A DNA stretch of 64,000 bases from a virus: IMG/VR virus record IMGVR_UViG_3300017731_001834, positions 1 to 64,000 of that record. The stretch is one strand, 5' to 3'. Both the position numbers and the translations under genes were made by a program. Below, one piece after another: positions 1 through 64,000 of the stretch (the first letter of the stretch is position 1; every line of letters begins with the position of its first letter). The notes below the pieces were generated by a model. That model worked only from the letters and a program-made list of their open reading frames with translations, did not search any database and was not told the origin of the DNA.

Positions 1-1401
1 AATGAAGGTATGACTATTTATAGTGGTAATGGTAGTGGTGAGTATGGTATACTTTATTTTGCTGATGGTACAAGCGGGGCATCTACATATCAAGGATGGC
101 TAGCATATTTACAAGATGTAAATACGTTAACCTTCGCTACATCAGGTTCTGAAAAAATGCGTATTACATCTGCTGGCAACGTAGGTATTGGCGATACTTC
201 ACCAACATCAGAAAGTGGATTTGGTTCACCTATTGTAAGGATTAAAGGTTCTACTAATCCGTCTTTTGTAATAAAAAATACATCAAGTGGTGGTGAAGGA
301 CTTATGTCTTGTGGTGATGAAGTAGGTTTGCAATTTGCTATAGCAGGAAATGCTACTGCAAGTCATAATGTAATAAAATTTAGAACTGGCAATACAAATA
401 GTAATTTTAATTCTACTGAAAGAATGCGTATAACATCTGCTGGCAACGTAGGTATAGGACATACGACACCCCAATATGGATTAACAATGGCACAAGGTAA
501 TGCAGATGCTCAGAAAATTGGTTGGGAAGATGGTAGTAATAATAAAAGAGGTGCAATTCTTGTAAATAGTGACAATGATGCTATGGAGTTTATGACAGGA
601 ACTTCTGATGCCGTTAGGATGACTATTACATCTGGTGGAAATGTATTTATTGGCGATACTGCAAATGCAAAAGCTACTATAGGTCTTACAATAAATCAGG
701 GTGCAAATGATGACGAAATTCTGGCTTTAAAATCAAGTGATGTTGCTCATGGAATGACCGATTTAGCAGAAACAGATACATATTTTAGTTTACAAAAAGC
801 AAGTGCATCACAAGGTGGTGTAAACGCACAAGCCTTTTCAGATAATACAGAATACGCATGGTATATGCAAGGAGCTACTTTAGCTTCAGCAAATACTGCA
901 AAAAGCACAAGTGCTGTGGGTGTTATTACTATGGCAGCAGCTACTAAATCAGGAACTGGTAGAACAGCCGTCACTACTAATGGAAATTTAGTTGTAATGA
1001 AAAATGACGGAACTACAAGATTTATTTTTGATGGTGAAGGTTCTGGTCATGCAGATGTAGAATGGACAACTTACTCTGATGAAAGATTAAAAAAGAATGT
1101 TGAAGATATTCCTTATGGTTTAAATGAACTAAATAAACTTGAACCTAAAATATATGATAGATATTCTGGTAAGATTGAAGATGGTAAAGTAGAATTAGAA
1201 GATAACTCATTTAGACAAATTGGTTTTATTGCTCAAGATGTTAAAAAGATAATACCAGAATTAATTAAAGATATTGATGAATCAGAATCTTTTTATTCTC
1301 TTGATGATGGTAAACTTGTTTCAGTTCTTGTAAAAGCAGTTCAAGAGTTATCTTCACAGGTAACAGACCTTAAAAAAGAAATCGAAGAATTAAAAAGTTA
1401 A
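1..1401 (+). CDS. Tail fibre protein with S74 chaperone domain (5' partial)
   Basis: Virion tail-fibre protein, C-terminal part only: the frame is open from base 1 and the first ATG is at base 10, so the true start probably lies upstream. The body contains three spaced copies of a module like MRITSAGNVGIG (near residues 56, 142 and 206), typical of phage fibre shafts. The last ~110 residues form a Peptidase_S74 intramolecular chaperone: SDERLKKN near residue 359, GFIAQDV, then LVSVLVKAVQEL and a coiled-coil end. In this family the chaperone trimerises the fibre and cuts itself off just before the Ser of the SD-R-K motif. First of three S74 fibre genes in a row. The fibre assignment is firm; the receptor it binds cannot be told. 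Confidence 0.88.
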   Translation, partial: NEGMTIYSGNGSGEYGILYFADGTSGASTYQGWLAYLQDVNTLTFATSGSEKMRITSAGNVGIGDTSPTSESGFGSPIVRIKGSTNPSFVIKNTSSGGEGLMSCGDEVGLQFAIAGNATASHNVIKFRTGNTNSNFNSTERMRITSAGNVGIGHTTPQYGLTMAQGNADAQKIGWEDGSNNKRGAILVNSDNDAMEFMTGTSDAVRMTITSGGNVFIGDTANAKATIGLTINQGANDDEILALKSSDVAHGMTDLAETDTYFSLQKASASQGGVNAQAFSDNTEYAWYMQGATLASANTAKSTSAVGVITMAAATKSGTGRTAVTTNGNLVVMKNDGTTRFIFDGEGSGHADVEWTTYSDERLKKNVEDIPYGLNELNKLEPKIYDRYSGKIEDGKVELEDNSFRQIGFIAQDVKKIIPELIKDIDESESFYSLDDGKLVSVLVKAVQELSSQVTDLKKEIEELKS

Positions 1402-1408
1402 TATTTAT
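1401..1408 (+). promoter_or_regulatory. ATATTTAT motif, possible late promoter
   Basis: Starts on the last base of the upstream TAA stop and lies 18 bases before the next ATG. One of ten intergenic copies listed in this annotation; function inferred only from position. Confidence 0.35.
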
Positions 1409-1426
1409 TAAAAAGAAAGAAAGTAG

Positions 1427-1750
1427 ATGAGAATACATAATCCATTCATAACTGGCAGTTTGACTGTTAGTGGTAGTAAGGCGGTAGATTTTACTGATGC
1501 TACTGGTGGTGTATCTGGTTCTTTTTCAGGTTCATTTAAAGGCTCTATCACAGCTGGTAGTGTTACTGAAGTATTACCAAGTGGAACTGTTAGTAGTTCA
1601 GCTCAATTAGCTAGTGATATTTCAGGCTCATTTACATCGGTAAGTTCTTCTATTTCAAGCAGAGAGACGACACTTGAGGCTGCAAGTGCAAGTTTTGAAA
1701 CAAATAAAGCGACAAAGGGATTTACAATCGCAATGTCGGTAGCATTATAA
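1427..1750 (+). CDS. Small Ser/Gly-rich fibre-like protein
   Basis: A 107-residue protein rich in Ser, Gly, Thr and Ala. Residues ~52-72 read SSSAQLASDISGSF followed by a heptad-like stretch. The same SSAQ(I/L)A-DISGSF cassette occurs near the N-terminus of both large fibre proteins downstream (from 2095 and 4688). It has no S74 domain. It is probably a short fibre or adaptor built from the shared N-terminal cassette, or the leftover head of a fibre gene whose shaft was lost. No enzyme motif. The start has a purine-rich stretch (AAAGAAAG) upstream. Confidence 0.6.
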   Translation: MRIHNPFITGSLTVSGSKAVDFTDATGGVSGSFSGSFKGSITAGSVTEVLPSGTVSSSAQLASDISGSFTSVSSSISSRETTLEAASASFETNKATKGFTIAMSVAL

Positions 1751-1760
1751 AGGATAAGTA

Positions 1761-2090
1761 ATGGCACAAGATTTCGAATCATTATTTGAAACAAAAATTA
1801 CGAGTGGTAGTTTTACAAACCTCATGACAAGTAATAGTGATGATGCGGTGATAGGCATAAGGTTTGCTAATTTACATTCTGGTAGTGTGTCTGTTGACGC
1901 AAAAATAACCAGAAGTGCAAAAGATTTTCACCTAATTAAAAACGCACCAATACCAGCAGGAGGTTCATTAGAATTAATCGATGGTGGTAGTAAGGTTGTC
2001 ATGTTAAATGGAGATGTTTTAAAAGCACAAGCAAGTAAAACAGGCTCAATTGACGCATTGGTAAGTTTCATTGACACAATAAGCGAGTAA
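1761..2090 (+). CDS. Conserved phage structural protein, unknown
   Basis: A 109-residue protein between two fibre genes. It is predicted to be all beta: alternating hydrophobic strands, a Gly-Gly turn (PAGGSLELIDGG), and a closing segment (DALVSFIDTISE). Proteins of this size and pattern accompany fibre genes in marine T4-like phages and are usually labelled virion proteins; that comparison is from memory. The gene starts 10 bases after the previous stop with GGATAAGTA as a weak ribosome site, and the next gene starts 4 bases after it, so it is translated as part of the fibre block. Exact role unknown. Confidence 0.55.
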   Translation: MAQDFESLFETKITSGSFTNLMTSNSDDAVIGIRFANLHSGSVSVDAKITRSAKDFHLIKNAPIPAGGSLELIDGGSKVVMLNGDVLKAQASKTGSIDALVSFIDTISE

Positions 2091-2094
2091 TAAT

Positions 2095-4662
2095 ATGGGA
2101 TATATTGGTAGTGACCCAAAAACAAATCAATCGGTAAGTACCTCACAACTTGTAAACGATTCTGTAACAAACGAAAAGATTGTTGATGATGTTCAATTCA
2201 ATTCGGTTACGGCTAGTTTTGTAAGTTCAAGTACAGAGATTGTTGGTAAGACATTTACCGGCACGTTTAGTGGTGCGTTAAGCTCATCCGCACAAATAGC
2301 AAGTACGATAAGCGGTTCATTTACCGCTGATAGCTCATCCTTTAGTACAAGGGTGTCCGATGTTGAGGCGGGTAGTACATCAAAAACTCTTGTTTCAAGT
2401 TCGGTTTTGAGTAGTCCATCACAAGGTACAATCAGACTAGCAACTAATGGTGTAAATACTGATGTTGACAGCGGACTTCAAACTGGTGACTCACCAACAT
2501 TTACAGCTATTACCGTAAATACAGCTACAGTTACAGGAACACTAACAGCTCAAGAGATTCACACAGAGTTTGAAAGTGCTTCTATCCTATTCACGAGTGG
2601 TTCAACGCAGTTCGGTAACAGTAGTGATGATGTACATGAGTTTAAAGGTAACACGATAAGTGGGTCATCAACTTCAACTGGTTCATTTGGAACAATACAA
2701 GCAAGTGGAGTAAGTTTAAGTAACAACGACGCAGGAACTTCAAACACTATCTTTGGTAAGAGTGCTGGAGATGCTATTGCAAGTGGTGGTAATTATAATG
2801 TTGTTATAGGTGAAGAAGCTGGTGGAGCCCTCACAAGTGGCCAAAAAAATACAGCGGTAGGTTTTGAATCACTAAAAACATCAGCAGAAAATGATTTTAG
2901 TACAGCAATAGGATATCAAGCCTTAAAAACTCTCAATGAGGCTAACGAGGGTGAAAACACAGCAGTTGGATATCTCGCTGGAACTTTAGCTACAACTACA
3001 AAAAGAAGCACTTTGATAGGAAATCAAGCTATGGGCGGAGCTACATTAGTTGGTACAGATAATACTGTAGTTGGATATCAAGCTGGATATGATGCAACAT
3101 CAGCGTCAAGTTCAGTCTTTATTGGTAGAGACGCCGGTGCAAATATAACAACTGGAAATGAAAATATAGGGATTGGAAAAACTGCGATGGGTTCATCCGC
3201 AGTAACTGGTGACCAGAACATCGCAATCGGAGCACGAGCTGGAGACCACATAACAAGTGGAAAAAGAAATGTGGCTGTAGGTACTATTTCTCTTGGAGGA
3301 AATACCGATACCACTTTTACTGGTACTGAGAACGTTGCTATCGGACACAGAGCTGGTGGTAATCTACAATCACAAGGTGATTTCAACACAATAGTTGGTG
3401 CTTACGCTGGAGATGAAATAACCGTTGGTGATAATAATACTTTAATGGGTTACGAAGCTGGAACTTCTATTAACTCAACGGATGCTAATGGTTCTGTTGC
3501 ATTTGGATTTGAAGCTTTAAAACAATGTACAAGTGGTCAAAAAAATACGGCGATTGGTTATCAGGTGATGGCGGGTGCGATGGATGTCGGTGATTTGAAT
3601 ACCGGAGTTGGTTATGAAGCTCTGTATAGTCTTGACCCAGGCACCGATGGACACGGTTCAAATACTGCAGTCGGATATAGGGCTGGTTACTCTGTCACAA
3701 CTTCAGAAAATAATACTTTCATAGGAACCAGTGCTGGTGGAGCTATGACAGGTGCAAACAACGTTGCCATTGGTAGGGAATGTGGAAATGGTGGTGGAGC
3801 TGGTTCAAATAATGTATTTATAGGACACGGAGTTGCCGCTGCTTCTAACTCAAGAGATGGTCTTGTGATAATCGGTGCTGAAGCTGGAGCATCATTACAA
3901 AGTGGAGATACCAATACATTTGTAGGATACCAATGTGGTACGAGTGTATCCTCAGGTGACCACAACACTTTATTTGGTTATCAAGCTGGTAAAGGTTTAC
4001 ATTCCGCCGGCTCACATAACACACTAATCGGAAAACAAGCTGGTATCAATGTAAACTCTTCTGGTGATGGTAATAATACTTGTTTAGGAAGTGAGACTGG
4101 TGATACATTGACAAGTGGAATTGATAACACGATTATTGGTGCTAATGCGGATTCTGAAGGTACAGGTACAAATAGAGCCATAGGTCTTGGTAAGAGTATT
4201 ACAGCGGTACAAGATTATTTCACTGTAGGAAATGGAACTGACGATATAAGAAATTCTCATGGTAGTACAACTTGGGCAACTGTATCAGATAAAAGATTTA
4301 AAAAGAATATAGAGACCTCAACCGCTGGTTTAAGCTTTATAGAGGATTTAAGACCAGTCACTTACAACTGGAAAAATAAAGGTGAAATACCGAATTGGTC
4401 AAAGGCATATCAAGAGGGTTCGGAGGAACAATATAGAAATTCTAAACATAATCATGGTTTTATTGCTCAAGAGGTTAAGGAAGCGATAGACAATCATCCA
4501 GAAATCAAAGATGGTTTTGATATGTGGTATGAATTAGAAGGAAGTAATGGTCAACAAGAAGTTGGAGAAACAGCCTTAATACCGATATTAGTAAAAGCAG
4601 TCCAAGAGTTATCCTCCGAGATTGAAGATATTAAAAAAACTTGTAAGTGTATGAACGAGTAA
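2095..4662 (+). CDS. Tail fibre with YadA-like repeats and S74 domain
   Basis: Large (855 residues) trimeric tail fibre. The N-terminus (MGYIGSDPKTNQSV) resembles the baseplate-attachment end of cyanophage-type fibres. Next comes the shared SSAQIASTISGSF cassette and a 34-residue module duplicated in the next fibre. Residues ~216-690 are about 27 copies of a 14-20 residue repeat ending NTxxGYxAG, the left-handed beta-roll pattern of YadA-like adhesin heads. The C-terminus is an S74 chaperone: SDKRFKKN, GFIAQEV, ILVKAVQELSSEI, then a Cys-containing end (CKCMN). The repeat array most likely forms a stiff, variable receptor-binding surface. Confidence 0.88.
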   Translation: MGYIGSDPKTNQSVSTSQLVNDSVTNEKIVDDVQFNSVTASFVSSSTEIVGKTFTGTFSGALSSSAQIASTISGSFTADSSSFSTRVSDVEAGSTSKTLVSSSVLSSPSQGTIRLATNGVNTDVDSGLQTGDSPTFTAITVNTATVTGTLTAQEIHTEFESASILFTSGSTQFGNSSDDVHEFKGNTISGSSTSTGSFGTIQASGVSLSNNDAGTSNTIFGKSAGDAIASGGNYNVVIGEEAGGALTSGQKNTAVGFESLKTSAENDFSTAIGYQALKTLNEANEGENTAVGYLAGTLATTTKRSTLIGNQAMGGATLVGTDNTVVGYQAGYDATSASSSVFIGRDAGANITTGNENIGIGKTAMGSSAVTGDQNIAIGARAGDHITSGKRNVAVGTISLGGNTDTTFTGTENVAIGHRAGGNLQSQGDFNTIVGAYAGDEITVGDNNTLMGYEAGTSINSTDANGSVAFGFEALKQCTSGQKNTAIGYQVMAGAMDVGDLNTGVGYEALYSLDPGTDGHGSNTAVGYRAGYSVTTSENNTFIGTSAGGAMTGANNVAIGRECGNGGGAGSNNVFIGHGVAAASNSRDGLVIIGAEAGASLQSGDTNTFVGYQCGTSVSSGDHNTLFGYQAGKGLHSAGSHNTLIGKQAGINVNSSGDGNNTCLGSETGDTLTSGIDNTIIGANADSEGTGTNRAIGLGKSITAVQDYFTVGNGTDDIRNSHGSTTWATVSDKRFKKNIETSTAGLSFIEDLRPVTYNWKNKGEIPNWSKAYQEGSEEQYRNSKHNHGFIAQEVKEAIDNHPEIKDGFDMWYELEGSNGQQEVGETALIPILVKAVQELSSEIEDIKKTCKCMNE
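2536..2637 (+). repeat. Fibre module copy 1
   Basis: This 102-base, 34-codon stretch begins GTLTAQE(I/V)HTEFESAS and recurs at 5279-5380 in the next fibre gene with nearly identical protein but many silent differences. It marks descent by duplication, or exchange between the two fibres. Confidence 0.75.
2736..4170 (+). repeat. About 27 YadA-head-like protein repeats
   Basis: In-frame degenerate repeats encoding N(T/V)xxGxxAG separated by 8-16 residues of polar linker. Repeat count is by eye. The DNA copies are diverged, so the array looks old rather than recently expanded. Confidence 0.75.
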
Positions 4663-4669
4663 TATTTAT
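4662..4669 (+). promoter_or_regulatory. ATATTTAT motif, possible late promoter
   Basis: Begins on the last base of the preceding TAA stop, 18 bases before the ATG of the third fibre gene; same spacing as the copy at 1401. Confidence 0.35.
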
Positions 4670-4687
4670 AATGAAAAGAGAGAATAG

Positions 4688-7426
4688 ATGCCATATTTAG
4701 GAAGACCAGTAACAAATGCAGGTCAATTTGAAATAATTGACGATATCAGCTCAGGCTTTGATGGAAGTGATGTTTCATTTACCCTACAGGTTGGTGGAAC
4801 CGATATATTACCTGATGCGTCAAATGTGACGATTGTGCTTGATGGTGTTGTTCAGATACCATCTTCTGCCTATTCGATTACTGGTTCTACTCTTAATTTT
4901 TCAGAAGCACCAGCTGATGGAGTTGAGTTTCATGGTGTTCTAGCTGGTCAATCACAATTTATAGAGAGTGGTTTCATAACCAACACACACATTAGTGATT
5001 CCGCTAATATTAGTGGTAGTAAGATAAATACAGACTTTAGTGCACAGACGGTAAAGGCTGCCATATTTGATGGGATGGTTAGTGGTTCCGCACAACTAGC
5101 CGATGATATTAGTGGTTCATTCTCAAAGGAACATTTAGGAGCAAAAGTAGCTAACGTTGTAACAAGCTCAGCTCAGATAGCTGCAGATATTAGTGGTTCT
5201 TTCGGAAACCAAAGAGTAGGGACAAGTGATTCTCCGACATTCGCTGGTGGGACAGTCACAGGAGATTTTGCCGTAGGAGGAACACTAACAGCTCAAGAGG
5301 TTCATACAGAGTTCGAGTCAGCCTCTATCTTATTTACAAGTGGTTCCACAATCTTCGGTAATAGTAGTGATGACGTTCATAATATGACTGGTTCTCTAAA
5401 CATATCTGGTTCATTTGGTGTAAATGATGGTAACGTACACATCGCTGATAAAATGATAGCTGGTTCTGGTTCTGGTTTTGGTTTTGGTGATACAAATCAT
5501 TCATTTACTGTTAAGTCAACTGGTAATAACGCTGGTTTTTCAGTCTTGAGTTCGGCAGGTAGTGAACTACTTAGATTTATTCAAGAGAGCAATGATGCGG
5601 GTAAATTCGATATTTATGATGGTGGTTCTTTAAAATTAAGATTATCAAGTCACGCTAATGAAAATAATTACATTAACAATGGTGGCAAGCTTGGTATCGG
5701 CACAAATAATCCAGTAGAAATGCTTGAAGTCTATAATGCTACATCACCAGCTATACAATTAAACGATGGTGGTGATTATAAAGGTATATTTAGACTCGCT
5801 GGAAACGATTTAGAGGTTCGTGGTAGTAGTGGGGCTTTAGAGTTTTATAATGGTTCAGCTGATGGTGATTCTTCAACTCTTGCTATGACTATAGACAGTT
5901 CACAACGAGTTGCTGTAGGGAACACAAGTCCAGCCGCTGTAGGAGGATATTACGCTCCAAAGTTTAGTGTTGAAGGTGATGATTATAAAGGTGTAATCTC
6001 AGTTATTGAACATCAAAATGGTATAAGTGGTGGTATAGTATCAATAGGAAAATCAAGAGGTACAAGTGCTGGAGCAGTAACGATTCTACAAACGGATGAT
6101 ATTACAGGTAGATTGTTGTTTAGTTCTGCAGATGGTGTAGACTTTAGAGTTATTTCAGCAGAGATAAGAACATTAGTTGGTGCTTCACCTGCTGCAAATG
6201 ACGTACCTGGTCATTTATTATTTATGACAAATGATGGTAGTGGTGTTGACTCTACTGAAAGAATGCGTATTGACTCTGCAGGTGTCTTAACAACAACAAG
6301 TGGTAGTGCGGTTTCAACTTTTACAAATCAACAAAAATATTACGAATCAAGTCCAGATGCAACACATCTTATAGTAAATAGTCCAGAGGAACACACAGTA
6401 ACAGATAGCAACGCTAACTACAAAAGGATGAAAACCTTTATAGCTAATAGAAGTGGTAGAATTAGAGTAAAATGGGAAGGCAAAAATCAAAGTGGTACTT
6501 ATTACTGGTCGTGGAGATTCTCAAAAAATAATGGTTCTACAACCGATACACAATATCCAACTTTAATGACACACCCTAATGGAGATAATGCACAAGGGTC
6601 TTTTGCAGCGGGAGTAGCTGAAGGTGTATCATCATCTACTCATGAGTACACAGAATTTGACGTAGCGTTGGATGGTGTAGTAGCGGGTGACCAAATAGAA
6701 TTATGGCATAGGTCTGCTGATGGTAGTGGTGGACAAGTTACTGGTAATGGTCAGACTTTATATGCTAAAAACTTCGAAGTGTATTCAGATGTACCCAATG
6801 CACCAAAACACGTAGCACATCAGTATGGATTTACTTTAGAAGATGGTAACGCTCTCTTTGGTACTAGGTCAGTAACTACTACAAATGTTGGTGGTGCTAC
6901 TTTTGCTCCTAACTCAGTAGGTAGAACAGTTTTAAATCTTGGTTCTGTAAACTACACATCAGAAATTGACGTTGTACGACTTTTTAATCAAAACGGTGAA
7001 GTAGGTGATATAAGAACAAATGGTAGTGGAGCTTCATTTAATAGTGCTTCTGATTATCGTTTAAAAGAAAACGAAGTTACTTTATCTAACGCATTAACAA
7101 GGTTAAATAACTTAAAACCTTATAGATTTAATTTTAAAGCAGACTCTGATACCACCTTAGATGGGTTTTTTGCACACGAAGTACAAGATGTAGTACCAGA
7201 AGCAGTATCAGGTACAAAAGACCAGATGAAACCAATACAATATCAACCTGGTGATGATATACCTGAAGGTAAACAAGTATATGATGTAAAAGAATACTCA
7301 ACAACCGAAATAGACCCACAAAAACTGGATGCTTCAAAACTTGTACCTTTAATGGTAGCGGCTATACAAGAACTATCAGCACAAAACGAGGTACTAACAA
7401 CAAAAGTAGAAGCTTTGGAAAAATAA
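4688..7426 (+). CDS. Tail fibre protein with S74 chaperone domain
   Basis: A 912-residue fibre. Residues 1-95 (MPYLGRPVTNAGQF onward) look like the N-terminal domain that anchors cyanophage fibres to the baseplate. Two SAQ-A-DISGSF cassettes and the duplicated GTLTAQEVHTEFESAS module follow. The middle carries shaft modules (KLGIGTNNPVEML, ERMRIDSAG) like those in the fibre at 1-1401, then a globular region around residues 540-700 that may be a jelly-roll (FIANRSGRIRVKW; LDGVVAGDQIELW). The end is an S74 domain: SDYRLKEN, FFAHEVQDVVPEA, LVPLMVAAIQELSA, coiled coil. It is a third paralogue, probably assembling as a homotrimer. Confidence 0.87.
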   Translation: MPYLGRPVTNAGQFEIIDDISSGFDGSDVSFTLQVGGTDILPDASNVTIVLDGVVQIPSSAYSITGSTLNFSEAPADGVEFHGVLAGQSQFIESGFITNTHISDSANISGSKINTDFSAQTVKAAIFDGMVSGSAQLADDISGSFSKEHLGAKVANVVTSSAQIAADISGSFGNQRVGTSDSPTFAGGTVTGDFAVGGTLTAQEVHTEFESASILFTSGSTIFGNSSDDVHNMTGSLNISGSFGVNDGNVHIADKMIAGSGSGFGFGDTNHSFTVKSTGNNAGFSVLSSAGSELLRFIQESNDAGKFDIYDGGSLKLRLSSHANENNYINNGGKLGIGTNNPVEMLEVYNATSPAIQLNDGGDYKGIFRLAGNDLEVRGSSGALEFYNGSADGDSSTLAMTIDSSQRVAVGNTSPAAVGGYYAPKFSVEGDDYKGVISVIEHQNGISGGIVSIGKSRGTSAGAVTILQTDDITGRLLFSSADGVDFRVISAEIRTLVGASPAANDVPGHLLFMTNDGSGVDSTERMRIDSAGVLTTTSGSAVSTFTNQQKYYESSPDATHLIVNSPEEHTVTDSNANYKRMKTFIANRSGRIRVKWEGKNQSGTYYWSWRFSKNNGSTTDTQYPTLMTHPNGDNAQGSFAAGVAEGVSSSTHEYTEFDVALDGVVAGDQIELWHRSADGSGGQVTGNGQTLYAKNFEVYSDVPNAPKHVAHQYGFTLEDGNALFGTRSVTTTNVGGATFAPNSVGRTVLNLGSVNYTSEIDVVRLFNQNGEVGDIRTNGSGASFNSASDYRLKENEVTLSNALTRLNNLKPYRFNFKADSDTTLDGFFAHEVQDVVPEAVSGTKDQMKPIQYQPGDDIPEGKQVYDVKEYSTTEIDPQKLDASKLVPLMVAAIQELSAQNEVLTTKVEALEK
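5279..5380 (+). repeat. Fibre module copy 2
   Basis: Second copy of the 34-codon fibre module (see 2536-2637). The protein differs at only a few positions, for example IFGNSSDDVH against QFGNSSDDVH. Confidence 0.75.
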
Positions 7427-7429
7427 GTA

Positions 7430-7437
7430 ATATTTAT
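7430..7437 (+). promoter_or_regulatory. ATATTTAT motif, possible late promoter
   Basis: Sits 3 bases after the fibre stop codon and 14 bases before the glycosyltransferase ATG, preceded by GTA as in several other copies. Confidence 0.35.
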
Positions 7438-7451
7438 TTAAAAGAGGTTTT

Positions 7452-8087
7452 ATGAAATACGCTTTTCTCATTCCCATATACAATACCATAAGTGGTAGAT
7501 TGTTACCACAATTCTTACATCTTCAAGATTGGTGTCGTAGTTTAGATGGAGAGATATTTACCGTTGTTGGTAGGACGCATGTGGATGCTAGAAATTGGTT
7601 ATGTACGAATGGTGGTGGTTATGCGAACCCAACAAAATTAATTGACAATTTCGATAATTTGGTGTGGATAGACGCAGACCAACAATTTAACTATCAACAA
7701 CTCTGTACACTATTAGAGAGTGGTGATGATTTTTGTAGTGGTTGGTACATAAAAGAAATGAGTGGACTTGCGATGGTAGCAGATTGGGATGAGGACTACT
7801 TTGAATCTAATTTACATATGAAGTTTTATCATCAAGATGAGATTAGACAAAGGGAAGAACCATTTGAAGCAAGTTATTGTGGTTTTGGATTCACAAAGGT
7901 CGCATCAAACATCATAAGAGAGTTAGAATATCCTTATTTCAGACAAAGAATGGTAACCATCGGTGACCATAGTGAGAATTGTAGTGAGGATGTCTCATTC
8001 TGTCTTGATGTTTGGGAAAAATGTGGTATAAAACCAACAATTTTACCACAATTAAGGGTAAATCATTTAAAAGAAATGTATATTTAA
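7452..8087 (+). CDS. GT-A type glycosyltransferase
   Basis: A 211-residue cytoplasmic protein with the layout of small GT-A glycosyltransferases found beside phage fibre genes. The N-terminus is MKYAFLIPIYN; a metal/nucleotide-sugar DxD-type motif, WIDADQQF, lies near residues 74-81; a later acidic region (HSENCSEDVSFC) could supply the catalytic base. The ribosome site AGAGG precedes the ATG. Its position directly after the fibre genes suggests it decorates a virion protein or a host surface sugar, but the substrate cannot be read from sequence. It is far from the main glycan cluster after 43.5 kb. Confidence 0.75.
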   Translation: MKYAFLIPIYNTISGRLLPQFLHLQDWCRSLDGEIFTVVGRTHVDARNWLCTNGGGYANPTKLIDNFDNLVWIDADQQFNYQQLCTLLESGDDFCSGWYIKEMSGLAMVADWDEDYFESNLHMKFYHQDEIRQREEPFEASYCGFGFTKVASNIIRELEYPYFRQRMVTIGDHSENCSEDVSFCLDVWEKCGIKPTILPQLRVNHLKEMYI

Positions 8088-8088
8088 T

Positions 8089-8096
8089 ATATTTAT
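8089..8096 (+). promoter_or_regulatory. ATATTTAT motif, possible late promoter
   Basis: Two bases after the preceding stop and 18 bases before the ATG at 8115, matching the spacing of the copies at 1401 and 4662. Confidence 0.33.
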
Positions 8097-8114
8097 ATAA
8101 AATAGGAAAAAATT

Positions 8115-8321
8115 ATGTATCGTATAGTAAAACAACTTCATCCAGCACCAAGTTCAAGTGCAGACCCATATTGGGCATCAAGAGATGTATACGTTGCAAA
8201 GTTGAGTGGTAGCGCAGAGCAGGTTTGGGAGTACAGTACTCAAGCAGCGGCTACCGCTAAAATGAATGAATTAGAAGCGGCTGATTCAACCGAAAGAAAA
8301 TATAAAGTTATTTTAGTCTAA
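8115..8321 (+). CDS. Small hypothetical protein
   Basis: A 68-residue protein with no recognised domain. It starts MYRIVKQLHP and contains an Ala-rich helix (TQAAATAKMNELEAADS) followed by a strand-like end (KYKVILV), a plausible alpha/beta mini-domain. It stands alone between two intergenic gaps, with the ATATTTAT motif and a purine-rich ribosome site (AGGAAAAAATT) upstream. Not recognised; judged a real gene from spacing and codon pattern. Confidence 0.55.
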   Translation: MYRIVKQLHPAPSSSADPYWASRDVYVAKLSGSAEQVWEYSTQAAATAKMNELEAADSTERKYKVILV

Positions 8322-8371
8322 CAAGTATATACTTATATATTAGTAAACAGAAACAGTTATAGGAGAATAAT

Positions 8372-8641
8372 ATGTCAGAAGACGTAAATATAAAAGAAAC
8401 ACCTTTGTCTGAAAGTGAAAAAGAACAACTATCTGAAGTGGTTCAACTTAGTCAACAACTACAGAGTGCCTTTGGTAATCTATCGATAAGAAAAATCCAA
8501 ATTGAATCAGAGGAAGAAGTTTTAAAACAAGAACTTTCTAAGAAAAATCAAAAAGAAGCCGAAATTTCACGTAAAATAAATGAAAAGTATGGTGTCGGTT
8601 CGGTTGATTTACAAAAAGGTGTTTTTATAAAACAAGATTAA
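8372..8641 (+). CDS. Coiled-coil protein, paralogue 1
   Basis: An 89-residue, highly charged, helical protein. Residues ~12-70 have heptad spacing (LSEVVQLSQQLQSAFGNLSI) and it ends NEKYGVGSVDLQKGVF. The next gene has the same length, the same helical body and the same ending pattern, NEKYG-G--D---GVF, so the two are tandem duplicates. A strong ribosome site (TAGGAGAATAAT) precedes the ATG. They lie just upstream of the sheath gene and are probably virion or assembly factors; no specific function is recognised. Confidence 0.65.
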   Translation: MSEDVNIKETPLSESEKEQLSEVVQLSQQLQSAFGNLSIRKIQIESEEEVLKQELSKKNQKEAEISRKINEKYGVGSVDLQKGVFIKQD

Positions 8642-8643
8642 TT

Positions 8644-8919
8644 ATGGCAGAAAAAATAAAATTTAATGACGAAGAGTTAAAACAACTAGAATCATTACAG
8701 AACGACTACTCACAAAAACAGGTGGAGTTAGGTCAAATTCACGTACAAAGATTGTTACTTAACCAACAATTAGCAGAATTACAAAACCGTCAATCAGAGA
8801 TAGAACAGCAGTATATAGAAATACAAGGTAGAGAAAAACAAATGGTTGATGTACTTAACGAAAAGTATGGTGCAGGTCAATTAGATCCTGAGACTGGTGT
8901 TTTTACCCCTACAAAATAA
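8644..8919 (+). CDS. Coiled-coil protein, paralogue 2
   Basis: A 91-residue, Gln/Glu-rich coiled-coil protein starting 3 bases after its paralogue. Heptads run through residues ~10-75 and the end is NEKYGAGQLDPETGVF. The shared ending in both copies suggests a conserved docking tail. It is followed at once by a good terminator, so the two paralogues close a transcription unit ahead of the sheath. Function unknown. Confidence 0.65.
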   Translation: MAEKIKFNDEELKQLESLQNDYSQKQVELGQIHVQRLLLNQQLAELQNRQSEIEQQYIEIQGREKQMVDVLNEKYGAGQLDPETGVFTPTK

Positions 8920-8927
8920 AAAAAAGT

Positions 8928-8957
8928 GTCCTAAAAGGTGTTTTTAGGATATTTTTT
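8928..8957 (+). terminator. Rho-independent terminator before sheath gene
   Basis: Stem TCCTAAAA (8929-8936), loop GGTGT, stem TTTTAGGA (8942-8949), then TATTTTTT. It lies 9 bases after the stop of the coiled-coil gene. Confidence 0.85.
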
Positions 8958-8958
8958 A

Positions 8959-8966
8959 ATATTTAT
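8959..8966 (+). promoter_or_regulatory. ATATTTAT motif, possible late promoter of sheath gene
   Basis: Lies directly after the terminator's T-run and 42 bases before the sheath ATG, exactly where a new promoter is needed. This is the most persuasive single copy of the motif. Confidence 0.42.
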
Positions 8967-9008
8967 TGTAGACATTTACTTTAATATCAACTAATTAGGA
9001 GATTACCG

Positions 9009-11468
9009 ATGGCTGAAAGAATCGTCTCGCCAGGTGTATTTACAAGAGAAAAGGATTTATCCTTTCTACCACAAGGCATAAGTGAAATAGGTGCAGCTAT
9101 CATCGGGCCAACCGAGAAAGGCCCTGCATTCACACCAACACAAATAACAAGTTTTCAAGAGTTTGAAGAAATTTTTGGAAACTTAGACCCAAGATTTTAC
9201 ACACCATACGCTGCTGAGGCATATCTTAAAAGCGCTGGTGTAGTTACAATCGTTAGAGTTTTAGGAATCGGCGGATATCTAGCTGATACTATAGAGCTTA
9301 GAATACAAAGTAGTGGTTCTGGTTATTCAGAATTCACACAATCAATCGCCGTATTAGCACCATCACTTGGTTCAAGCGGTGGTGGTGACTTATCAAAGTC
9401 AAAACTTGTCTCATCAACATCATCCGCTACATCATTTGATTTGGTTGTAAGTGGTAGTAACGTGACTGAAAGAACCTATTCTTTATCATTCGATACAGGT
9501 AGTTCAACGCATATAAGTAAGGTATTCAGTTCAAGTCCTTTATCGACCAAAGCTAACGGAGCAGCTGGTGAGGTATACGTATACAAGAATTATAAAACTA
9601 GACCATTTGATGTAGTAGGTGAGACAGGTGTCGCACTCGCAACTATGTCAGCTTCCATTTCGGTTACTGACAATGGTTTAGATTTTAAGAGTGGAACAAA
9701 TACTGTCGACGATGGTGGTGATGCTTCAGATACAACATGGACTGGTAATAAGGACTTCCAATTTGCAAGAACACCTTATATTCAATCCCAAAACTTATCT
9801 GGCGCTAGAGAAGATTTATTCAGAGTATACTCAAGAAGTCATGGAACTGACGTAAATTCTAAATTTAAAATAGCTATTTTAGATATTGTTAGAGCAGATG
9901 ATGTTGCTGGTTCAGACTTTGGTACATTTGCTATACAGGTTAGAGTACATAATCCAGATGGAATTGATGATGACACAATCTTAGAGACCTTTAATAAGTT
10001 AACATTTGACCCATTATCACCAAACTTCTTTGCTAGAAGAATCGGTGATAGATATTCAGTCATTGATGATAATGGTAAAAAGACAGAATATGGAACATTT
10101 CCAAATGTAAGTAAACATATTAGGGTCGCAGACTTTAAAAACCTCGTAAAAGATGGTCAATTTAAGTTAGATAAAGCTTTAGTACCTATGGGACATGGTA
10201 AATTACAAAACCCAACACCAGGTGGTACTACAGTTCCAACTGCAGTAACTCAATCTAATCAGTTAACAACTGGCGGTATTTATGACCAAAATATTTTCTA
10301 CGGATTTAATTTCGCAAATGAAATCTCAAGACAATATCTTGCTCCAATTCCATCATCAGCAACACCAGGTAGTAACGTTACCATGAGTCTTGAAGACCAA
10401 TTTGGAACAGACGAGGCTACAGAATTAGGTGTATCAACATTTGCAGATGCTACAGAACAGATTTCGTTGACAAACTCAGCTTTACAACAAAGAAAGTTCA
10501 TAGTACCTCTACAATTTGGTTTTGATGGAAAAAATCCAGCAATAGATTCAAAAACCGCAACAGATATAGTAAATACAAATACGCAAGGATTTGATTTATC
10601 ATCAACAACTGCTAGTGGTTCTGTCGCATTTAAAAGAGCGATTAACACCATTTCAAATCCAGATGAGGTTGATATAAATCTATTGGCTATACCTGGTGTG
10701 ATTCACGGATTACACTCGACTGTAACAAACCATGCTATATCAAAGATGGAAGCAAGGGCAGATGCGTTTTACATAATGGACGCAGCTGGATGGAGTGATA
10801 CAATCGAAACTGTCAAAAATACAATAGTAAATCTTGATACTAATTACGCAGCTGTTTACTACCCATGGGTACAAGTTGTTGATTCAAGCACAGATAGTCC
10901 AGTATGGGTTCCCCCATCAACTGTATTACCAGGTGTTTATAGTTTCAATGATAGTGTCGCACATGAGTGGTTTGCACCAGCCGGTTTGACAAGAGGTGGT
11001 TTGACGGATGTATTACAAGCTAATGGAAAATTGACACACGCTGAAAGAGATGATTTATATGAGGCAAGAATAAACCCAATCGCTTCATTCCCAAATCAGA
11101 ACGTGGTGGTATTCGGACAGAAGACACTTCAATCAAAACCATCAGCGTTAGATAGAATCAATATTAGAAGATTGTTGATTAGACTTAGAAAGTTTATCGC
11201 ATCATCTTCAAGATTCTTGGTGTTCGAACAAAATACACAGGCAACAAGAAACAGATTCCTAAATATTGTGAATCCTTTCTTAGAGTCAGTACAATCCAAT
11301 AGTGGATTAAGTGCTTTCAGAGTTGTCATGGATGATTCGAATAACACACCAGATGTTGTTGATAGAAATCAGTTGGTAGGTCAGATATTTATCCAACCTA
11401 CAAGAACCGCAGAGTTTATAGTGTTAGACTTTGTTGTTCAACCAACAGGCGCTTCATTTCCTGAGTAA
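9009..11468 (+). CDS. 18: Contractile tail sheath protein (gp18-like)
   Basis: Major sheath subunit of the contractile tail, which polymerises around the tube and contracts on infection. At 819 residues it is longer than T4 gp18 (659). The N-terminus (SPGVFTREKDLS, then AAIIGPTEKGPAF, FGNLDPRFYTPYAAEAYL) and the C-terminal domain (ASFPNQNVVVFGQKTL, then RRLLIRLRKFIASSSRFLVFE and IQPTRTAEFIVLDFVV) are hallmarks of the family. The extra length is in the middle, in the exposed and least conserved sheath domains. It starts with a GGAGATTACCG ribosome site and is bracketed by terminators, so it is its own transcription unit, as expected for a very abundant protein. Confidence 0.96.
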   Translation: MAERIVSPGVFTREKDLSFLPQGISEIGAAIIGPTEKGPAFTPTQITSFQEFEEIFGNLDPRFYTPYAAEAYLKSAGVVTIVRVLGIGGYLADTIELRIQSSGSGYSEFTQSIAVLAPSLGSSGGGDLSKSKLVSSTSSATSFDLVVSGSNVTERTYSLSFDTGSSTHISKVFSSSPLSTKANGAAGEVYVYKNYKTRPFDVVGETGVALATMSASISVTDNGLDFKSGTNTVDDGGDASDTTWTGNKDFQFARTPYIQSQNLSGAREDLFRVYSRSHGTDVNSKFKIAILDIVRADDVAGSDFGTFAIQVRVHNPDGIDDDTILETFNKLTFDPLSPNFFARRIGDRYSVIDDNGKKTEYGTFPNVSKHIRVADFKNLVKDGQFKLDKALVPMGHGKLQNPTPGGTTVPTAVTQSNQLTTGGIYDQNIFYGFNFANEISRQYLAPIPSSATPGSNVTMSLEDQFGTDEATELGVSTFADATEQISLTNSALQQRKFIVPLQFGFDGKNPAIDSKTATDIVNTNTQGFDLSSTTASGSVAFKRAINTISNPDEVDINLLAIPGVIHGLHSTVTNHAISKMEARADAFYIMDAAGWSDTIETVKNTIVNLDTNYAAVYYPWVQVVDSSTDSPVWVPPSTVLPGVYSFNDSVAHEWFAPAGLTRGGLTDVLQANGKLTHAERDDLYEARINPIASFPNQNVVVFGQKTLQSKPSALDRINIRRLLIRLRKFIASSSRFLVFEQNTQATRNRFLNIVNPFLESVQSNSGLSAFRVVMDDSNNTPDVVDRNQLVGQIFIQPTRTAEFIVLDFVVQPTGASFPE

Positions 11469-11494
11469 TTCAGTAACATAAATCGAAAAACATT

Positions 11495-11521
11495 AAGCCC
11501 CATTTAACGATGGGGTTTTTT
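11495..11521 (+). terminator. Rho-independent terminator after sheath gene
   Basis: Stem CCCCAT (11498-11503), loop TTAACG, stem ATGGGG (11510-11515), then six T; flanking AAG can extend the stem. Starts 26 bases after the sheath stop. Confidence 0.9.
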
Positions 11522-11554
11522 GTTTGACGTTTTTGTCGAAAATATTTTAACATG

Positions 11555-11562
11555 ATATTTAT
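11555..11562 (+). promoter_or_regulatory. ATATTTAT motif, possible late promoter of tube gene
   Basis: In the 132-base gap between sheath terminator and tube gene, 38 bases before the tube ATG. Like the sheath copy, it follows a terminator. Confidence 0.42.
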
Positions 11563-11600
11563 TAATGAGTATCAAAGAAATGACTTTTTGGAGACAATGA

Positions 11601-12086
11601 ATGGCTACATTAGACCCTAATGAAATAATGTTTACCCCTTTCGAACCGAAAACTAAAAATCGGTTCATTATGTATATTGATGGAATACCAGCGTATCTGA
11701 TAAGGGCAATGAACAGACCACAACTTCAGTTTGAAGAGATAGTTTTAGACCATATTAATGTGAAAAGATATGTCAAAGGTAAAGCTGCATGGCAACCTAT
11801 TGATATCACATTATACGACCCGGTTGTACCAAGTGGGGCGCAATCAGTTTTAGAGTGGATTCGTTTAGGTCACGAATCTGTAACAGGTCGTGATGGTTAT
11901 TCAGATTTTTATAAAAAAGATATAACCTTTAATTTGTTAGGGCCAGTTGGTGACGTTGTTGAGGAATGGTTACTAAAAGGAACCTATATTGAGAACGCTA
12001 ACTTTGGTGATTTAGATTATGCATCAAGTGACCCAGCTGAAATTACCCTAACACTTAAATATGACTACGCAGTCTTACAATTCTAA
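11601..12086 (+). CDS. 19: Tail tube protein (gp19-like)
   Basis: Subunit of the inner tail tube through which DNA passes. It has 161 residues, close to T4 gp19 (163). Recognisable features are the KNRFIMYIDGIPAYLIR N-terminal strand, the hallmark KAAWQPIDITLYDP, then AQSVLEWIRL and the C-terminal AEITLTLKYDYAVL. It follows the sheath gene in the T4 order 18-19. The ribosome site is GGAGACA. The gene is followed by a 50-residue membrane protein and the gp26-like gene, so the T4 order 18-19-20 is not kept. Confidence 0.94.
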   Translation: MATLDPNEIMFTPFEPKTKNRFIMYIDGIPAYLIRAMNRPQLQFEEIVLDHINVKRYVKGKAAWQPIDITLYDPVVPSGAQSVLEWIRLGHESVTGRDGYSDFYKKDITFNLLGPVGDVVEEWLLKGTYIENANFGDLDYASSDPAEITLTLKYDYAVLQF

Positions 12087-12098
12087 TAGGAGAATAAA

Positions 12099-12251
12099 AT
12101 GAGTGAATGGATAGCAGCAAATTGGGAGTATGTTTTAGTAGCATTCTACGCAATTGAAAAAATTGTAAAACTTACACCAACAAAATATGATGATATCTTA
12201 TTTGATGCGGTTCTTAAACCAATCAAAGAAAAAATGATGCCATCAAAATAA
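12099..12251 (+). CDS. Small protein with one hydrophobic helix
   Basis: A 50-residue protein with a textbook ribosome site (AGGAGAATAAA) 12 bases after the tube gene. The N-terminal part, ANWEYVLVAFYAIEKIVK, could be one membrane helix; the rest is basic (LKPIKEKMMPSK). Similar tiny proteins accompany structural genes of marine myophages, but I do not recognise a function. A holin-like or virion role is possible and unsupported. Confidence 0.6.
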   Translation: MSEWIAANWEYVLVAFYAIEKIVKLTPTKYDDILFDAVLKPIKEKMMPSK

Positions 12252-12319
12252 AATAGTTTTTCAGAATAAAAGGTTATAATTATAATTGGTTTTAAAATTA
12301 TTCAAAGGAGTAAAAATAA

Positions 12320-13066
12320 ATGTCTGAGTACAAGTTCCCTACTGAAATAGTAGAGCTTCCGTCAAAAGGTCATTTTTACGTTAATGGACACCCCCTATCA
12401 TCAGGTAAGGTAGAGATAAAATATATGACAGCGAAAGAAGAAGATATCTTATCGTCAGAAAATTTAATCCGTCAAGGTGTAGTAATAGACAAACTATTGG
12501 AAGCATTAATAGTAGACAAGTCAATAAAAGTAAATGATTTATTAACAGGTGATAAAAACGCTATCATGGTAGCCACTAGAATATTAGCTTATGGAAAAGA
12601 GTATAATTTTGAGTATGGTGGTGTAGAACAATCAGTTGATTTAACAGAATTATCAAATAAAGAGGTAGACCTAAGTAAACATACTAAAGGCATCAATGAG
12701 TTTGATTTTAAGTTACCCAACTCAAAAAGAGAGGTAAAGTTTAAATTACCAAATGGTCACGACGAAGCTGCGATTGATGAAGAGGTTAAAGCCATGAAAA
12801 AAGTTAATGAGACTGTTTCAACAGACTTAACGACCAGATTCAAAAAAACGATTATTTCCGTTGATGGTAAAACGGATGCTTCATTCATAAATAAATTTGT
12901 CGATAATGAATTTTTATCAGTCGATTCATTAGCTCTGAGAAAATATATTCAAGAAATACAACCAGACATTGACATGACCGCAAATGTAAAAGATGTCAAT
13001 GGGGAGGAGATAGAGGTGACGATTCCAGTCACCCTCCGATTTTTTTGGCCTACCGCCAACATATAG
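12320..13066 (+). CDS. 26: gp26-like baseplate hub / tail-assembly protein
   Basis: A 248-residue protein resembling proteins annotated gp26 (baseplate hub subunit) in T4-like marine phages. Signature stretches are FPTEIVELPSKG, KYMTAKEEDIL, RQGVVIDKLLEALIVD, DKNAIMVATRILAYG and a C-terminal FFWP. The frame ends at TAG six codons after a run of seven T. In the +1 frame the open frame runs from 13020 to 13259 and encodes a convincing continuation (FFGLPPTYRRDLHEQIFQLM). It sits between tube and tape-measure genes, where many phages place frameshifting tail-assembly chaperones, so it may act as one. The family assignment is from recognition, not a search. Confidence 0.75.
   Translation: MSEYKFPTEIVELPSKGHFYVNGHPLSSGKVEIKYMTAKEEDILSSENLIRQGVVIDKLLEALIVDKSIKVNDLLTGDKNAIMVATRILAYGKEYNFEYGGVEQSVDLTELSNKEVDLSKHTKGINEFDFKLPNSKREVKFKLPNGHDEAAIDEEVKAMKKVNETVSTDLTTRFKKTIISVDGKTDASFINKFVDNEFLSVDSLALRKYIQEIQPDIDMTANVKDVNGEEIEVTIPVTLRFFWPTANI
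13040..13046 (+). other. Run of seven T, candidate frameshift site
   Basis: TTTTTTT near the end of the gp26-like frame. A +1 (or -2) slip here joins the upstream frame to the open frame ending at 13259. A single surplus T from assembly would look identical. Confidence 0.4.
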
Positions 13067-13097
13067 GCGAGACCTACACGAACAAATATTCCAACTT

Positions 13098-13259
13098 ATG
13101 ATAAATTCAAAAGGTGGTTTCACCTTTACTGAATTATACAACCTACCGGTATATCTGAGAAGTTTTTATCTCAATAGATTAAATAAGTATTATCAAGAAG
13201 AAGCCAAAGAGATTAAAAAAGAGACTTCTAAGATGAAGTCATCTTTTAGTAAAAAGTAA
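13098..13259 (+). CDS. C-terminal extension of gp26-like protein, or separate small protein
   Basis: From the only ATG (13098) this encodes 53 residues: GGFTFTELYNLPVYLRSFYL, then a Lys/Glu-rich helix. The frame is open upstream to 13020, and the residues before the ATG (TYRRDLHEQIFQL) look like the same folded domain. No ribosome site precedes the ATG (ATATTCCAACTT). This favours translation as an extension of the gp26-like protein by frameshifting at 13040-13046, giving a product of about 315 residues. The tail-assembly chaperone gene pairs of other phages work this way. Alternatives are a gene broken by one inserted base, or an assembly error. Confidence 0.55.
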   Translation: MINSKGGFTFTELYNLPVYLRSFYLNRLNKYYQEEAKEIKKETSKMKSSFSKK

Positions 13260-13266
13260 TATTTAT
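13259..13266 (+). promoter_or_regulatory. ATATTTAT motif, possible late promoter
   Basis: Begins on the last base of the preceding TAA stop and lies 32 bases before the ATG at 13299; preceded by GTA. Confidence 0.35.
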
Positions 13267-13298
13267 TATTGAAGTGTTTTAATTAATCGGAGATTACT

Positions 13299-13547
13299 AT
13301 GCCAAAATACAAAAATCTAAAACCTGAAATTATAGAGAGTTTTTTAGACAAGATTTTTGCAAACGCCGCAAAAAAAGCACAAAATGATGCTATCAAAAAA
13401 TTAGCTAAAAAAGATAAGACCTTTGCTAAGAACTACGCTACCCTCGTTAAGTTAAGGGATAAAGTCGAAAAGGATTTGAGAGCTAAGGGAATTGATCCTG
13501 ATGAAGAGGCGTTGAAAGCTATGAGGAAACTTAGAAGAAATTCTTAG
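13299..13547 (+). CDS. Small basic helical protein
   Basis: An 82-residue, Lys-rich protein predicted to be all helix (IIESFLDKIFANAAKKAQND; TLVKLRDKVEKDLRAKGI). Ribosome site CGGAGATTACT. It sits immediately before the tape-measure-like gene (9-base gap) in the tail assembly block, so an assembly or virion role is likely by position only. No family recognised. Confidence 0.6.
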   Translation: MPKYKNLKPEIIESFLDKIFANAAKKAQNDAIKKLAKKDKTFAKNYATLVKLRDKVEKDLRAKGIDPDEEALKAMRKLRRNS

Positions 13548-13556
13548 GAAACTTTA

Positions 13557-14831
13557 ATGTCTATTGAAAAGGTAACTCAAGAACGTTTAGATATAGCTCA
13601 ACAATTAAGACAAGAGCTAGCAAACATGGCAGAAATCCAAGAGGAAAGTGGAGAATCACTATCTAAACAGCTTGGTCTTCTTAAAGACTTTAATGTAATA
13701 AACAAAGATTTGTTAGCAAAAGAGAGTTTAAGAAGAAACGTTTCAAATGATTTTGCTAAACAACAACTAAAGACGATTCAAGGGCAAAATATAATCAGAA
13801 AGAATGTGGCGGCACAATTAGGTGGTTTTAAAAAGCTTATCGCTGGTGCAAAAACATTTAATTTAGTATTAGCAGCAAATCCAGTCATAGCTATCGGAGC
13901 AGCCTTAGTATTCGTTCTGACTTTAGTAAGTAAAATTAATAAAGCCCTAGCTGAGACAAGAACAAATCTTGGTGTGAGCGCTGTTGAAGCGGCAAAGATA
14001 AGATTTAGAGTTGAAGCTACTGGCAAGGCTCTTCAGGTTCTTGGTTTGGAGGCTAAAGATGCACAAGAATCTTTCGATGCCATAAGACAAACATTTGGTG
14101 GTATAGACCAAGCATCAAGTAAATTTGTATTCAATTTAGCCAGAGCACAACTTGTGACAGGCGCCACAACATCACAATTATCTGACTTATTAGCCATACA
14201 AGAATCGGTTACCTCATCCAGTAGAGAAACATTATTAGCACAATTGAGTACGGTATCAGCGGCTATCAGATTAGAGGGTGTCGCACCAGATGCGGTCTTT
14301 AGACAATTAGCTGAAAATGCAGAAGCTGTCGCACTAAGTATAAATGATGGTGGTGACAATCTTATAAAGGCAGCTATACAAGCTAGAAAACTTGGTGTAG
14401 AATTTAGAACAGTTACGGGCATCGCTGATAAATTATTAGACTTTGAATCATCGATTGAGAGTCAACTACAGGCTTCAGTATTATTAGGTAGAGAGATAAA
14501 CCTTGATAGGGCTAGACAACTAGCTTTGAATAATGATTTGGCTGGAGCGTTAGAAGAAGTGGTCACACAGGTCGGTGGTGAAGCAGAATTTAATGAATTG
14601 AATAGAATACAAAGACAAGCCTTAGCAGATAGTGTTGGTGTTAGTGTACAAGAATTATCAAGACTTGTCAGAGATAATGGTAACGCCGGTATAGAGGGTG
14701 TGGCCTCATCATTTACAGATGTTGAAAAATATCAGAACGAATCAATTAACTTACTAAACCAAGTCGTTAGAAATACTGACAAGAGTGCAAAAGCGAATAC
14801 AACAACAGCGAACGAAGTAGGTGGAGGATAA
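13557..14831 (+). CDS. Tape-measure-like tail protein
   Basis: A 424-residue, mainly helical protein. Residues ~1-100 are a long coiled coil; residues ~104-125 (LVLAANPVIAIGAALVFVLT) are a hydrophobic, membrane-type segment; the rest is Ala/Gln-rich helix with repeats of LARAQLVTGATTSQLSDLLA type. It ends in a Gly run (NEVGGG). This composition is typical of tail tape-measure proteins, which set tail length and enter the host membrane with the DNA. It is shorter than T4 gp29 (590). Its place after the gp26-like gene and before the baseplate genes supports the call. The ribosome site is weak (GGAAACTTTA). Confidence 0.65.
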   Translation: MSIEKVTQERLDIAQQLRQELANMAEIQEESGESLSKQLGLLKDFNVINKDLLAKESLRRNVSNDFAKQQLKTIQGQNIIRKNVAAQLGGFKKLIAGAKTFNLVLAANPVIAIGAALVFVLTLVSKINKALAETRTNLGVSAVEAAKIRFRVEATGKALQVLGLEAKDAQESFDAIRQTFGGIDQASSKFVFNLARAQLVTGATTSQLSDLLAIQESVTSSSRETLLAQLSTVSAAIRLEGVAPDAVFRQLAENAEAVALSINDGGDNLIKAAIQARKLGVEFRTVTGIADKLLDFESSIESQLQASVLLGREINLDRARQLALNNDLAGALEEVVTQVGGEAEFNELNRIQRQALADSVGVSVQELSRLVRDNGNAGIEGVASSFTDVEKYQNESINLLNQVVRNTDKSAKANTTTANEVGGG

Positions 14832-14834
14832 TTA

Positions 14835-16781
14835 ATGGCATTAGTTGAATTTACATCAGATTTAGCAGATATCAATAGTTTCGACCAACCAGATAGGAAC
14901 GTTGAAAAAGAAACGTCCAATTCGAGTGCCGTAGATGCGAAGAAAAGAAATAAATTTTTAGATATAAAAGGAGATTTCGTATCACCTTTTAAGTATTCTG
15001 AATTAAATAAAGCTAAACCGATTAGAGAAGATTTAGGACGTAAGTCATTTGAGAATAATAATTTTAGGGGTGAAAAGGGAAATCCATCCACGTTTAGAAG
15101 TAATATTATTGATTCGAGAGGAAACAAGGCTGTAAACTTTGACCCAAATAGACCTTATACAATTGATAGAAATTCAGAACTCTTAAAGTTACATACCAAA
15201 GATAACTTTTTAGAAAAACTTTATGATAGAGCCCTTAGTAATAGTGATGAGCTAGGACTAAGAAATAATTCAAAATTTTCATTTGACCAACCATTTGTAA
15301 TCAGAAAGGTTGACAACAGATTAGGCTTTGGTGGATTAGAACAATTCTCACAAGATAACAGAGTTTTAAAATTTTTAGATACGGCCGGTGCAATTGTTAA
15401 TAATGTAGCTGGTTCGATAGTAGGTAGGTCACCAAATGAGTTTATCGGTGCATCGATAAATTCATATGCAAGAACCATTAAGTTTTTAATAACATCAAAC
15501 GGAATCGCTTTTCTTGCTAAGCAACAGGCCTTAAAAAGTAGAAACCCAAATCCACTTAGAGGCTCAGTTAGATATAATGACGCTAAATTTGACTCAATAC
15601 CTACAGGCCCATTAGCACAAAGTGAGAACCTACAAAGATATAACTCGTTATCATTGGCTAGTATACCAGGCGTTACGAAATTAAACATAAACACACCTGA
15701 TTTAGGTCAATTTGTCGCACCTTACATCAATACAATAAAAGACGCTATCGTTCCACAAATAACTGATTTAGCAAAAGGTGTTGGTAAAAAGGTAATTAAA
15801 TTTGGAAAAGACGCTCTCGCTCCCATCGCAAAATCAGCAGCCTCATTTGTTGGTGGTGGATTAAAATTTATAGGTAGTAAGTTACCAAACATACCAAAAC
15901 CAAATATTAATATTTCTATTAATGCACCAGCTTTTATAGATACAGCAGGACTCAAAGAAAAAGTTGGGGTTATAGCTAGTCAAGTCGCATCAGCAGCAAA
16001 GGCTTTTAGTTTTGGTAGTGGGATATTTGATAAAAAATCATTAGCTGCGTTACAAGGTAGGCAGGCTGTTTTAAATATGGGTGCCGACCCAACAAATCTA
16101 GTCCCTTATGGTTCAGATTCATATCAGGGAGTTTCTTATGAAAATATAGACTTCATACCTTTCAGTTTTTATGATGTGGTGAATCAAAAAAGAATTGTCT
16201 TCAGAGCTTTATTAAGTGGTATTACGGATACGTTCTCACCTGAGTATTCATCAGAGAGGTATGTAGGAAGACCAGATAGTGTTTATGTTTATCAAGGCAC
16301 ACAGCGTGAGATAAGTTTTACATTTGACATTTATCCACAGAGTGATAGGGAGATGATTACGCTTTGGTCAAAAATGAATTATTTAGCTGGTCTCTGTTAT
16401 CCAACTTATGAGTCGACTGGCGCGGGTGGTGGTCTTGGTATGATTGCTCCATTTGCTAAGTTAACGATTGGTGATATGTACAGAAACACTTCAGGTTATA
16501 TTTCCTCACTAACTTATACTGTTCAAGATACAGGCACATATGAAACAACATTCGCAAAGTTACCAAAGTACATACAGGCTAATTGTTCATTTACGTATAT
16601 AGGGGATAGGTTACCAAGTAGTACACAAAAACATTATGAAGCTGAGTGGATTGGTGACGAGGATTATGAAATAGATTCTAGTTCGTTATTACGTGAATTA
16701 GCAGGAAACGCTCTCTTAAATAGGATTGATTCTAATAAATTAAAAGATAAAGCAAAAAGTAAAGTATTAGGTCTATTATGA
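14835..16781 (+). CDS. Baseplate / tube-initiator-like protein
   Basis: A 648-residue virion protein. The first ~400 residues are polar and variable, with a hydrophobic helix near 300. The C-terminal ~220 residues (IDFIPFSFYDVVNQKRIVFR, ITDTFSPEYSSERYVGRPD, VYVYQGTQREISFTFDIYP) look like the tube-like domain of T4 gp48/gp54, which cap the baseplate and nucleate the tube. The assignment is by pattern and position, directly followed by a LysM-like gp53 gene overlapping it by 4 bases. A gp27-type hub role is the main alternative. Confidence 0.6.
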   Translation: MALVEFTSDLADINSFDQPDRNVEKETSNSSAVDAKKRNKFLDIKGDFVSPFKYSELNKAKPIREDLGRKSFENNNFRGEKGNPSTFRSNIIDSRGNKAVNFDPNRPYTIDRNSELLKLHTKDNFLEKLYDRALSNSDELGLRNNSKFSFDQPFVIRKVDNRLGFGGLEQFSQDNRVLKFLDTAGAIVNNVAGSIVGRSPNEFIGASINSYARTIKFLITSNGIAFLAKQQALKSRNPNPLRGSVRYNDAKFDSIPTGPLAQSENLQRYNSLSLASIPGVTKLNINTPDLGQFVAPYINTIKDAIVPQITDLAKGVGKKVIKFGKDALAPIAKSAASFVGGGLKFIGSKLPNIPKPNINISINAPAFIDTAGLKEKVGVIASQVASAAKAFSFGSGIFDKKSLAALQGRQAVLNMGADPTNLVPYGSDSYQGVSYENIDFIPFSFYDVVNQKRIVFRALLSGITDTFSPEYSSERYVGRPDSVYVYQGTQREISFTFDIYPQSDREMITLWSKMNYLAGLCYPTYESTGAGGGLGMIAPFAKLTIGDMYRNTSGYISSLTYTVQDTGTYETTFAKLPKYIQANCSFTYIGDRLPSSTQKHYEAEWIGDEDYEIDSSSLLRELAGNALLNRIDSNKLKDKAKSKVLGLL

Positions 16782-17146
16782 GATATCAAAATACAAAAAC
16801 TAAAAAATCCAAAGAGGGGTTCGAGGTGTATAGTACCACCTACTATCCTACAATTCCAATTTCCGATTCAGACACATTTATCCTATCCAAAGATAGTTCA
16901 CGTTTAGATTCTTTAGCATACGAAGCTTACGGAGATAGTAAATTGTGGTGGGTAATCGCAAAAGCAAATGGTATCAGAGGTAAGATAGCTCTTAAAGCTG
17001 GACAGTTATTAAGAATACCTGGTCAAATCACAAAAATAATCGACGACTTTGAAACTATTAATGAAAGTGGTGATGCAACATCATCGGCCGGAGGTGGTTC
17101 GACGGGTGGAGGAGGAGGAGCCGCTGGTGGTGGAGGCGGTTACTAA
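16778..17146 (+). CDS. 53: LysM-like baseplate wedge protein (gp53-like)
   Basis: A 122-residue protein. Residues ~30-80 form a LysM-like unit: SSRLDSLAYEAYGDSKLWWVIAKAN, here quoted in parts as DSLAYEAYGDSKLWWVIAKA, then LKAGQLLRIP. This is the core seen in T4 gp53 and other baseplate wedge or hub-linker proteins, used for protein contacts rather than necessarily for peptidoglycan. The tail is a Ser/Gly low-complexity stretch with more than 15 Gly in the last 25 residues, unusual for this family and probably flexible. It overlaps its neighbours (ATGA upstream, one base downstream), so it is co-translated with the baseplate proteins. Confidence 0.65.
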   Translation: MRYQNTKTKKSKEGFEVYSTTYYPTIPISDSDTFILSKDSSRLDSLAYEAYGDSKLWWVIAKANGIRGKIALKAGQLLRIPGQITKIIDDFETINESGDATSSAGGGSTGGGGGAAGGGGGY

Positions 17147-20070
17147 TGTCATTTCTAAAACCAATCAATAAAAAAATACAAAAAAGACTTTTTCAAAAAA
17201 TGAGAATATTAGGTCGTGAGGGTAACTCACCTAATGCGACAGTTAATGTAGATGGACTATCACTTGATAAAATGGCTACAAGGAGCACTTTTATCAGAAT
17301 GACATCTGGACTTAGAGAGCCTATTGTTTTAATGGGTGGTGAATTGGTGGAAACGGCTGATGAAAATTTCAATATACAACGTGATACTGCTCAAGGTTAT
17401 GATGAGATATATGGGCCAAGACCATATCTAACGTATGATTTACAAATTAAGGGAGAAAACAAGTTTCGACGACCGATGCCAGGTATCAAATCCCTTGATG
17501 CACAATTTCTCGGTGGTAACAAAGCTTTAAGACAAGCAACAATCAATTGGACTTGTTGGTCATTTGAGGATATAGATAGGCTGACCCCACACTTTTTATC
17601 CGTTGGTAAGACGGTGTGTGTAGAATGGGGTTGGGTCTATGGTAATAATGGTCTTAGAAATGTAAGAGGTTTCATAGGGCCAAATGGTATTAGAAAATCA
17701 GCTTATGAAAATTATCGAGAGGTAGTAAATGGTATGAAAGGGGATATCGACATGATGGTTGGTATCGTCAAGAATTTTGAATTTAATACGAGGTCTGATG
17801 GTGGTTTTGATTGTACTACGACACTTACTAGCGTTGGTAGTGATATGTTAAAGAAACCAGCACCCGCTAAAGGGGCAACCAACATGACTGTTAGATTAAA
17901 TGCTAAAAAAGGTGAAACCGCTAAGGAACTAAAAGAAAAAATAGAAAGTGATAACGTAGAAAAGAATGAAGTAGAGATAACTTTAAAAAATATGATATCA
18001 GAGATTGATGAGTTCTTGTTAGACCAAATATCAACATTTAACACTAAAGGAGCAGCTGACGGTGGTTATGTAAAAGGAACGTCTGAGTTAAACTATAGCG
18101 GTCTCGGAAGATACAGATACGTTCGTAATTCTTTTTTGATTGATGGTAATAAATCTGCTGGTAAACCTAACGATGTTTGGGTTAGATGGGGCTGGTTTGA
18201 GGATAACATATTATCAAAATTTGAAACAATTATAGGTGGTTCAATAATCAAGTCGGAGATTAGGTCTGTGGATAATGTTTTAGATAAAATAACAGATAAA
18301 GTTATTGGTTACACGCCGACCTTAATTAGAGATGATGAAAATTTAGAAACCACAAATCCGTTTAAATTTATCCTACCAGGCAAATTTTTCCCATTAGATA
18401 AAAACGCAATTAGTGAAGCTTATAAAAAAGCGGTGGGTGTAGAGCTCTCAGGAACATATGGAGATAAAACTAAATTAGTGGAACTGGCTACGGTTGTAAA
18501 CGAAGATGATAACTTTCAACCCTTTAACGCTGCAGAGGTCAAGGGTATAGATATTGGAAGACCAGACCGTGGTGTGTTCAGAAATATTTTAATCAACACA
18601 AAATTATTAAAAGAGGCTATGGGAGTTTTAGAGGGGCCGGGTGTTGAATCATTTTCAACATTTGAGTTCTTATCAAGAATGTTTGACCTACTTAATGAGG
18701 ATATTGGATTTTGGAACTATCAAATTCAAGCTGATGAAAATCAAACTTATAGATTGAAAATAGTCGATACGTTTGCCGTGGATAAGCCTATATTAGAAGC
18801 AGACCCATCAAAACCCGCGTTGGGTGACTCAACAACAAGAAGTGTGTATGACCCCTCATTAAATGAGGTCGTTAATAACGGTATATTCTATTTTCCTGTG
18901 TGGCAACATGATTCATTGGTAAAAGACCAAAACGTGAGTTGTACAATACCGAATCAACTAGCTATTTCAATAATGTATGGAGCCAACGCTCCAAAAATTA
19001 AAACAGGTGGTGCAACCGAAAATGAGGCTAACGACGAAGAGAGTCAGGCAGCTGCAGGTATTGGTAAAGCCGCAAACGATGATGGTGACCTAAAGGATTT
19101 ACAAATAGCTTTACATAAAGATGGTTATGAAAACTACGGTCTTGATAGTACACCATTATCGGCTCCATCAGCAAACACAATTGGCCCACGACAAGATTTT
19201 GATACATATCCTGAGTATAAAACTGGTCTTTCAAGAAAAGGGTACAAGCTTAATGTATCAATAAAAGACTTTTTTAACACAACAAGTGTTAAGGAAAGAA
19301 CCGCTGATAGAAAAAAAGAAAAACAAAAGAAGAAAGATGAAAAGATAAATGCTTCGGTTGATGCTAAATTACAATCTGACTTGGATGCACAGATATCAGC
19401 TGCTATACCAACACCCCTATTTAATAGATTAACACCTGAACAAAGGATACAGGTCTTTAAAAATGTTGAATTTAATGGTGTGAAAGTTGATGACAAAGTT
19501 CTTAATTTAAAACCACAGAGTAATTTTGCAGAATTATATTTTACAAAATTTGATGCTGATGGTAGGATGAAACAGAACTTCATTGATAGCATCGTGTATA
19601 ACGTAACATATAACACAAAAACAAAGTCTACAAAAAAAGTTAAACAGAGTAGCACGGAGTTGGAAAAACCACTACTTCTACCCATATCTTTAGAACTATC
19701 AATTGATGGTATAGGTGGTATATTTCCATTTGAATCATTTCATTCTACTTATCTACCAAAGAGATATCAGAAAGAGGCTTTATTTCAGATTTTCTCAGTA
19801 AATCACACGGTTGATTCTACACAATGGACAACAACAATCGGTGGTAAAATGAGGTCTAACTTAAAAACAATTTATAAAACAGAAATAGTTGAAAACCAAG
19901 TAAAAGAAGTGCTAGACCAACTTCATGCAGCACAAGCGGCATCCTTTGCGGAGGAATTAAAAGAAAAGGTATTTGAAGATACTGATAGTGATACAAGAAA
20001 AGCTAAATTAGCAGAAAGTAGACAAAGGCTTGTTACAGCAAATCAATCTAGCGGAGAAAATGGTGAGTGA
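17146..20070 (+). CDS. Large baseplate structural protein
   Basis: A 974-residue protein in the baseplate operon. Residues ~85-175 carry RPYLTYDLQIKGENKFRRPM, QATINWTCWSFEDIDRLTPH and VCVEWGWVYG, a pattern I associate with hub or ring-forming baseplate proteins of marine myophages. A second WVRWGWFEDNILSKFE block lies near residue 345. The C-terminal ~350 residues contain a charged coiled coil (DRKKEKQKKKDEK) and another tube-like segment (LLLPISLELSIDGIGGIFPF). The double WGW pattern suggests an internal duplication. Large size and position support a hub role; the exact T4 counterpart is not clear. Confidence 0.6.
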   Translation: MSFLKPINKKIQKRLFQKMRILGREGNSPNATVNVDGLSLDKMATRSTFIRMTSGLREPIVLMGGELVETADENFNIQRDTAQGYDEIYGPRPYLTYDLQIKGENKFRRPMPGIKSLDAQFLGGNKALRQATINWTCWSFEDIDRLTPHFLSVGKTVCVEWGWVYGNNGLRNVRGFIGPNGIRKSAYENYREVVNGMKGDIDMMVGIVKNFEFNTRSDGGFDCTTTLTSVGSDMLKKPAPAKGATNMTVRLNAKKGETAKELKEKIESDNVEKNEVEITLKNMISEIDEFLLDQISTFNTKGAADGGYVKGTSELNYSGLGRYRYVRNSFLIDGNKSAGKPNDVWVRWGWFEDNILSKFETIIGGSIIKSEIRSVDNVLDKITDKVIGYTPTLIRDDENLETTNPFKFILPGKFFPLDKNAISEAYKKAVGVELSGTYGDKTKLVELATVVNEDDNFQPFNAAEVKGIDIGRPDRGVFRNILINTKLLKEAMGVLEGPGVESFSTFEFLSRMFDLLNEDIGFWNYQIQADENQTYRLKIVDTFAVDKPILEADPSKPALGDSTTRSVYDPSLNEVVNNGIFYFPVWQHDSLVKDQNVSCTIPNQLAISIMYGANAPKIKTGGATENEANDEESQAAAGIGKAANDDGDLKDLQIALHKDGYENYGLDSTPLSAPSANTIGPRQDFDTYPEYKTGLSRKGYKLNVSIKDFFNTTSVKERTADRKKEKQKKKDEKINASVDAKLQSDLDAQISAAIPTPLFNRLTPEQRIQVFKNVEFNGVKVDDKVLNLKPQSNFAELYFTKFDADGRMKQNFIDSIVYNVTYNTKTKSTKKVKQSSTELEKPLLLPISLELSIDGIGGIFPFESFHSTYLPKRYQKEALFQIFSVNHTVDSTQWTTTIGGKMRSNLKTIYKTEIVENQVKEVLDQLHAAQAASFAEELKEKVFEDTDSDTRKAKLAESRQRLVTANQSSGENGE

Positions 20071-20659
20071 TTTTAGCCAAATACTAAACAACAGTGAAAG
20101 AATAATACCAAATCTACAAACAGAGTTTAAACAATTCAAGTTTTTAGATAGTGAGGGTTTCGTGCCAGCTAACGTTACCTACACAGCCTATTATACAAAA
20201 GATAAAATTAAAATATATCTGACAGGTTTACCGACTACACCAAACAGTCGTAGGATTAAACCTGTAGTTGAGAGCGATAACTTTGTAAAATATCAAGGAT
20301 TAAAAAATTTAAGCAGAGAAAATTATCCAAAACCAAATCAAATAGCTCCAAGTAAGAGTGATTATGATGTGGGTGAATTTATTAGATACTTTTGTAAAAA
20401 AGGAAATGGTGAGGGAGATATATTTGAGATATCAAAGGAAACGTTTGATAGTCAGAGCACCCTCTACTTATATTACGAATTATCATGGGTTATTACAGGT
20501 AAGAGGGTGGATGTAAGACAAAAAAATATTTCTACATTAAATGCTTTGTCCTTAGACCTCCCAAGAATAAAAAATTACCTTGACCCCTTACAGTATTGGA
20601 AGCCAAATAGGAATTCGGTTGATGATGTACAAAAAAAATTATCTTTTCTAAAAAGTTAG
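20060..20659 (+). CDS. Hypothetical protein, end of tail operon
   Basis: I chose the ATG at 20060 (199 residues) because GCGGAG lies just upstream and the 11-base overlap with the baseplate gene is typical here; an upstream start at 20030 is possible. The product is a soluble alpha/beta protein (TYTAYYTKDKIKIYLTGLP; STLYLYYELSWVITG; a basic C-terminus, DDVQKKLSFLKS). No domain recognised. It closes the baseplate block before thyX and is probably a virion or assembly protein. Confidence 0.6.
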   Translation: MVSDFSQILNNSERIIPNLQTEFKQFKFLDSEGFVPANVTYTAYYTKDKIKIYLTGLPTTPNSRRIKPVVESDNFVKYQGLKNLSRENYPKPNQIAPSKSDYDVGEFIRYFCKKGNGEGDIFEISKETFDSQSTLYLYYELSWVITGKRVDVRQKNISTLNALSLDLPRIKNYLDPLQYWKPNRNSVDDVQKKLSFLKS

Positions 20660-20661
20660 TA

Positions 20662-20669
20662 ATATTTAT
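20662..20669 (+). promoter_or_regulatory. ATATTTAT motif upstream of thyX
   Basis: Three bases after the preceding stop and 20 bases before the thyX ATG, preceded by GTA. It shows that the motif is not limited to structural genes. Confidence 0.33.
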
Positions 20670-20689
20670 ATAAAAATCAAGGTTATAAA

Positions 20690-21382
20690 ATGAAAATAGA
20701 TGTATTAGACAAAGGATACATTGAGGTTGTTGATTCGTTAGGTGATGACCTAACACCAGTAAATGCAGCTCGTGTATCATTCGGTGGTCGCTCAGACAAA
20801 TTCACAAATAAAGATAGAAAACTATCTAAATTCTTAATCAAACACAAACACCATAGTCCTTTTAGACATCAAACCATTCAGGTCATAATAAAAGCACCAG
20901 AGTTCGTAATGAGACAATGGTATAAACACGTCGTTGGTATTGAAACCACATCAAGTCACGTTACTAAAGACCACGCTTGGAATGAGATTAGTGGTCGTTA
21001 TGTCCCTTATGATGAGTTTTATGAACCAACAGAGTTTCGTAAACAATCAGACGATAATAAGCAGGCTAGTGATGGATTGGTAAACAATCAAGCTCACGTA
21101 CAAAGGATTTGGCAAATAGGTCAGAGAGAAGCAATATCAGCATACAATGATTTACTTGAAAATGGTGTCGCTCGTGAACAAGCTCGTAGTATCTTACCAC
21201 TTACAGTCTATACAAAAGTGTGGTGGACGGCATCATTCCAATCCGTAATGAACTTTATAGAACTTAGGGATGAGGCTACTTCTCAAGTAGAGATACAAGA
21301 GTATGCGAGAGCTATGAAAAAAATTATGTTGACTTTCTTTCCAGAAACCACTAAATTATGGTTCGATGATAGTAGAGAATAA
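20690..21382 (+). CDS. thyX: Flavin-dependent thymidylate synthase ThyX
   Basis: Makes dTMP from dUMP with methylene-tetrahydrofolate, NADPH and FAD, feeding phage DNA synthesis. At 230 residues it is of normal length. It has HSPFRHQTI, the start of the ThyX signature as RQWYKHVVG, an insertion of about a dozen residues, then AWNEISGRYVP, and the C-terminal REQARSILPLTVYT. The usual RHR-S motif is replaced by KHV plus insertion, a variant I recall from marine T4-like phages, so it is probably functional. First gene of the nucleotide/replication block. Confidence 0.95.
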   Translation: MKIDVLDKGYIEVVDSLGDDLTPVNAARVSFGGRSDKFTNKDRKLSKFLIKHKHHSPFRHQTIQVIIKAPEFVMRQWYKHVVGIETTSSHVTKDHAWNEISGRYVPYDEFYEPTEFRKQSDDNKQASDGLVNNQAHVQRIWQIGQREAISAYNDLLENGVAREQARSILPLTVYTKVWWTASFQSVMNFIELRDEATSQVEIQEYARAMKKIMLTFFPETTKLWFDDSRE

Positions 21383-22637
21383 CAAACAGATAGAGATTTT
21401 TTTAGAAAATTATAAGACAAAAGATTGCATAATCATACCCGTCGAGTCCGACTCTAATAAACATCCAAAACAAACATCTTTAAGCTTTGTTTACGTAAAC
21501 ACGTTTGATGATGAATACGTTCTGCCAATAAATCATAACGATTGTCTTAACATAGAGATATTGAACATGGAATCGGATACGCAAAAATATACTTATGACA
21601 AAAAAAAGTTATTGCATTTTTTAGATTTAACGAATGTAACCGACGTTAATATGTTAAACTATATGAACACAGGCTTACCAATCGAGATTGATGATTTTGA
21701 TACAAACGCTCATAGTTTCTTAAAAATGAAATACTACAAGAAAGATGATGTGAATAACGTAATACCAATCATGAAGCACATCGAGAGATGTAGGAATATT
21801 GTCACCCTACTCAAAGATAAGATTGAAAAAAACATTCAATATGTCAATTTGTCATACAATAATCAAATATTAAATGATTTACGTTATATAGAGTCAAATG
21901 GTATACAAACAACGGCTGGTAAGGTCTATAGTGAGTATAATCTGTATACCTCAACAGGTAGACCAAGTAATAGATTTGGTGGTATCAACTTTGCCGCTCT
22001 CAATAAAAAAGATGGTAGTAGAAAACAATTTGTAAGTAGATTTAAGAATGGTGTATTGGTTGAGATGGACTTTGATGCATACCATCTAAGGTTAATTGCA
22101 GATAAAATAGGCTATTCATTTCCAAAGGGTTCAGTACACGAACATATGGCTAAGTTTTATGGTGTAGGTTATGAAGAAGCAAAGACATTATCATTTCAGT
22201 ATTTATATGGTTTCATCCCACAAGATGTAGTACAAATGAATCCATATTTCAGCAGAGTGGAAGATTATATAAAAAACTTATGGAGTGAGTATAATTCGAA
22301 AGAATTTATAGTATCAGATATTTATAAAAGACAGATATTTAAGAAGAATTTATCAGATATGAACGCAAATAAGTTGTTTAATTATACAATACAACTTATG
22401 GAGACAGAAAACAATATGAGAGTGTTATCAGCGTTGATACCTGAGATTAAGGATTACAAGAGTAAATTAATACTTTATTCTTACGATAGTTTTTTACTTG
22501 ACTTTAATATGGAAGATGGTTTAGATTATCTGGTGAAAGTTAAGAAGATATTAGAGCAAGATGGTAAATATCCCGTAAAAGTAAGTTGGGGTATAAACTA
22601 TCACGAAATGAAAGATATCACGGAGAAATTCGAATGA
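21366..22637 (+). CDS. Family A DNA polymerase-like protein, short
   Basis: A 423-residue protein with a PolA palm. Residues 196-222 match the T-TGR--S motif (TSTGRPSNRF, then FAALNKKDGSRKQF). Motif A is VEMDFDAYHLRL (D235). Motif B is reduced to EAKTLSFQYLYG (K273, Y281). A late helix reads YTIQLMETENNMRVL, and motif C is YSYDSFLL (D374). Both catalytic Asp are kept, but the motif A Glu is His and the motif B Arg is missing. Residues ~20-60 resemble a dead DnaQ-type exonuclease domain (PVESD where DTET is expected). The phage also has a gp43 family B replicase, so this enzyme probably serves repair, priming-related or specialised synthesis. Confidence 0.75.
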   Translation: MIVENNKQIEIFLENYKTKDCIIIPVESDSNKHPKQTSLSFVYVNTFDDEYVLPINHNDCLNIEILNMESDTQKYTYDKKKLLHFLDLTNVTDVNMLNYMNTGLPIEIDDFDTNAHSFLKMKYYKKDDVNNVIPIMKHIERCRNIVTLLKDKIEKNIQYVNLSYNNQILNDLRYIESNGIQTTAGKVYSEYNLYTSTGRPSNRFGGINFAALNKKDGSRKQFVSRFKNGVLVEMDFDAYHLRLIADKIGYSFPKGSVHEHMAKFYGVGYEEAKTLSFQYLYGFIPQDVVQMNPYFSRVEDYIKNLWSEYNSKEFIVSDIYKRQIFKKNLSDMNANKLFNYTIQLMETENNMRVLSALIPEIKDYKSKLILYSYDSFLLDFNMEDGLDYLVKVKKILEQDGKYPVKVSWGINYHEMKDITEKFE

Positions 22638-24598
22638 TTGAAAAAATATTAAAAGATTGGGTTAGTATTGTTGGTAAAGAGCCCGATTATAATAATGAAG
22701 ACCATTTATTTGCATTAGGTTCAACGTTAACAGAGCAAGGTTGGGATTCAGATTCCATAGGTATGTTATTACAAAACTTAAGAGAAAGAGACCTTGTTAA
22801 AAATAAAGAGAGTGGTAACGTATATCCAGTTCAAAAACACAATCCCTCGACACAAGATTTAATAAAGAAAGATGCAACAGATGATGATATTGCTAAAGCT
22901 GAAAAAGGTGAACCAATAGATACCGATGATGATAAAAAAGACACCGAAGAAAAATCAGTTGGGTATCAATACAAAAAAATTAGTAAAGTCGATACACTTA
23001 AAGAAAAACCATTTACTGAAAGTTTAGAAACATCAGATGAAGACTTTGAAAAGGCTAACGAAAAAACAAAGACTCCAAGAACATTTAAAATGTCAGAACA
23101 ATCAGAAAAAGCTTTAAGTAAAATTCCAAGTAAATATAGAACATTATTGAATAGGGTTATGAATACAGCTGCATCAGTTAAAAATCCAAAAACAGGTAAA
23201 ACTGAATCTACTAACGTAGGTGGAAAGTTAGGTTTTTTTGGCGTGGGTGCAGGTGGTGCTGGACAATCAAAAGCACAGATGGGTGAATTAATGACAATGA
23301 TGTTTTCCACTTTAGATACAGAGGGTTTGTTTGGTGAAAAACAAGACGGATTACATCAAGGTGGTTTATTTCGTGATATGATAGACCATTTGGATGAATT
23401 ACAAGGGCAGGGAGTAAAAACCCATATTGACTCATCTTGGGTTAGGGCAGCGATGGAAAATCGTTCAGCACTAATGGCTTACATGAGAGAGGAACAAGGT
23501 GAGGGTTATGAGGTTGTTGCAACTGCTTGGGATGTAAGAGAAGAAGTTGAAGCGTTGGGTTTAGATTACGATAAAAAACAAAATACAACAGATATGTTTA
23601 TGAAAGTTAGAGATAAAGATGGTAATGAAAAAGTTATTGAAGTTTCTCTAAAAAAAGGATTCGCAGCTAACTTATATAATGGTACAATTGGTGATGTCAT
23701 AAAAAACGCTGACACAACTTTAAATGTAGACGAGTTTATTGAAAAGCAAAATAATAGTTTAGACAATAATTACGATAAAAAACAAAAACAGATAGTTTCA
23801 TCTTTGAATGGTATTAGTTTAGGTAGTCAAGAATCAGAAGATATTATTGATGCAGTAGCACAAAAAATGGGTAAAGATGATTCAACACGAGGACTTATCA
23901 GAAAACAACTAGAACATTCATTACCCAAGATACAAGAAGATTTAATATCTAATCCAGATTTAAAAATTGATAGAGATTATATTGGTAACGTTACCCAAGC
24001 AGGTGTGAAAAAGGGTAAGTTTACAAAAGAAAAAAGAGGTGTTAACAAAATTATGCTGGCTTTATTAGAAACTGCTGGACAAGTAAATGAGAATATAGCT
24101 GGCGCCGTTCAAAAACATAGACAGATTACAAAAGACTTTCAAGATGATGCTATAAAAGAAATTAGTAAAAATGAATCTTTTAAAGCTGCAGTGTTAGATA
24201 AATGTAAAGAAAATTTACCACTTCAAGATATTTTAGAGGGTAAAGAAATAATGGCTGCTGGACAAACACCTGTAACAAGAAAATCTTTAATAGATATGTT
24301 TGGTACTGATAATTGGGATGAAGTAAAACAGAAAACATCAGTTGATGCAGGCCCACCCCCATCATTAGTTTATAGTGGTGATATAGAGGGAAAACCACCG
24401 ATAAAATTTGCAAACATAAATATTAGAGAAGATGGTCAAGGATATAGTGGTGGACCTGGTAGTATTAAATTTGAGATTAAATTTAATAATAATTTTAGAG
24501 ATAATGCAAGTAATAGCGCCGATGATATATACACCGAGTTCAGACCTGAGGGCGGTCAGATTCCTATTAGATATAAAAAAAATAAAAAGAGTAATTAA
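22634..24598 (+). CDS. Large uncharacterised protein, possible nuclease-like core
   Basis: I chose the ATG at 22634 (654 residues) because CGGAGAAATTCGA precedes it and it overlaps the previous stop as ATGA. Residues ~1-75 look like a compact helical domain (LGSTLTEQGWDSDSIGMLLQ). A charged linker follows to ~150, then a Gly-rich turn (FFGVGAGGAGQSKAQMGELM). Residues ~310-350 read TDMFMKVRD, then VIEVSLKKGFAANLYNG, which could be a PD-(D/E)XK-type D...E-x-K core; this is weak. The C-terminal end is beta-rich. It sits between two replication genes. A DNA-metabolism role is likely by context only. Confidence 0.55.
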   Translation: MIEKILKDWVSIVGKEPDYNNEDHLFALGSTLTEQGWDSDSIGMLLQNLRERDLVKNKESGNVYPVQKHNPSTQDLIKKDATDDDIAKAEKGEPIDTDDDKKDTEEKSVGYQYKKISKVDTLKEKPFTESLETSDEDFEKANEKTKTPRTFKMSEQSEKALSKIPSKYRTLLNRVMNTAASVKNPKTGKTESTNVGGKLGFFGVGAGGAGQSKAQMGELMTMMFSTLDTEGLFGEKQDGLHQGGLFRDMIDHLDELQGQGVKTHIDSSWVRAAMENRSALMAYMREEQGEGYEVVATAWDVREEVEALGLDYDKKQNTTDMFMKVRDKDGNEKVIEVSLKKGFAANLYNGTIGDVIKNADTTLNVDEFIEKQNNSLDNNYDKKQKQIVSSLNGISLGSQESEDIIDAVAQKMGKDDSTRGLIRKQLEHSLPKIQEDLISNPDLKIDRDYIGNVTQAGVKKGKFTKEKRGVNKIMLALLETAGQVNENIAGAVQKHRQITKDFQDDAIKEISKNESFKAAVLDKCKENLPLQDILEGKEIMAAGQTPVTRKSLIDMFGTDNWDEVKQKTSVDAGPPPSLVYSGDIEGKPPIKFANINIREDGQGYSGGPGSIKFEIKFNNNFRDNASNSADDIYTEFRPEGGQIPIRYKKNKKSN

Positions 24599-25008
24599 TG
24601 AAGACTCAACTACTTTGCACATTTACCCAAAAGAACAATCTAAATGATGTCGTAAACTTGGTGATTGAATGTAACACAATTGTGTTCGACAAGATTTATG
24701 TGTTTGAAAATGGTAATGATAGTAATCAACTAATATGCACGTATAACGTTGAATACGAAGAGGACTTCGTGCAAGGTAGTCACGACACAATATCCTTACA
24801 CAGAAAAAAGATGACCAACACATTATACACTATTAATGCCCTCAATGATTTAATCAGAGAGCTGAATGGTGGAAGATTAGATAAGAGCTACCAAGTAAAT
24901 TGGGAAGATTATCAGAACTGCTTACTATTAACAAATGAAAATGGACTAAATAAAATACCAACTAAAATTTACACAATCGTCGATACTAAAACTTGGAATA
25001 AAAAATAG
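24598..25008 (+). CDS. Conserved T4-like phage protein, unknown
   Basis: A 136-residue alpha/beta protein. It starts MKTQLLCTFTQKNNL and contains DTISLHRKKMTNTLYTINAL and NWEDYQNCLLLT. I recall close relatives next to gp32 in marine T4-like phages, always without a known function; that is from memory. It overlaps the previous stop (TAATG). The following 86-base gap holds a candidate promoter for gp32. Probably a replication or recombination accessory protein. Confidence 0.65.
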   Translation: MKTQLLCTFTQKNNLNDVVNLVIECNTIVFDKIYVFENGNDSNQLICTYNVEYEEDFVQGSHDTISLHRKKMTNTLYTINALNDLIRELNGGRLDKSYQVNWEDYQNCLLLTNENGLNKIPTKIYTIVDTKTWNKK

Positions 25009-25010
25009 TA

Positions 25011-25038
25011 TTTACAAAAATTACTTTATACTTATATA
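25011..25038 (+). promoter_or_regulatory. Candidate promoter upstream of gp32
   Basis: TTTACA (25011-25016), 16 bases, TATATA (25033-25038), 56 bases before the gp32 start. It shares the string CTTATATACG with the promoter region at 40881. Strength and timing unknown. Confidence 0.4.
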
Positions 25039-25094
25039 CGAATCAACAAATGATTCCACTAAAAAATAATAAATTAAATAATAGGAGATAAAAA

Positions 25095-25841
25095 ATGGAC
25101 TTAAACGCAATAAAAAATCGTCTTAGTCAACTTCAGACTACAAACAACAGAACATCAAACCTTTGGAAACCATCACCTGGTACACAGGTTGTAAGGATTG
25201 CACCTTACAAATTCAATAAAGATAATCCTTTTATTGAATTATACTTTCACTATGATTTAGGTGGAAAGAATTATCTTTCACCAATTTCTTTTGGAAGGCC
25301 AGACCCGATTGAAGAGTTCGCTCAGAAATTGAAGTCAACTGGCTCTAAAGAAGACTATCGTCTTGGAAGAAAGATTGAAGCAAAGATGAGAACCTATGCT
25401 CCAATCGTTGTCAGAGGTGAAGAATCACAAGGTGTGAAGTTTTGGGGATTTGGTAAGACGGTTTATCAAGAGTTATTATCCATTATAGCAGACCCTGATT
25501 ATGGTGATATCACAGACACAACAAGTGGTCGTGATGTTTCTGTAGAATTCAAAACTGCAGAAGAAACAGGCGCATCGTTTCCATCTACATCAATCAGAGT
25601 TAAACCAAACATAACACCAATTACAGAAGACGCATCGCTACTTGAGACAATCAATAATTCTCAGAAGAATATTACTGAGATTTATCAAGAACGCTCATAT
25701 GATGAGTTGACAGACGCTTTAAATGAATATCTAAACGGAAGTTCTGAAGAAGAGAAAACCGAAGAGGTAACTGAAAAAGCTCAAAGTTCAACGGATGCGA
25801 AAGCAGCAGGAGACGCATTCGACGATTTGTTCAATAGTTAA
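25095..25841 (+). CDS. 32: Single-stranded DNA-binding protein (gp32-like)
   Basis: Coats single-stranded DNA and coordinates replication and recombination proteins. At 248 residues it is shorter than T4 gp32 (301). The core has SNLWKPSPGTQVVRIAPY, IELYFHYDLGGKNYLSP, KFWGFGKTVYQELL and SIIADPDYGDITD; the last 45 residues are very acidic (SSEEEKTEEVTEK ... FDDLFNS), the usual protein-interaction tail. The protein has no Cys at all, so the zinc-binding subdomain of T4 gp32 is absent. Ribosome site AGGAGATAAAAA. Followed at 21 bases by uvsX, its functional partner. Confidence 0.9.
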   Translation: MDLNAIKNRLSQLQTTNNRTSNLWKPSPGTQVVRIAPYKFNKDNPFIELYFHYDLGGKNYLSPISFGRPDPIEEFAQKLKSTGSKEDYRLGRKIEAKMRTYAPIVVRGEESQGVKFWGFGKTVYQELLSIIADPDYGDITDTTSGRDVSVEFKTAEETGASFPSTSIRVKPNITPITEDASLLETINNSQKNITEIYQERSYDELTDALNEYLNGSSEEEKTEEVTEKAQSSTDAKAAGDAFDDLFNS

Positions 25842-25862
25842 TCTTAAAAATCGGAGAAAAAT

Positions 25863-26954
25863 ATGTCTACAAGAGACGAATTGGCTGGTGTCTTAGCGGA
25901 TACCATAAACAAACAATTCAAGGATATGAAGGTTGCTTACTTCCTTGATGGTAGTGATACTACACCCACCGACATAAAAGATTTTGTGTCAACTGGTTCT
26001 ACAATGTTAGACCTAGCAATATCAAATAAACCAAATGGTGGTATTGCGGTCGGTAGAATCACCGAACTAAATGGACTTGAGAGTAGTGGTAAGTCACTAA
26101 TCGGAGCTCATATGTTAGCGGAGACGCAGAAGAAAGGTGGTGTTGCAGTTTACATCGATACCGAAACAGCTGTTAGTACAGAGTTTCTATCAGCTATTGG
26201 AGTCGATACAGATAGTATGTTATATCTACACTTAGAAACAGTAGAAGACATATTTCATGCAATCGAAGAGATTGTCGCAAAAGTAAGAGAGAGTGATAAG
26301 GATAGGTTAGTAACTATACTTGTTGACTCACTCGCCGCCGCATCCACCAATGTGGAGATGGAATCCGACTTTGATAAAGATGGTTGGGCTACATCCAAAG
26401 CGATTATCATTTCGAAAGCAATGCGTAAGATTACCCAAATGATTGGGAGACAACAAATAGCTTTAGTTTTCACTAATCAGTTGAGACAAAAGTTAGGTGT
26501 AATGTTTGGAGACCCTTGGACAACAAGTGGTGGAAAAGCACTACCATTCCATTCATCAACACGTATCAGATTAAAGAATACAGGTCAGATTAAAGATAAA
26601 AAGAATAATACTATCGGTATGAAGATGAGAGCTCAGGTCATTAAGAATAGACTTGGCCCTCCAATGAGACACGCCGATTTTGAACTTTACTTTGAAACTG
26701 GCATAGATGATGATGGAAGTTGGCTTAAGGTAATGAAAGACCATAGACTCGTAAAGCAGGGTGGTTCATGGTATACCATGGACAATCACAAAGGTAAAGA
26801 GGTTAAGTTTCAATCTAAGGATTGGAGTGAACTTCTAAAAGATGAAGAGTTTAGGTCACATTGTTATGACTTAATCTGTAGCAAGGTAATCCTTAAATAC
26901 GAAAAAAACTTTGGCATTGATGATGTTGTTATTGAAGAGGAGATGAGTGAGTAA
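25863..26954 (+). CDS. uvsX: UvsX/RecA-type recombinase
   Basis: ATP-dependent strand-exchange protein for recombination and recombination-driven replication. It has 363 residues, close to RecA and UvsX. Walker A is GLESSGKS (residues 71-78), the Walker B region is VTILVDSLAAAS, and the DNA-binding loop region includes QQIALVFTNQLRQKLG then TTSGGKAL. The C-terminus is acidic. The GLESSGKS loop is nearer bacterial RecA (GPESSGKT) than typical T4 UvsX. Ribosome site CGGAGAAAAAT. It overlaps the exonuclease gene by 8 bases. Confidence 0.94.
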   Translation: MSTRDELAGVLADTINKQFKDMKVAYFLDGSDTTPTDIKDFVSTGSTMLDLAISNKPNGGIAVGRITELNGLESSGKSLIGAHMLAETQKKGGVAVYIDTETAVSTEFLSAIGVDTDSMLYLHLETVEDIFHAIEEIVAKVRESDKDRLVTILVDSLAAASTNVEMESDFDKDGWATSKAIIISKAMRKITQMIGRQQIALVFTNQLRQKLGVMFGDPWTTSGGKALPFHSSTRIRLKNTGQIKDKKNNTIGMKMRAQVIKNRLGPPMRHADFELYFETGIDDDGSWLKVMKDHRLVKQGGSWYTMDNHKGKEVKFQSKDWSELLKDEEFRSHCYDLICSKVILKYEKNFGIDDVVIEEEMSE

Positions 26955-27963
26955 TAAACGATATCTTTCAATGTTCGAAGAGATAAAGAAAAAAGGTGGT
27001 TCACTTGACGGTGGTGAACCCAACGATAAGGTGCTTATTATAGATGGTCTAAATACATTTATCAGAGTATTTAGTGTTATACCAACTACTAACGAAGATG
27101 GTGTGCACGTTGGTGGAATAGTTGGTTTTCTTAAAAGCATTGGTTATGTGATAAACATGGTTAGTCCCACCAGAGTCATCATAGTGTTTGATGGTAAAGG
27201 TGGGTCTACCCGCCGTCGTAAGATATTACCAGAGTACAAACAAAATAGAAAAACAAAATATCGTGTAAACAGAACTTATGATTTTGCATCTCAAGAGGAT
27301 GAAAAACAGAATATGATTATGCAGTTACAAAGAAGTGTAGAATATTTAGATAATCTACCTGTAACAGTTTTATCGTATGATAATATTGAGGCTGATGATA
27401 CCATCGGTTATTTAGCAGAACAAGCTTTACCAAAATCAGAAGTGATAATTATGTCGACTGATAAAGACTTTCTTCAGTTAGCAAATGGTCGTGTGAAAAT
27501 ATGGAGTCCCACTAAGAAGAAGATGTACAATGATAAATCAGTTTTTGAAGAGTTTGGTATATTTTCAAAGAACTATATATGGTACAGAGTCTTAGATGGT
27601 GACAAGTCAGATAACATACCTGGCGTTAAGGGTTTAGGTTTAAAAACAATTAAAAAAAAGTTGCCATTTTTGGCAGATAGTGTGATATGTAATATAGATG
27701 ATATCATCGGAGTTTTACCAGAATCAAAAGAAATCATCGAACGTAATTATAAATTAATGCAGTTACATGAAGTAGACATATCTGGTAATACGAAAACAAA
27801 GATAGTACAAAGAATAAATGAACCAATAAATCAGTTGGTTAAGTATAAGTTTGAAAAGATGTTTTTAGAGGACAAACTATTTACTGCTTTACCAAATCTA
27901 AATACGTGGTTATTAACTAATTTTAATCAATTAAATCGGTACGCAAAGAAAACACATGAGTGA
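26947..27963 (+). CDS. rnh: RNase H / 5'-3' exonuclease (FEN-like)
   Basis: Removes RNA primers and 5' flaps during lagging-strand synthesis. It has 338 residues (T4 RNase H has 305). It shows the FEN/5'-exonuclease acidic motifs: LIIDGLNTFIR near 30-40, VFDGKGGSTRRRKILPEYK, NIEADDTIGYLA, MSTDKDFLQL, and the helix-hairpin-helix segment GDKSDNIPGVKGLGLKT. The start is a GTG inside the end of uvsX, with GAGGAGAT a few bases before. It overlaps the helicase gene by 8 bases, giving a tightly coupled recombination-replication operon. Confidence 0.93.
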   Translation: MSNKRYLSMFEEIKKKGGSLDGGEPNDKVLIIDGLNTFIRVFSVIPTTNEDGVHVGGIVGFLKSIGYVINMVSPTRVIIVFDGKGGSTRRRKILPEYKQNRKTKYRVNRTYDFASQEDEKQNMIMQLQRSVEYLDNLPVTVLSYDNIEADDTIGYLAEQALPKSEVIIMSTDKDFLQLANGRVKIWSPTKKKMYNDKSVFEEFGIFSKNYIWYRVLDGDKSDNIPGVKGLGLKTIKKKLPFLADSVICNIDDIIGVLPESKEIIERNYKLMQLHEVDISGNTKTKIVQRINEPINQLVKYKFEKMFLEDKLFTALPNLNTWLLTNFNQLNRYAKKTHE

Positions 27964-29323
27964 AACTTTAGTAAAATTTGGAACTTCATTTCAATCAAAG
28001 ATAATAGCTTCATTATTATCTGATAAGAAATTTATACAAACAATAATGGACATTATAAAGCCATCCATGTTTGATTCAGATTCAAACAAGTGGTTGGTAA
28101 AACATATTCAAGAATATTATTTTGAGTATAAAAAGCAACCAACGTTAGAGGTACTAAAATGTGGTGTTGAAGAAATCGATAATGATATATTAAAATCAGG
28201 CGTAGTAGAAAAATTAAGAGAGACTTGGAAGCACATCGAGGCTACTGATTTAGATTTTGTTCAAAAGAAGACTTTAGATTTTTGTAAAAATCAAACACTA
28301 AAAAGCGCCATATTAGAATCGGTGGACTTATTAGAGAATAAAGATTATGATGGTATAAAAAATATTATTGATGAAGCTATGAAAGCTGGAACTACGAAAG
28401 ATTTAGGACATGATTATATTGAGTCTTTTAAATCAAGACTTGAAGAGTCTGCTAGAACCACAGTTAAAACTCCTTGGGATGTTGTTAATGATATTATGGA
28501 TGGTGGTTTAGGTGCAGGTGAATTAGGTGTAATAGTTGCGCCAGCTGGTATTGGTAAGTCTTGGACTTTACAATCTTTAGGTAGTAGTGTTTTGAAAAAC
28601 AAAGGTGTGATAGTTCACTATACTTTAGAATTGAATGAGAACTATGTAGGTTTGAGATATGATTCTATTTTTAGTGGTGTGACTACAGCAAATATCAAAT
28701 ATCATAAAGAAGATGTTGAGTCTAAAATAAAGAAGTTAAATGGTAAGTTATTAATAAAATATTTCCCAACAAAATCAGCTACAGTACAAACAATAGGTTC
28801 ACACCTAAAACAGATAGAACTAAGTGGTATCAAGGTTGATATGGCTTTGGTTGATTATGCAGATATTCTAATGCCTACAGGTAACTTTAAAGAAAAAAGA
28901 CATGCGATAGGTAATATTTATGAAGACCTAAGAGGTTTGGCTGGTGAGATGGAGATTCCGATATGGACAGCATCACAGGCTAATCGTTCAGCATTAGAAG
29001 AGGATGTTATTGGGGCAGATAAGGTGGCTGAGGATTATAGTAAGGTCATGACCGCTGACTTTGTTATGAGTATGAGTCGTAAGGTCGAAGATAAGATAGC
29101 TAACACAGGTCGTTTTCATGTTATAAAAAATAGGTTTGGTATAGATGGTATCACATATCCAGCGACCATAAATACTAACATAGGTCAAATTCAAGTGTTC
29201 GAAGGTAGTAGTCAGTTTGGTAAAGAGGCACAAGGTAAGATGAATAATAGTGAAGAGTTTTTAAGAAAAGAATTAGCTAACAAATATAAAGATTTTGGTA
29301 AAAATGTTGACGGATTTGAGTAA
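27956..29323 (+). CDS. 41: Replicative DNA helicase (gp41/DnaB-like)
   Basis: Hexameric 5'-3' helicase at the replication fork. It has 455 residues (T4 gp41 has 475). An N-terminal helical domain is followed by the RecA-like motor: Walker A APAGIGKS at residues 195-202, YTLELNENYVGLRYDS, Walker B VDMALVDYADILMP, and WTASQANRSALEE with the sensor Gln. An Arg finger is likely in FVMSMSRKVED. No primase (gp61) gene is visible in this window. A helicase-loader (gp59) was not recognised either. Confidence 0.94.
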   Translation: MSETLVKFGTSFQSKIIASLLSDKKFIQTIMDIIKPSMFDSDSNKWLVKHIQEYYFEYKKQPTLEVLKCGVEEIDNDILKSGVVEKLRETWKHIEATDLDFVQKKTLDFCKNQTLKSAILESVDLLENKDYDGIKNIIDEAMKAGTTKDLGHDYIESFKSRLEESARTTVKTPWDVVNDIMDGGLGAGELGVIVAPAGIGKSWTLQSLGSSVLKNKGVIVHYTLELNENYVGLRYDSIFSGVTTANIKYHKEDVESKIKKLNGKLLIKYFPTKSATVQTIGSHLKQIELSGIKVDMALVDYADILMPTGNFKEKRHAIGNIYEDLRGLAGEMEIPIWTASQANRSALEEDVIGADKVAEDYSKVMTADFVMSMSRKVEDKIANTGRFHVIKNRFGIDGITYPATINTNIGQIQVFEGSSQFGKEAQGKMNNSEEFLRKELANKYKDFGKNVDGFE

Positions 29324-29340
29324 AGAGTCTTATATATATG

Positions 29341-29348
29341 ATATTTAT
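29341..29348 (+). promoter_or_regulatory. ATATTTAT motif upstream of nrdJ
   Basis: Directly follows CTTATATATATG, 37 bases before the reductase ATG. With the CTTATATA string it could be a composite promoter. Confidence 0.33.
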
Positions 29349-29385
29349 TTTTGTTACAAAAATGAGTTTACAAGGAGTATTTTGA

Positions 29386-31392
29386 ATGGAAAATTTTAAG
29401 TTATCAGAAAAGTTTATAGACAAGTATAAAAGGAAAAAGGCTCCTTTTGGTTTTAACGGATTAGGTGAGTTGGTTTATATGAGAACCTATTCACGAATCA
29501 AAGAAAATGGAAAAAATGAGAGATGGTGGGAAACTGTTCAAAGGGTTGTTGAAGGCACCTACACAATGCAAAAAAATCATATCGAATCTCATCAGTTAGG
29601 TTGGAATGCCTGGCAAGCACAGAAGTCTGCTCAAGAGATGTATGATAGAATATTTCACATGAAGTTCTTACCACCAGGTCGTGGTTTATGGGCTATGGGA
29701 ACCGCCGTTACAGAAGAGAAAGGATTGTATGCGGCTTTAAACAATTGTGCTTTCGTATCAACAAAAACACTAAAGGAAGACTATTCAAAGCCATTTTGTT
29801 TCTTAATGGATGCAAGTATGTTAGGTGTTGGTGTAGGATTTGATACAAAGGGTGCTGGTGAAATTATCGTTAAAGGCGTTGATGAAGATAGAGAAACTAC
29901 GTACGTAATACCAGACACTCGTGAGGGTTGGGTAGAATCTTTGAAATTACTATTAGAAAGTTATTTTCATGGACAACCTATGGTTGAGTTTGATTACTCA
30001 AAGGTAAGACCAGAAGGTGAACCAATCAAGGGCTTCGGTGGTGTGTCAAGTGGGCCTGAACCTTTAATGGAAGTTCATGAAGATATCAGAGAAGTATTAC
30101 AAAAGAACAGTGGAGAACCAATAACAATCACAACAATAGTAGACATAATGAATCTTATAGGTAAATGTGTTGTCGCTGGTAATGTAAGAAGAACAGCAGA
30201 GATTGTATTCGGTGACCCATACAACGAAGAATACTTAGATTTAAAAAATTACAAAGTAAATCCACATAGAGACCAATATGGTTGGACATCAAACAACTCA
30301 ATATTCGCAGAGTTAGGTATGGATTATACAGAGGTTTCTAAGAGAGTTGTAGATAATGGTGAACCAGGTTTTGCTTGGTTAGATAACATGAGACATTACT
30401 CAAGGATGAAGAATGGTGGTGATAATAAAGACCATAGAGTTATGGGTGGTAATCCTTGTTTAGAACAATCATTAGAATCATATGAGCTATGTTGTCTTGT
30501 AGAAACATTTCCAAACAATCATGATTCATTAGAGGATTATCAACGTACCCTTAAATATGCATATCTGTATGCTAAGACGGTAACTCTTGGTAGAACTCAT
30601 TGGTCGGATACAAATAGGGTTATGTTAAGAAACAGACGAATCGGTTGTTCAGTAAGTGGTGTCGCTCAATTTATTACCAAACGTGGTATCCATGAATTAA
30701 GAGATTGGTTAGAGGGTGGTTATGATACGATTCAAGAATGGGATAAACAATATTCAGATTGGTTTGCAGTACCAAAGTCAATCAAGACTACCTCAGTAAA
30801 ACCAAGTGGTACGGTATCTCTTTTAGCAGGTGCTACACCAGGTCTTCATTATCCTGAATCACGATTCTACATTAGAAGAATCAGATTATCAAAACATTCA
30901 GAGTTGATTGAACCACTAAAAAAAGCAGGTTATAAGATTGAACCAGCATTTGGTTCAGAGGACACAACAATGGTTGTAGAGGTGCCAGTAGATGTAGGTG
31001 AGGGAATACGAACGGCGGGAGAACTCTCTATTTGGGAACAATTTAACATAGCAGCTTTTATGCAGAGACATTGGGCTGATAACCAAGTTAGTTGCACAGT
31101 GACGTTCGACCCACAGACAGAGGGAGAACAGATACCTCACGTATTAAACTACTTTCAATATCACCTAAAAGGTATTTCATTATTACCAAGACATGATTGG
31201 GGTGCTTATCCTCAAATGCCATACGAATCCATAGAAGAGAAAGAGTATGAAAAGCAAATTAAAGGTCTCGGTAAGTTATCATTCGGAGTAATCAAGAATG
31301 AAGAAGCAGAGATAGATAAGTTCTGCAATAATGATAATTGTGAAGTACCATCTCTTACAGGTGATAATGATGACCAAGACTATGCAAATTAA
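29386..31392 (+). CDS. nrdJ: Class II (B12-dependent) ribonucleotide reductase
   Basis: Converts ribonucleotides to deoxyribonucleotides with adenosylcobalamin as radical source. It has 668 residues, like the monomeric Lactobacillus RTPR type rather than the large NrdJ type. Visible are GRGLWAMGTA, NNCAFVST (C121, disulfide Cys), MLGVGVGFD, GNPCLEQSLESYELCC (catalytic Cys near 358, partner Cys near 369), VKPSGTVSLLAGATPG and a C-terminal redox pair, FCNNDNC. No NrdB-like subunit is encoded nearby. T4 itself uses class I NrdAB, so this is a replacement. The enzyme ties phage DNA synthesis to host cobalamin; an outer-membrane receptor gene follows 83 bases later. Confidence 0.93.
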   Translation: MENFKLSEKFIDKYKRKKAPFGFNGLGELVYMRTYSRIKENGKNERWWETVQRVVEGTYTMQKNHIESHQLGWNAWQAQKSAQEMYDRIFHMKFLPPGRGLWAMGTAVTEEKGLYAALNNCAFVSTKTLKEDYSKPFCFLMDASMLGVGVGFDTKGAGEIIVKGVDEDRETTYVIPDTREGWVESLKLLLESYFHGQPMVEFDYSKVRPEGEPIKGFGGVSSGPEPLMEVHEDIREVLQKNSGEPITITTIVDIMNLIGKCVVAGNVRRTAEIVFGDPYNEEYLDLKNYKVNPHRDQYGWTSNNSIFAELGMDYTEVSKRVVDNGEPGFAWLDNMRHYSRMKNGGDNKDHRVMGGNPCLEQSLESYELCCLVETFPNNHDSLEDYQRTLKYAYLYAKTVTLGRTHWSDTNRVMLRNRRIGCSVSGVAQFITKRGIHELRDWLEGGYDTIQEWDKQYSDWFAVPKSIKTTSVKPSGTVSLLAGATPGLHYPESRFYIRRIRLSKHSELIEPLKKAGYKIEPAFGSEDTTMVVEVPVDVGEGIRTAGELSIWEQFNIAAFMQRHWADNQVSCTVTFDPQTEGEQIPHVLNYFQYHLKGISLLPRHDWGAYPQMPYESIEEKEYEKQIKGLGKLSFGVIKNEEAEIDKFCNNDNCEVPSLTGDNDDQDYAN

Positions 31393-31394
31393 AA

Positions 31395-31438
31395 TTTCAC
31401 ATACAAATAGCGGACAGGCAGTAGACACACCTGTGAAA
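31395..31438 (+). promoter_or_regulatory. Inverted repeats in leader of receptor gene
   Basis: TTTCACA (31395-31401) pairs with TGTGAAA (31432-31438), and ACAGG (31414-31418) with CCTGT (31430-31434). The two pairings share bases and cannot form together. No T-run follows, so it is not a simple terminator. It may be an operator or alternative leader structure. Confidence 0.3.
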
Positions 31439-31475
31439 AAATGTGTCGTTCATAACAATAACAAGGAGATTCGAT

Positions 31476-34250
31476 ATGAAAAGTCGTAATCTAATTGCTA
31501 TGATGATGACTCTACTCACACCGATAATGTTGTTTTCACAATCGGTAACAGGAAAAGTTACATCAGAAGCAGGAGACCCCTTACCAAATGCTAACATTGT
31601 TGTAGTAGGAACCGAATTAGGTACAATTTCAGATGAAATTGGTACATTTGTACTTGATTTAGGTGCTGGTGACTACACAATTACAGCGACGGTAATTGGG
31701 TTTAAACCACAATCACAAACCGTGAAAGTAACAGAAGCAGATACAGATTTAATGATGGCTTTTGTTCTTCCACTAAACGTGATTGAATTATCAGACGTTG
31801 AGGTTTTGGCTTCAAGGGCTGATGATAAAACACCTGTTGCTTACACAACTGTAAGTAAAGAAGAGTTAGAAGTTCGTCTTGGGTCACAAGATATTCCAAT
31901 GGCTCTAAATACTACACCAAGTGTATATGCAACACAACAAGGTGGTGGTGCGGGTGATGCTCGTATCAATGTTCGTGGATTCAATCAAAGAAACGTAGCA
32001 GTTATGATTAACGGTGTTCCCCAAAATGATATGGAGAACGGATGGGTTTATTGGAGTAATTGGGACGGAGTAGCAGATGCAGCTAACTCTATTCAGTTAC
32101 AAAGAGGTCTATCGGCTGTTAATTTAGCTACACCATCAATTGGTGGAACTATGAACATCATAACAAATCCAGCTGGAGCTGAAAAAGGTGGTAAATTCAA
32201 ACAAGAAGGTGGTGCAGGTAATTTCTTGAAAACTACTTTTAACTACAATACTGGTTTGATGATGGGAGACAAGTTAGCATTGAGTGGAACTTTGGTTCGT
32301 AAGACTGGTGATGGTATCATCGACGCTACTTGGACAGACGCATGGGCTTATTATTTAGGTTCTAGTTTTCAGATGAATGAAAACAATAGATTTGAATTAT
32401 ATGCAATTGGCGCTCCACAACGTCACGGTCAAAATCTGTACAAACAGAATATCGCTACTTACTCACAAGAGTTAGCTGGTGATGTCGATGGATATGATGT
32501 CAATGCTTTTGCTGACGGTGCTAAGTTCCAAACAGAAGGTGGTCGTACATTTAATCAGAATTGGGCTCCTGTAAGTTCAGACTATACAGGTAAACAATAT
32601 TGGTATATGTATGGAGTTGGTGGACTATTTGGTGGTGGAAATCAAGACAGATATAACTCTGGTTTCTTAAATGAAAGAGAAAACTTCTTTCATAAGCCAT
32701 TAGTAAACCTAAACCACTTTATGACTATCAACGAAAAGACAAGACTAAGTTCAGTATTGTATTGGAGTGGTGGTTCAGGTGGTGGAACTGGTACATACGG
32801 TTCATCATTTAGAAAACCAGCTGTAGATGGTGAAAGGTGGTATAGAAGTTCACCATGGGGTTGGGATTGGGATGCAGCTATTGCAACCAATTCAAACAAC
32901 GTTGATGCTAACTTTGATGCGACAATGAATCGTTCAAAGGGTATTCTTCGTAACTCAATCAATCGTCAAGATACTTATGGTTTGATTTCAAAACTTAACT
33001 ATGAAGTTAGTGACGAACTTGAGATTCAACTTGGTTTAGATTGGAGAACTGCAGGTATAGAACACGCTCGTGAAGTTCGTGACTTACTTGGCGGTGACTA
33101 CTATGTAGACTATGCTGATGATAATGCACCTGATGGTAAAAAGGTCGGTTTAGGTGACATCATCGCTTATCACAATCACACTACAGTCGATTGGATTGGT
33201 GGATTCTTACAAGGTAACTACACTAAAGATAAACTAAATGTTTATGGTATGGGTGGAGTTTCAAGTATCAAGTATTCTTACCAAGACCACTTTACAGTTG
33301 CTGATGAAGTGATTACAGCAGATGCTATCTCAACTTTCCAAGTTAAGGGTGGAGCTATGTATGACGTAGATGATAATGTTAGTGTATTTGCTAACACAGG
33401 CTACGTTCAGAAACCACCTATCATGGATAACGTAATCTACTTTGATGGTACAGTCGCTTCAGACCCATCTAACGAAAAGTTCATCAGTTCAGAAGCTGGT
33501 GTAAACTTCAATACTGAGAATGTAGCAGTTAAAGTGAGTGCTTACAATACTGATTGGATGGATAGAAACCAAACTAAATCTGTAACAACAGGTCAAGGTG
33601 ACTCAGGTGATACTGACGTGATTTTCTTGAGTGGTATCAATCAGAAACACCAAGGTCTTGAGATTGAAGCTTCAATGAAACTTAATGACATGATTCGTTT
33701 AGACGGAGCAGTATCATTTGGTAAGTGGAAGTTTGATGGAGATGCAAAAGGTAACTATCAAGAGAATGAGTACAATGATGCAGGTCAGGTAATCGGTCTA
33801 AAGACCACACCTTACTCTTATGCACTTAATGGATTATTCGTGGGTGATATGCCTCAGACAGCTTATGTCATGGGTGCAACACTTACACCAATCAAGGGTC
33901 TTAGACTACAAGGTATCTTTAAGATGTACGATAAGAACTACGCTGATTGGAGTCCAAATGCACGTGAGTATGATGGAAGTGATGCTGATGCTGATAGAGA
34001 CCAAGTATGGATGGCACCAAAGTACAATCGTTTAGACCTACATGGTTCATACAAACTACCAAAAGTTGGTGGTCTTGATATGAGTCTAACTGGTCACATT
34101 TTCAACGCTCTTGACGCAGTTTATGTACAAGACGCAGTTGACAATTCACAATACAATGGTTTCGGTGATAAACTTCACCTACCACATAACGCAGAGGTAT
34201 TCTTAGGAACACCACGTTATGCTAACATTGGTATAGTTGTAAATTTCTAA
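31476..34250 (+). CDS. TonB-dependent outer-membrane receptor
   Basis: A complete 924-residue receptor for TonB-driven import of scarce nutrients. I chose ATG 31476 because ACAAGGAGATTCGAT precedes it and a classical signal peptide follows (MKSRNLIAMMMTLLTPIMLF, cleavage near FSQ-S). Residues ~24-95 are a carboxypeptidase-regulatory-like domain (VTGKVTSEAGDPLPNANIVV; GFKPQSQTVKV), then the plug (PSVYATQQGGGAGDARINVR, GFNQRNVAVMINGVPQNDME, SIGGTMNIIT), then a ~650-residue barrel ending in Phe (NIGIVVNF), as outer-membrane insertion requires. This layout is usual in the FCB group. No TonB/ExbBD genes are here. It has its own leader and terminator, and more CGT arginine codons than its neighbours by eye, suggesting fairly recent capture from a host. 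Confidence 0.93.
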   Translation: MKSRNLIAMMMTLLTPIMLFSQSVTGKVTSEAGDPLPNANIVVVGTELGTISDEIGTFVLDLGAGDYTITATVIGFKPQSQTVKVTEADTDLMMAFVLPLNVIELSDVEVLASRADDKTPVAYTTVSKEELEVRLGSQDIPMALNTTPSVYATQQGGGAGDARINVRGFNQRNVAVMINGVPQNDMENGWVYWSNWDGVADAANSIQLQRGLSAVNLATPSIGGTMNIITNPAGAEKGGKFKQEGGAGNFLKTTFNYNTGLMMGDKLALSGTLVRKTGDGIIDATWTDAWAYYLGSSFQMNENNRFELYAIGAPQRHGQNLYKQNIATYSQELAGDVDGYDVNAFADGAKFQTEGGRTFNQNWAPVSSDYTGKQYWYMYGVGGLFGGGNQDRYNSGFLNERENFFHKPLVNLNHFMTINEKTRLSSVLYWSGGSGGGTGTYGSSFRKPAVDGERWYRSSPWGWDWDAAIATNSNNVDANFDATMNRSKGILRNSINRQDTYGLISKLNYEVSDELEIQLGLDWRTAGIEHAREVRDLLGGDYYVDYADDNAPDGKKVGLGDIIAYHNHTTVDWIGGFLQGNYTKDKLNVYGMGGVSSIKYSYQDHFTVADEVITADAISTFQVKGGAMYDVDDNVSVFANTGYVQKPPIMDNVIYFDGTVASDPSNEKFISSEAGVNFNTENVAVKVSAYNTDWMDRNQTKSVTTGQGDSGDTDVIFLSGINQKHQGLEIEASMKLNDMIRLDGAVSFGKWKFDGDAKGNYQENEYNDAGQVIGLKTTPYSYALNGLFVGDMPQTAYVMGATLTPIKGLRLQGIFKMYDKNYADWSPNAREYDGSDADADRDQVWMAPKYNRLDLHGSYKLPKVGGLDMSLTGHIFNALDAVYVQDAVDNSQYNGFGDKLHLPHNAEVFLGTPRYANIGIVVNF

Positions 34251-34258
34251 GTAATTTT

Positions 34259-34284
34259 AGGGGGGATTAATTTCCCCCCTTTTT
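34259..34284 (+). terminator. Strong terminator after receptor gene
   Basis: Perfect stem AGGGGGGA (34259-34266), loop TTAATT, stem TCCCCCCT (34273-34280), then TTTT. Eight bases after the receptor stop; the most GC-rich hairpin in the window. Confidence 0.92.
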
Positions 34285-34296
34285 ACGGAGTATTAA

Positions 34297-34515
34297 ATGA
34301 ACGAAAAATTATATAAATATGGAGTGATATATCTTGGTACAGCCATTATGATGTTATCACCTTATTTTATAAATTCACATATAGGAAAGATAGGGATGTT
34401 AATTGGTTTAGCTCTACTTACTATTCAAACTCAAAAAACCAAACAATATAATTTATCCTTACTTAACATAGTAGGATTTTGTGGTTACTTATTCAGCTTA
34501 TATCAATCACTATGA
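34297..34515 (+). CDS. Small integral membrane protein
   Basis: A 72-residue protein with about three hydrophobic segments (YGVIYLGTAIMMLSPYFI; GKIGMLIGLALLTIQ; LNIVGFCGYLFSLY), so almost certainly in the inner membrane. Ribosome site CGGAG. Its stop overlaps the next start as ATGA. The size and fold recall half of a PnuC-like or other small transporter, but I cannot assign it. It may work with the P-loop protein that follows. Confidence 0.6.
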   Translation: MNEKLYKYGVIYLGTAIMMLSPYFINSHIGKIGMLIGLALLTIQTQKTKQYNLSLLNIVGFCGYLFSLYQSL

Positions 34516-35045
34516 GCAAATTAATAAATTTATTCGGAGGGCCAGGTATCGGAAAGTCCTCTATAGCAGCAGGGGTTTTTTACGAACTCAAAAGAAAACA
34601 TATAAGTTGTAATAATCCATACGAGTTTCCAAAGAGACTAGCATGGGATAACAACCTACCAGCGATAAAAGACCAGCTTTACGTATGTGCTAATCAACAT
34701 AGGGGAATAGCTGAATGTTATGGTAAGGTTGATTACATAGTTGTAGATTCACCAGTCTTATTCTCATTAATATATAAGACATGGTATAGTAAAGGTTATC
34801 CAGCCGAGTTTTATTCAGAAGCCTTTAATCAAATGGTTTTAGACCTACATAACAATTATGATAATATAAATGTAATGTTGGAACGACCAGAAGCAAATCA
34901 TAATGACGCTGAGAGATTTCAGAACTTAGAGGATTCAATCAAAATAGATAAACATTGTATCAAAACATTAGATGATAATAATATAGATTATCATACAATT
35001 AAAACGGATGATAATACCGTACAAAAAATTATTGAATTATTATAA
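34512..35045 (+). CDS. P-loop kinase-like ATPase
   Basis: A 177-residue protein from ATG 34512. Walker A is FGGPGIGKSS near residues 8-17 and a Walker B-like VDYIVVDSP lies near 75-83. The small size and the VDSPVLFSL segment resemble nucleoside/nucleotide kinase or NadR-kinase-like AAA proteins of phages. A lid-like motif (LERPEANHNDAERF) carries Arg residues that could contact phosphate. Coupling with the membrane protein upstream is compatible with a salvage pathway (import plus phosphorylation), but the substrate is unknown. Confidence 0.65.
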   Translation: MSKLINLFGGPGIGKSSIAAGVFYELKRKHISCNNPYEFPKRLAWDNNLPAIKDQLYVCANQHRGIAECYGKVDYIVVDSPVLFSLIYKTWYSKGYPAEFYSEAFNQMVLDLHNNYDNINVMLERPEANHNDAERFQNLEDSIKIDKHCIKTLDDNNIDYHTIKTDDNTVQKIIELL

Positions 35046-35053
35046 AAAAACAC

Positions 35054-35083
35054 TTGACAAGTATAGGTTTTATTTCGTATATT
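35054..35083 (+). promoter_or_regulatory. Sigma70-type promoter upstream of gp43
   Basis: TTGACA (35054-35059), 18 bases, TATATT (35078-35083). Closely similar in sequence and spacing to the promoter at 40877-40906, including TTTATT-CGTATATTC around the -10. Confidence 0.75.
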
Positions 35084-35112
35084 CTGTCATGATAAATTGG
35101 GAAATTATATAG

Positions 35113-35240
35113 TTGTATCAAAACATTTACTACGATAGACGTTTAAATAAAATGCATGTGTGGGATGATAAGCTGGTTATCTCACGTTCAATTACAAAAA
35201 ATATGCTTATGTAAAAAATAGGACTGGCACATTTGTATCG
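35113..35240 (+). other. Displaced N-terminal coding segment of gp43
   Basis: From TTG 35113, with TTGGGAAAT about 10 bases upstream, one frame encodes LYQNIYYDRRLNKMHVWDDK. From 35172 the gp43 frame encodes AGYLTFNYKKYAYVKNRTG and runs straight into the polymerase with no start codon until TTG 35241. Both pieces look like one polymerase N-terminus interrupted by a -1 frame change near 35170, equal to one missing A in GATAAG. Aligning this leader with the promoter region at 40877 also places a start codon near 35113. Confidence 0.5.
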
Positions 35241-37619
35241 TTGTATGGAGACAGACTAAAGAAAATAAATAAGTGGGACAAAGACCAACCAGAATTATTT
35301 GAGTCCGATGTTTCTCCTGAAATTAGGGTGTTGGTGGATAACTACACAGATTCAGACGAACCATCAGTAGGCAACAAGGTTATGATATTTGATATTGAGG
35401 TAGAAGTTACCGATGGTTTTCCTGACCCAAAGAGAGCAGAAAATACAATCACATCAATAGCATTCAATGACCCACTCACAGAAGAATATTATTGTTATGT
35501 CTTAGATACAAAAGATAAACTTGGACTTGGTGAATCACGAACCAAAAAAGATGGTGACATCATTGTTTCATTTTATGATGAATATGATTTATTAAATGCT
35601 TTCTTCAAAAAGTATATGGAGATACAACCAACAATACTAACAGGTTGGAACGTCGAGTTCTTTGATGTAAACTATCTTTATAATAGAGCTCAACAAGTGG
35701 TTGGTAAAGATATAGCCAATTTGTTATCACCAATCGGTCAAGTTCAATGGAGTGATTTCAGTAAAAGATATAAGATAGCTGGTGTTAGTGTTTTAGATTA
35801 TCTAGCACTATATAAAACATTTACATTTAGTCAAAGAGCATCATATCGTTTGGACGCAATTGGTGAGTATGAAGTCGGTGAGAAAAAGGTTGCGTATGAG
35901 GGAACACTAAATGATTTGTATGAGAATGATATAGATAAGTTTGTTCAGTATAACTTACAAGACGTAAAGTTGGTACAAAAACTTGATGACAAACTTAACT
36001 TTATAGACATAGGTAGAGGTATAGCACACTTGGGACATTGTCCTTATGAGGATGTATTCATGTCTTCTCGTTATTTAGAGGGTGCAATATTAGCTTATCT
36101 AAAGAAGAACGGTATCGTGGCACCTAACAAACCACCACGACCTAAAAAATTTGGTAATGATAAATTCGCTGGGGCATATGTACAAGACCCAATCAAGGGT
36201 AAGCATGAGTGGGTTTATGATTTAGATATCACGAGTATGTATCCGTCTTGTATTATGTCTTTGAATATATCACCTGAGACTAAAATAGGAAAGATTGAGG
36301 GTTGGTCGCCAGAAGAGTTTCTAAAAGATAATCACAGAAAAACTTATACCATAACTAAAGATGATAAGGGGATGGGTAAGTTTACAGAAAAAGAATTAAA
36401 AAAGTTTTTAGATGGTAAAGAGATTGGTGTAGCTACTAATGGTGTAATGTATAGAACGGATAAAGATGGACTACTACCTGCTCTTCTAAGAAAGTGGTTT
36501 GATGAAAGGGTAGAGTATCGCAAGTTATCAAAGAAGTTTCATGAAGAGGGTGATAGGGAACAATCAGACTATTTTGATAGAAGACAATACCTACAGAAAG
36601 TTCTGTTAAATAGTTTGTATGGTGTATTAGGATTACCCGTGTTTCGTTTTTATGATTTGGATAACGCAGAGGCTACAACCTACACAGGTCAAACCTTGAT
36701 TAAGTTTACTAAAAAGATTGGTAATTCATATTACAATAAAATATTGAATGACAACGAAAATCATTGTATTTATATAGACACGGATTCGGTGTTCTATTCT
36801 GCAACACCATTAGTGAAGAAAAGATTTCCTGATGTAGATGTAAATGATGAAGATAAAATGTCAAAGTCTATTCTTGAGATAGCCGATGAGATGCAAACAT
36901 ATTTAAATAAAAGTTATGACTACTTTGCTATGAAGTTTTGTAATTTAACAGAACATAGATTCGATATCAAACAAGAGGTTATTGCAAAAAGTGGCTTATT
37001 CGTAACAAAGAAAAGATATGGATTAAAGATTATCAACGACAATGGTAAAAAAGTTGATAAGATGATGGTAAAGGGATTAGATACAGTTCGTAGTAGTTTT
37101 CCTGTAGCGATGAGAACAATGTTAAGTAAGTTGTTAGAGGATATATTAATGGATGTCCCAAAGGATAAGCTAGACAAATTTATTATAAATTTTAGAGAAA
37201 GTATGAAGCTGATGGAGTTTGATAAGATAGCAGTTCCAACAAGCGTAAAGGGAATAAAAAAATATAGAACCGATGGTGGATTGTTCAGTTCATACGCAAA
37301 AGGAACACCAGTTCATGTTAAGTCAGCTTTATTCTATAATGATATATTAACGCATATGAAGATTTCAAAAAGATTTACAGAAATATTTGATGGTGAAAAA
37401 ATTAAGTGGGTATATTTAAAAAACAATCCGATAGGTATAGAGACAATGGCTTACAAAGGACACGAAGACCCACCAAAGATATTAGAGTTTATAAGACAAT
37501 TTATAAATCCTGATAAGTTATATAAACAAGCACTACACAAAAAAATTATGATGCTATACGAAGCGTTGGGTTGGGACGAACCCACGGATGCATCAAAAAC
37601 AATGGAACGTTTTTTTTAA
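35241..37619 (+). CDS. 43: DNA polymerase, family B (gp43-like)
   Basis: Main replicative polymerase with proofreading. From TTG 35241 it is 792 residues, shorter than T4 gp43 (898). Exonuclease motifs: FDIEVEV (D51, E53), WNVEFFDVNYLYNR, YNLQDVKLV. Polymerase motifs: DLDITSMYPS near 328, KVLLNSLYGVLG near 453, YIDTDSVFY near 511. The C-terminal end is a clamp-contact-like KTMERFF. TTG 35241 has no good ribosome site, and homologous-looking sequence continues upstream in the same frame to 35172 and then in another frame to 35113, so the intact protein was probably about 835 residues. Confidence 0.93.
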   Translation: MYGDRLKKINKWDKDQPELFESDVSPEIRVLVDNYTDSDEPSVGNKVMIFDIEVEVTDGFPDPKRAENTITSIAFNDPLTEEYYCYVLDTKDKLGLGESRTKKDGDIIVSFYDEYDLLNAFFKKYMEIQPTILTGWNVEFFDVNYLYNRAQQVVGKDIANLLSPIGQVQWSDFSKRYKIAGVSVLDYLALYKTFTFSQRASYRLDAIGEYEVGEKKVAYEGTLNDLYENDIDKFVQYNLQDVKLVQKLDDKLNFIDIGRGIAHLGHCPYEDVFMSSRYLEGAILAYLKKNGIVAPNKPPRPKKFGNDKFAGAYVQDPIKGKHEWVYDLDITSMYPSCIMSLNISPETKIGKIEGWSPEEFLKDNHRKTYTITKDDKGMGKFTEKELKKFLDGKEIGVATNGVMYRTDKDGLLPALLRKWFDERVEYRKLSKKFHEEGDREQSDYFDRRQYLQKVLLNSLYGVLGLPVFRFYDLDNAEATTYTGQTLIKFTKKIGNSYYNKILNDNENHCIYIDTDSVFYSATPLVKKRFPDVDVNDEDKMSKSILEIADEMQTYLNKSYDYFAMKFCNLTEHRFDIKQEVIAKSGLFVTKKRYGLKIINDNGKKVDKMMVKGLDTVRSSFPVAMRTMLSKLLEDILMDVPKDKLDKFIINFRESMKLMEFDKIAVPTSVKGIKKYRTDGGLFSSYAKGTPVHVKSALFYNDILTHMKISKRFTEIFDGEKIKWVYLKNNPIGIETMAYKGHEDPPKILEFIRQFINPDKLYKQALHKKIMMLYEALGWDEPTDASKTMERFF

Positions 37620-37631
37620 TAGGAGAATAAA

Positions 37632-38357
37632 ATGAATAAAAGTAAATTGGTTAGTTTTATAGGTAAGTATTATCTAAATGGAACTGTCAACTCAGTTATA
37701 TTAAATAGTAGTTCAGATAGAAAGCAATTATCATGTAGGTTTATCTCAGGCGATAAGAATCTATTAGGTGAGGTAAAAATGGATGATTGGGATTTCGAAA
37801 CATCTGAAATAGGTATCTACTCTACAGACCAACTATTAAAGTTGTTGTCTGTGCTAGATGAGGATATCAGAGTAAACTTAACAAAGGCTGGTGATAAAGC
37901 AATATCACTAAAAGTGAATGACTCTACGTCAGCTGTAAATTATATGTTAAGTGATACAACGGTTATAAATGCACCACCACAAATGAAGCAAGTACCAGAG
38001 TTTGAATTAGAGATAGACGTGACGCCAGCTCTAATTAATAAATTTATATCAGGTAAAAGTGCTTTGTCTGAGGAAGAACATTTTACTGTTATTACTGATG
38101 GGACTAGCACAAAGTTAGTTATAGGATACGCTTCTGTAAATACGAATAGAGTGACCATTCCTGTTACTACTAACAAGGATAGTGTGATACCAAACACATC
38201 ATTTGATGCTAATCTTTTCAAAGAAGTCCTTTCTGCAAATAAAGAATGTGAAAGTGCAACTTTATTCGTTAGTAGTGAGGGATTATCTAAGATTACTTTT
38301 GAAATAGATAAATACTCAGCTACATATTACTTAGTTGCAAAGAGTACAAGTGACTAA
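37632..38357 (+). CDS. 45: Sliding clamp (gp45-like)
   Basis: Trimeric processivity clamp that tethers gp43 to DNA and, in T4, also activates late transcription. It has 241 residues (T4 gp45 has 228). Recognisable are KSKLVSFIGKYYLNGTVNSV, LGEVKMDDWDFE, IYSTDQLLKLLSVLD, and a C-terminal domain of repeated strands (SVIPNTSFDANLFKEVL). Excellent ribosome site AGGAGAATAAA 12 bases after gp43. It overlaps the next gene by 8 bases. Confidence 0.92.
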   Translation: MNKSKLVSFIGKYYLNGTVNSVILNSSSDRKQLSCRFISGDKNLLGEVKMDDWDFETSEIGIYSTDQLLKLLSVLDEDIRVNLTKAGDKAISLKVNDSTSAVNYMLSDTTVINAPPQMKQVPEFELEIDVTPALINKFISGKSALSEEEHFTVITDGTSTKLVIGYASVNTNRVTIPVTTNKDSVIPNTSFDANLFKEVLSANKECESATLFVSSEGLSKITFEIDKYSATYYLVAKSTSD

Positions 38358-39120
38358 AACTTGTGATACAAGTAAGGTATCGATAAGAGAAATACCTAAA
38401 GCAACAGCAAAGAAAATGATTAAGAAGAATCATTATACTCATTCATTTTCTTCTTGTAGATTTGCTTTAGGTATCTTCTATCAAAAAGATACACAACATA
38501 AGTTCTTTGATGATATTGATGAAGAGTTAATCGGTTGTATGAGTTATGGTTATCCTGTGGGTAGAAGTGTTGTCGGTTCAATCTTTACCGATGAAAAGAT
38601 GCTAGGGACTAATAATATTTTAGAACTAACAAGGCTTTTCATTCATGATGGTTATGGAAAAAATATTGAATCCTTTTCAATATCACAATCGTTTAAGTGG
38701 CTGAAACAAAATGCAAAAGATATCAAAGTTTTAATATCATATGCAGACCCAACGGTAAAACATAATGGTAGTATATATCAGGCAACGAATTGGTTATATC
38801 AAGGTGAGGGACTGAATCTTATGCCAAACTATTCTGTATCACTAACCGAAGAACCATATGAATGGATACATAGTCGTACGGTATTTTCAAGGTTCGGTAG
38901 TCACAATATAGAAAAGTTAGGTAAGGCTATTGGTCACACGTTTTGGAGAATGAGAGAACTTGAAAAACACAGATATGTATTTTTTCTTGGTAATAAGAAA
39001 GAAAACAAACTATTTATAAATAAGTTGAAGTATCAGAAGCTGACTTATCCAAAAGTTGGCGATATCAAAATAGAAATCACAAAACACAAAGTAAAAGAGA
39101 AAAAAGGGTTTTATGAGTAA
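38350..39120 (+). CDS. GNAT-fold protein, Mom-like DNA modification candidate
   Basis: From GTG 38350 it is 256 residues (an upstream TTG at 38335 is also possible). It has the pattern of Mom-like phage proteins with an acetyltransferase fold: KNHYTHSFSSCRFALGIF, ELIGCMSYGYPVGR, ILELTRLFIHDGYGKN, then VLISYADPTVKHNGSIYQAT and NWLYQGEG. Phage Mu Mom modifies adenine in DNA to block restriction. Assignment is by remembered motif, and the basic C-terminal tail (KHKVKEKKG) fits DNA contact. It lies between clamp and clamp-loader genes. An Nmad1 protein, another modification-linked family, is 1.8 kb downstream. Confidence 0.6.
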   Translation: MTKTCDTSKVSIREIPKATAKKMIKKNHYTHSFSSCRFALGIFYQKDTQHKFFDDIDEELIGCMSYGYPVGRSVVGSIFTDEKMLGTNNILELTRLFIHDGYGKNIESFSISQSFKWLKQNAKDIKVLISYADPTVKHNGSIYQATNWLYQGEGLNLMPNYSVSLTEEPYEWIHSRTVFSRFGSHNIEKLGKAIGHTFWRMRELEKHRYVFFLGNKKENKLFINKLKYQKLTYPKVGDIKIEITKHKVKEKKGFYE

Positions 39121-40027
39121 TTCATTATGGGTTGAAAAGTATCGACCAAATACATTAGATAATTATATCGGTAATGACCATTTAAAATCTAAGGTGGAAA
39201 ATTATTTAAAAAGTGGTGACCTACCACATTTATTACTTTATGGTAAAGCAGGAACAGGTAAAACTACGCTTGCCAAACTATTGGTTAATAATATAGAGTG
39301 TGATTATTTATACATTAATGCTAGTGATGAAAACAACGTTGATACTGTTAGAACAAAAGTAAAGAACTTTGCTTCAACAGTAGGTTTTAAAGATATGAAA
39401 GTTATTATCTTGGATGAGTGTGATTATATTACACCAAATGCACAAGCTGCACTTCGTAATCTAATGGAGACATTCTCAAAACATTGTAGGTTCATATTGA
39501 CTTGTAATTATGTAGAAAGAATTATCGACCCAATTCAGAGTCGGTGTCAATCATTTCAGATTATACCACCAAGTAAAAGTGAAGTTGCTAAACACTTACA
39601 TAATATTCTTATTCAAGAAAATGTGATAGATTCACCTGAGGATATAAAGATTTTGGTTGAAAGTAGTTATCCTGATATTAGAAGAGTAATAAACGCTGCA
39701 CAAAGAAATGTTGTAAATGGTAAATTAAAACTTGATACCACAAGTATTATACAGAATGATTATAAATTAAAGTTATTAAGAATTTTAGAAACAAAAAATA
39801 AGAAAGACGCTTTTGTAGAAATAAGAAAACTTTTGGCTGACAATACAGTGACAGACTTCGCAGACCTATTCAGATTATTATATGATGAGGTTGATGGTTA
39901 TGGTAAAGGTCATGTGGCTGAGTGTATTCTGATTATAGCAAGGTATGAACTTTCAGATGGTCAAGTAGTTGATAAAGAAATCAATGCTATGGCTATGTTA
40001 ATTGAATTATTAGGAGTAATAAAATGA
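39113..40027 (+). CDS. 44: Clamp loader large subunit (gp44-like)
   Basis: AAA+ ATPase that opens the gp45 ring and loads it at primer ends. It has 304 residues (T4 gp44 has 319). N-terminal WVEKYRPNTLDNYIG, Walker A GKAGTGKT (44-51), Walker B VIILDECD (D101), and the SRC motif IQSRCQSF with the Arg finger. A C-terminal collar domain follows. It overlaps its neighbours by 8 bases upstream and 4 bases downstream (ATGA), in the order 45, Mom-like, 44, zinc-ribbon, small protein, 62. Confidence 0.95.
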   Translation: MSNSLWVEKYRPNTLDNYIGNDHLKSKVENYLKSGDLPHLLLYGKAGTGKTTLAKLLVNNIECDYLYINASDENNVDTVRTKVKNFASTVGFKDMKVIILDECDYITPNAQAALRNLMETFSKHCRFILTCNYVERIIDPIQSRCQSFQIIPPSKSEVAKHLHNILIQENVIDSPEDIKILVESSYPDIRRVINAAQRNVVNGKLKLDTTSIIQNDYKLKLLRILETKNKKDAFVEIRKLLADNTVTDFADLFRLLYDEVDGYGKGHVAECILIIARYELSDGQVVDKEINAMAMLIELLGVIK

Positions 40028-40302
40028 GTATGCACCCACAAGGTAGAATACAAAAACAAAAACAACAAGTACAAGTTGATTTAAAACAAGCTGAAACTAT
40101 TAAATGTGGTGATTGTGGTAACTATTTATTTATAACATCATTCATATTAAAAAAGTTATCAGCCTTAGTTTCACCAAATGGTCAAGAATCATTAATACCC
40201 GTTCAAGTTTATAGTTGTGGTAATTGTGGTAAGGTAGCTGATGGGTTTTTAGATGGTTCAGGTGTAAGTGAGAGTGTACAATCAAATGTCAAAAAAGGAT
40301 AG
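40024..40302 (+). CDS. Zinc-ribbon protein
   Basis: A 92-residue protein with two Cys pairs, CGDCGN (near 33) and CGNCGK (near 73), making one treble-clef or ribbon zinc site. The N-terminus is Gln/Lys-rich. It starts within the gp44 stop (ATGA) and overlaps the next small gene by 17 bases. Placement between the two clamp-loader genes suggests a replication or transcription accessory factor, possibly equivalent to small late-transcription proteins of T4, but no family is recognised. Confidence 0.65.
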   Translation: MSMHPQGRIQKQKQQVQVDLKQAETIKCGDCGNYLFITSFILKKLSALVSPNGQESLIPVQVYSCGNCGKVADGFLDGSGVSESVQSNVKKG

Positions 40303-40444
40303 ATACTCTGAAGCTGGTAAAGGTGATGGACTACGAAGAGGTATAAGTTATGAAGAGTGGGAAAAAAGATATGAAAAAATATTCGGTAAAAAAGAAGAGT
40401 CTATTCGACCACATAAAACAGATAACAGCGGTTCAAAGTCCTAA
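40286..40444 (+). CDS. Small conserved phage protein (GKGD-R type)
   Basis: A 52-residue protein: SEAGKGDGLRRGISYEEW, then KRYEKIFGKK. The GKGD--R------W---Y--IF pattern is a widespread tiny-protein family in T4-like marine phages (from memory), function unknown. It overlaps the zinc-ribbon gene by 17 bases and gp62 by 95 bases in another frame, an unusually long overlap. The matching family pattern is why I accept it despite the overlap. Confidence 0.6.
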   Translation: MSKKDRYSEAGKGDGLRRGISYEEWEKRYEKIFGKKEESIRPHKTDNSGSKS

Positions 40445-40868
40445 TTATTGGGAAGAGATTTCAGACGAAGATAAAAAAACTTGGTCTAATTATATGGTTC
40501 ATAGATTCCTATCAATGAAGATGGAATGGGTTGAATTAGTAAATGAATTACAAAAGTATAATTTGGAGTCAAAAGATTTGTACAAATTATACGCCAATGT
40601 TTTACCAAAGGGTAAACAATGGTTAAAATATATTAAGGGAGAAAAACGAATGGAACATCCACAATGGTTAATTAATTTAGTATCATTACATATGAAGAAT
40701 AGTAGGAAAGAAGCCTATGACGCTGTTGAAATGTATATGTTAACAGAGGGCGGTATGCTTGAGTTAGCAGAGCTTTGTAAAAAATACGGAGTTGAACCAA
40801 AGAAAATAGAAAAAGCTGGATTAAATGTATTAGGTAGTGTAGGCGGATATACCGCTGGAAATGGCTAA
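40350..40868 (+). CDS. 62: Clamp loader small subunit (gp62-like)
   Basis: A 172-residue partner of gp44. The middle (KSLFDHIKQITA, NYMVHRFLSMKMEWVELVNE, LYKLYANVLPKGKQWLKYIK) matches the gp62 pattern of T4-like marine phages. I chose ATG 40350 for its GAAGAGGTATAAGTT ribosome site; ATG 40371 is possible. After residue ~105 there is an extra helical domain (HPQWLINLVSLHMKNSRKEA; LAELCKKYGVEPKKIEKAG) not obvious in T4 gp62 (187 residues). Its location next to gp44 supports the call. The promoter of the next unit begins right after its stop. Confidence 0.7.
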   Translation: MKSGKKDMKKYSVKKKSLFDHIKQITAVQSPNYWEEISDEDKKTWSNYMVHRFLSMKMEWVELVNELQKYNLESKDLYKLYANVLPKGKQWLKYIKGEKRMEHPQWLINLVSLHMKNSRKEAYDAVEMYMLTEGGMLELAELCKKYGVEPKKIEKAGLNVLGSVGGYTAGNG

Positions 40869-40876
40869 AAAAATAC

Positions 40877-40906
40877 TTGACTTATATACGATTTTATTCG
40901 TATATT
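40877..40906 (+). promoter_or_regulatory. Sigma70-type promoter upstream of Nmad1 gene
   Basis: TTGACT (40877-40882), 18 bases, TATATT (40901-40906), with AGGAGAAATAT and ATG 40932 just downstream. Near twin of the gp43 promoter. Confidence 0.78.
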
Positions 40907-40931
40907 CAGTTATGTAAATTAGGAGAAATAT

Positions 40932-41315
40932 ATGGAAAAGGTTATAAAAGATAGTCCTCGTGTAAAATCAGAGGAGTATGATGTTATTCAAAAGATGGAA
41001 GAAGAGTGGCCAGAGATGACCACCGAGTTCAAGAAGATTCAAAAAGAACAATATGAATTATTCTTACATAAACAACACGATTATGGTCCTGGTAATATTT
41101 CAGTAGGTACAAACCTACAAACACCTGAAGAAGTAAAATTATCATTAACAGGCTTATGGTTTCGTATGAATGATAAGCTACAAAGGATGAAAACATTGTT
41201 AATGGGAAATAAAGAATCAGCCGTACAAGATGAACCATTAGAAGATGCTTATCTTGATGTTTCAAATTATGGAATCATAGCTACGTTAGTTGGTCGTGGT
41301 AAGTGGGGAAAATGA
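40932..41315 (+). CDS. Nmad1-type (DUF1599) protein
   Basis: A 127-residue protein matching the nucleotide-modification-associated domain 1 family: EQYELFLHKQHDYGPGNISV, TGLWFRMNDKLQRMKTLL, then PLEDAYLDVSNYGIIA. The family is common in phages and has been linked by gene context to modified DNA bases; its reaction is not established. It is the first gene after a strong promoter, so it is probably expressed early. Together with the Mom-like gene it hints that this phage's DNA is modified. Overlaps the nuclease gene as ATGA. Confidence 0.75.
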   Translation: MEKVIKDSPRVKSEEYDVIQKMEEEWPEMTTEFKKIQKEQYELFLHKQHDYGPGNISVGTNLQTPEEVKLSLTGLWFRMNDKLQRMKTLLMGNKESAVQDEPLEDAYLDVSNYGIIATLVGRGKWGK

Positions 41316-42175
41316 AACGAATAAGTTATAGTCAGTATAGTCAATGGGATGTATGTCCTTACAAGTGGAAGCTTAACTACGTAGACAAGTTAAGTAAATT
41401 TACAGATAATATACATACTTTGTTTGGGACTTCCATGCATGAAGTCTTACAAACCTACTTAACTGTAATGTATGAAGACACGGTCAAAATGGCTGATGCT
41501 CTACCCCTACAAGAGATGTTATTAAAAAGGATGAAAACTAATTACTCACAAATCATGGGTAGAAATGGTGGAGAGGTTTTTGTAGAACAACATGATATGG
41601 AAGAGTTTTATCAGCATGGACTTCTAATATTAGAATGGTTCAAAAAGAAACGTGGTATGTATTTTAGTAAAAAAGGTTATGAGTTAGTTGGCATAGAGGT
41701 TCCAATAGACTATGTGATGGATGATGGTATTAAGTTCATTGGTTATATTGATGTATTGATTCATGATAAGGTGAGAGATAGATATAAGATTATAGATATT
41801 AAGACCTCAACAATGGGTTGGAATAAGTATCAGAAAGCTGATAAGAATAAAACAGACCAATTATTATTATATAAGAATTTTTGGGGCGCTCAGAATGAGG
41901 TTCCATTAGATAAAATAGATGTAGAATATTTTATCGTAAAAAGAAAACTATACGAGAAGTTAGATTTTCCACAACGTAGGGTACAAACCTTTATACCAGC
42001 CAATGGTAAACCAAGCATAAACAAAGTAGTTAACAATGTAAACAGATTTGTAGAAGAATGTTTCATAGGTGATGAGCACAATGTTGAGAGAGATTATATG
42101 AAAAATCCATCAAAGAAAAATTGTAGATTCTGTGAATTTAATCAAACAGAACATTGTGACGTAGGAGTAAAATAA
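41312..42175 (+). CDS. PD-(D/E)XK nuclease, RecB/Cas4-like
   Basis: A 287-residue nuclease of the RecB C-terminal / Cas4-like type. ISYSQYSQWDVCPYKWKL provides the first Cys, then FGTSMHEVLQ (catalytic His), FIGYIDVLIHD (D), YKIIDIKTST (D-x-K) and a C-terminal CRFCEFNQTEHC cluster. The four-Cys arrangement is the same as in Fe-S-bearing Cas4/AddB-type nucleases. I chose ATG 41312 with GGGG upstream. Likely roles are DNA end processing or recombination, or degradation of host DNA; no Cas genes are nearby. Confidence 0.88.
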   Translation: MKRISYSQYSQWDVCPYKWKLNYVDKLSKFTDNIHTLFGTSMHEVLQTYLTVMYEDTVKMADALPLQEMLLKRMKTNYSQIMGRNGGEVFVEQHDMEEFYQHGLLILEWFKKKRGMYFSKKGYELVGIEVPIDYVMDDGIKFIGYIDVLIHDKVRDRYKIIDIKTSTMGWNKYQKADKNKTDQLLLYKNFWGAQNEVPLDKIDVEYFIVKRKLYEKLDFPQRRVQTFIPANGKPSINKVVNNVNRFVEECFIGDEHNVERDYMKNPSKKNCRFCEFNQTEHCDVGVK

Positions 42176-42588
42176 TGACTAGAGTTGCTAACATTAGATT
42201 AAAACTTTCTGATTTTATAAACACAGATTTAGAAAACGTAATCATGGAGAAGATAAAAGATATAGAGCAAAGCTTAAGAATAAAGTTTGTTTTGTATTTT
42301 TGGATTGACAATCAAGACGTTGACCTAAAAAGTTTTTATGAAAGGTGGAAAGATAATTTATCAATCAAAACAATAATTAAAAATGATGCAAATCTATCTG
42401 CTAACGAATTCATTTTCTTTGATATAGCACCACATGATATAGGATATCATTCCAACGTTAGATTCCAATCAAAATATAAGTATATTGAAACGATACCACA
42501 TATACTATCAGATTTGTATGACGTGGCTAAATTTACAACCTCAACTCATACAATGAAACCACAGAAAAGAAATGATTATGAAGACTAA
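42175..42588 (+). CDS. Hypothetical protein
   Basis: A 137-residue alpha/beta protein with no motif I recognise (RIKFVLYFWIDNQDVDLKSF; FIFFDIAPHDIGYHSNVRF). It shares one base with the previous stop (TAATG) and overlaps the next gene by 17 bases, so it is translated with the nuclease and SLOG genes. Function unknown. Confidence 0.55.
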   Translation: MTRVANIRLKLSDFINTDLENVIMEKIKDIEQSLRIKFVLYFWIDNQDVDLKSFYERWKDNLSIKTIIKNDANLSANEFIFFDIAPHDIGYHSNVRFQSKYKYIETIPHILSDLYDVAKFTTSTHTMKPQKRNDYED

Positions 42589-42985
42589 AATAGCAATAAT
42601 CGGTAGTAGGGTCTATACAAATAATAAAAAAATAAAAGACTTTATTTATAATTTAAAGGAAAAGTATAAGGATGACGTTGTGATTGTTAGTGGTGGTCAA
42701 CCACAAGGTGCTGATGGATATGCAAAAAAATATGCTTTAGAGTTTGATATGAATTATAAGGAGTTTCCACCAGCGCATTATAATTGGAATATGCATTGTG
42801 TTTTACCAGCGACCGAGTATAAAAAAACATATTATGTTTCGAATTATATTAAAAGAAATAAACAACTCGCTGAGTATTCAGATATTATAGTAGCTTTCAT
42901 GCCAGAGGGTCAAGTCACAAGAGGTACCAGTTCAACTTTAGAATATGCAGTTAAGAAAAAAAAGTTGATTAAAATAATGAGTTAG
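42572..42985 (+). CDS. SLOG-superfamily protein (DUF2493/DprA-like)
   Basis: A 137-residue Rossmann-like protein: KIAIIGSRVY, VVIVSGGQPQGADGYAKKYA, DIIVAFMPEGQVTRGTSSTL, then EYAVKKKK. The SGG--GAD and GT--T motifs bind nucleotide-type ligands in SLOG proteins; relatives include DprA, Lonely-guy enzymes and SLOG sensors. In phages it may sense or hydrolyse a nucleotide signal or handle single-stranded DNA. Start could be 42572 or 42578. Last gene before a short gap with an ATATTTAT copy. Confidence 0.75.
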   Translation: MIMKTKIAIIGSRVYTNNKKIKDFIYNLKEKYKDDVVIVSGGQPQGADGYAKKYALEFDMNYKEFPPAHYNWNMHCVLPATEYKKTYYVSNYIKRNKQLAEYSDIIVAFMPEGQVTRGTSSTLEYAVKKKKLIKIMS

Positions 42986-42988
42986 TAT

Positions 42989-42996
42989 ATATTTAT
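42989..42996 (+). promoter_or_regulatory. ATATTTAT motif ahead of small genes and glycan cluster
   Basis: Four bases after the SLOG stop and 24 bases before ATG 43021, in an AT-only stretch. It is the last gap of more than 30 bases before the 20-kb glycan cluster, so a promoter for that cluster could lie here. Confidence 0.33.
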
Positions 42997-43020
42997 ATAT
43001 GTATATACAGAGGTTTTATT

Positions 43021-43212
43021 ATGAATTACAAACTAACATCAGTAAAAATATTGAAAGAATTATATAAAAATTTCAAGACAAGCACGGTTGAAAGCGAATT
43101 TACGTTACAAAAATTAGTAAATCGTTCAATGGATTTATATGTGCTTGATTCTGATTTTAAAAATAAAATAAATTCTTATAACAACTTAATACCAAGTGGG
43201 AGTAGATTATGA
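43021..43212 (+). CDS. Small conserved phage protein
   Basis: A 63-residue basic protein (TSVKILKELYKNFKTSTVES; LQKLVNRSMDLYVLDSDF; ending IPSGSRL). I recall close relatives of this size in many marine T4-like phages, always without known function. The ribosome site AGAGGTTTTATT is good. It overlaps the next gene by 4 bases. A DNA-binding (ribbon-helix-helix-like) role is conceivable given length and charge, not shown. Confidence 0.6.
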   Translation: MNYKLTSVKILKELYKNFKTSTVESEFTLQKLVNRSMDLYVLDSDFKNKINSYNNLIPSGSRL

Positions 43213-43451
43213 GCAATATGAGAGAAGACTTTATAAATGCTTTAAGATTAAATTTTAAAGCGAATATTGAAAAACACCGTGTAAACGTAGAAAGTATTAT
43301 GTGTAATTCTGTGGGTATCGGTGAGCATGGAGACTTGATGGATGAGATGGAGAAAGAGATAAGCAAAATGGCTGACTACGCAGATAAGTTAGAAATGTTG
43401 GATTACTTTGAAGCTGAAGTGGGGCCAAACAAAACAGTTTTAAAAGGTTAG
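43209..43451 (+). CDS. Small helical phage protein
   Basis: An 80-residue, mainly helical protein. It has a basic first half and contains VESIMCNSVGIGEHGDLMDE and KMADYADKLEMLDYFE. Similar short proteins are frequent in marine T4-like phages next to the previous gene; function unknown. Start overlaps the upstream stop. It is followed 8 bases later by the first glycosyltransferase of the large cluster. Confidence 0.6.
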   Translation: MSNMREDFINALRLNFKANIEKHRVNVESIMCNSVGIGEHGDLMDEMEKEISKMADYADKLEMLDYFEAEVGPNKTVLKG

Positions 43452-43458
43452 AGGTTAT

Positions 43459-44847
43459 ATGTCTAAGAAAAAAATATTATTACTTTCAGATGATTTAAGA
43501 ATGTCAAGTGGTGTCGGTACAATGTCAAAAGAATTTGTTTTAGGCACAATAAATCATTATGATTGGGCTCAAATAGGTGGAGCTATAAAACATCCTGAGA
43601 ATGGTAAGAGGGTTGATATGAATCAAGTCTCAAGAGAAGAGACTGGCGTTGAAGATGCATCATTAACAATCTATCCAACCAGCGGATATGGTAATCCTGA
43701 TTTGTTAAGACAGATTATGGATTTAGAACAGCCAGATGCTATCTTACACTACACCGACCCAAGGTTTTGGAGATGGTTATACGATATGGAACATGAGATA
43801 AGACAAGAGATTCCAATATTCTATTACAATATTTGGGACGATTGGCCAGCTCCACAATACAATGAAAACTTTTATGAATGTTCTGACTTGATTATGAATA
43901 TATCAAAACAAACAGTAGCGATTGTAAATGAAGTTGCAAAGAATAAACCACGTACAAAAACTGATTGCACATACTTACCACATGGTATAAGTGAAAAATA
44001 TTTTAAACCAATATCAATATTTGATGATGAGTATAATAGTGTGTTGGAAATGAAAAAACAATTAACTGATGAAAATGTGGAATTTATTGTGTTTTACAAT
44101 AACAGAAATATCCGTCGTAAATTACCAGGTGATGTAATAATGGCATTTAAATATTTTTGTGATATGTTACCAAAAGAAGAAGCTGATAAATGTGCATTGT
44201 TAATGCATACTCAGCCAGTAGATGATAATGGTACAGATTTACCAGCAGTAGCCAAAGCAGTGGCACCAGATTGTAAAGTATACTTTAGTTCAAAAAAATT
44301 AGATGCAGATAAATTAAACTATCTTTATAATATGGCTGATGTTACGGTTAATATGGCTTCTAATGAGGGATTTGGATTGGGTACAGCAGAATCATTAATT
44401 GCTGGTACACCAATCGTTGTTAATGTTACAGGTGGATTACAAGACCAATGTGGTTTTAAACTTAATGGTAAACATATTACATCTGATGATTATAATGAAA
44501 TAAAGTCATTACATGATGATAGAAAATGGGCTCACAATGAAGAGTTAACTTGGGGTGATTGGGTTAAACCTGTTTGGCCATCAAATAGATGTTTGCAAGG
44601 TTCACCTCCCACACCATATATTTTTGACGATAGATGTAGATGGGATGATGTTGGTGATAACATATACGAATGGTATATGATGGATGAAGAAAAAAGAAGA
44701 GAGTGTGGAATGAAAGGACATGATTACGTAAAACGTGAGGATGTTATGATGACTTCCAAAATGATGTCTGACAATTTTATAGAACAAATGGACAAAGTTT
44801 TTTCTGAGTGGAAGCCAAGAAAAAGATTTACCATTTTTAAAGCATAG
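43459..44847 (+). CDS. Glycosyltransferase, GT4-like (GT-B)
   Basis: A 462-residue GT-B enzyme, first gene of the glycan cluster. N-terminal Rossmann fold KKILLLSDDLRMSSGVGTMS; the C-terminal nucleotide-sugar site has FYNNRNIRRK, YLYNMADVTVNMASNEGFGL and GTAESLIAGTPIVVN, with Glu in the EGFGLGTAESL motif of GT4. Likely cytoplasmic, transferring a sugar to a growing glycan. Ribosome site GAGGTTAT. The second GT4 gene starts 8 bases after it, and both share the same pattern. Donor and acceptor unknown. Confidence 0.85.
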   Translation: MSKKKILLLSDDLRMSSGVGTMSKEFVLGTINHYDWAQIGGAIKHPENGKRVDMNQVSREETGVEDASLTIYPTSGYGNPDLLRQIMDLEQPDAILHYTDPRFWRWLYDMEHEIRQEIPIFYYNIWDDWPAPQYNENFYECSDLIMNISKQTVAIVNEVAKNKPRTKTDCTYLPHGISEKYFKPISIFDDEYNSVLEMKKQLTDENVEFIVFYNNRNIRRKLPGDVIMAFKYFCDMLPKEEADKCALLMHTQPVDDNGTDLPAVAKAVAPDCKVYFSSKKLDADKLNYLYNMADVTVNMASNEGFGLGTAESLIAGTPIVVNVTGGLQDQCGFKLNGKHITSDDYNEIKSLHDDRKWAHNEELTWGDWVKPVWPSNRCLQGSPPTPYIFDDRCRWDDVGDNIYEWYMMDEEKRRECGMKGHDYVKREDVMMTSKMMSDNFIEQMDKVFSEWKPRKRFTIFKA

Positions 44848-44855
44848 AGGTTATA

Positions 44856-46184
44856 ATGAGTAAGCCAGTATTATTAGTAACAGCGCCTGTAGCAACAAGA
44901 AGTGGTTATGGAGCACACGCGAGAGATATAGTTCGTTCCTTAATTGAGTTAGATAAATATGACGTTAAGATTTGGAACGTACGTTGGGGAACCACTCCGT
45001 TAAATGCTTTAGATAAATCTTCTGAAAGGGATAAACCAATAATAGATAGATTGTTACAGACTCCACAACTACCTAATCAGCCTGATATACATATTCATAT
45101 CGTAGTTCCAAATGAATTTAGTCCAATTGGTAAATACAATATAGGTATTACGGCAGGTTTAGAATGCACGATTGTACCACCTGAATGGATGCAGGGATTA
45201 AATAAGATGGATATGAATATTGTTCCATCAACGTTTGTTTCTAATACCCTACGAAACATAAATTTTGATATAAAGGATGAAAAAACACAAGAGCTAAAAG
45301 GCGTATTAAAATTAGATAAACCCATGGAAGTTTTGTTTGAGGGTGTTGATAATACAGTTTACAAAAAGACTAAAGAGTTTAGTAAAGAGCTTGTTGATGA
45401 AATGAAATCTATAAATGAATCATTTAACTTTCTCTATGTAGGACATTGGTTACAAGGTGGATTAGGTGAAGATAGAAAAGATACAGGTATGTTAGTGAAA
45501 GTTTTCTTAGAGACTTTTAAGAACCAAAAAGTTAAACCTGGCTTAATACTAAAGACAAGTGGTGCTGGATTCTCTGTTTTAGATAGAGAGGAAATTCTCA
45601 AAAAAATTAGAGATATTAGAAATTCTATTAGTGGAGATTTACCTAACGTATATTTATTACATGGAGACTTACAAGACGAAGAAATAAATGAATTGTATAA
45701 TCATCCAAAAGTAAAAGCACACGTTAACTTAACACATGGTGAAGGATTTGGTAGACCATTGTTAGAAGCTTCAATATCAGGTAAACCAATCATAGCTTCA
45801 TCATGGAGTGGACAATTAGACTTCTTGAATTCAAATTCAAGCGTATTAGTTTCAGGTAGGATGACCGACGTACCAAAATCAGCTCTTCCAGAAAAGATGC
45901 ATGTTGATGGAACGCAATGGTTTACTGCTGATTATCAAGAAGCATCATCTTATATGAAAGACGTATATAAAAATTACAAAAAATATACATCTAATTCCAT
46001 GAAGTTAGGTAAAGTAAATGAATCATTGTTTTCTTTAAAAAGGATGACAAAAGAACTTGGTAAAATACTAGATAACTATGTTCCTGATTTTCCAAAAGAG
46101 GTTGAATTAAAGCTACCAAAGTTGAAAAAAGTAGGACAGAAAGTTAAACCAAAAATAGAATTACCAAAACTAAAGAGAGTATAA
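44856..46184 (+). CDS. Glycosyltransferase, GT4-like (GT-B)
   Basis: A 442-residue GT-B enzyme. PVLLVTAPVATRSGYGAHAR at the N-terminus; donor site HGEGFGRPLLEASISGKPII then SWSGQLDFL. The last ~40 residues are a Lys/Pro/Leu-rich repeat (VELKLPKLKKVGQKVKPK ... ELPKLKRV) unlike the rest, perhaps a membrane- or partner-binding tail. It shares a start/stop junction (TAATG) with the next gene. Probably acts with the GT4 at 43459 on the same glycan. Confidence 0.86.
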   Translation: MSKPVLLVTAPVATRSGYGAHARDIVRSLIELDKYDVKIWNVRWGTTPLNALDKSSERDKPIIDRLLQTPQLPNQPDIHIHIVVPNEFSPIGKYNIGITAGLECTIVPPEWMQGLNKMDMNIVPSTFVSNTLRNINFDIKDEKTQELKGVLKLDKPMEVLFEGVDNTVYKKTKEFSKELVDEMKSINESFNFLYVGHWLQGGLGEDRKDTGMLVKVFLETFKNQKVKPGLILKTSGAGFSVLDREEILKKIRDIRNSISGDLPNVYLLHGDLQDEEINELYNHPKVKAHVNLTHGEGFGRPLLEASISGKPIIASSWSGQLDFLNSNSSVLVSGRMTDVPKSALPEKMHVDGTQWFTADYQEASSYMKDVYKNYKKYTSNSMKLGKVNESLFSLKRMTKELGKILDNYVPDFPKEVELKLPKLKKVGQKVKPKIELPKLKRV

Positions 46185-46627
46185 TGGAAATAAAAATAAA
46201 TTGCCCAATTTGTTATAGCACAAAAAAATGTTTTGAAGAAAAACAAGAGGAATATAGTTCTTATCTTTGTTTTAAATGTGGTTATATGAGTGATTCAAGG
46301 TATGAAATCGGTAGTCTAAGTGTTTTAAATAACATTAAAAAATCACCAAAGTTAGTTCAAGATACGGTATACGAAGATAAAGAAAGAAATATAGTTTGGC
46401 TATTATCTGTGATAAACATGGGACAGATGGGTATGATTTATCCTGAGGGTTCAGCTGAAATATATGAGTGGAAGTATGCAAAGGTTGTTACTATACCTGA
46501 GGAAGAAAGAAAAAACTACGATGGTCACGTTCAGAGATTAGATGTAGAAAATGCTAAATCATTTCATAAGTTTGATTTCTTATCTGCTTGTGATGAATTG
46601 GGTATGACCAAAAGAGTATTTAACTAA
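46184..46627 (+). CDS. Zinc-ribbon hypothetical protein
   Basis: A 147-residue protein with an N-terminal zinc ribbon (CPICYSTKKC near 8-17, then CFKCGYMSD near 33) and a C-terminal alpha/beta region (NIVWLLSVINMGQMGMIYPE; FHKFDFLSACDELGMT). I do not recognise the family. It is embedded between glycosyltransferase genes with one-base junctions on both sides, which suggests co-expression but not necessarily a role in sugar chemistry; it may be an ordinary phage gene carried within the block. Confidence 0.55.
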   Translation: MEIKINCPICYSTKKCFEEKQEEYSSYLCFKCGYMSDSRYEIGSLSVLNNIKKSPKLVQDTVYEDKERNIVWLLSVINMGQMGMIYPEGSAEIYEWKYAKVVTIPEEERKNYDGHVQRLDVENAKSFHKFDFLSACDELGMTKRVFN

Positions 46628-47094
46628 TGCCTAAACAAGTATACGCTTGGGGAAAAGTAAAAGCTGGTGATATTATATCTTTTAGGTATAACCAAAACCT
46701 AAATACTCTTTTAGTTTTAAATGTTCAATTACCTTTCAGAAAGAAAGATGGCAGTAAATCACTTCATTTGGTTGGATTGAAATTAGAAGAAAAAGGAACT
46801 ATTAGGACAATACGAAGTCAACCTATGCTAGTAACAATATTAGAAACAATTGGTGAAATAAAATTAGTAGAGGGTAGTGATGATATTTTTAGGTTAGACA
46901 TACCAAATACTCAACGACTCGGTGTTAGAAGAGACGTGTATATTAAAATAGAAAGATTTTTAAAAGCAAATAGCGTATATCGAACATACGATTATATGAA
47001 AGCTAAAAAATCACAAGTGTTTCTTGAACCAATTGAATTACCAAAAAATGTTATAGAAGCGATAATATCAGATGAGGAATTAAGTGAAGATTAG
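46627..47094 (+). CDS. Hypothetical protein, beta-rich
   Basis: A 155-residue protein with a beta-rich first half (KAGDIISFRYNQNLNTLLVL; SLHLVGLKLEEKGTI) reminiscent of SH3- or Hint-like small barrels, and a helical end (KFLKANSVYRTYDYMKAKKS) that is acidic at the very C-terminus. Not recognised. It shares one base with the upstream stop, and the next gene starts inside its end at GTG 47084. Confidence 0.55.
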   Translation: MPKQVYAWGKVKAGDIISFRYNQNLNTLLVLNVQLPFRKKDGSKSLHLVGLKLEEKGTIRTIRSQPMLVTILETIGEIKLVEGSDDIFRLDIPNTQRLGVRRDVYIKIERFLKANSVYRTYDYMKAKKSQVFLEPIELPKNVIEAIISDEELSED

Positions 47095-47728
47095 TTATGG
47101 TATAACAGTCCACAATGAGGCTGATGAATTAAATAGGTTATTAGAAACTCTAATACACAAAACAGATGTAGAAGATGAGATAGTTATTTGTGTTGATGGT
47201 AACGATGAAAAAGTACAAGAAGTTATTATGAGTTGGGTTCAACAATATGGAAGTGATGATATTGATAAAAAGAAAGACATCATAGTATATAATAGAAAAC
47301 TTGAAAATGACTTCGCAGCTCATAAAAATTCAGTTATAGAAAAATCTACAGGTGATTATATATTTCATATTGACGCCGACGAGTATCCAAGTGATGCTTT
47401 GTTACTACACATGAAACCTATCTTAGAAGCAAACGATATAGATTTGATTTGGGTTCCAAGAATAAACACGGTTGATGGCTTAACTGAGAGTCACATACAA
47501 AAATGGGGATGGAGAGTTACAGAAAATGGTTGGGTAAATTATCCTGATTATCAAGCAAGAATATTTAAAAGAGATAAAGATATAAAATGGATTAAACCAG
47601 TTCATGAAATTATTTCAGGTGCTAACACCTATTCACATTTGCCACCAAATGAAACTCTAAGTCTATATCATCCTAAGACAATAGATAAACAAGAAAAACA
47701 AAATGCACTATATGAGTCAATAATATGA
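47084..47728 (+). CDS. Glycosyltransferase, GT2-like (GT-A)
   Basis: A 214-residue GT-A enzyme. ISYGITVHNEADELNRLLET is the classic GT2 start; EIVICVDGND carries the first nucleotide-binding Asp; GDYIFHIDADEYPSDALL holds the DxD metal motif; the region RIFKRDKDIKWIKPVHE closes the active site. The start is GTG 47084 with GAGG upstream, overlapping the previous gene by 11 bases. No membrane segments, so it is a cytosolic transferase. Confidence 0.85.
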   Translation: MKISYGITVHNEADELNRLLETLIHKTDVEDEIVICVDGNDEKVQEVIMSWVQQYGSDDIDKKKDIIVYNRKLENDFAAHKNSVIEKSTGDYIFHIDADEYPSDALLLHMKPILEANDIDLIWVPRINTVDGLTESHIQKWGWRVTENGWVNYPDYQARIFKRDKDIKWIKPVHEIISGANTYSHLPPNETLSLYHPKTIDKQEKQNALYESII

Positions 47729-49161
47729 TTTTTTGGAGAATATTAGATAATGATGTTTATCCTGTAGAAGAAGTAACAAAACTTGGCTTCAATGAACAAG
47801 ATGGAGTTAGGGTACCAGATGAGTATTTAGAGGGTAGAAATTTCATAGTCATGCGTAGTTGTCATGGTCTTGGAGATTGGGGTGTTATATCCGCAATGCC
47901 AAGATTATTAAAAGAAAAGTATGAAGATTGTAAGGTCTATGTACCATCACCAAAGTTACTCGAAAATTTATTTGGGGCTACCGATGATTGGGATAGTTGG
48001 TCAAATCCTTATGCTCATGTTGAAACTATTTTTTCTAATAATCCCTATGTTGATGGTTTTATTGATAGTTTTGAGGGTGATATATACCACGACCACTACA
48101 GAGTATACAATTTAGATGAACCAAATATATCAATGATAAAACAGATGTTAAAGTTCTGGCAGTTTGAGGAAAGTGAAATGAAAGATTGTATGCCAGAGTT
48201 ATATTTTTCAGAGGAAGAAAAAGCTTTAGGTGAGGAAGTGATAGCTCAGTATACAGCTAATTTAGAGTTTGCTTGTTTATTAATATCAGATAGATACGAT
48301 TACACAATGGATAAAGAGATGAGACAAGTTATAGATGAAGGTATACCTCATTTCTATTGGACGGAAAGACCGATTGAACAAACATCATTTCACGATGTTT
48401 ACAAAGCGATGGATTTAAGACACGTCCCAATTAGAATACAACTTTATATAAAATCACAGGCTAAATATAACGTTGGTAATCAGGTTGGAACCTCACAATT
48501 ATGTGCCAGATACAATCCTACACACACTATACAAAGACAATTTCCAATAGCTCATAACTTTGTAGATAACGAAAATTTAATTACTAATGAAGAGAAGAGA
48601 TTATTATTAAAAGGTCTACCTGATAAAACTGAATCAAAAACAACAACAAGTTTAAAATTTAAAGCAGACTTCTATGATTACTTTAAGGGAAAAAGTGAGG
48701 ACTTAAAAATATTAGAGATTGGTTCTTCACTTGGACACTCCACTAAATTATTAAGTCATCTTTTTAAAAAAGTTATAGCTGTTGATAATTTAGAATTTAG
48801 ACATTTAGAATCACAAAAGATAAATGGTGATAAGGATAATATAGATTATGTTGTGATGGATGTTTATGAAGATAGATGGAACTTTGAAGAAATAGACGCT
48901 GTCTTTATTGATTGCGTTCACGATTATAATCATGTGAAAAGTGATATTAATAACTCTTTATCATTACTAAAATCAGGTGGTTATTTAATCTTTGATGACT
49001 ATGGTTTATTTCCAGAAATAAAAAAAGCAGTTGATGAATATATTGATGATAGCAAATTAAAAATTATTGAAAAAGTTGGACACTATAAAGGAGCATATTA
49101 TCCAACAACACAAAACAAAGTATTAAAAGATAGAGAGGGCATTATATGTCAGGTCGTGTAG
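47725..49161 (+). CDS. GT9-like domain fused to SAM methyltransferase
   Basis: A 478-residue, two-domain protein. Residues ~35-290 look like a GT9 (ADP-heptose transferase-like) fold: NFIVMRSCHGLGDWGVISAM, KVYVPSPKLLENLFG, and a quasi C-terminal domain ending QLCARYNPTHTIQRQF. Residues ~310-470 are a class I methyltransferase: LKILEIGSSLGHSTKLLS (motif I), VIAVDNLEFRH, DAVFIDCVHDYNHVKSDI, GGYLIFDDYG. Such a fusion suggests a glycan is extended and methylated by one polypeptide. The GT9 half is less certain than the methyltransferase half. ATGA overlap upstream. Confidence 0.72.
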   Translation: MIFWRILDNDVYPVEEVTKLGFNEQDGVRVPDEYLEGRNFIVMRSCHGLGDWGVISAMPRLLKEKYEDCKVYVPSPKLLENLFGATDDWDSWSNPYAHVETIFSNNPYVDGFIDSFEGDIYHDHYRVYNLDEPNISMIKQMLKFWQFEESEMKDCMPELYFSEEEKALGEEVIAQYTANLEFACLLISDRYDYTMDKEMRQVIDEGIPHFYWTERPIEQTSFHDVYKAMDLRHVPIRIQLYIKSQAKYNVGNQVGTSQLCARYNPTHTIQRQFPIAHNFVDNENLITNEEKRLLLKGLPDKTESKTTTSLKFKADFYDYFKGKSEDLKILEIGSSLGHSTKLLSHLFKKVIAVDNLEFRHLESQKINGDKDNIDYVVMDVYEDRWNFEEIDAVFIDCVHDYNHVKSDINNSLSLLKSGGYLIFDDYGLFPEIKKAVDEYIDDSKLKIIEKVGHYKGAYYPTTQNKVLKDREGIICQVV

Positions 49162-49838
49162 TCTATACTTCAATTTTTGGTGATTATGATGATAAACAAG
49201 AACAGCAGTTACCAGAGGGATGGGAATGGAAATGTTTTGATGAGACTAATAGTGTAAAGTTTTATTCCGATAACAATAGAAATGCAAAAAAGTTCAAAGT
49301 TTTACCTCATAGATGTTTTGGTGTGGATTATGAGTATAGTATTTTTATTGATGGTAATATGAAAGTGGTTGGAAATATTGACGAACTGATTGATAAATAT
49401 CTGAGTGATGCTAACGTTGCTTTTTATAGTCATAACAATAACTCGTTAGATGCTCGTAATTGTGCATATGAAGAGGCTAAAACAATATTTTCTTTGGGTG
49501 AAAGAAATATGAAAGCAACACCAGAAAGAGGAATGTTAAATTATAAGGATAACCCAAAGATTATAAAAAAACAAATGGATAGATATGCTCATGAGGGATT
49601 TCCAACAAGTAATGGTTTAATTACAGGCATGGTTATATTGAGAAGACACAATGAATCTGATTGTATGAAGGTGATGGAAGATTGGTGGACTGAAATAAAA
49701 TACGGAAGTAAGAGAGACCAACTAAGTTTTAATTATGTGGCTTGGAAAAACAATCTTAAGTTTAATTATATGGATGGTGATTCAAGAAACAATGATTATT
49801 TTATTAGAGACACTAAACCACACAAGGGTAAAAAATAA
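49146..49838 (+). CDS. DUF616-type glycosyltransferase-like protein
   Basis: A 230-residue protein of the DUF616 pattern: RVVYTSIFGDYDDKQEQQLP, then FKVLPHRCFGVDYEYSIFID with the GN motif (DGN) in place of DxD, then THEGFP-like AHEGFPTSNGLITGMVILRR and a late QLSFNYVAW. Members are GT-A-fold enzymes found in capsule and O-antigen loci. Starts 15 bases inside the previous gene. Likely adds a sugar; substrate unknown. Confidence 0.75.
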   Translation: MSGRVVYTSIFGDYDDKQEQQLPEGWEWKCFDETNSVKFYSDNNRNAKKFKVLPHRCFGVDYEYSIFIDGNMKVVGNIDELIDKYLSDANVAFYSHNNNSLDARNCAYEEAKTIFSLGERNMKATPERGMLNYKDNPKIIKKQMDRYAHEGFPTSNGLITGMVILRRHNESDCMKVMEDWWTEIKYGSKRDQLSFNYVAWKNNLKFNYMDGDSRNNDYFIRDTKPHKGKK

Positions 49839-50623
49839 TGAAAAAAATAGCTATTATAGGTCATGGTTATGTAGGTAAGGCGATGAGTAAATTTTTTGAG
49901 GCTCATTATGAATTAGAGATATATGACCCACCAGCAGGTTATGATGTTAGTAAAGAAGAGGTAAATGATTGTGAGGCAGCTTTTGTTTGTGTACCAACTC
50001 CAAGGAGTGAGGATGGAAGTTGTGATACCTCTCTCGTTGAGGAAGTTGTTAGTTGGATTGAAACAGATTTCATAGTGATAAAATCCACCATTTCAGTTGG
50101 TACGACAGATAGGTTAGTGAAAAAATACAATAAGAGAATAGTATTTTCACCTGAGTACGCTGGAGAATCAACATATTGGAGTCCCTATCTTTTCCATACT
50201 GATATGAAAGAGACTCCGTTTTTTACTTTTGGTGGTGATGAGAGAGTATGTAGTGATGCGATTGACCTAATTTTACCTGTTGTTGGCCCTTGTAAAAAAT
50301 ATAATATAAGTGATGCTAAAACAGCTGAGATGGCTAAATATATGGAGAATGCATTCTACGCAACTAAGGTAGCATTTTGTAATGAGTTATATGATATCTG
50401 TGAGTCAGCTGACGTAGATTGGAATCAAGCTAGAGAGTTATGGTTATCAGACCCAAGAATTAATCCAATGCATACCGCCGTGTTTAAAGATAATAGAGGG
50501 TTTGGTGGAAAGTGTTTACCTAAAGATACAAGCGCTTTAGTTAGTATGGCTAAAGACTTTGGTGTACAATCAGATTTATTAGAGGGTGTTTTAAGCTCAA
50601 ATGATAAGGTAAGGAACAAATGA
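49838..50623 (+). CDS. UDP-sugar (UDP-glucose) 6-dehydrogenase-like, short
   Basis: A 261-residue member of the UDP-glucose/GDP-mannose dehydrogenase family, which oxidises a nucleotide sugar to a uronic acid with NAD. GHGYVGKAMSKFF is the dinucleotide site, FVCVPTPRSEDGSCDTS and KSTISVGTTDRL follow, and GFGGKCLPKDTSAL contains the catalytic Cys. Full enzymes are about 390-450 residues; here the C-terminal UDP-binding domain is missing and the protein ends soon after the central helix. Either a minimal form exists in phages or it has changed its role. One-base and four-base junctions with its neighbours. Confidence 0.85.
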   Translation: MKKIAIIGHGYVGKAMSKFFEAHYELEIYDPPAGYDVSKEEVNDCEAAFVCVPTPRSEDGSCDTSLVEEVVSWIETDFIVIKSTISVGTTDRLVKKYNKRIVFSPEYAGESTYWSPYLFHTDMKETPFFTFGGDERVCSDAIDLILPVVGPCKKYNISDAKTAEMAKYMENAFYATKVAFCNELYDICESADVDWNQARELWLSDPRINPMHTAVFKDNRGFGGKCLPKDTSALVSMAKDFGVQSDLLEGVLSSNDKVRNK

Positions 50624-51426
50624 AAAAGAACGTAGTATTGATGCCTTGGATTGAACGTGAACAATCAATCGGAACGAGTGGCATAGGTGAGTCTACTAGA
50701 ACACGTGGATATCAATATGGTATGGATTCTTGGAAAAAGTGGTGTGATAAAAATAATGTAGAATTCTTTTTGATGGATACTTTACTCATGCCTGAAACAG
50801 AGATGGTTATAACATGGCAAAGGTGGTATGTTTTAGAGATACTTAAAAACAATGAGATAGATTATGACCAAGTTTTATTAGTTGATGCTGATTGTATTAT
50901 TCATCCTGATTGTCCAAACTTCTTTGAATTGACAGATGGAAAGTTTTCAACATCTTTCTGTAATGGTGATTTCGAATGGGTAAATAGAAGTATAAAGGGA
51001 TACTCACAAAAGTTTTTTGATACGGATTATTTAATGATGGCATCAGATTTCTTTCAAACAGGCTTTGTCATATTAAATAAAGACCATGAAGAGTTCTTAA
51101 ATTATGTAATAGATTTTTATTGGAAGAATCAAGCAGAAATCATAGAGTCATATGATGTAATAAGAACAGGTAGTGACCAGCCGTTAATTAATTTATTATC
51201 AACTAAATTTGGTGTGGATGTAAACTTTTTACCAAATAAATATTCTACTGTGGACATTGGTCGGAAAAATTTATTCTATAATGATACAAGATGTTGGTGG
51301 GAAGATAAATTAGATAATCTATACAACACAAGTTACATTTATCAGTTCAACGCAATATCACAAAATCCTTTGAATAGGGATAGAAGCTATTGGATGAAAA
51401 GAATTTATGAGGAGTTATACAAATGA
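50620..51426 (+). CDS. GT-A-fold glycosyltransferase-like protein
   Basis: A 268-residue protein with a nucleotide-sugar site like GT8 or related GT-A enzymes: YDQVLLVDADCIIHPDCPNF contains DxD, FQTGFVILNKDHEEF forms the acceptor loop, and GSDQPLINLL is a further conserved stretch. ATGA overlap with both neighbours and an AAGG ribosome site. Donor and acceptor unknown. Confidence 0.75.
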   Translation: MKKNVVLMPWIEREQSIGTSGIGESTRTRGYQYGMDSWKKWCDKNNVEFFLMDTLLMPETEMVITWQRWYVLEILKNNEIDYDQVLLVDADCIIHPDCPNFFELTDGKFSTSFCNGDFEWVNRSIKGYSQKFFDTDYLMMASDFFQTGFVILNKDHEEFLNYVIDFYWKNQAEIIESYDVIRTGSDQPLINLLSTKFGVDVNFLPNKYSTVDIGRKNLFYNDTRCWWEDKLDNLYNTSYIYQFNAISQNPLNRDRSYWMKRIYEELYK

Positions 51427-52226
51427 AAATATTGTTAACAGGTTCTGATGGTTTTATAGGTAAAAACGTTTACAAAAGAATTAATGATAATATAGCTCCA
51501 ATAGAAATATTTTGTATAGAAAAAGATTTTATTAATAGTGTAAATTGGAAAACTGATTTAGAAGAGTATGTAAAACAAAATGATGTCGTACTTCACATTG
51601 GAGCAATATCTGATACGATGTTAAAAGATGCTAATAAGATGATGAAGTATAATTATCTATTTAGTAAAGAACTTTTTGATTTAGCTCAGAAACATAATAA
51701 AAAGGTGGTTTACTCATCATCAGCAGCTAACACAGGTGAAAGTGGTACTCCGTCAAATATCTATGGTTGGTCTAAATTTATTACAGAACAATATGGTTTG
51801 GCTAAAGTAAATAACTTTTACGCTTTGAGATATTTTAATGTATATGGTCCTGGTGAAGAACACAAAGGTAAAATGGCATCGGTGGCACATCAAGCTTGGA
51901 AGATAGGTTCATTCACCTTATTTCCAAAAAAACCTGAAAGGGATTTTGTTTACATAGATGATGTGGTTGATGCGACAATATATCCAATATTCAATGATGT
52001 TAAACCTGGTGTGTATGAAGTCGGAAGTGGTGAAGCACGTACCTTTGAAGACGTTTTAGATATAATGGAAATTCCTTTTGAATATAAAGGTGAGTACGAA
52101 ATACCCAAAGGTTATCAATTCTTTACCCAATCAGAATCAAAACTTTTTATGGAGGGTTGGCAACCTAAATATAGTTTGGAAGATGGTTTACAAAAATATA
52201 AGGATTACCTAAATGGAGTCGTGTAG
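51423..52226 (+). CDS. NAD-dependent sugar epimerase, HldD-like
   Basis: A 267-residue extended short-chain dehydrogenase. TGSDGFIGKNVYKRI is the NAD motif, VVYSSSAANTG and IYGWSKFITEQ supply Ser and YxxxK, and RYFNVYGPGEEHKGKMASVA closely follows the pattern of ADP-L-glycero-D-manno-heptose 6-epimerase, as does GVYEVGSGEARTFEDV. It probably makes an epimerised heptose- or hexose-nucleotide for the GT9 enzyme that follows it. At 267 residues it is shorter than HldD (~310). Heptose chemistry fits a Gram-negative surface sugar. Confidence 0.82.
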   Translation: MKILLTGSDGFIGKNVYKRINDNIAPIEIFCIEKDFINSVNWKTDLEEYVKQNDVVLHIGAISDTMLKDANKMMKYNYLFSKELFDLAQKHNKKVVYSSSAANTGESGTPSNIYGWSKFITEQYGLAKVNNFYALRYFNVYGPGEEHKGKMASVAHQAWKIGSFTLFPKKPERDFVYIDDVVDATIYPIFNDVKPGVYEVGSGEARTFEDVLDIMEIPFEYKGEYEIPKGYQFFTQSESKLFMEGWQPKYSLEDGLQKYKDYLNGVV

Positions 52227-53331
52227 ACATTTTAGGGGAGATAGACCTTGTAAATATTATTGGATAAATGGTTGTATCGATTGTAATACAAGTGAACATT
52301 ACAACCCATTCAATGAACGTATATTGTTAATAAAGTTAGATGCTCTTGGTGATGTTGTAAGAAGCACTGCTTTAGCAGAGGGTATCAAGAAAGAATATCC
52401 CAAGTCTCAGTTAACATGGATAACCCAACCACAGGCTAAGTTTTTTCTTGAGGGTAATAAATACATTGATAAGATTATGGAATACAATTCAGAATCAGTT
52501 CGCATCTTACAATATCAAAAATTCGATATCATAATTAACTTAGACAAAGACCCAAAAGCGACTTCAATGGCGATGGCGTTTCAAGCTGATGAATATAGAG
52601 GTTATGGTTTAAATGAAGAAGGCTATCCTATGCCGTTGAATAAAGGTGCTGTATATCATTATGATATGTGTCTTGATAATTGGGGAGCTAAGACAACTAA
52701 TAAATTAAGTTATCAAGAACTAATTTTTATGATTAGTGAGATAGATTATGATAATGAAAAGCCATATATCTATTTAGATAAGGAAGATAACAAAGAGTTT
52801 AAGAGTGAATTTTACTCAAAATATAGTATTAAGTCTACAAATAAGATTATTTTATTAAATACAGGCTGTGGGCCGGTGTATCCTCATAAAAAATGGACGA
52901 AAGATGGATACATAAAATTAATAAATGATTTATTAAAAGATAAAAACAATATTATAATATTGACAGGCTCATCATCTGAAAGCCGAAGAAATGATGATAT
53001 AAATAAAAGCACTAATTCAAATAGGGTCATAGATACAACCTCATTATATTCAATAAGAAAATTCTGTAACCTAATTGATTTATCAGATATAGTTATTACT
53101 GGTGATACGGTAGCTTTACATATAGCAATATCGTTACAGAAAAAAATAGTTAGTTTCTTTGGCCCAACACCCCATCAAGAAATAAATCTTTTTGGATTAG
53201 GAACTAAGTTGGTCAGAGAAGAATTAGATTGTTTGAATTGCTATGACCAGTTTCCATGCCCGTATGATGGTAAATGTATGAGTTTAATTTCACATAAAGA
53301 TGTGTTAAAAAGTATAAAGGAGTTATTATGA
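52213..53331 (+). CDS. Glycosyltransferase family 9 (heptosyltransferase-like)
   Basis: A 372-residue GT-B enzyme of the WaaF/WaaC type. A Cys-rich N-terminal stretch (MESCRHFRGDRPCKYYWING, then CIDCN) may bind a metal and is unusual. Then RILLIKLDALGDVVRSTALA is the acceptor-side signature, and LLNTGCGPVYPHKKWTKDGY plus DIVITGDTVALHIAISLQKK then SFFGPT form the ADP-heptose site. A second Cys group (CLNCYDQFPCPYDGKCM) is typical of many GT9 proteins. It overlaps the HldD-like gene by 14 bases, an apt donor-maker and transferase pair. Confidence 0.88.
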   Translation: MESCRHFRGDRPCKYYWINGCIDCNTSEHYNPFNERILLIKLDALGDVVRSTALAEGIKKEYPKSQLTWITQPQAKFFLEGNKYIDKIMEYNSESVRILQYQKFDIIINLDKDPKATSMAMAFQADEYRGYGLNEEGYPMPLNKGAVYHYDMCLDNWGAKTTNKLSYQELIFMISEIDYDNEKPYIYLDKEDNKEFKSEFYSKYSIKSTNKIILLNTGCGPVYPHKKWTKDGYIKLINDLLKDKNNIIILTGSSSESRRNDDINKSTNSNRVIDTTSLYSIRKFCNLIDLSDIVITGDTVALHIAISLQKKIVSFFGPTPHQEINLFGLGTKLVREELDCLNCYDQFPCPYDGKCMSLISHKDVLKSIKELL

Positions 53332-54089
53332 ACGTTGAAATTATTTTTGCTGAATTTGGTGGAAGAGGTGCAGCTAATCAAAAATGGGTAAGTGATATTG
53401 GTAGATTAGACCCAACATACGATAGTGTGAAAAATTATTTTCCTGAAGCGAAGATAGTTTGTTATACCGATGATGAATCCATTGGTGACGGCTATGATGT
53501 TGAGGTGAGATTTATCGACTCCGATAGCACACCATTTGATAAAGATTATAAAGAGGGTAGTGGAAAGTTAAAATGGGGATATCATTGTTGTGATTATTAT
53601 CAGATAAAGGGACTCTTAGAATCTAAGGCAGATATAGCTATAGCGGTAGATTCAGATTTAATGTTTGTATCTGATGAGGTGAGAACTATAATTCCGATTA
53701 TAGAAAAGTTTGGTATTTGTTGTCCACAGAATGAAAGACAACTTGTCAAGGTTGATGGTATTCATACAAGGGGTAATGATGGAGATTATCACATCGGTGA
53801 GGACGTAAGTCGTGGTAATATTCTAACTTATGATTTATGGTGGACTGGCTTTAACACAAAGGATGATAGAGGTAGAACTTATCTAAAAGAGTTCTTGAGG
53901 TTGATGGAGACAAACCCAAAAAGAGGCCCACTACAATTATCTCGTGCAGCTTGGAACACAGGTTGTTTCCCATATCCAATGCCAAAACAATGGGGAGTTG
54001 GTTCGGGTCACATTGGATGTGGTGATGAGATTATACTACACGTCGGTCACGAAAATGTACAAGACCATTATTTGGAAAAAAGAATATAA
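53328..54089 (+). CDS. GT-A-like glycosyltransferase candidate
   Basis: A 253-residue protein: VEIIFAEFGGRGAANQKWVS, AKIVCYTDDESI, then KADIAIAVDSDLMFVSDEVR with a DxD-type DSD motif, and a late GSGHIGCGDEIILHVGH. The fold looks GT-A-like, but I cannot place the family. ATGA junction upstream, one-base junction downstream. Function in the glycan pathway is inferred from these motifs and the location. Confidence 0.65.
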   Translation: MNVEIIFAEFGGRGAANQKWVSDIGRLDPTYDSVKNYFPEAKIVCYTDDESIGDGYDVEVRFIDSDSTPFDKDYKEGSGKLKWGYHCCDYYQIKGLLESKADIAIAVDSDLMFVSDEVRTIIPIIEKFGICCPQNERQLVKVDGIHTRGNDGDYHIGEDVSRGNILTYDLWWTGFNTKDDRGRTYLKEFLRLMETNPKRGPLQLSRAAWNTGCFPYPMPKQWGVGSGHIGCGDEIILHVGHENVQDHYLEKRI

Positions 54090-55234
54090 TGAAAATATAT
54101 TGTATTCTGTTTGATACTTTTCCGAGACATCCTGAGATAGAAGAATTATTTAAATCAAAGGGTTTACACTTTGGGGATTATCTGACACAGCCGGATACTG
54201 TAACTACTATGATTTCAATGTTTTCAGGTTGTAGACCATCAGAGATGAGAGACACGGGTATCGGTCATTCACATACCTACGCTAATCTATCAGATAAAGA
54301 TAAAAAAATATGGGATGATAAGATATTACTTAAACATTTACCTGATGATTGGAAAATACACATACACGCGATGCCACCAACAAGAGGGGATGACAATACA
54401 ATTAGGCGATGTTGGCCGATGTATCAAGATAAAAATACTACACCAGGTTCAAATGATTGTAAATTAATACCAGATGATATCTGTGGTAGATTTAGAGATT
54501 TTGAATTTTATGAATATAAACCAACCTTGGATGAAGAAAATTTTATACCAAAAATGCAAGAATTACCATCCGATGAAAATCATTTTATTATATTAAAATA
54601 TAATCATTACCATGATGCCGAAAGAGGTGCACAAAGAGATGTCCTTGGTCTATTTAAAGATATAATTGAAACCATAGATTTTCAAGAAAAAAATTCTTTG
54701 TTTTGGGTTTTTGCAGACCATGGTGAACCACAAGGTATTACAAAAAATCATAATCCACCTGACTCATTTCTATCTTGGGTGAGTGTAACTGATAATATTA
54801 CGAATAGAAAAGTCACAAAAAATAAGATAGCATCAATAGATTTTAAGAATACAATTTTAAACAGAGCCGTGTTACCTGCGACAGACGAACTACCAAATGA
54901 TGTATTATCAGAACTAGACATGGATAGAATCTATGTGACTGAGGATAGCCGTTCAGCTGTTAGTGAGTATAATTGTACGACTGTATCAGCGATTATAGCT
55001 AGTGGTGAAAACAAGTATATTCAATATTGTATGCATAATAGATTAGCACCATATGGTAATTACGGAGGACATCAAGAAGAGGTTGGTAGAATATATGAAA
55101 GACAATATGGTCACTCTGGTGATTTAGGTGTCATACATCGAGAATGGGAAGATGTACAAATAGAGAATCCTGAAATACAAGTTCTAAAAGATTATTTACG
55201 TAATGGTGTTTGGAGATGGTATATCGAACCATGA
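54089..55234 (+). CDS. Alkaline-phosphatase-superfamily protein (sulfatase/transferase-like)
   Basis: A 381-residue protein with the outline of the alkaline phosphatase superfamily: CILFDTFPRHP (metal Asp, D9), TQPDTVTTMISMFSGCRPSE (likely Thr nucleophile near 37-40), FWVFADHGEPQG (Asp-His metal pair) and a C-terminal His (GVIHREW). The superfamily includes sulfatases and phosphoethanolamine or phosphoglycerol transferases. No signal peptide or membrane span, so it would act in the cytosol. It sits directly before the phosphonate genes, which makes a phospho- or phosphonate-transferase role attractive, but this is inference. Confidence 0.68.
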   Translation: MKIYCILFDTFPRHPEIEELFKSKGLHFGDYLTQPDTVTTMISMFSGCRPSEMRDTGIGHSHTYANLSDKDKKIWDDKILLKHLPDDWKIHIHAMPPTRGDDNTIRRCWPMYQDKNTTPGSNDCKLIPDDICGRFRDFEFYEYKPTLDEENFIPKMQELPSDENHFIILKYNHYHDAERGAQRDVLGLFKDIIETIDFQEKNSLFWVFADHGEPQGITKNHNPPDSFLSWVSVTDNITNRKVTKNKIASIDFKNTILNRAVLPATDELPNDVLSELDMDRIYVTEDSRSAVSEYNCTTVSAIIASGENKYIQYCMHNRLAPYGNYGGHQEEVGRIYERQYGHSGDLGVIHREWEDVQIENPEIQVLKDYLRNGVWRWYIEP

Positions 55235-56520
55235 AAAATAATTTAGTTTACATCGGAATGTGTGCTGATTTAATTCATCATGGACACCTAAACATAATAA
55301 AACAAGCTAGAAAATATGGAAAGGTTGTCATAGGATTATTGACCGATTCAGCTATCGCCAGTTACAAGAGACTACCAGCCTTAAGTTATGAAGAAAGAAA
55401 AATAGTTGTAGAAAATATAGTGGGTGTTAATGAGGTGATTCCACAAGACACACTTGATTATATTCCAAATTTAGAAAAGATAAAACCAAACTATGTTGTT
55501 CACGGAGATGATTGGAAAGAGGGTGTACAAAAACAAGTAAGGCAAAATGTTATAAATAAATTAAAGGAGTGGGGTGGTGAAGTTATTGATGTCCCCTATA
55601 CTAAAGGTGTCTCTTCAACAAAATTACATGACCATCTAAAAGAAATAGGAACAACTCCTGATGTAAGAAGAAAGATGCTCACAAGGTTAATTGAATCAAA
55701 ACCAATAGTTAGGGTATTAGAAGCGCACAATGGTTTAAGTGGTTTAGTAGTAGAAAAAACAAAAGTTAAAAATGATGAGTTTGACGCCATGTGGTTAAGT
55801 AGTCTTACACATTCTGCTTCAAAGGGTAAACCAGACAATCAATATGTGGACATAACCACGGTTAGTCAAACCTTAAGTGAAATATTTGATGTAACTACAA
55901 AACCAATGATTGTTGATTTGGATAATGGTGGAATTATTGAACATTTTAAGCATACAGTTAGAACATTAGAAAGAATGGGTGTATCTGCTGTAATCATAGA
56001 AGATAAAATCGGTTCTAAAAGAAATTCACTTTTTCATGACACATCTAATCAAAGACAAGATAGTTCACTTGAATTTTCCATTAAAATATCAGAGGGGAAA
56101 AAATCATTAGTCACAAAAGATTTTATGATTATCGCCAGAATAGAAAGTTTTATTTTAGGGAAAGATGTTGACGATGCTATTAGTAGAGCAGAGACTTATA
56201 TTCTTGGTGGTGCTGATGGTATTATGATTCACAGTAAAGATAAAGACTTTAATCAAATATTAAGTTTCTGTGATAAATTTAAAAGTGTCAAGAAAAAAGT
56301 TCCTTTGGTAGTTGTACCATCTACTTATAATAAAGTAAGGGAAGAGGAACTAATAAAAGCAGGTGTAGACATAGTAATTTATGCCAATCACCTATTAAGA
56401 AGTTCTTATCCAGCCATGGTTAATACGGCACAATCAATACTTAAAAATAAAAGATGTTACGAAGCTAGTAAAGATTGTTTACCAATAAAAAAGGTTTTAG
56501 AATTAATACCAAATGATTGA
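55231..56520 (+). CDS. pepM: Nucleotidyltransferase-PEP mutase fusion
   Basis: From ATG 55231 (overlapping the previous stop as ATGA), 429 residues in two domains. Residues 1-140 are a HIGH-type cytidylyltransferase-like domain: GMCADLIHHGHLNIIKQARK with HHGH at 16-19 and VSSTKLHDHL at 127-136. Residues ~150-429 are PEP mutase: WLSSLTHSASKGKPD, VDLDNGG, and the diagnostic EDKIGSKRNS (257-266, EDKX5NS). PEP mutase isomerises phosphoenolpyruvate to phosphonopyruvate, forming the C-P bond. The fused domain could activate the final phosphonate with CTP for transfer. Followed by the decarboxylase that pulls the unfavourable reaction forward. Confidence 0.93.
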   Translation: MKNNLVYIGMCADLIHHGHLNIIKQARKYGKVVIGLLTDSAIASYKRLPALSYEERKIVVENIVGVNEVIPQDTLDYIPNLEKIKPNYVVHGDDWKEGVQKQVRQNVINKLKEWGGEVIDVPYTKGVSSTKLHDHLKEIGTTPDVRRKMLTRLIESKPIVRVLEAHNGLSGLVVEKTKVKNDEFDAMWLSSLTHSASKGKPDNQYVDITTVSQTLSEIFDVTTKPMIVDLDNGGIIEHFKHTVRTLERMGVSAVIIEDKIGSKRNSLFHDTSNQRQDSSLEFSIKISEGKKSLVTKDFMIIARIESFILGKDVDDAISRAETYILGGADGIMIHSKDKDFNQILSFCDKFKSVKKKVPLVVVPSTYNKVREEELIKAGVDIVIYANHLLRSSYPAMVNTAQSILKNKRCYEASKDCLPIKKVLELIPND

Positions 56521-56893
56521 ACTAAATAACATACTAAGTGATTATGACTTTTTTACAGGCGTGCCTGATAGTGGACTAAAAGAATTTATCTCTAATATAG
56601 ATGAAAAAAAACATATACCTGCCACGAATGAGGGACAAGCAATTGGTATAGCGGTTGGTGCTGAGTTAGCTGGAAAAAAGAGTTGTGTGTACCTACAAAA
56701 TTCAGGTTTAGGTAACATAATAAATCCGTTGACAAGTCTTTGTATACCTCATGGTATTTATCCATTTTTAGTTATTGGTCACAGACATACGCTACCTCAA
56801 CACAAAGTGATGGGTGAAGTTGATGAGGATATATTAAAGTTGATAGGATATGAAAATTATTTAATTGTTAGAGGTGATAACAATGTTGACTAG
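56513..56893 (+). CDS. Phosphonopyruvate decarboxylase, alpha-like subunit
   Basis: A 126-residue, thiamine-diphosphate enzyme N-terminal (Pyr) domain: DYDFFTGVPDSGLKEF, HIPATNEGQAIGIAVGAELA with the catalytic Glu, and YLQNSGLGNIINPLTSL, all closely as in phosphonopyruvate decarboxylase. The usual enzyme is one chain of ~380 residues; here this domain is a separate gene, followed by a separate PP domain, the arrangement known for sulfopyruvate decarboxylase ComD/ComE. Context next to PEP mutase decides for phosphonopyruvate as substrate. Overlaps pepM by 8 bases. Confidence 0.88.
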   Translation: MIELNNILSDYDFFTGVPDSGLKEFISNIDEKKHIPATNEGQAIGIAVGAELAGKKSCVYLQNSGLGNIINPLTSLCIPHGIYPFLVIGHRHTLPQHKVMGEVDEDILKLIGYENYLIVRGDNNVD

Positions 56894-57341
56894 ACAAGAT
56901 GCTATCAATGATATATTTAATTGGCATGGTCAAGATTCCATCTACATAACTAATACTGGTTTTATATCAAGAGATGTTTATAATTTATTTCCTAAGAATA
57001 AAAATATTTTTTATATGCAAGGGAGTATGGGATTATCACCATGTATTGGTTTAGGTATAGCTGCTAATTCTGAAAAAGATGTGGTAGTGATTAGTGGGGA
57101 CGCATCATTATTAATGCATTTAGGAATCACTCACACGATAGAAGAACAAGATTTAAAAAACCTTTTTGTTTATGTCTTGGATAATGGCTGTCATGAATCA
57201 GTTGGTGAATTTCATAGTGCTAAATTACAAGACGAATATAATGGTATTAATAAGATTTATAAAATTAGTAATGATGGTAAAAAAGGTAGAGTCAATTTAG
57301 ATTGTATGGAAAACACAAAACAGATAAAGGAATTATTATGA
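56883..57341 (+). CDS. Phosphonopyruvate decarboxylase, beta-like subunit
   Basis: A 152-residue, thiamine-diphosphate PP domain from ATG 56883 (AGAGGTGATAACA upstream). FYMQGSMGLSPCIGLGIAAN is the family hallmark, and VVVISGDASLLMHLG to YVLDNGCHESVG is the GD-x(~27)-N cofactor and magnesium motif. It should pair with the alpha-like subunit (11-base overlap) to make phosphonoacetaldehyde and CO2. The inert middle domain of one-chain enzymes is absent. Confidence 0.88.
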   Translation: MLTRQDAINDIFNWHGQDSIYITNTGFISRDVYNLFPKNKNIFYMQGSMGLSPCIGLGIAANSEKDVVVISGDASLLMHLGITHTIEEQDLKNLFVYVLDNGCHESVGEFHSAKLQDEYNGINKIYKISNDGKKGRVNLDCMENTKQIKELL

Positions 57342-58096
57342 GTTTATTGGTTTGTTCAAATTCCACTAAAGATTTTTTACAAGGGTTTGATAAGAAGAAA
57401 ATTATTAGTTCAGCACCTGACAAATCAATCTTAGATGAAATGGGTTCAGAGGAATCTGTGGTTGCTATCGGTGGTGGAGCTGTAATTGATACTGCAAAGA
57501 TAATCTGTAAGAATTCTATAATTTGTTACCCCACCACTGCATCAGGTGCATCAGAAACATCTTGGTCTGTATATTGGGATGGAAGTAATAAAATAAGTCT
57601 AAAAAGATTCAAACCGAAAAAGGTTGAAATAAATTCTGATTACGCTGATTTACCAGAGAGGGTTAAAAGGGATACAACCTTTGATGTTATTAGTCATTTT
57701 TTAGATAGTCTAACCTCGAAGAAAAAAACAAAAAAAAGTGAGGGTTATTGTATTGATGGATTAGAATTATTAAGAGAAAACAATAATATTCTTAATCTTT
57801 TACAGGCAGGTAGACTTGGTGGTAAAGCGATAGAAATCACAGGCACCAATTTATTACATTCATTATCTTATCCACTAACTGGTCATTATGGGATAGCACA
57901 CGGAGAAGCTCTTGGATTCTTTTTACCGAAAGTTTCTAAGTTTATGGGATTTGACGTTGATGATTTAATTAAGGATTACGAGATTAAATTAGATGTTGAT
58001 ATTGACTTTGTAATTGATGAGGCGCTAAAATATGATAAGATACATGAGGCCAATATATTTATAAATAAATCAATCTTAAAGGATGTGTTATGTTAG
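57338..58096 (+). CDS. Iron-type alcohol dehydrogenase, phosphonoacetaldehyde reductase candidate
   Basis: From ATG 57338, 252 residues of the iron-containing alcohol dehydrogenase fold: VVAIGGGAVIDTAKII (NAD motif), CYPTTASGASETSW, metal ligands in DTTFDVISHFLDS (Asp, His) and LLHSLSYPLTGHYGIAHGEA (His, His). Relatives named PhpC reduce phosphonoacetaldehyde to 2-hydroxyethylphosphonate, and this gene follows the decarboxylase pair with an ATGA overlap. Usual length is ~370; the C-terminal helices are reduced. No aminoethylphosphonate transaminase is seen, so the hydroxy- rather than aminoethyl product is predicted. Confidence 0.85.
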   Translation: MSLLVCSNSTKDFLQGFDKKKIISSAPDKSILDEMGSEESVVAIGGGAVIDTAKIICKNSIICYPTTASGASETSWSVYWDGSNKISLKRFKPKKVEINSDYADLPERVKRDTTFDVISHFLDSLTSKKKTKKSEGYCIDGLELLRENNNILNLLQAGRLGGKAIEITGTNLLHSLSYPLTGHYGIAHGEALGFFLPKVSKFMGFDVDDLIKDYEIKLDVDIDFVIDEALKYDKIHEANIFINKSILKDVLC

Positions 58097-58806
58097 ATTT
58101 ACACGAAATAGCAAAAAAATATAATTGTGATAAACTTGATTTAGGTTACACTAAACATTATGAAAAAAAGTTTGAGAGTATCAGAAATGATGTTACTAAA
58201 ATATTAGAGATTGGATTGAATACAGGTGGTTCTCATTTAATGTGGTTGGATTATTTCCCAAACGCAAATGTTTATGCTATAGATAATAGAATAGTATATG
58301 AGGATAAAGTACACGACAAAAGAACAGGTAGAGACATGGTAATGGTAAATGGTTGGGATGAGAGAGACAAAGATAGGTCATTTGTTTTTAGAGGTGACCA
58401 ATCTGATGTAGTGGATTTAAATAAATTTGTCGTTGAGCATGGAGTGGATTTTGATATAATCATAGATGATGGTGGTCACTCGATGAGGCAACAACAAGTA
58501 TCATTAAAAGTGCTTTATAAACATTTAAAAAATAATGGTATTTATGTAATAGAGGATTTACATACCTCAAGTAATCAATGGAACGAGCTATATGGGTACA
58601 TTATTGTTGAAGATGGAGACACGCTATCAATGTCTTTAATGGAAGATTTTCAAAATAGTGAAAACACTATAGATTCAACTAAACATATATCAGTTCAAGA
58701 GATGTCTGACCTTAGAGATAAAATGGTTCAATGTAAAATCGAGACAGGTTTAAATAGTTATCAAAATTATGTCTGGCCAACAACCTTATCATTTTTGGAT
58801 TTTTAA
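58090..58806 (+). CDS. SAM-dependent methyltransferase, macrocin-type
   Basis: A 238-residue class I methyltransferase. KILEIGLNTGGSHLMWLDYF is motif I, VYAIDNRI the acidic loop, and FDIIIDDGGHSMRQQQVSLK the metal/catalytic segment typical of MycE/TylF-like sugar O-methyltransferases, followed by NGIYVIEDLHTS. It would O-methylate a sugar, or conceivably a phosphonate ester, given its 7-base overlap with the phosphonate genes. Acceptor unknown. Confidence 0.82.
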   Translation: MLDLHEIAKKYNCDKLDLGYTKHYEKKFESIRNDVTKILEIGLNTGGSHLMWLDYFPNANVYAIDNRIVYEDKVHDKRTGRDMVMVNGWDERDKDRSFVFRGDQSDVVDLNKFVVEHGVDFDIIIDDGGHSMRQQQVSLKVLYKHLKNNGIYVIEDLHTSSNQWNELYGYIIVEDGDTLSMSLMEDFQNSENTIDSTKHISVQEMSDLRDKMVQCKIETGLNSYQNYVWPTTLSFLDF

Positions 58807-59528
58807 TGAAAAAAGTAGCGGTCATAGTTGAAACAAGAGAGCATAAGGCATTACCATTTGTTTTAGAAAATGTAACTTCAGTTTTACCAAAGGATTGGGA
58901 ATTACAAGTATTTCATGGAACGACAAATAAAGAATACGTAAAGGAATGTACAAAACAAATAAAAAATAAAGTACATATGTCTGACCTTGGTATTGATGAA
59001 ATAACTGCAGATGATTCAAGTTTACAGATTATGTTAACTAAGAGTTTTTGGGACAAAGTGGTTGGCGAGATTGTGTTATACTTTGAGTGTGATTCTATGT
59101 TATGTGTAAACTCAGATTACAAAATAGAGCAATTTGAACACTTAGATTATATTGGTGGTTATTGGGGAAGTGATATGGGAGTCTTACACGATAAATATAA
59201 TAGGGTTATGAATGGTGGATTATCTCTCAGAAAAAAAAGTTTTATGTTAGATATCATAGAGAATAAATTACAAGCTTATTTAGATAATGGTGGTAATCCA
59301 TGTGAAGATTATTTTGTGTCTGAAATGACTGAACAAAAACCCACATATGAAGAGGTGCTATCGTTTTCAATAGATAACGGATATATCTATCCCTTAAAAA
59401 ATAAGGCTCCGTTTGGTGTACATAAACCTTGGGGAGAAAACAAAAGTAAAGGTCATGGAAAATATTATGATAAGATAAAAGAAGTTTGTCATGGTGTTGA
59501 AGAATTGGAGAAATTAAATGGCGTATAG
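58806..59528 (+). CDS. DUF5672-type glycosyltransferase-like protein
   Basis: A 240-residue protein with the DUF5672 pattern, a GT-A-like family in capsule and phage loci: VAVIVETREHKALPFVLENV, VLYFECDSMLCVNS (acidic metal motif), YIGGYWGSDM, MNGGLSLRKKSFML and EDYFVSEM. Starts on the last base of the previous stop. Probably a sugar transferase; specificity unknown. Confidence 0.75.
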   Translation: MKKVAVIVETREHKALPFVLENVTSVLPKDWELQVFHGTTNKEYVKECTKQIKNKVHMSDLGIDEITADDSSLQIMLTKSFWDKVVGEIVLYFECDSMLCVNSDYKIEQFEHLDYIGGYWGSDMGVLHDKYNRVMNGGLSLRKKSFMLDIIENKLQAYLDNGGNPCEDYFVSEMTEQKPTYEEVLSFSIDNGYIYPLKNKAPFGVHKPWGENKSKGHGKYYDKIKEVCHGVEELEKLNGV

Positions 59529-60168
59529 AGATGGTGAGACTATGAGACTTGAAGAAGTCAGAGACCTCGGAATTAACCCAAAATCTATTTTAGATATTGG
59601 TGCTCATACTGGTCAATTTCATGGTTGGTCAAAAAGAGTTTGGCCAGATGTTGGTGTTTTTATGATAGAAGCTAATCCATTACATAAGGATACGTTAAAT
59701 AAATTAGCAACGGTAAATGGAGACTCATCTTTGATAGCAGCTTTAGGTGATGAAGTGAGAGAGGTCACTTTTTATACAAGAAGTGATAAACCTCAGACGG
59801 AGGGTAATTCTTATTACAAAGAGCATAACTATTGGGACATACCACAATTAGTTCAAGAGAGTAAAGTTATGCTAAAAAGATTAGATGATATTTTTGAGGA
59901 TGATGCTGTATTTGACTTAATCAAGGTGGACACACAAGGTTCAGAGTTAGATATTTTAAAAGGTGGTGAAAATTTGGTTAGTAGAGCATCAGCGATAATA
60001 TTAGAAGTATCCTACATAGAATATAATGAAGGGGCCCCCAGTCAACAAGAAACACTTGATTATATGAAAGAAATCGGGTTTACACAAAAAATGAGTATCG
60101 GTGAACATTATAATGGAGAAGAAGTAGTGCAGAAAGATTTATTATTTTTAAGAATTGGAGAGAAATAA
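59518..60168 (+). CDS. FkbM-family methyltransferase
   Basis: A 216-residue methyltransferase of the FkbM family: KSILDIGAHTGQFHGWSK (motif I), VGVFMIEANPLHKDTL, FDLIKVDTQGSELDILKGGE (the family hallmark) and AIILEVSYIEY. FkbM proteins O-methylate sugars or polyketides. Overlaps the preceding gene by 11 bases. Together with the enzymes at 47725, 58090 and 60170 it gives at least four methyltransferases in the cluster, so the glycan is predicted to be heavily methylated. Confidence 0.9.
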   Translation: MAYRDGETMRLEEVRDLGINPKSILDIGAHTGQFHGWSKRVWPDVGVFMIEANPLHKDTLNKLATVNGDSSLIAALGDEVREVTFYTRSDKPQTEGNSYYKEHNYWDIPQLVQESKVMLKRLDDIFEDDAVFDLIKVDTQGSELDILKGGENLVSRASAIILEVSYIEYNEGAPSQQETLDYMKEIGFTQKMSIGEHYNGEEVVQKDLLFLRIGEK

Positions 60169-60169
60169 A

Positions 60170-61378
60170 ATGAAAAAAGAATTTTTAGATTTGGGTAGAC
60201 AACCAATAGCTAACAAATTTCTAAAAAAAGAGGAATTCAAAGATGAGTTCTTTTTTGATTTAAAAGTTGTATTTGATGATGAAACTAATTTGGTATCATT
60301 AAAAGATTTTGTTAAACCAGAATTAATGTTTAATGATGATTATACATATCATACTTCTTTATCAACACCAATGGTTGAACACTTTAAGAGAACTGCAACT
60401 GAATTAGTTGATTACAGAAAAAAACTTAGATATAAAACCGAAAAAGTATTAGAGATAGGTTCTAATGATGGCCCTTTTATAACAAACTTTGATAAAAAGA
60501 CAGCATATTGTGTCGAACCTTGTGATAACTTTGCTTTAAAAACTGCCCACATGGGATATAACACCTATACGGATTTTTGGGATACAAAGTTAGCTGAAAG
60601 AATATTAGGTTGGCATGGTAAGATGGATTTAATTTACTCTGCAAATTGCATATGTCATGTTCAAGATTTAGACGATTGTTTTACAGCGGTCTATAATTTA
60701 TTAGATGATAAGGGTATGTTTGTATTTGAAGACCCATCGTTACTTGAAATGTTGAAAAGAGGTTCTTACGACCAAATTTATGATGAACACGCTCATATAT
60801 TCTCTGTGACTGCATTACAGAACGTACTACAGAGAAACGGACTTACTATTTTTAAAGTAGACCAACTAGATAATGTTCATGGTGGTTCAAATAGGATATA
60901 CGCTAGAAAACTAAACATAAACTCAGATATGATTGATTTTGAAGAGAATGTCGTTAAGATAATTGAAAACGAAAAAATATTTGGTGTGGATAAATTTGAA
61001 ACATATGAAGTGTTTGCTGATAAGGTTCAAAGGTCAAAGGACGAATTAAGAAATATATTATGTGATTTAAGTAGCGATGGTTTTCATGTTATAAGTTTAG
61101 GTGCAACATCAAAATCAACGACGGTTTTTAATTATTGTGGTATTGATTCATCAATGATAGATTTTATATCAGATACGACACCCGCTAAACAAGGTCTGTA
61201 TTCACCTGGTATGCATATAAAAGTTGTGGATAGAGAAAAGATAAATCTATCAGATTATGATTATGCTTTCTTAGGTGCTTGGAACTTCGTTGATTTAATT
61301 AGAGAAAACGAAAAGGATTTTCTAAAAAATGGTGGTAAGTTTATAACTCACGTGCCGGAGGTTAGGATAATTGACTAA
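60170..61378 (+). CDS. C-methyltransferase, TylC3/NovU-like
   Basis: From ATG 60170 (GGAGAGAAATAAA upstream), 402 residues. N-terminal substrate-binding region (FLDLGRQPIANKFLKKEE), central SAM fold KVLEIGSNDGPFITNF, GYNTYTDFWDTKLAERI, a YDEHAHIFSVTALQNVL active-site segment (conserved Tyr-Asp-Glu-His of sugar C-methyltransferases), then a C-terminal Rossmann-like domain (VISLGATSKSTTVFNYCGID; DTTPAKQGLYSPG). The family methylates dTDP-4-keto-sugars at C-3. The N-terminal zinc Cys of typical members are absent. Consistent with a branched deoxysugar. Confidence 0.88.
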   Translation: MKKEFLDLGRQPIANKFLKKEEFKDEFFFDLKVVFDDETNLVSLKDFVKPELMFNDDYTYHTSLSTPMVEHFKRTATELVDYRKKLRYKTEKVLEIGSNDGPFITNFDKKTAYCVEPCDNFALKTAHMGYNTYTDFWDTKLAERILGWHGKMDLIYSANCICHVQDLDDCFTAVYNLLDDKGMFVFEDPSLLEMLKRGSYDQIYDEHAHIFSVTALQNVLQRNGLTIFKVDQLDNVHGGSNRIYARKLNINSDMIDFEENVVKIIENEKIFGVDKFETYEVFADKVQRSKDELRNILCDLSSDGFHVISLGATSKSTTVFNYCGIDSSMIDFISDTTPAKQGLYSPGMHIKVVDREKINLSDYDYAFLGAWNFVDLIRENEKDFLKNGGKFITHVPEVRIID

Positions 61379-61784
61379 TTTAACTGATGTAAAAAAGTTT
61401 ACCCTACGGACTTTTGATGAGCCAGATGGTTGTTTAACCCCAATAGAATTTGGAACAGATATACCATTTAAATCAAAAAGAATATTTTATGTGTATGGGG
61501 TCAAAGACCAAAATGATAGAGGGAAACACGCTCACCACAAAACAAAACAAGTGTTGATTTGTCTATCAGGTCGTGTAGATGTAATTTGTGATGATGCTGA
61601 GAATCGTGAGAGATACGTATTATGTGAACCAAACGATGCGATTTATATACCAGAGATGATTTGGGATGAACAAATTTACGTTGAAAAAAATAGTGTGTTA
61701 TTGGTGATAGCTAACACTAATTATAATAAAGATGATTACATAGAAGACTATGAAGAATTCTTAAAACTAAAAGGGAGTGATTGA
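61371..61784 (+). CDS. dTDP-4-keto-6-deoxyhexose 3,4-ketoisomerase, FdtA/WxcM-like
   Basis: A 137-residue cupin. IPFKSKRIFYVYGVKDQNDR then RGKHAHHKTKQVLICLSGRV (RG-HAH-K--Q motif) and NDAIYIPEMIWDEQIY are the signature of FdtA/QdtA, which move the keto group from C-4 to C-3 in dTDP-deoxyhexoses. The start is TTG 61371 with CCGGAGGTTAGGATAA upstream. It works before the DegT aminotransferase that begins at 63149, a known pairing for 3-amino-3,6-dideoxy sugars. Confidence 0.92.
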   Translation: MTNLTDVKKFTLRTFDEPDGCLTPIEFGTDIPFKSKRIFYVYGVKDQNDRGKHAHHKTKQVLICLSGRVDVICDDAENRERYVLCEPNDAIYIPEMIWDEQIYVEKNSVLLVIANTNYNKDDYIEDYEEFLKLKGSD

Positions 61785-62431
61785 TGGAAGAGATACCATT
61801 TCCGCACATTTCAATACCAAACTTTGTTAAAAACGAAACATTAGTTAGAGCGGCTGCAGAAAGTTTTGAACAATTAGATAGTTGGGTTGAATATGGTGAT
61901 GGCGAAAATGATGGACAAATACAATATTGTTCAGAGTTGGGTAGAAAAAATTATCCACCAGCAGCATTGGCTGTCTTAGATTACATATGTGAAAACTTTA
62001 ACCCAAATGATTATTTTGTGGAACAACTAAAATGTTTTCCAGACCATGAATTTTATGGTGGTGGTATGATGAATACACCAAATCGTAATGATGAGGGTGG
62101 ATATTTAGGTATGCACGTCGATGCAAGTCATCATGGGGTGCACACGAATTGGGTTAGGTGTTACAGCGTAATACTTTGCATTTCTGAAGACTATGACGAG
62201 TCGTTTGATTTACGTCTCTTTGATGGACAATACTCTGGTGCTAAATTAAAGTATGAATTTAATACTCTAAATGTTTTTAGATGTTCAGCAAACTCTTGGC
62301 ATGGATTACCCGAAATAACTAAGGGTCTAGATAGAAAAGCATTAGGTGTGGTGTATTGGAGAATATCAGATAACGATGATGTACCAATGGTTAAAGCTAA
62401 ATTTTATAATCAAATGGAGTTATTTAAATGA
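61784..62431 (+). CDS. 2-oxoglutarate/Fe(II) oxygenase-like protein
   Basis: From ATG 61784, 215 residues with a double-stranded beta-helix oxygenase pattern: GYLGMHVDASHHG (HxD), VRCYSVILCISEDYDESFDL, then NSWHGLPEI (distal His) and LDRKALGVVYW (Arg for 2-oxoglutarate). Such enzymes hydroxylate sugars, lipids or proteins. It shares one base with the preceding stop. It is not like the cupin-type methylphosphonate synthase. Substrate unknown, possibly a sugar or phosphonate of this pathway. Confidence 0.78.
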   Translation: MEEIPFPHISIPNFVKNETLVRAAAESFEQLDSWVEYGDGENDGQIQYCSELGRKNYPPAALAVLDYICENFNPNDYFVEQLKCFPDHEFYGGGMMNTPNRNDEGGYLGMHVDASHHGVHTNWVRCYSVILCISEDYDESFDLRLFDGQYSGAKLKYEFNTLNVFRCSANSWHGLPEITKGLDRKALGVVYWRISDNDDVPMVKAKFYNQMELFK

Positions 62432-63180
62432 AAAAAATAATGGTTACAGGTGGTGCTGGTAGATTTGCTCAGCACATAAATAATATTACAAAAGATGATG
62501 ATAATTATCAGGTTTTACTTCCAACAAGACAAGAAATGGATTTTACTAAATTTTGGGATTGTGAAAAGTATTTTTATGCGAATCAAAAAGATTTTGATTA
62601 TGTAATACATTCAGGTGGTCTATCATCACCAATGAGAAGACATAAAGAGAATCCGACCTTAAGCATAAACACTAACATAGTTGGAACTTGTAATATAGCT
62701 ATGATGTGTGAAAGATTCGATAAGAAGATGATTTACATATCAACAAACTATGTTTATCCTGGTTTATTTGGTAATCAAGATGAGGAATATGGACTAAAAC
62801 CATTTAATGCTTATGGATGGTCTAAGTTAGGTGGTGAATGTGCAGTTCATCATTACATAGATAAATTTTTAATATTAAGAGCTTGCATGAACGCTGTTCC
62901 ATTTCCACACAAAAAAGCATTTACCGATGTCATAAGTTCTCATATGTATGCTGACGAAGCGGCTGATGTGACTTTAAAATTATTAGATGAGGTGGGTATA
63001 ATAAATGTTGGTGGAGAGGCTCAGACTGTTTATGACTTTGTAAAACCTCATGAGCCTGAGGTAGGTAAGATAAGTGTTAGAGATATATCTGACGTTGAGG
63101 TAAATCCAAATAGTAGTATGAACATAGACAAAATGAAAAGGTTATTAGATGATTCAACTATTTCACATTCAAAATCATAA
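62428..63180 (+). CDS. Sugar-nucleotide reductase/epimerase, extended SDR
   Basis: A 250-residue NAD(P)-binding enzyme resembling dTDP-4-dehydrorhamnose reductase (RmlD): MVTGGAGRFAQHI, VIHSGGLSSPMRRHKENPTL, MIYISTNYVYPGLFG, FNAYGWSKLGGE (YxxxK) and ILRACMNAVPFPHKKAFTDV. The C-terminal substrate lobe is short. It overlaps the next gene by 32 bases. Likely reduces or epimerises a dTDP- or UDP-keto sugar. Confidence 0.82.
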   Translation: MKKIMVTGGAGRFAQHINNITKDDDNYQVLLPTRQEMDFTKFWDCEKYFYANQKDFDYVIHSGGLSSPMRRHKENPTLSINTNIVGTCNIAMMCERFDKKMIYISTNYVYPGLFGNQDEEYGLKPFNAYGWSKLGGECAVHHYIDKFLILRACMNAVPFPHKKAFTDVISSHMYADEAADVTLKLLDEVGIINVGGEAQTVYDFVKPHEPEVGKISVRDISDVEVNPNSSMNIDKMKRLLDDSTISHSKS

Positions 63181-64000
63181 GATAGATACATCTGATTATT
63201 CACATAGTCTACATGACAAGGGTGTTGAAGAATTAGAAAAAAATATAGCTAATTATGTTGGTGCTAAATATGCTTGTGCGGTTAACAGCGCCACAAGTGC
63301 TATATTTTTGATTATGAAAGAAAAAAGAACCTACGTTAGAGAGCCAGTTACAATTAACATTCCAAGTATGATACCACCTGTAGTTGCAAACGCAGCCTTG
63401 ACAAGCGGTTTCTTTCACAAATTAAACTTTGTAGATGATGTTGAGTGGATGGGTGACTCTTATGTTCTTCATCAATTTAAAGATTATAAGGTTGTAGATT
63501 CAGCTCAAAAGTTAGAAAAAAATCAATTTAAAAAAGAATGTAACGATGAAGACCTAATGATATTCAGTTTTTATCCGACTAAACCATTAAGTGGCTTAGA
63601 TGGTGGTATGATAGTTACAAATGATAAGGACAAGTATGAATATTATAAGTCGGCAGTATTAAATGGTATGTCATACTCAGATAACAATTGGGAAAGAAAA
63701 ATTAGTTTTCCTGGTTACAAGATGTACATGAGTTCATTTCAAGCTGATATCATATTAAGAAACTTTAAACACTTTGAAAAAAAACAAAGGGCTTTGAAAC
63801 AATTATGTGATAGGTATAATAAAGAATTTGGTTGTGAAAATAAAAGCACCCATCTCTATATAATTGAAACAAAAAATAACAAAAAATTTGTTGAAAAAAT
63901 GAGAGAGAGTGGTGTTATGGTAGGTATCCATTATCCAGCTCTACATCTCAATGACATATATTCAAAAAATTGGAGATTTGATTGTCCTAAATCAGAATAT
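63149..64000 (+). CDS. DegT/DnrJ/EryC1 sugar aminotransferase (3' partial)
   Basis: Starts at ATG 63149 with AAAAGG upstream and is open to the window end (284 residues so far). A PLP sugar aminotransferase: YACAVNSATSAIFLIM, IPSMIPPVVANAALTSG, KVVDSAQKL (Asp for the pyridine nitrogen), FSFYPTKPLSGLDGGMIVTN with the PLP Lys in TKPLSG, and GIHYPALH. It should transaminate the 3-keto sugar made by the FdtA-like isomerase. It lies 32 bases inside the end of the reductase gene. The C-terminus is cut by the window. Confidence 0.88.
   Translation, partial: MIQLFHIQNHKIDTSDYSHSLHDKGVEELEKNIANYVGAKYACAVNSATSAIFLIMKEKRTYVREPVTINIPSMIPPVVANAALTSGFFHKLNFVDDVEWMGDSYVLHQFKDYKVVDSAQKLEKNQFKKECNDEDLMIFSFYPTKPLSGLDGGMIVTNDKDKYEYYKSAVLNGMSYSDNNWERKISFPGYKMYMSSFQADIILRNFKHFEKKQRALKQLCDRYNKEFGCENKSTHLYIIETKNNKKFVEKMRESGVMVGIHYPALHLNDIYSKNWRFDCPKSEY

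Follow-up and report, generated by a model that had tools for sequence, protein, structure and literature searches.

In this work we analysed a stretch of viral DNA of 64,000 nucleotides (hereafter the window) in which one gp26-like gene very probably gives rise to two tail assembly chaperones by programmed +1 frameshifting, probably assisted by a hairpin that lies shortly 5' of the proposed shift site. The arrangement of two overlapping frames on which this reading rests recurs in 225 of the 227 distinct loci sampled among relatives, and this recurrence supports a programmed frameshift, as had been proposed in the original prediction.

According to the proposed mechanism, most ribosomes would terminate at 13064 and release TAC-N, the gp26-like protein, and a minority would slip forward by one base with tRNA-Phe on a UUU codon that precedes a pyrimidine, inside 13040–13046. 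The shifted ribosomes would end at 13257 and release TAC-NC, a protein of about 312 amino acids (AA) composed of gp26 and a gp51-type C domain. The upstream hairpin would probably refold in the wake of the ribosome, driving it forward and making -1 slippage harder, with possible help from a GGAGG motif. By analogy with lambda gpG and gpGT, the two proteins would cover the tape measure and bring in subunits of the tail tube. The features of the locus are as follows.

11601..12086, + strand: tail tube protein, gp19-like, upstream of TAC-N (phrog_4542, E 1e-27)
12320..13066, + strand: TAC-N, gp26-like, zero frame, 248 AA, C-terminus LRFFWPTANI* (match to phrog_150)
13001..13009, + strand: GGGGAGGAG, Shine-Dalgarno-like motif 5' of the hairpin (GGAGG in excess across relatives)
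13012..13035, + strand: hairpin directly 5' of the shift site, core GGTGAC 13015–13020 / GTCACC 13028–13033 (predicted -9.6 kcal/mol, folded on the identical locus L018)
13040..13046, + strand: putative shift site TTT TTT T (UUU-Y), then GG CCT (T or C after an in-frame TTT in 225/225 +1 loci)
13047..13259, + strand: TAC-C, +1-frame extension GLPPTYRRDLHEQIFQLM..SFSKK*, in a frame open from 13020 (related to T4 gp51, C-terminal part)
13557..14831, + strand: probable tape-measure gene, by position (the relative L002, MW353176, is annotated with a tape measure there)

Two overlapping frames in the window and its relatives

The gp26-like open reading frame (ORF) ends in ..CGA TTT TTT TGG CCT ACC GCC AAC ATA TAG. 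As originally described, its stop (TAG, 13064–13066) lies six codons past the run of seven T (T7), and the +1 frame is open across the run, from after a TGA at 13017–13019 to a TAA at 13257–13259. In the window the +1 frame has no ATG, GTG or TTG 5' of the T run, and the first ATG inside it comes at 13098. The position of the gene, for which a tape-measure-like neighbour had been pointed out, is that of a chaperone: a gp19-like tail tube gene lies upstream in the window, and a tape measure is annotated downstream in L002. In the window the probable tape measure is assigned by its position; family profile searches with the product of 13557–14831 gave no match better than E 0.02. An 82-AA lysine-rich ORF (13299–13547, + strand) with no convincing family match lies between the chaperone gene and the probable tape-measure gene.

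Relatives were collected with N proteins as the only queries, which kept the search independent of the frame in which the C domain lies; viral contigs were scanned three times, and genome contigs and phage records once each. In each viral-contig scan the best 80 of about 600 candidates were taken, and the sample thus represents the nearest part of a larger family; of the 11 phage records that matched, six were taken and four (L002–L005) entered the counts. The 258 classifiable loci gave 227 distinct ones after removal of duplicates by 330 nt, with the window counted as L018 and with L136 left out because no stop codon is present within the locus. An HMM of the C domain was built from the first 84 loci, the N and C parts being modelled separately. 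With this HMM the C domain was found in the +1 frame in 219 of the 227 loci (E < 1e-3). In six further loci the +1 frame is open, with weaker matches in L220 (E 0.0022), L119 (E 0.0041, a locus cut by the contig end), L207 (E 0.012) and L005 (E 0.076) and no HMM match at all in L200 and L279. The remaining two loci, L268 (E 6.5e-22) and L201 (E 2.1e-4), carry the C domain in the -1 frame. Relatives with six T and one uninterrupted frame had been named as the finding that would speak against a frameshift; no single-frame fusion of the N and C parts occurs among the 227 loci, in all of which the N ORF is 232–267 codons long. These loci are related to each other, so the counts are not counts of independent events. 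The +1 frame bears the mark of purifying selection, since differences fall at codon positions 1, 2 and 3 in a ratio of 294/166/764 (64 locus pairs, each locus used once).

Among the relatives with names are Flavobacterium phage immuto (L002) and Microcystis phage Mel-JY01 (L003). The immuto annotation calls just the end of the C domain, as a 36-AA hypothetical protein, and in that of Mel-JY01 the C domain is a separate overlapping hypothetical protein; the frameshift arrangement would explain why gp26 annotations of both phages end early. A diverged subgroup is formed by L005 (a Streptococcus phage), L200 (a viral contig), L279 (a contig of an Erysipelotrichaceae metagenome-assembled genome) and L006 (a Listeria phage), in which the +1 frame is open and the C-domain HMM barely matches; a CGT (Arg) codon follows the site in L005, L200 and L279. 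In LIS04, which was placed in the tree and stands outside the 227 loci, the +1 frame is also open and the site reads TTTTTTA.

Both parts of the putative TAC-NC protein have homologues among the T4-like chaperones, in agreement with the proposal that the gene encodes a tail-assembly-chaperone pair. TAC-N matches phrog_150 (baseplate hub, E 1.5e-10), a family that also holds T4 gp26 and gp51. Its AlphaFold model (pLDDT 94.1) matches several proteins annotated as baseplate hub or T4-like baseplate hub assembly protein in a library of viral structures, for example one of Bacillus phage SP-15 (E 1.2e-17). When the model was compared with 571 PDB chains the top two were YqbN (3klu, Z 5.0), which we take to be a tail assembly chaperone, and the HK97 tail assembly chaperone (2ob9, Z 4.6), the alignments spanning model residues 126–216; these Z scores are low, and a Foldseek search of TAC-N against the PDB gave no significant match (best E 0.7), so that the resemblance of the predicted fold to YqbN and HK97 is no more than suggestive. 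The +1 frame had been said to encode a convincing domain, and this domain is related to the gp51 C-terminal family. The window TAC-C matches phrog_634 (baseplate hub assembly catalyst), to which the C-terminus of T4 gp51 belongs (E 2.9e-25), too weakly to be relied on alone (E 0.033, or 0.0047 in its own genome), and we therefore compared profiles of the C domains. The clade C domains (60 non-redundant of 84) aligned with the classical T4-like set (P-SSM2, S-PM2, phiM12, W-14, ViI, KVP40, HTVC008M and T4 gp51) with an hhalign Prob of 95 and an E of 3.9e-8, in a single comparison. The TAC-C model is predicted to form three helices (pLDDT 90.2). Pfam gave nothing useful for either TAC-N or TAC-C.

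The putative shift site, its upstream elements and the probable direction of the shift

The site was compared across the 225 +1 loci, conservation of the T run and of both frames having been put forward as a check of the original prediction. It reads TTTTTTT in 195 (three of them T8), TTTCTTT in 17, TTCTTTT in seven, TTCTTTC in two, TTTTTTC in one, TTTCTAT in two and TTTTTAT in one. In immuto the site reads AGC TTT CTT TGG. What all 225 share, including the 30 from which T7 is absent, is a TTT in frame with a T or a C after it (the UUU-Y rule), so that every site lets tRNA-Phe re-pair one base forward, on UUU or UUC. Where codon 2 of the site encodes Phe it is TTT in 205 of 205 cases, against a share of 26% for TTC among the Phe codons upstream in the same genes. 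In the non-redundant subset of 164 loci, TTT TTT T occurs in frame at the site in 142 and nowhere else in the same N genes (115,756 nt). The site has changed at least 14 times on the protein tree (TTC in first position six times, C at base 4 seven times), so the UUU-Y rule is not merely inherited. A UUU-pyrimidine precedent is said to have been described by Schwartz and Curran in 1997. The base that precedes the site is also constrained, as it is T in only 5 of the 225 loci where the codon usage of the same genes predicts 102 ± 6.5, and it is A in the window; a T there would create a -1 heptamer, and its avoidance excludes the usual heptamer of that type. Neither does the canonical -1 type (X_XXY_YYZ) match, as the C domain sits in the +1 frame.

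The RNA immediately upstream of the site folds more stably than expected. The minimum free energy of the segment from -36 to 0 is -7.67, compared with -4.41 in synonymous shuffles (113 loci, every second of the 225). With a control that keeps both the amino acids and the column composition, the segment from -42 to 0 has a folding excess of -1.73 ± 0.24, compared with -0.16 to -0.51 for other upstream segments (164 loci). A dinucleotide shuffle control run on every third locus (75 loci) gave a modest upstream excess of -2.0 kcal/mol, compared with -0.2 to -1.6 in other segments, and was less clear-cut downstream, where segments just past the site reach -1.6. Local hairpins of -5 kcal/mol or better are predicted in 96 of the 164 loci, compared with 39–50 in four column-matched resamples and eight in an upstream control segment. 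Their 3' ends cluster three to five bases before the site (53 of the 122 hairpins of -3 or better end at -5 to -3). Such hairpins are absent in 68 of the 164 loci; no hairpin is predicted in SagM (L005), and that of the cultured relative immuto reaches just -2.1. The registers of the hairpins vary among subgroups of loci, which suggests that the structure arose convergently or evolves fast and is not a single conserved helix. A stimulatory structure downstream of the site was considered and rejected, as the column-matched excess there (-0.67 and -0.92 kcal/mol) is barely above that of other segments (-0.16 to -0.59). The putative role of the upstream hairpin accords with published work: a hairpin placed 5' next to the E site is described, in the part of PMC6321510 at hand, as stimulating +1 and attenuating -1 frameshifting in a 70S system; the portion of PMC3639245 available likewise describes an effect of upstream hairpins on frameshifting, with spacing mattering for attenuation.

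GGAGG is found upstream of the site in 102 of the 164 loci, compared with an expectation of 12.1 ± 2.9 for the same encoded amino acids, and is missing from 62; it starts most often at -31 or -28 relative to the site. Known Shine-Dalgarno-like (SD-like) stimulators lie nearer to the shift site than the GGAGG of these loci, and part of the motif is predicted to be possibly paired in the window. An SD-like tetramer precedes 30 of 46 selected ORF starts of the window phage, compared with 11% of random stretches, which makes SD pairing plausible in its host.

Other routes to the same frame have to be weighed against the +1 shift. The most serious is a programmed -2 shift at the T run as suggested in the original prediction, which would yield the same frame with one extra residue; this mode of shifting is described for phage Mu in the portion of PMC5009743 consulted. 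Re-pairing after a -2 slip would be complete on T7, and hence in the window, would take place by wobble on TTT CTT, and would leave a third-position mismatch on the TTA and CTA variants. In contrast, a -2 slip at the TTC TTT Y sites (9 of 225 loci, seven of which have a +1 C domain confirmed by the HMM) would place tRNA-Phe on UCU, where a mismatch in the middle of the codon does not allow re-pairing, whereas a +1 slip on UUU-Y fits all 225 loci. We consequently regard the -2 shift as improbable. A separate gene in the +1 frame, with internal or coupled initiation of its own, is very unlikely: GGAGG could serve such a start, some ATG, GTG or TTG is present upstream in the +1 ORF in 122 of the 225 loci, and the Mel-JY01 annotation shows a separate ORF, but the other 103, the window among them, have no start codon 5' of the site, and 87 have none in the first 12 codons either. 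Internal initiation from GGAGG is thereby ruled out as a general mechanism, and a separate gene would leave the T run, the UUU-Y rule and the avoidance of T before the site unexplained.

Slippage of the RNA polymerase on the T run, producing mRNAs that differ in their number of U, would suit the 195 sites with T7 but not the 30 without it, nor the avoidance of T before the run, and is slightly less likely still. As for an error of one T in sequencing or assembly, or a broken gene, the homopolymer is a context in which such an error could arise and nothing specific speaks for it. Against it stand the presence of T7 in two IMG/VR records, L018 (identical at the locus) and L008 (96% identical protein), the same arrangement in 225 of 227 loci and the selection on the +1 frame; conservation rules out a homopolymer error, and this explanation as a whole retains a negligible probability. 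Programmed +1 frameshifting on UUU-Y remains by far the most probable reading.

Known frameshifting systems and a possible evolution of shift direction

The T4-like tail assembly chaperones TAC-N/TAC-NC (gp26/gp51) and their frameshifting are reportedly the subject of a 2022 study by Vladimirov, Gautam and Davidson. No +1 member of the T4-like chaperones was found in the titles and abstract openings that our literature searches listed, and the 2022 study may report some. The type of system is known and frameshifting of T4-like chaperones is published; as far as our searches tell, the +1 direction and its likely signal are new. The +1 slip proposed here resembles that of prfB (RF2), in which the P-site tRNA slips forward at CUU U beside an adjoining stop codon under stimulation by an upstream duplex: the CTT T variant is close to CUU U, and a duplex upstream would also stimulate. 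Unlike prfB, the present sites have no stop codon beside the slip codon, and their SD-like motif lies far upstream.

In the passages available, PMC10885494 and PMC12846349 cite that some T4-like phages have one gene for the short chaperone and another for the long one, and that others use frameshifting, which matches the gp26/gp51 architecture seen here, and PMC12846349 describes -1 poly-T signals in T4-like TAC-N genes. A 2016 review, in the portion consulted, presents T4 as the exception to tail-chaperone frameshifting (PMC5009743). The same portion describes lambda gpG/gpGT, in which one gene yields a short and a long chaperone that act on the tape measure protein; here a short and a frameshifted long product of this type are conserved as a sequence arrangement (225/227), and the lambda shift is -1 whereas the window clade uses the +1 frame. 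It also describes the G-T frameshift of the archaeal myovirus HSTV-2 as very likely +1, which means that +1 sites in tail chaperone genes are not in themselves new, and the likeness of this archaeal virus to the window clade is one of shift direction. In the Vandenendeviridae (phage Adele), the part of PMC12846349 at hand describes a poly-T site at the end of TAC-N that is conserved across 56 alleles; in contrast with the window clade, this site is GTTTTT and the shift is -1.

Within the T4-like phages the likeness extends to both parts of the protein, through phrog_150 for the N part and the relation of the C domain to the classical TAC-C. Seven classical phages (P-SSM2, S-PM2, HTVC008M, phiM12, KVP40, ViI and W-14) carry the C domain at the end of gp26, in the -1 frame (five read directly, HTVC008M and KVP40 from coordinates), whereas in the window clade the frame is +1, the site follows UUU-Y and many of the loci have a hairpin upstream. 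In the two cyanophages among the seven the heptamer T_TTT_TTC is preceded, nine bases 5', by GGAGGG (read by eye). T4 itself has separate genes 26 and 51 (gp26 taken from L088); the gp51 ORF spans both domains and gp26 the first only, and the two are similar (E 2e-6, one comparison). The window instead has one gene with overlapping frames, and so resembles the frameshifting branch of the family rather than T4.

In a FastTree phylogeny rooted on the cyanophages, with long-branch warnings for T4, ViI, W-14, KVP40, phiM12 and L005, the 165 +1 loci (LIS04 included) form one clade with local support of 99, inside which L201 and L268 are the only -1 exceptions among the sampled loci. Both appear to be natural reversals of frameshift direction, with heptamers T_TTT_TTC in L201 and A_AAT_TTC in L268 and with AAT before the site in each. 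It is about as likely as not that a large, mostly metagenomic T4-like branch turned from -1 to +1 by means of UUU-Y, a refolding hairpin and an SD-like motif, and that two nested lineages went back to -1 by means of canonical heptamers. In that event the site would, to our knowledge, be the first natural +1 site of a phage to depend on an upstream hairpin, and the family would document how frameshift direction evolved naturally in a single homologous gene. The hundreds of natural variants, with the two direction reversals, offer a testbed for the rules of +1 versus -1 shifting and of upstream hairpins.

Other observations in the window

A one-base puzzle similar to that of gp26 had been proposed for gp43. 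A change of frame is indeed apparent by eye at about 35135–35260 (+ strand), where the N-terminus of the gp43 DNA polymerase (MHVWDDK..) is out of frame with the main ORF (35241–37619); no slippery run was seen at the frame change, which therefore looks unlike that of gp26. At 31443–34250 (+ strand), amid phage genes, lies a gene for a 935-AA TonB-dependent-receptor-like protein (Pfam Plug and CarboxypepD_reg), in a stretch with a GC content of 0.37–0.40, compared with 0.32–0.34 from 34 kb on. Capture of a receptor gene or chimerism of the assembly could account for it; the protein matches 12 phage records, and the ten listed are metagenomic or faecal contigs.

Follow-up and report, generated by a model that had tools for sequence, protein, structure and literature searches.

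Why should a T4-like phage carry a complete host-type outer-membrane receptor, and what could such a gene do for the phage? This question is raised by an open reading frame for a TonB-dependent receptor (TBDR) in a 71,822-bp linear IMG/VR virus record, the first 64,000 nucleotides of which constitute the stretch of DNA analyzed here (the window). The record carries T4-like phage markers, namely tail sheath, tail fibres, a B-family polymerase, a DnaB-type helicase, RecA, a clamp loader, a baseplate hub and a gp32-type single-stranded DNA-binding protein (SSB), and no tRNA was found in the phage sequence. A sequence-only reading of the locus had described the gene as a self-contained cargo unit and proposed that it might swap the surface receptor, act as a decoy or feed the host late in infection. 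The features discussed below are listed in Table 1.

Table 1. Features of the receptor locus and of the gp32-type gene (window positions; residue numbers for the receptor layout).
Feature	Position	Strand	Basis or remark
gp32-type SSB gene	25095-25841		PF08804
Adenosylcobalamin-dependent (class II) ribonucleoside-triphosphate reductase (RNR)	29386..31392	+	TIGR02505, 368.6 bits (cut-off 340)
TTTCACATAC box, head of unit	31395..31404	+	only exact copy in window
H-type RNA pseudoknot in 5' leader	31414..31447	+	conserved with compensatory changes
Pseudoknot helix S1	31414-31418/31430-31434		ACAGG/CCUGU
Pseudoknot helix S2	31424-31429/31442-31447		GACACA/UGUGUC
Third loop of pseudoknot	31435-31441		A-rich
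Shine-Dalgarno AAGGAG	31463..31468	+	sequence; outside pseudoknot
TBDR	31476..34250	+	ATG start, 924 aa
TBDR layout	residues ~22-100 (CarboxypepD_reg), ~106-115 (likely TonB box), 117-225 (plug)		signal sequence in front; barrel ending in Phe
Intrinsic-terminator-like hairpin	34260..34278	+	perfect stem and T tail; best of 25-44 kb (region scanned)

The description of the gene as a full-length and intact host-type TBDR was borne out by its complete ATG-initiated frame (also readable from a GTG at 31443), by Pfam matches that all exceed their cut-offs (CarbopepD_reg_2, 1.8e-16; Plug PF07715, 4.7e-15; CarboxypepD_reg) and by the C-terminal Phe, which is present in 91 of 91 phage copies and 36 of 37 host copies. 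The N-terminal signal sequence was called by eye. Immediately before the plug lies a candidate TonB box, LSDVEVLASRA, in which E109, A112, S113 and R114 are invariant among 62 sequences. An AF2 model with about 24 strands (pLDDT 76, pTM 0.74) matched solved TonB-dependent transporters in Foldseek with TM scores to the target of ~0.6-0.75, the closest being the small-ligand transporters PqqU/YncD, FhuA, Fiu, FoxA and FecA. The plug domain and the predicted outer-membrane barrel with its C-terminal Phe signal place the protein in the TBDR class. Membership of the SusC/RagA group was not supported (TIGR04056, 61.7 bits against a cut-off of 368), and an informal look at the surroundings revealed no SusD-like neighbour. 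Likewise, no partner lipoprotein or operon hinting at a substrate was noticed beside the phage or the host gene.

Relatives of the TBDR were found in 316 viral contigs in one scan of IMG/VR, in which most viral records are fragments, and viral queries by alignment and by host sequence gave back one and the same phage lineage. Their identity to the window TBDR ranges from 68 to 100% and usually exceeds that of the DNA polymerase. The class II RNR gene stands directly upstream of the window TBDR; of the RNR loci whose contigs extend far enough downstream, 118 have the TBDR as the next gene, five have it after an insert of ~1.1 kb, and six have no TBDR but the polymerase gene directly next. In L013 this insert is a glutamine synthetase gene. 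Such a gene directly precedes or follows the TBDR in L013 and L037, and ORFs of similar size occupy corresponding places in L039, L064, L071 and L081. In a second context, found in other phages, the TBDR stands behind an hsp20 gene and a gene for a membrane protein. Each of the 15 TBDR-bearing records checked, of up to 131.8 kb, contains a single copy. Inactivating changes in related genomes, which would have spoken against a functional gene, were also looked for: among distinct viral copies with room on their contig, 93 of 94 are open, and the stop in the remaining copy precedes its own ATG. The concern that the window might be a chimera is answered, since the same RNR-TBDR junction recurs in contigs assembled from many different metagenomes; those of 3300017786, 3300025128, 3300017728, 3300017759 and 3300017781 encode identical TBDR or RNR proteins. 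The TBDR is a conserved single-copy core gene of a T4-like phage lineage, and the data do not support calling it cargo if an optional passenger is meant.

Two further observations concern the same neighbourhood. In L018 and L019, which have the hsp20 context, the TBDR is 79% identical to that of the window and the next gene, for a kinase, shares 97% identity with window positions 34479-35045, which suggests that recombination passes through the terminator region. The RNR genes of L035 (record G010), L080, L069 and L070 are interrupted by other ORFs or enlarged to ~1011 aa, which probably reflects introns or inteins with homing endonucleases.

The origin of the receptor was addressed by the phylogeny that the sequence-only reading had suggested, with Marinimicrobia and Bacteroidota as candidate sources, and the outcome was Marinimicrobia (Fidelibacterota), not Bacteroidota. 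Nearly all host relatives in genome contigs belong to this phylum, and the phage TBDRs form one clade nested within Fidelibacterota (SH-aLRT 100, and 99.6 in a second tree that includes L083). Two apparent exceptions, L082 in a Flavobacteriales bin and L132 in a Euryarchaeota bin, have the phage gene order and are mis-binned phage. The host orthologue occurs once per genome in 12 of 12 genomes, with 65-82% identity to the host query, among 11 to 27 TBDR hits per genome; the captured gene therefore corresponds to a conserved core receptor. These data are consistent with a single capture of a single-copy host core gene by an ancestor of the phage lineage, and Marinimicrobia are the likely hosts of the phage, as judged from the TBDR gene only. 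A host-binned sequence, L083, falls inside the phage clade, and moving it outside was rejected (AU test, p 3.7e-61). In this Marinimicrobia-binned contig (positions 986-3736), an aminotransferase-like gene accompanies two tandem TBDRs, one of which belongs to the phage clade and is without the pseudoknot leader; it may represent a phage-to-host transfer.

To what extent the captured receptor is still maintained can be read from its substitution pattern. The dN/dS of the whole gene is 0.175 among phages and 0.114 among hosts, the host values being derived from 15 qualifying pairs only. The plug is the most constrained part (0.069 in phages, 0.028 in hosts), and the N-terminal CarboxypepD_reg domain is relaxed in the phages (0.44 versus 0.07 in hosts), which suggests that some function has been loosened. 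Extracellular loops, taken from the predicted structure, are overall no more variable than barrel strands in the phages, and no TBDR position shows a fixed difference between phages and hosts. Taken together, the low overall ratio, the constrained plug, the unexceptional loops and the lack of fixed differences point to a working transporter rather than to an altered receptor that blocks entry.

The gene also stands out in its composition. The comparison with flanking genes confirmed both the excess of CGT arginine codons noted by eye (16 of 30 Arg codons, versus 51 of 461 in 29 other window genes; Fisher p = 8.5e-8) and a tetranucleotide profile that puts the gene with the most aberrant segments of the window. 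Across the phages, the CGT fraction is 0.38 in the TBDR, 0.15 in the RNR, 0.18 in the polymerase and 0.17 in the helicase. Recent transfer was rejected as the source of this bias, because the host orthologues exceed their own neighbours equally (0.38 versus 0.16 in other host genes). The excess may thus be read as an inherited and maintained signature of high expression, a tie that is soft because host ribosomal genes are only moderately enriched in CGT (0.31 on average, range 0.11-0.53). A perfect hairpin with a T run within 90 nt past the stop codon was found for 58 of 91 phage and 28 of 37 host TBDRs; by the same criterion there were none behind 78 RNR, 58 polymerase and 63 helicase genes. 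The window copy, which the sequence-only reading had ranked as the strongest terminator of the window, came first in the region scanned (25-44 kb).

The leader of the gene contains overlapping inverted repeats, with the exact arms GACACA/TGTGTC and TTTCACA/TGTGAAA. Arrangements of the type ACAGG-GACACA-CCTGT-TGTGTC arise 0-2 times per shuffled window, so that the window sequence alone is weak evidence for a pseudoknot. The comparison across phage leaders, however, is decisive for the predicted H-type fold and overturned an explanation of the repeats as chance. The pseudoknot occurs in 75 of 75 distinct phage leaders. In the leader alignment, 97.0% of cells are paired (shuffles, 89.2 ± 0.5), 59 cells carry double changes (11.7 ± 2.8) and the covariation score is 0.244 (0.109), levels reached in none of 500 shuffles. 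These shuffles ignore relatedness; a control in which the pairing partners were slid by 1-3 columns does not, and it reduced pairing to at most 51%. Unpaired bases beyond the helices are strongly conserved as well. The distance from the end of S2 to the Shine-Dalgarno sequence is 13-24 nt (median 18, 74 leaders), and that from the end of the knot to the start codon is 24-36 nt.

The pseudoknot is tied only to the TBDR gene and is phage-specific as far as examined. When viral contigs were scanned with its pattern, the TBDR followed 63 of 75 loci among the matches listed and six contigs ended first; the six others showed no pairing and were dismissed as chance. With a covariance model, each of 14 TBDR-carrying phage records gave a single strong hit (46-64 bits), located at the TBDR, and three RNR contigs without a TBDR gave none. 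The pattern was absent from 199 genomes of the host phylum and the knot from the host TBDR leaders examined; three of 100 host genomes gave weak covariance-model matches (22-27 bits), none of them near the TBDR orthologue, and these were taken as chance. Rfam gave no match up to an E value of 5 in 8 kb, and a further search gave only sub-threshold chance matches. The knot accompanies the TBDR into the hsp20 context. Because leader, gene and terminator stay together in two unrelated genome contexts, they do form a self-contained unit, as had been proposed. At the head of this unit, 54 of 89 phage TBDR copies have an upstream box of the CACATAC type, as do three host leaders (0.56 expected); the TTTCACATAC box is possibly part of a promoter. 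No T4 late-promoter-like motifs were found just upstream of the TBDR.

What, then, does the phage gain from the receptor? The gene is host-derived, resides in a viral genome, is intact and is under purifying selection, and it thereby qualifies as a viral auxiliary metabolic gene. We lean towards the interpretation that it serves nutrient uptake under phage-specific RNA control. A T4-like ancestor would have taken the single-copy core TBDR from a Marinimicrobia host, as the tree supports, and the phages have evidently kept it intact as one unit. Its codon bias and its own terminator make high-level synthesis probable, and the product would be exported to the outer membrane of the infected host and, together with the host TonB-ExbBD, could sustain or raise the uptake of a scarce small nutrient during phage nucleotide and DNA synthesis. 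The gene stands beside nucleotide metabolism, and glutamine synthetase adjoins it in some relatives. Feeding of the host fits best among the roles that had been proposed. The same conserved loops would, against a transporter role, also be expected if the phage's own tail must bind them. Superinfection exclusion, in which the phage copy replaces or dilutes the host surface receptor so that related phages cannot adsorb, appears unlikely. TBDRs are common phage receptors, as established for FhuA with T5, solved complexes are among the fold matches, and the window holds a large set of surface-glycan genes. The loops, however, are overall no more variable than the strands, fixed differences from the host protein are lacking, and the strongest constraint falls on the plug (dN/dS 0.07), something for which a simple decoy would have no use. 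With plug and barrel kept by selection, both the receptor swap and the decoy are disfavoured. It is more improbable still that the receptor imports vitamin B12 for the B12-dependent RNR, although the latter lies directly upstream in 118 loci. Cobalamin riboswitches occur in 18 of 20 host genomes, but none is at the orthologue in the 12 genomes in which both were mapped, and seven of them precede a different Plug-domain TBDR that is 20-24% identical to the phage protein. The phage leader is likewise without a cobalamin riboswitch, and another set of phages has the TBDR beside hsp20 instead; a BtuB-type B12 receptor was therefore rejected as the leading idea. That the gene is a passenger, neutral or accidental, or that the assembly is chimeric, could account for the deviant composition and codon use, yet is hardly credible: the junctions are repeated across many independent assemblies, all copies are intact and under purifying selection, and the leader is conserved with compensatory changes. 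The comparative data refute this reading in practice.

Regarding the leader, we consider the chances even that the knot belongs to a new class of phage regulatory RNA, either a riboswitch or a protein-bound operator, which matches synthesis of the acquired nutrient receptor of the outer membrane to the infection state, in a lineage that remodels host uptake. The 5' pseudoknot would set the translation or stability of the mRNA. Most likely, as in the T4 gene 32 operator, a protein or ligand binds the knot and then affects the adjacent unstructured leader. The knot is less likely to hide the ribosome-binding site directly, because this site lies beyond it and not inside it. The main rival, possible but on the doubtful side, is that the knot acts as a metabolite riboswitch, with the transported substrate or a metabolite of the nucleotide pathway as its ligand. 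It would agree with the compact H-type knot, the A-rich third loop and the conserved unpaired bases, a combination seen in switches of the preQ1 and SAM/SAH type. Pseudoknot riboswitches have been described (PMC7367207, PMC11625349), and marine phages do carry riboswitches, if rarely (PMC9004378). The spacing to the Shine-Dalgarno sequence (13-24 nt) speaks against such a switch, as does the linkage to one gene only and the absence from hosts, unlike most metabolite switches.

Marinimicrobia are a major, largely uncultured group, and metabolic enzymes in marine phages are known. The new elements are a TBDR conserved beside a class II RNR throughout a phage lineage, its capture from Marinimicrobia as supported by the tree, and a codon signature that has been maintained; foremost among them is the pseudoknot leader, which is specific to this gene. 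An outer-membrane receptor as core gene of an abundant phage lineage would mean that phages act on nutrient entry in Marinimicrobia. The 34-nt leader RNA, confined to phages in the searches made and of no known family, offers a direct handle, as its partner is accessible to RNA biochemistry without host culture, and the TBDR substrate, once identified, would tell what a conserved core receptor of Marinimicrobia imports. Elsewhere in the window, positions 44000-63500 hold a surface-glycan block with glycosyltransferases, a UDP-glucose dehydrogenase, a nucleotide-sugar epimerase and methyltransferases, and the phage may remodel host surface sugars too. A cytidylyltransferase-like domain fused to a PEP mutase (55210-56520) suggests phage-encoded phosphonate decoration of glycans or lipids.

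In the open-access literature, no paper on TBDRs in Marinimicrobia phages was found, and a study of B12-dependent RTPR in virioplankton mentions neither TonB nor Marinimicrobia (PMC10547690). The closest precedents are the marine megaphage Mar_Mega_1 and the huge phage LR745206, which carry a SusC-type TBDR for which nutrient uptake was proposed (PMC9723777). They share with our phage a TBDR in a marine phage, and a search of BFVD gave a marine-phage SusC as its sole full-length viral fold match (~12% identity by structure alignment); they differ in the SusC type, in their very large size and in that no lineage-wide linkage or leader RNA was described. The best PDB sequence match is XusA (PDB 9GBC), a Bacteroides xenosiderophore transporter (PMC13142918) that matches over residues 24-232 only, the N-terminal part, and has the CarboxypepD_reg and plug architecture in common with the phage protein. 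XusA works with the lipoprotein XusB, whereas no such partner was noticed beside the phage or host gene. PqqU (YncD) and FhuA are the closest solved folds, but at 12-13% identity they indicate a common fold without information on the ligand. The Marinimicrobia core TBDR is an orthologue, mostly 55-68% identical, with the same domains, C-terminal Phe, CGT excess and terminator; it differs in often standing behind a tRNA and an SRAP gene, in having no pseudoknot leader and in its more constrained N-terminal domain. For the leader, the nearest parallel is the T4 gene 32 operator, where cooperative binding of the SSB over an unstructured ribosome-binding region is nucleated at a pseudoknot (PMC535899). 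That operator controls the SSB gene, whereas the window knot precedes the TBDR, and the leader of the window phage's own gp32 gene is without a knot of the TBDR type. The latter leader (25000-25094) contains a hairpin and UUAA repeats, present in many relatives, and is a possible autoregulation site. Nevertheless, the T4 operator and the TBDR leader both belong to T4-like phages, and both have an H-type pseudoknot of ~30 nt ahead of an unstructured leader stretch and the ribosome-binding site.
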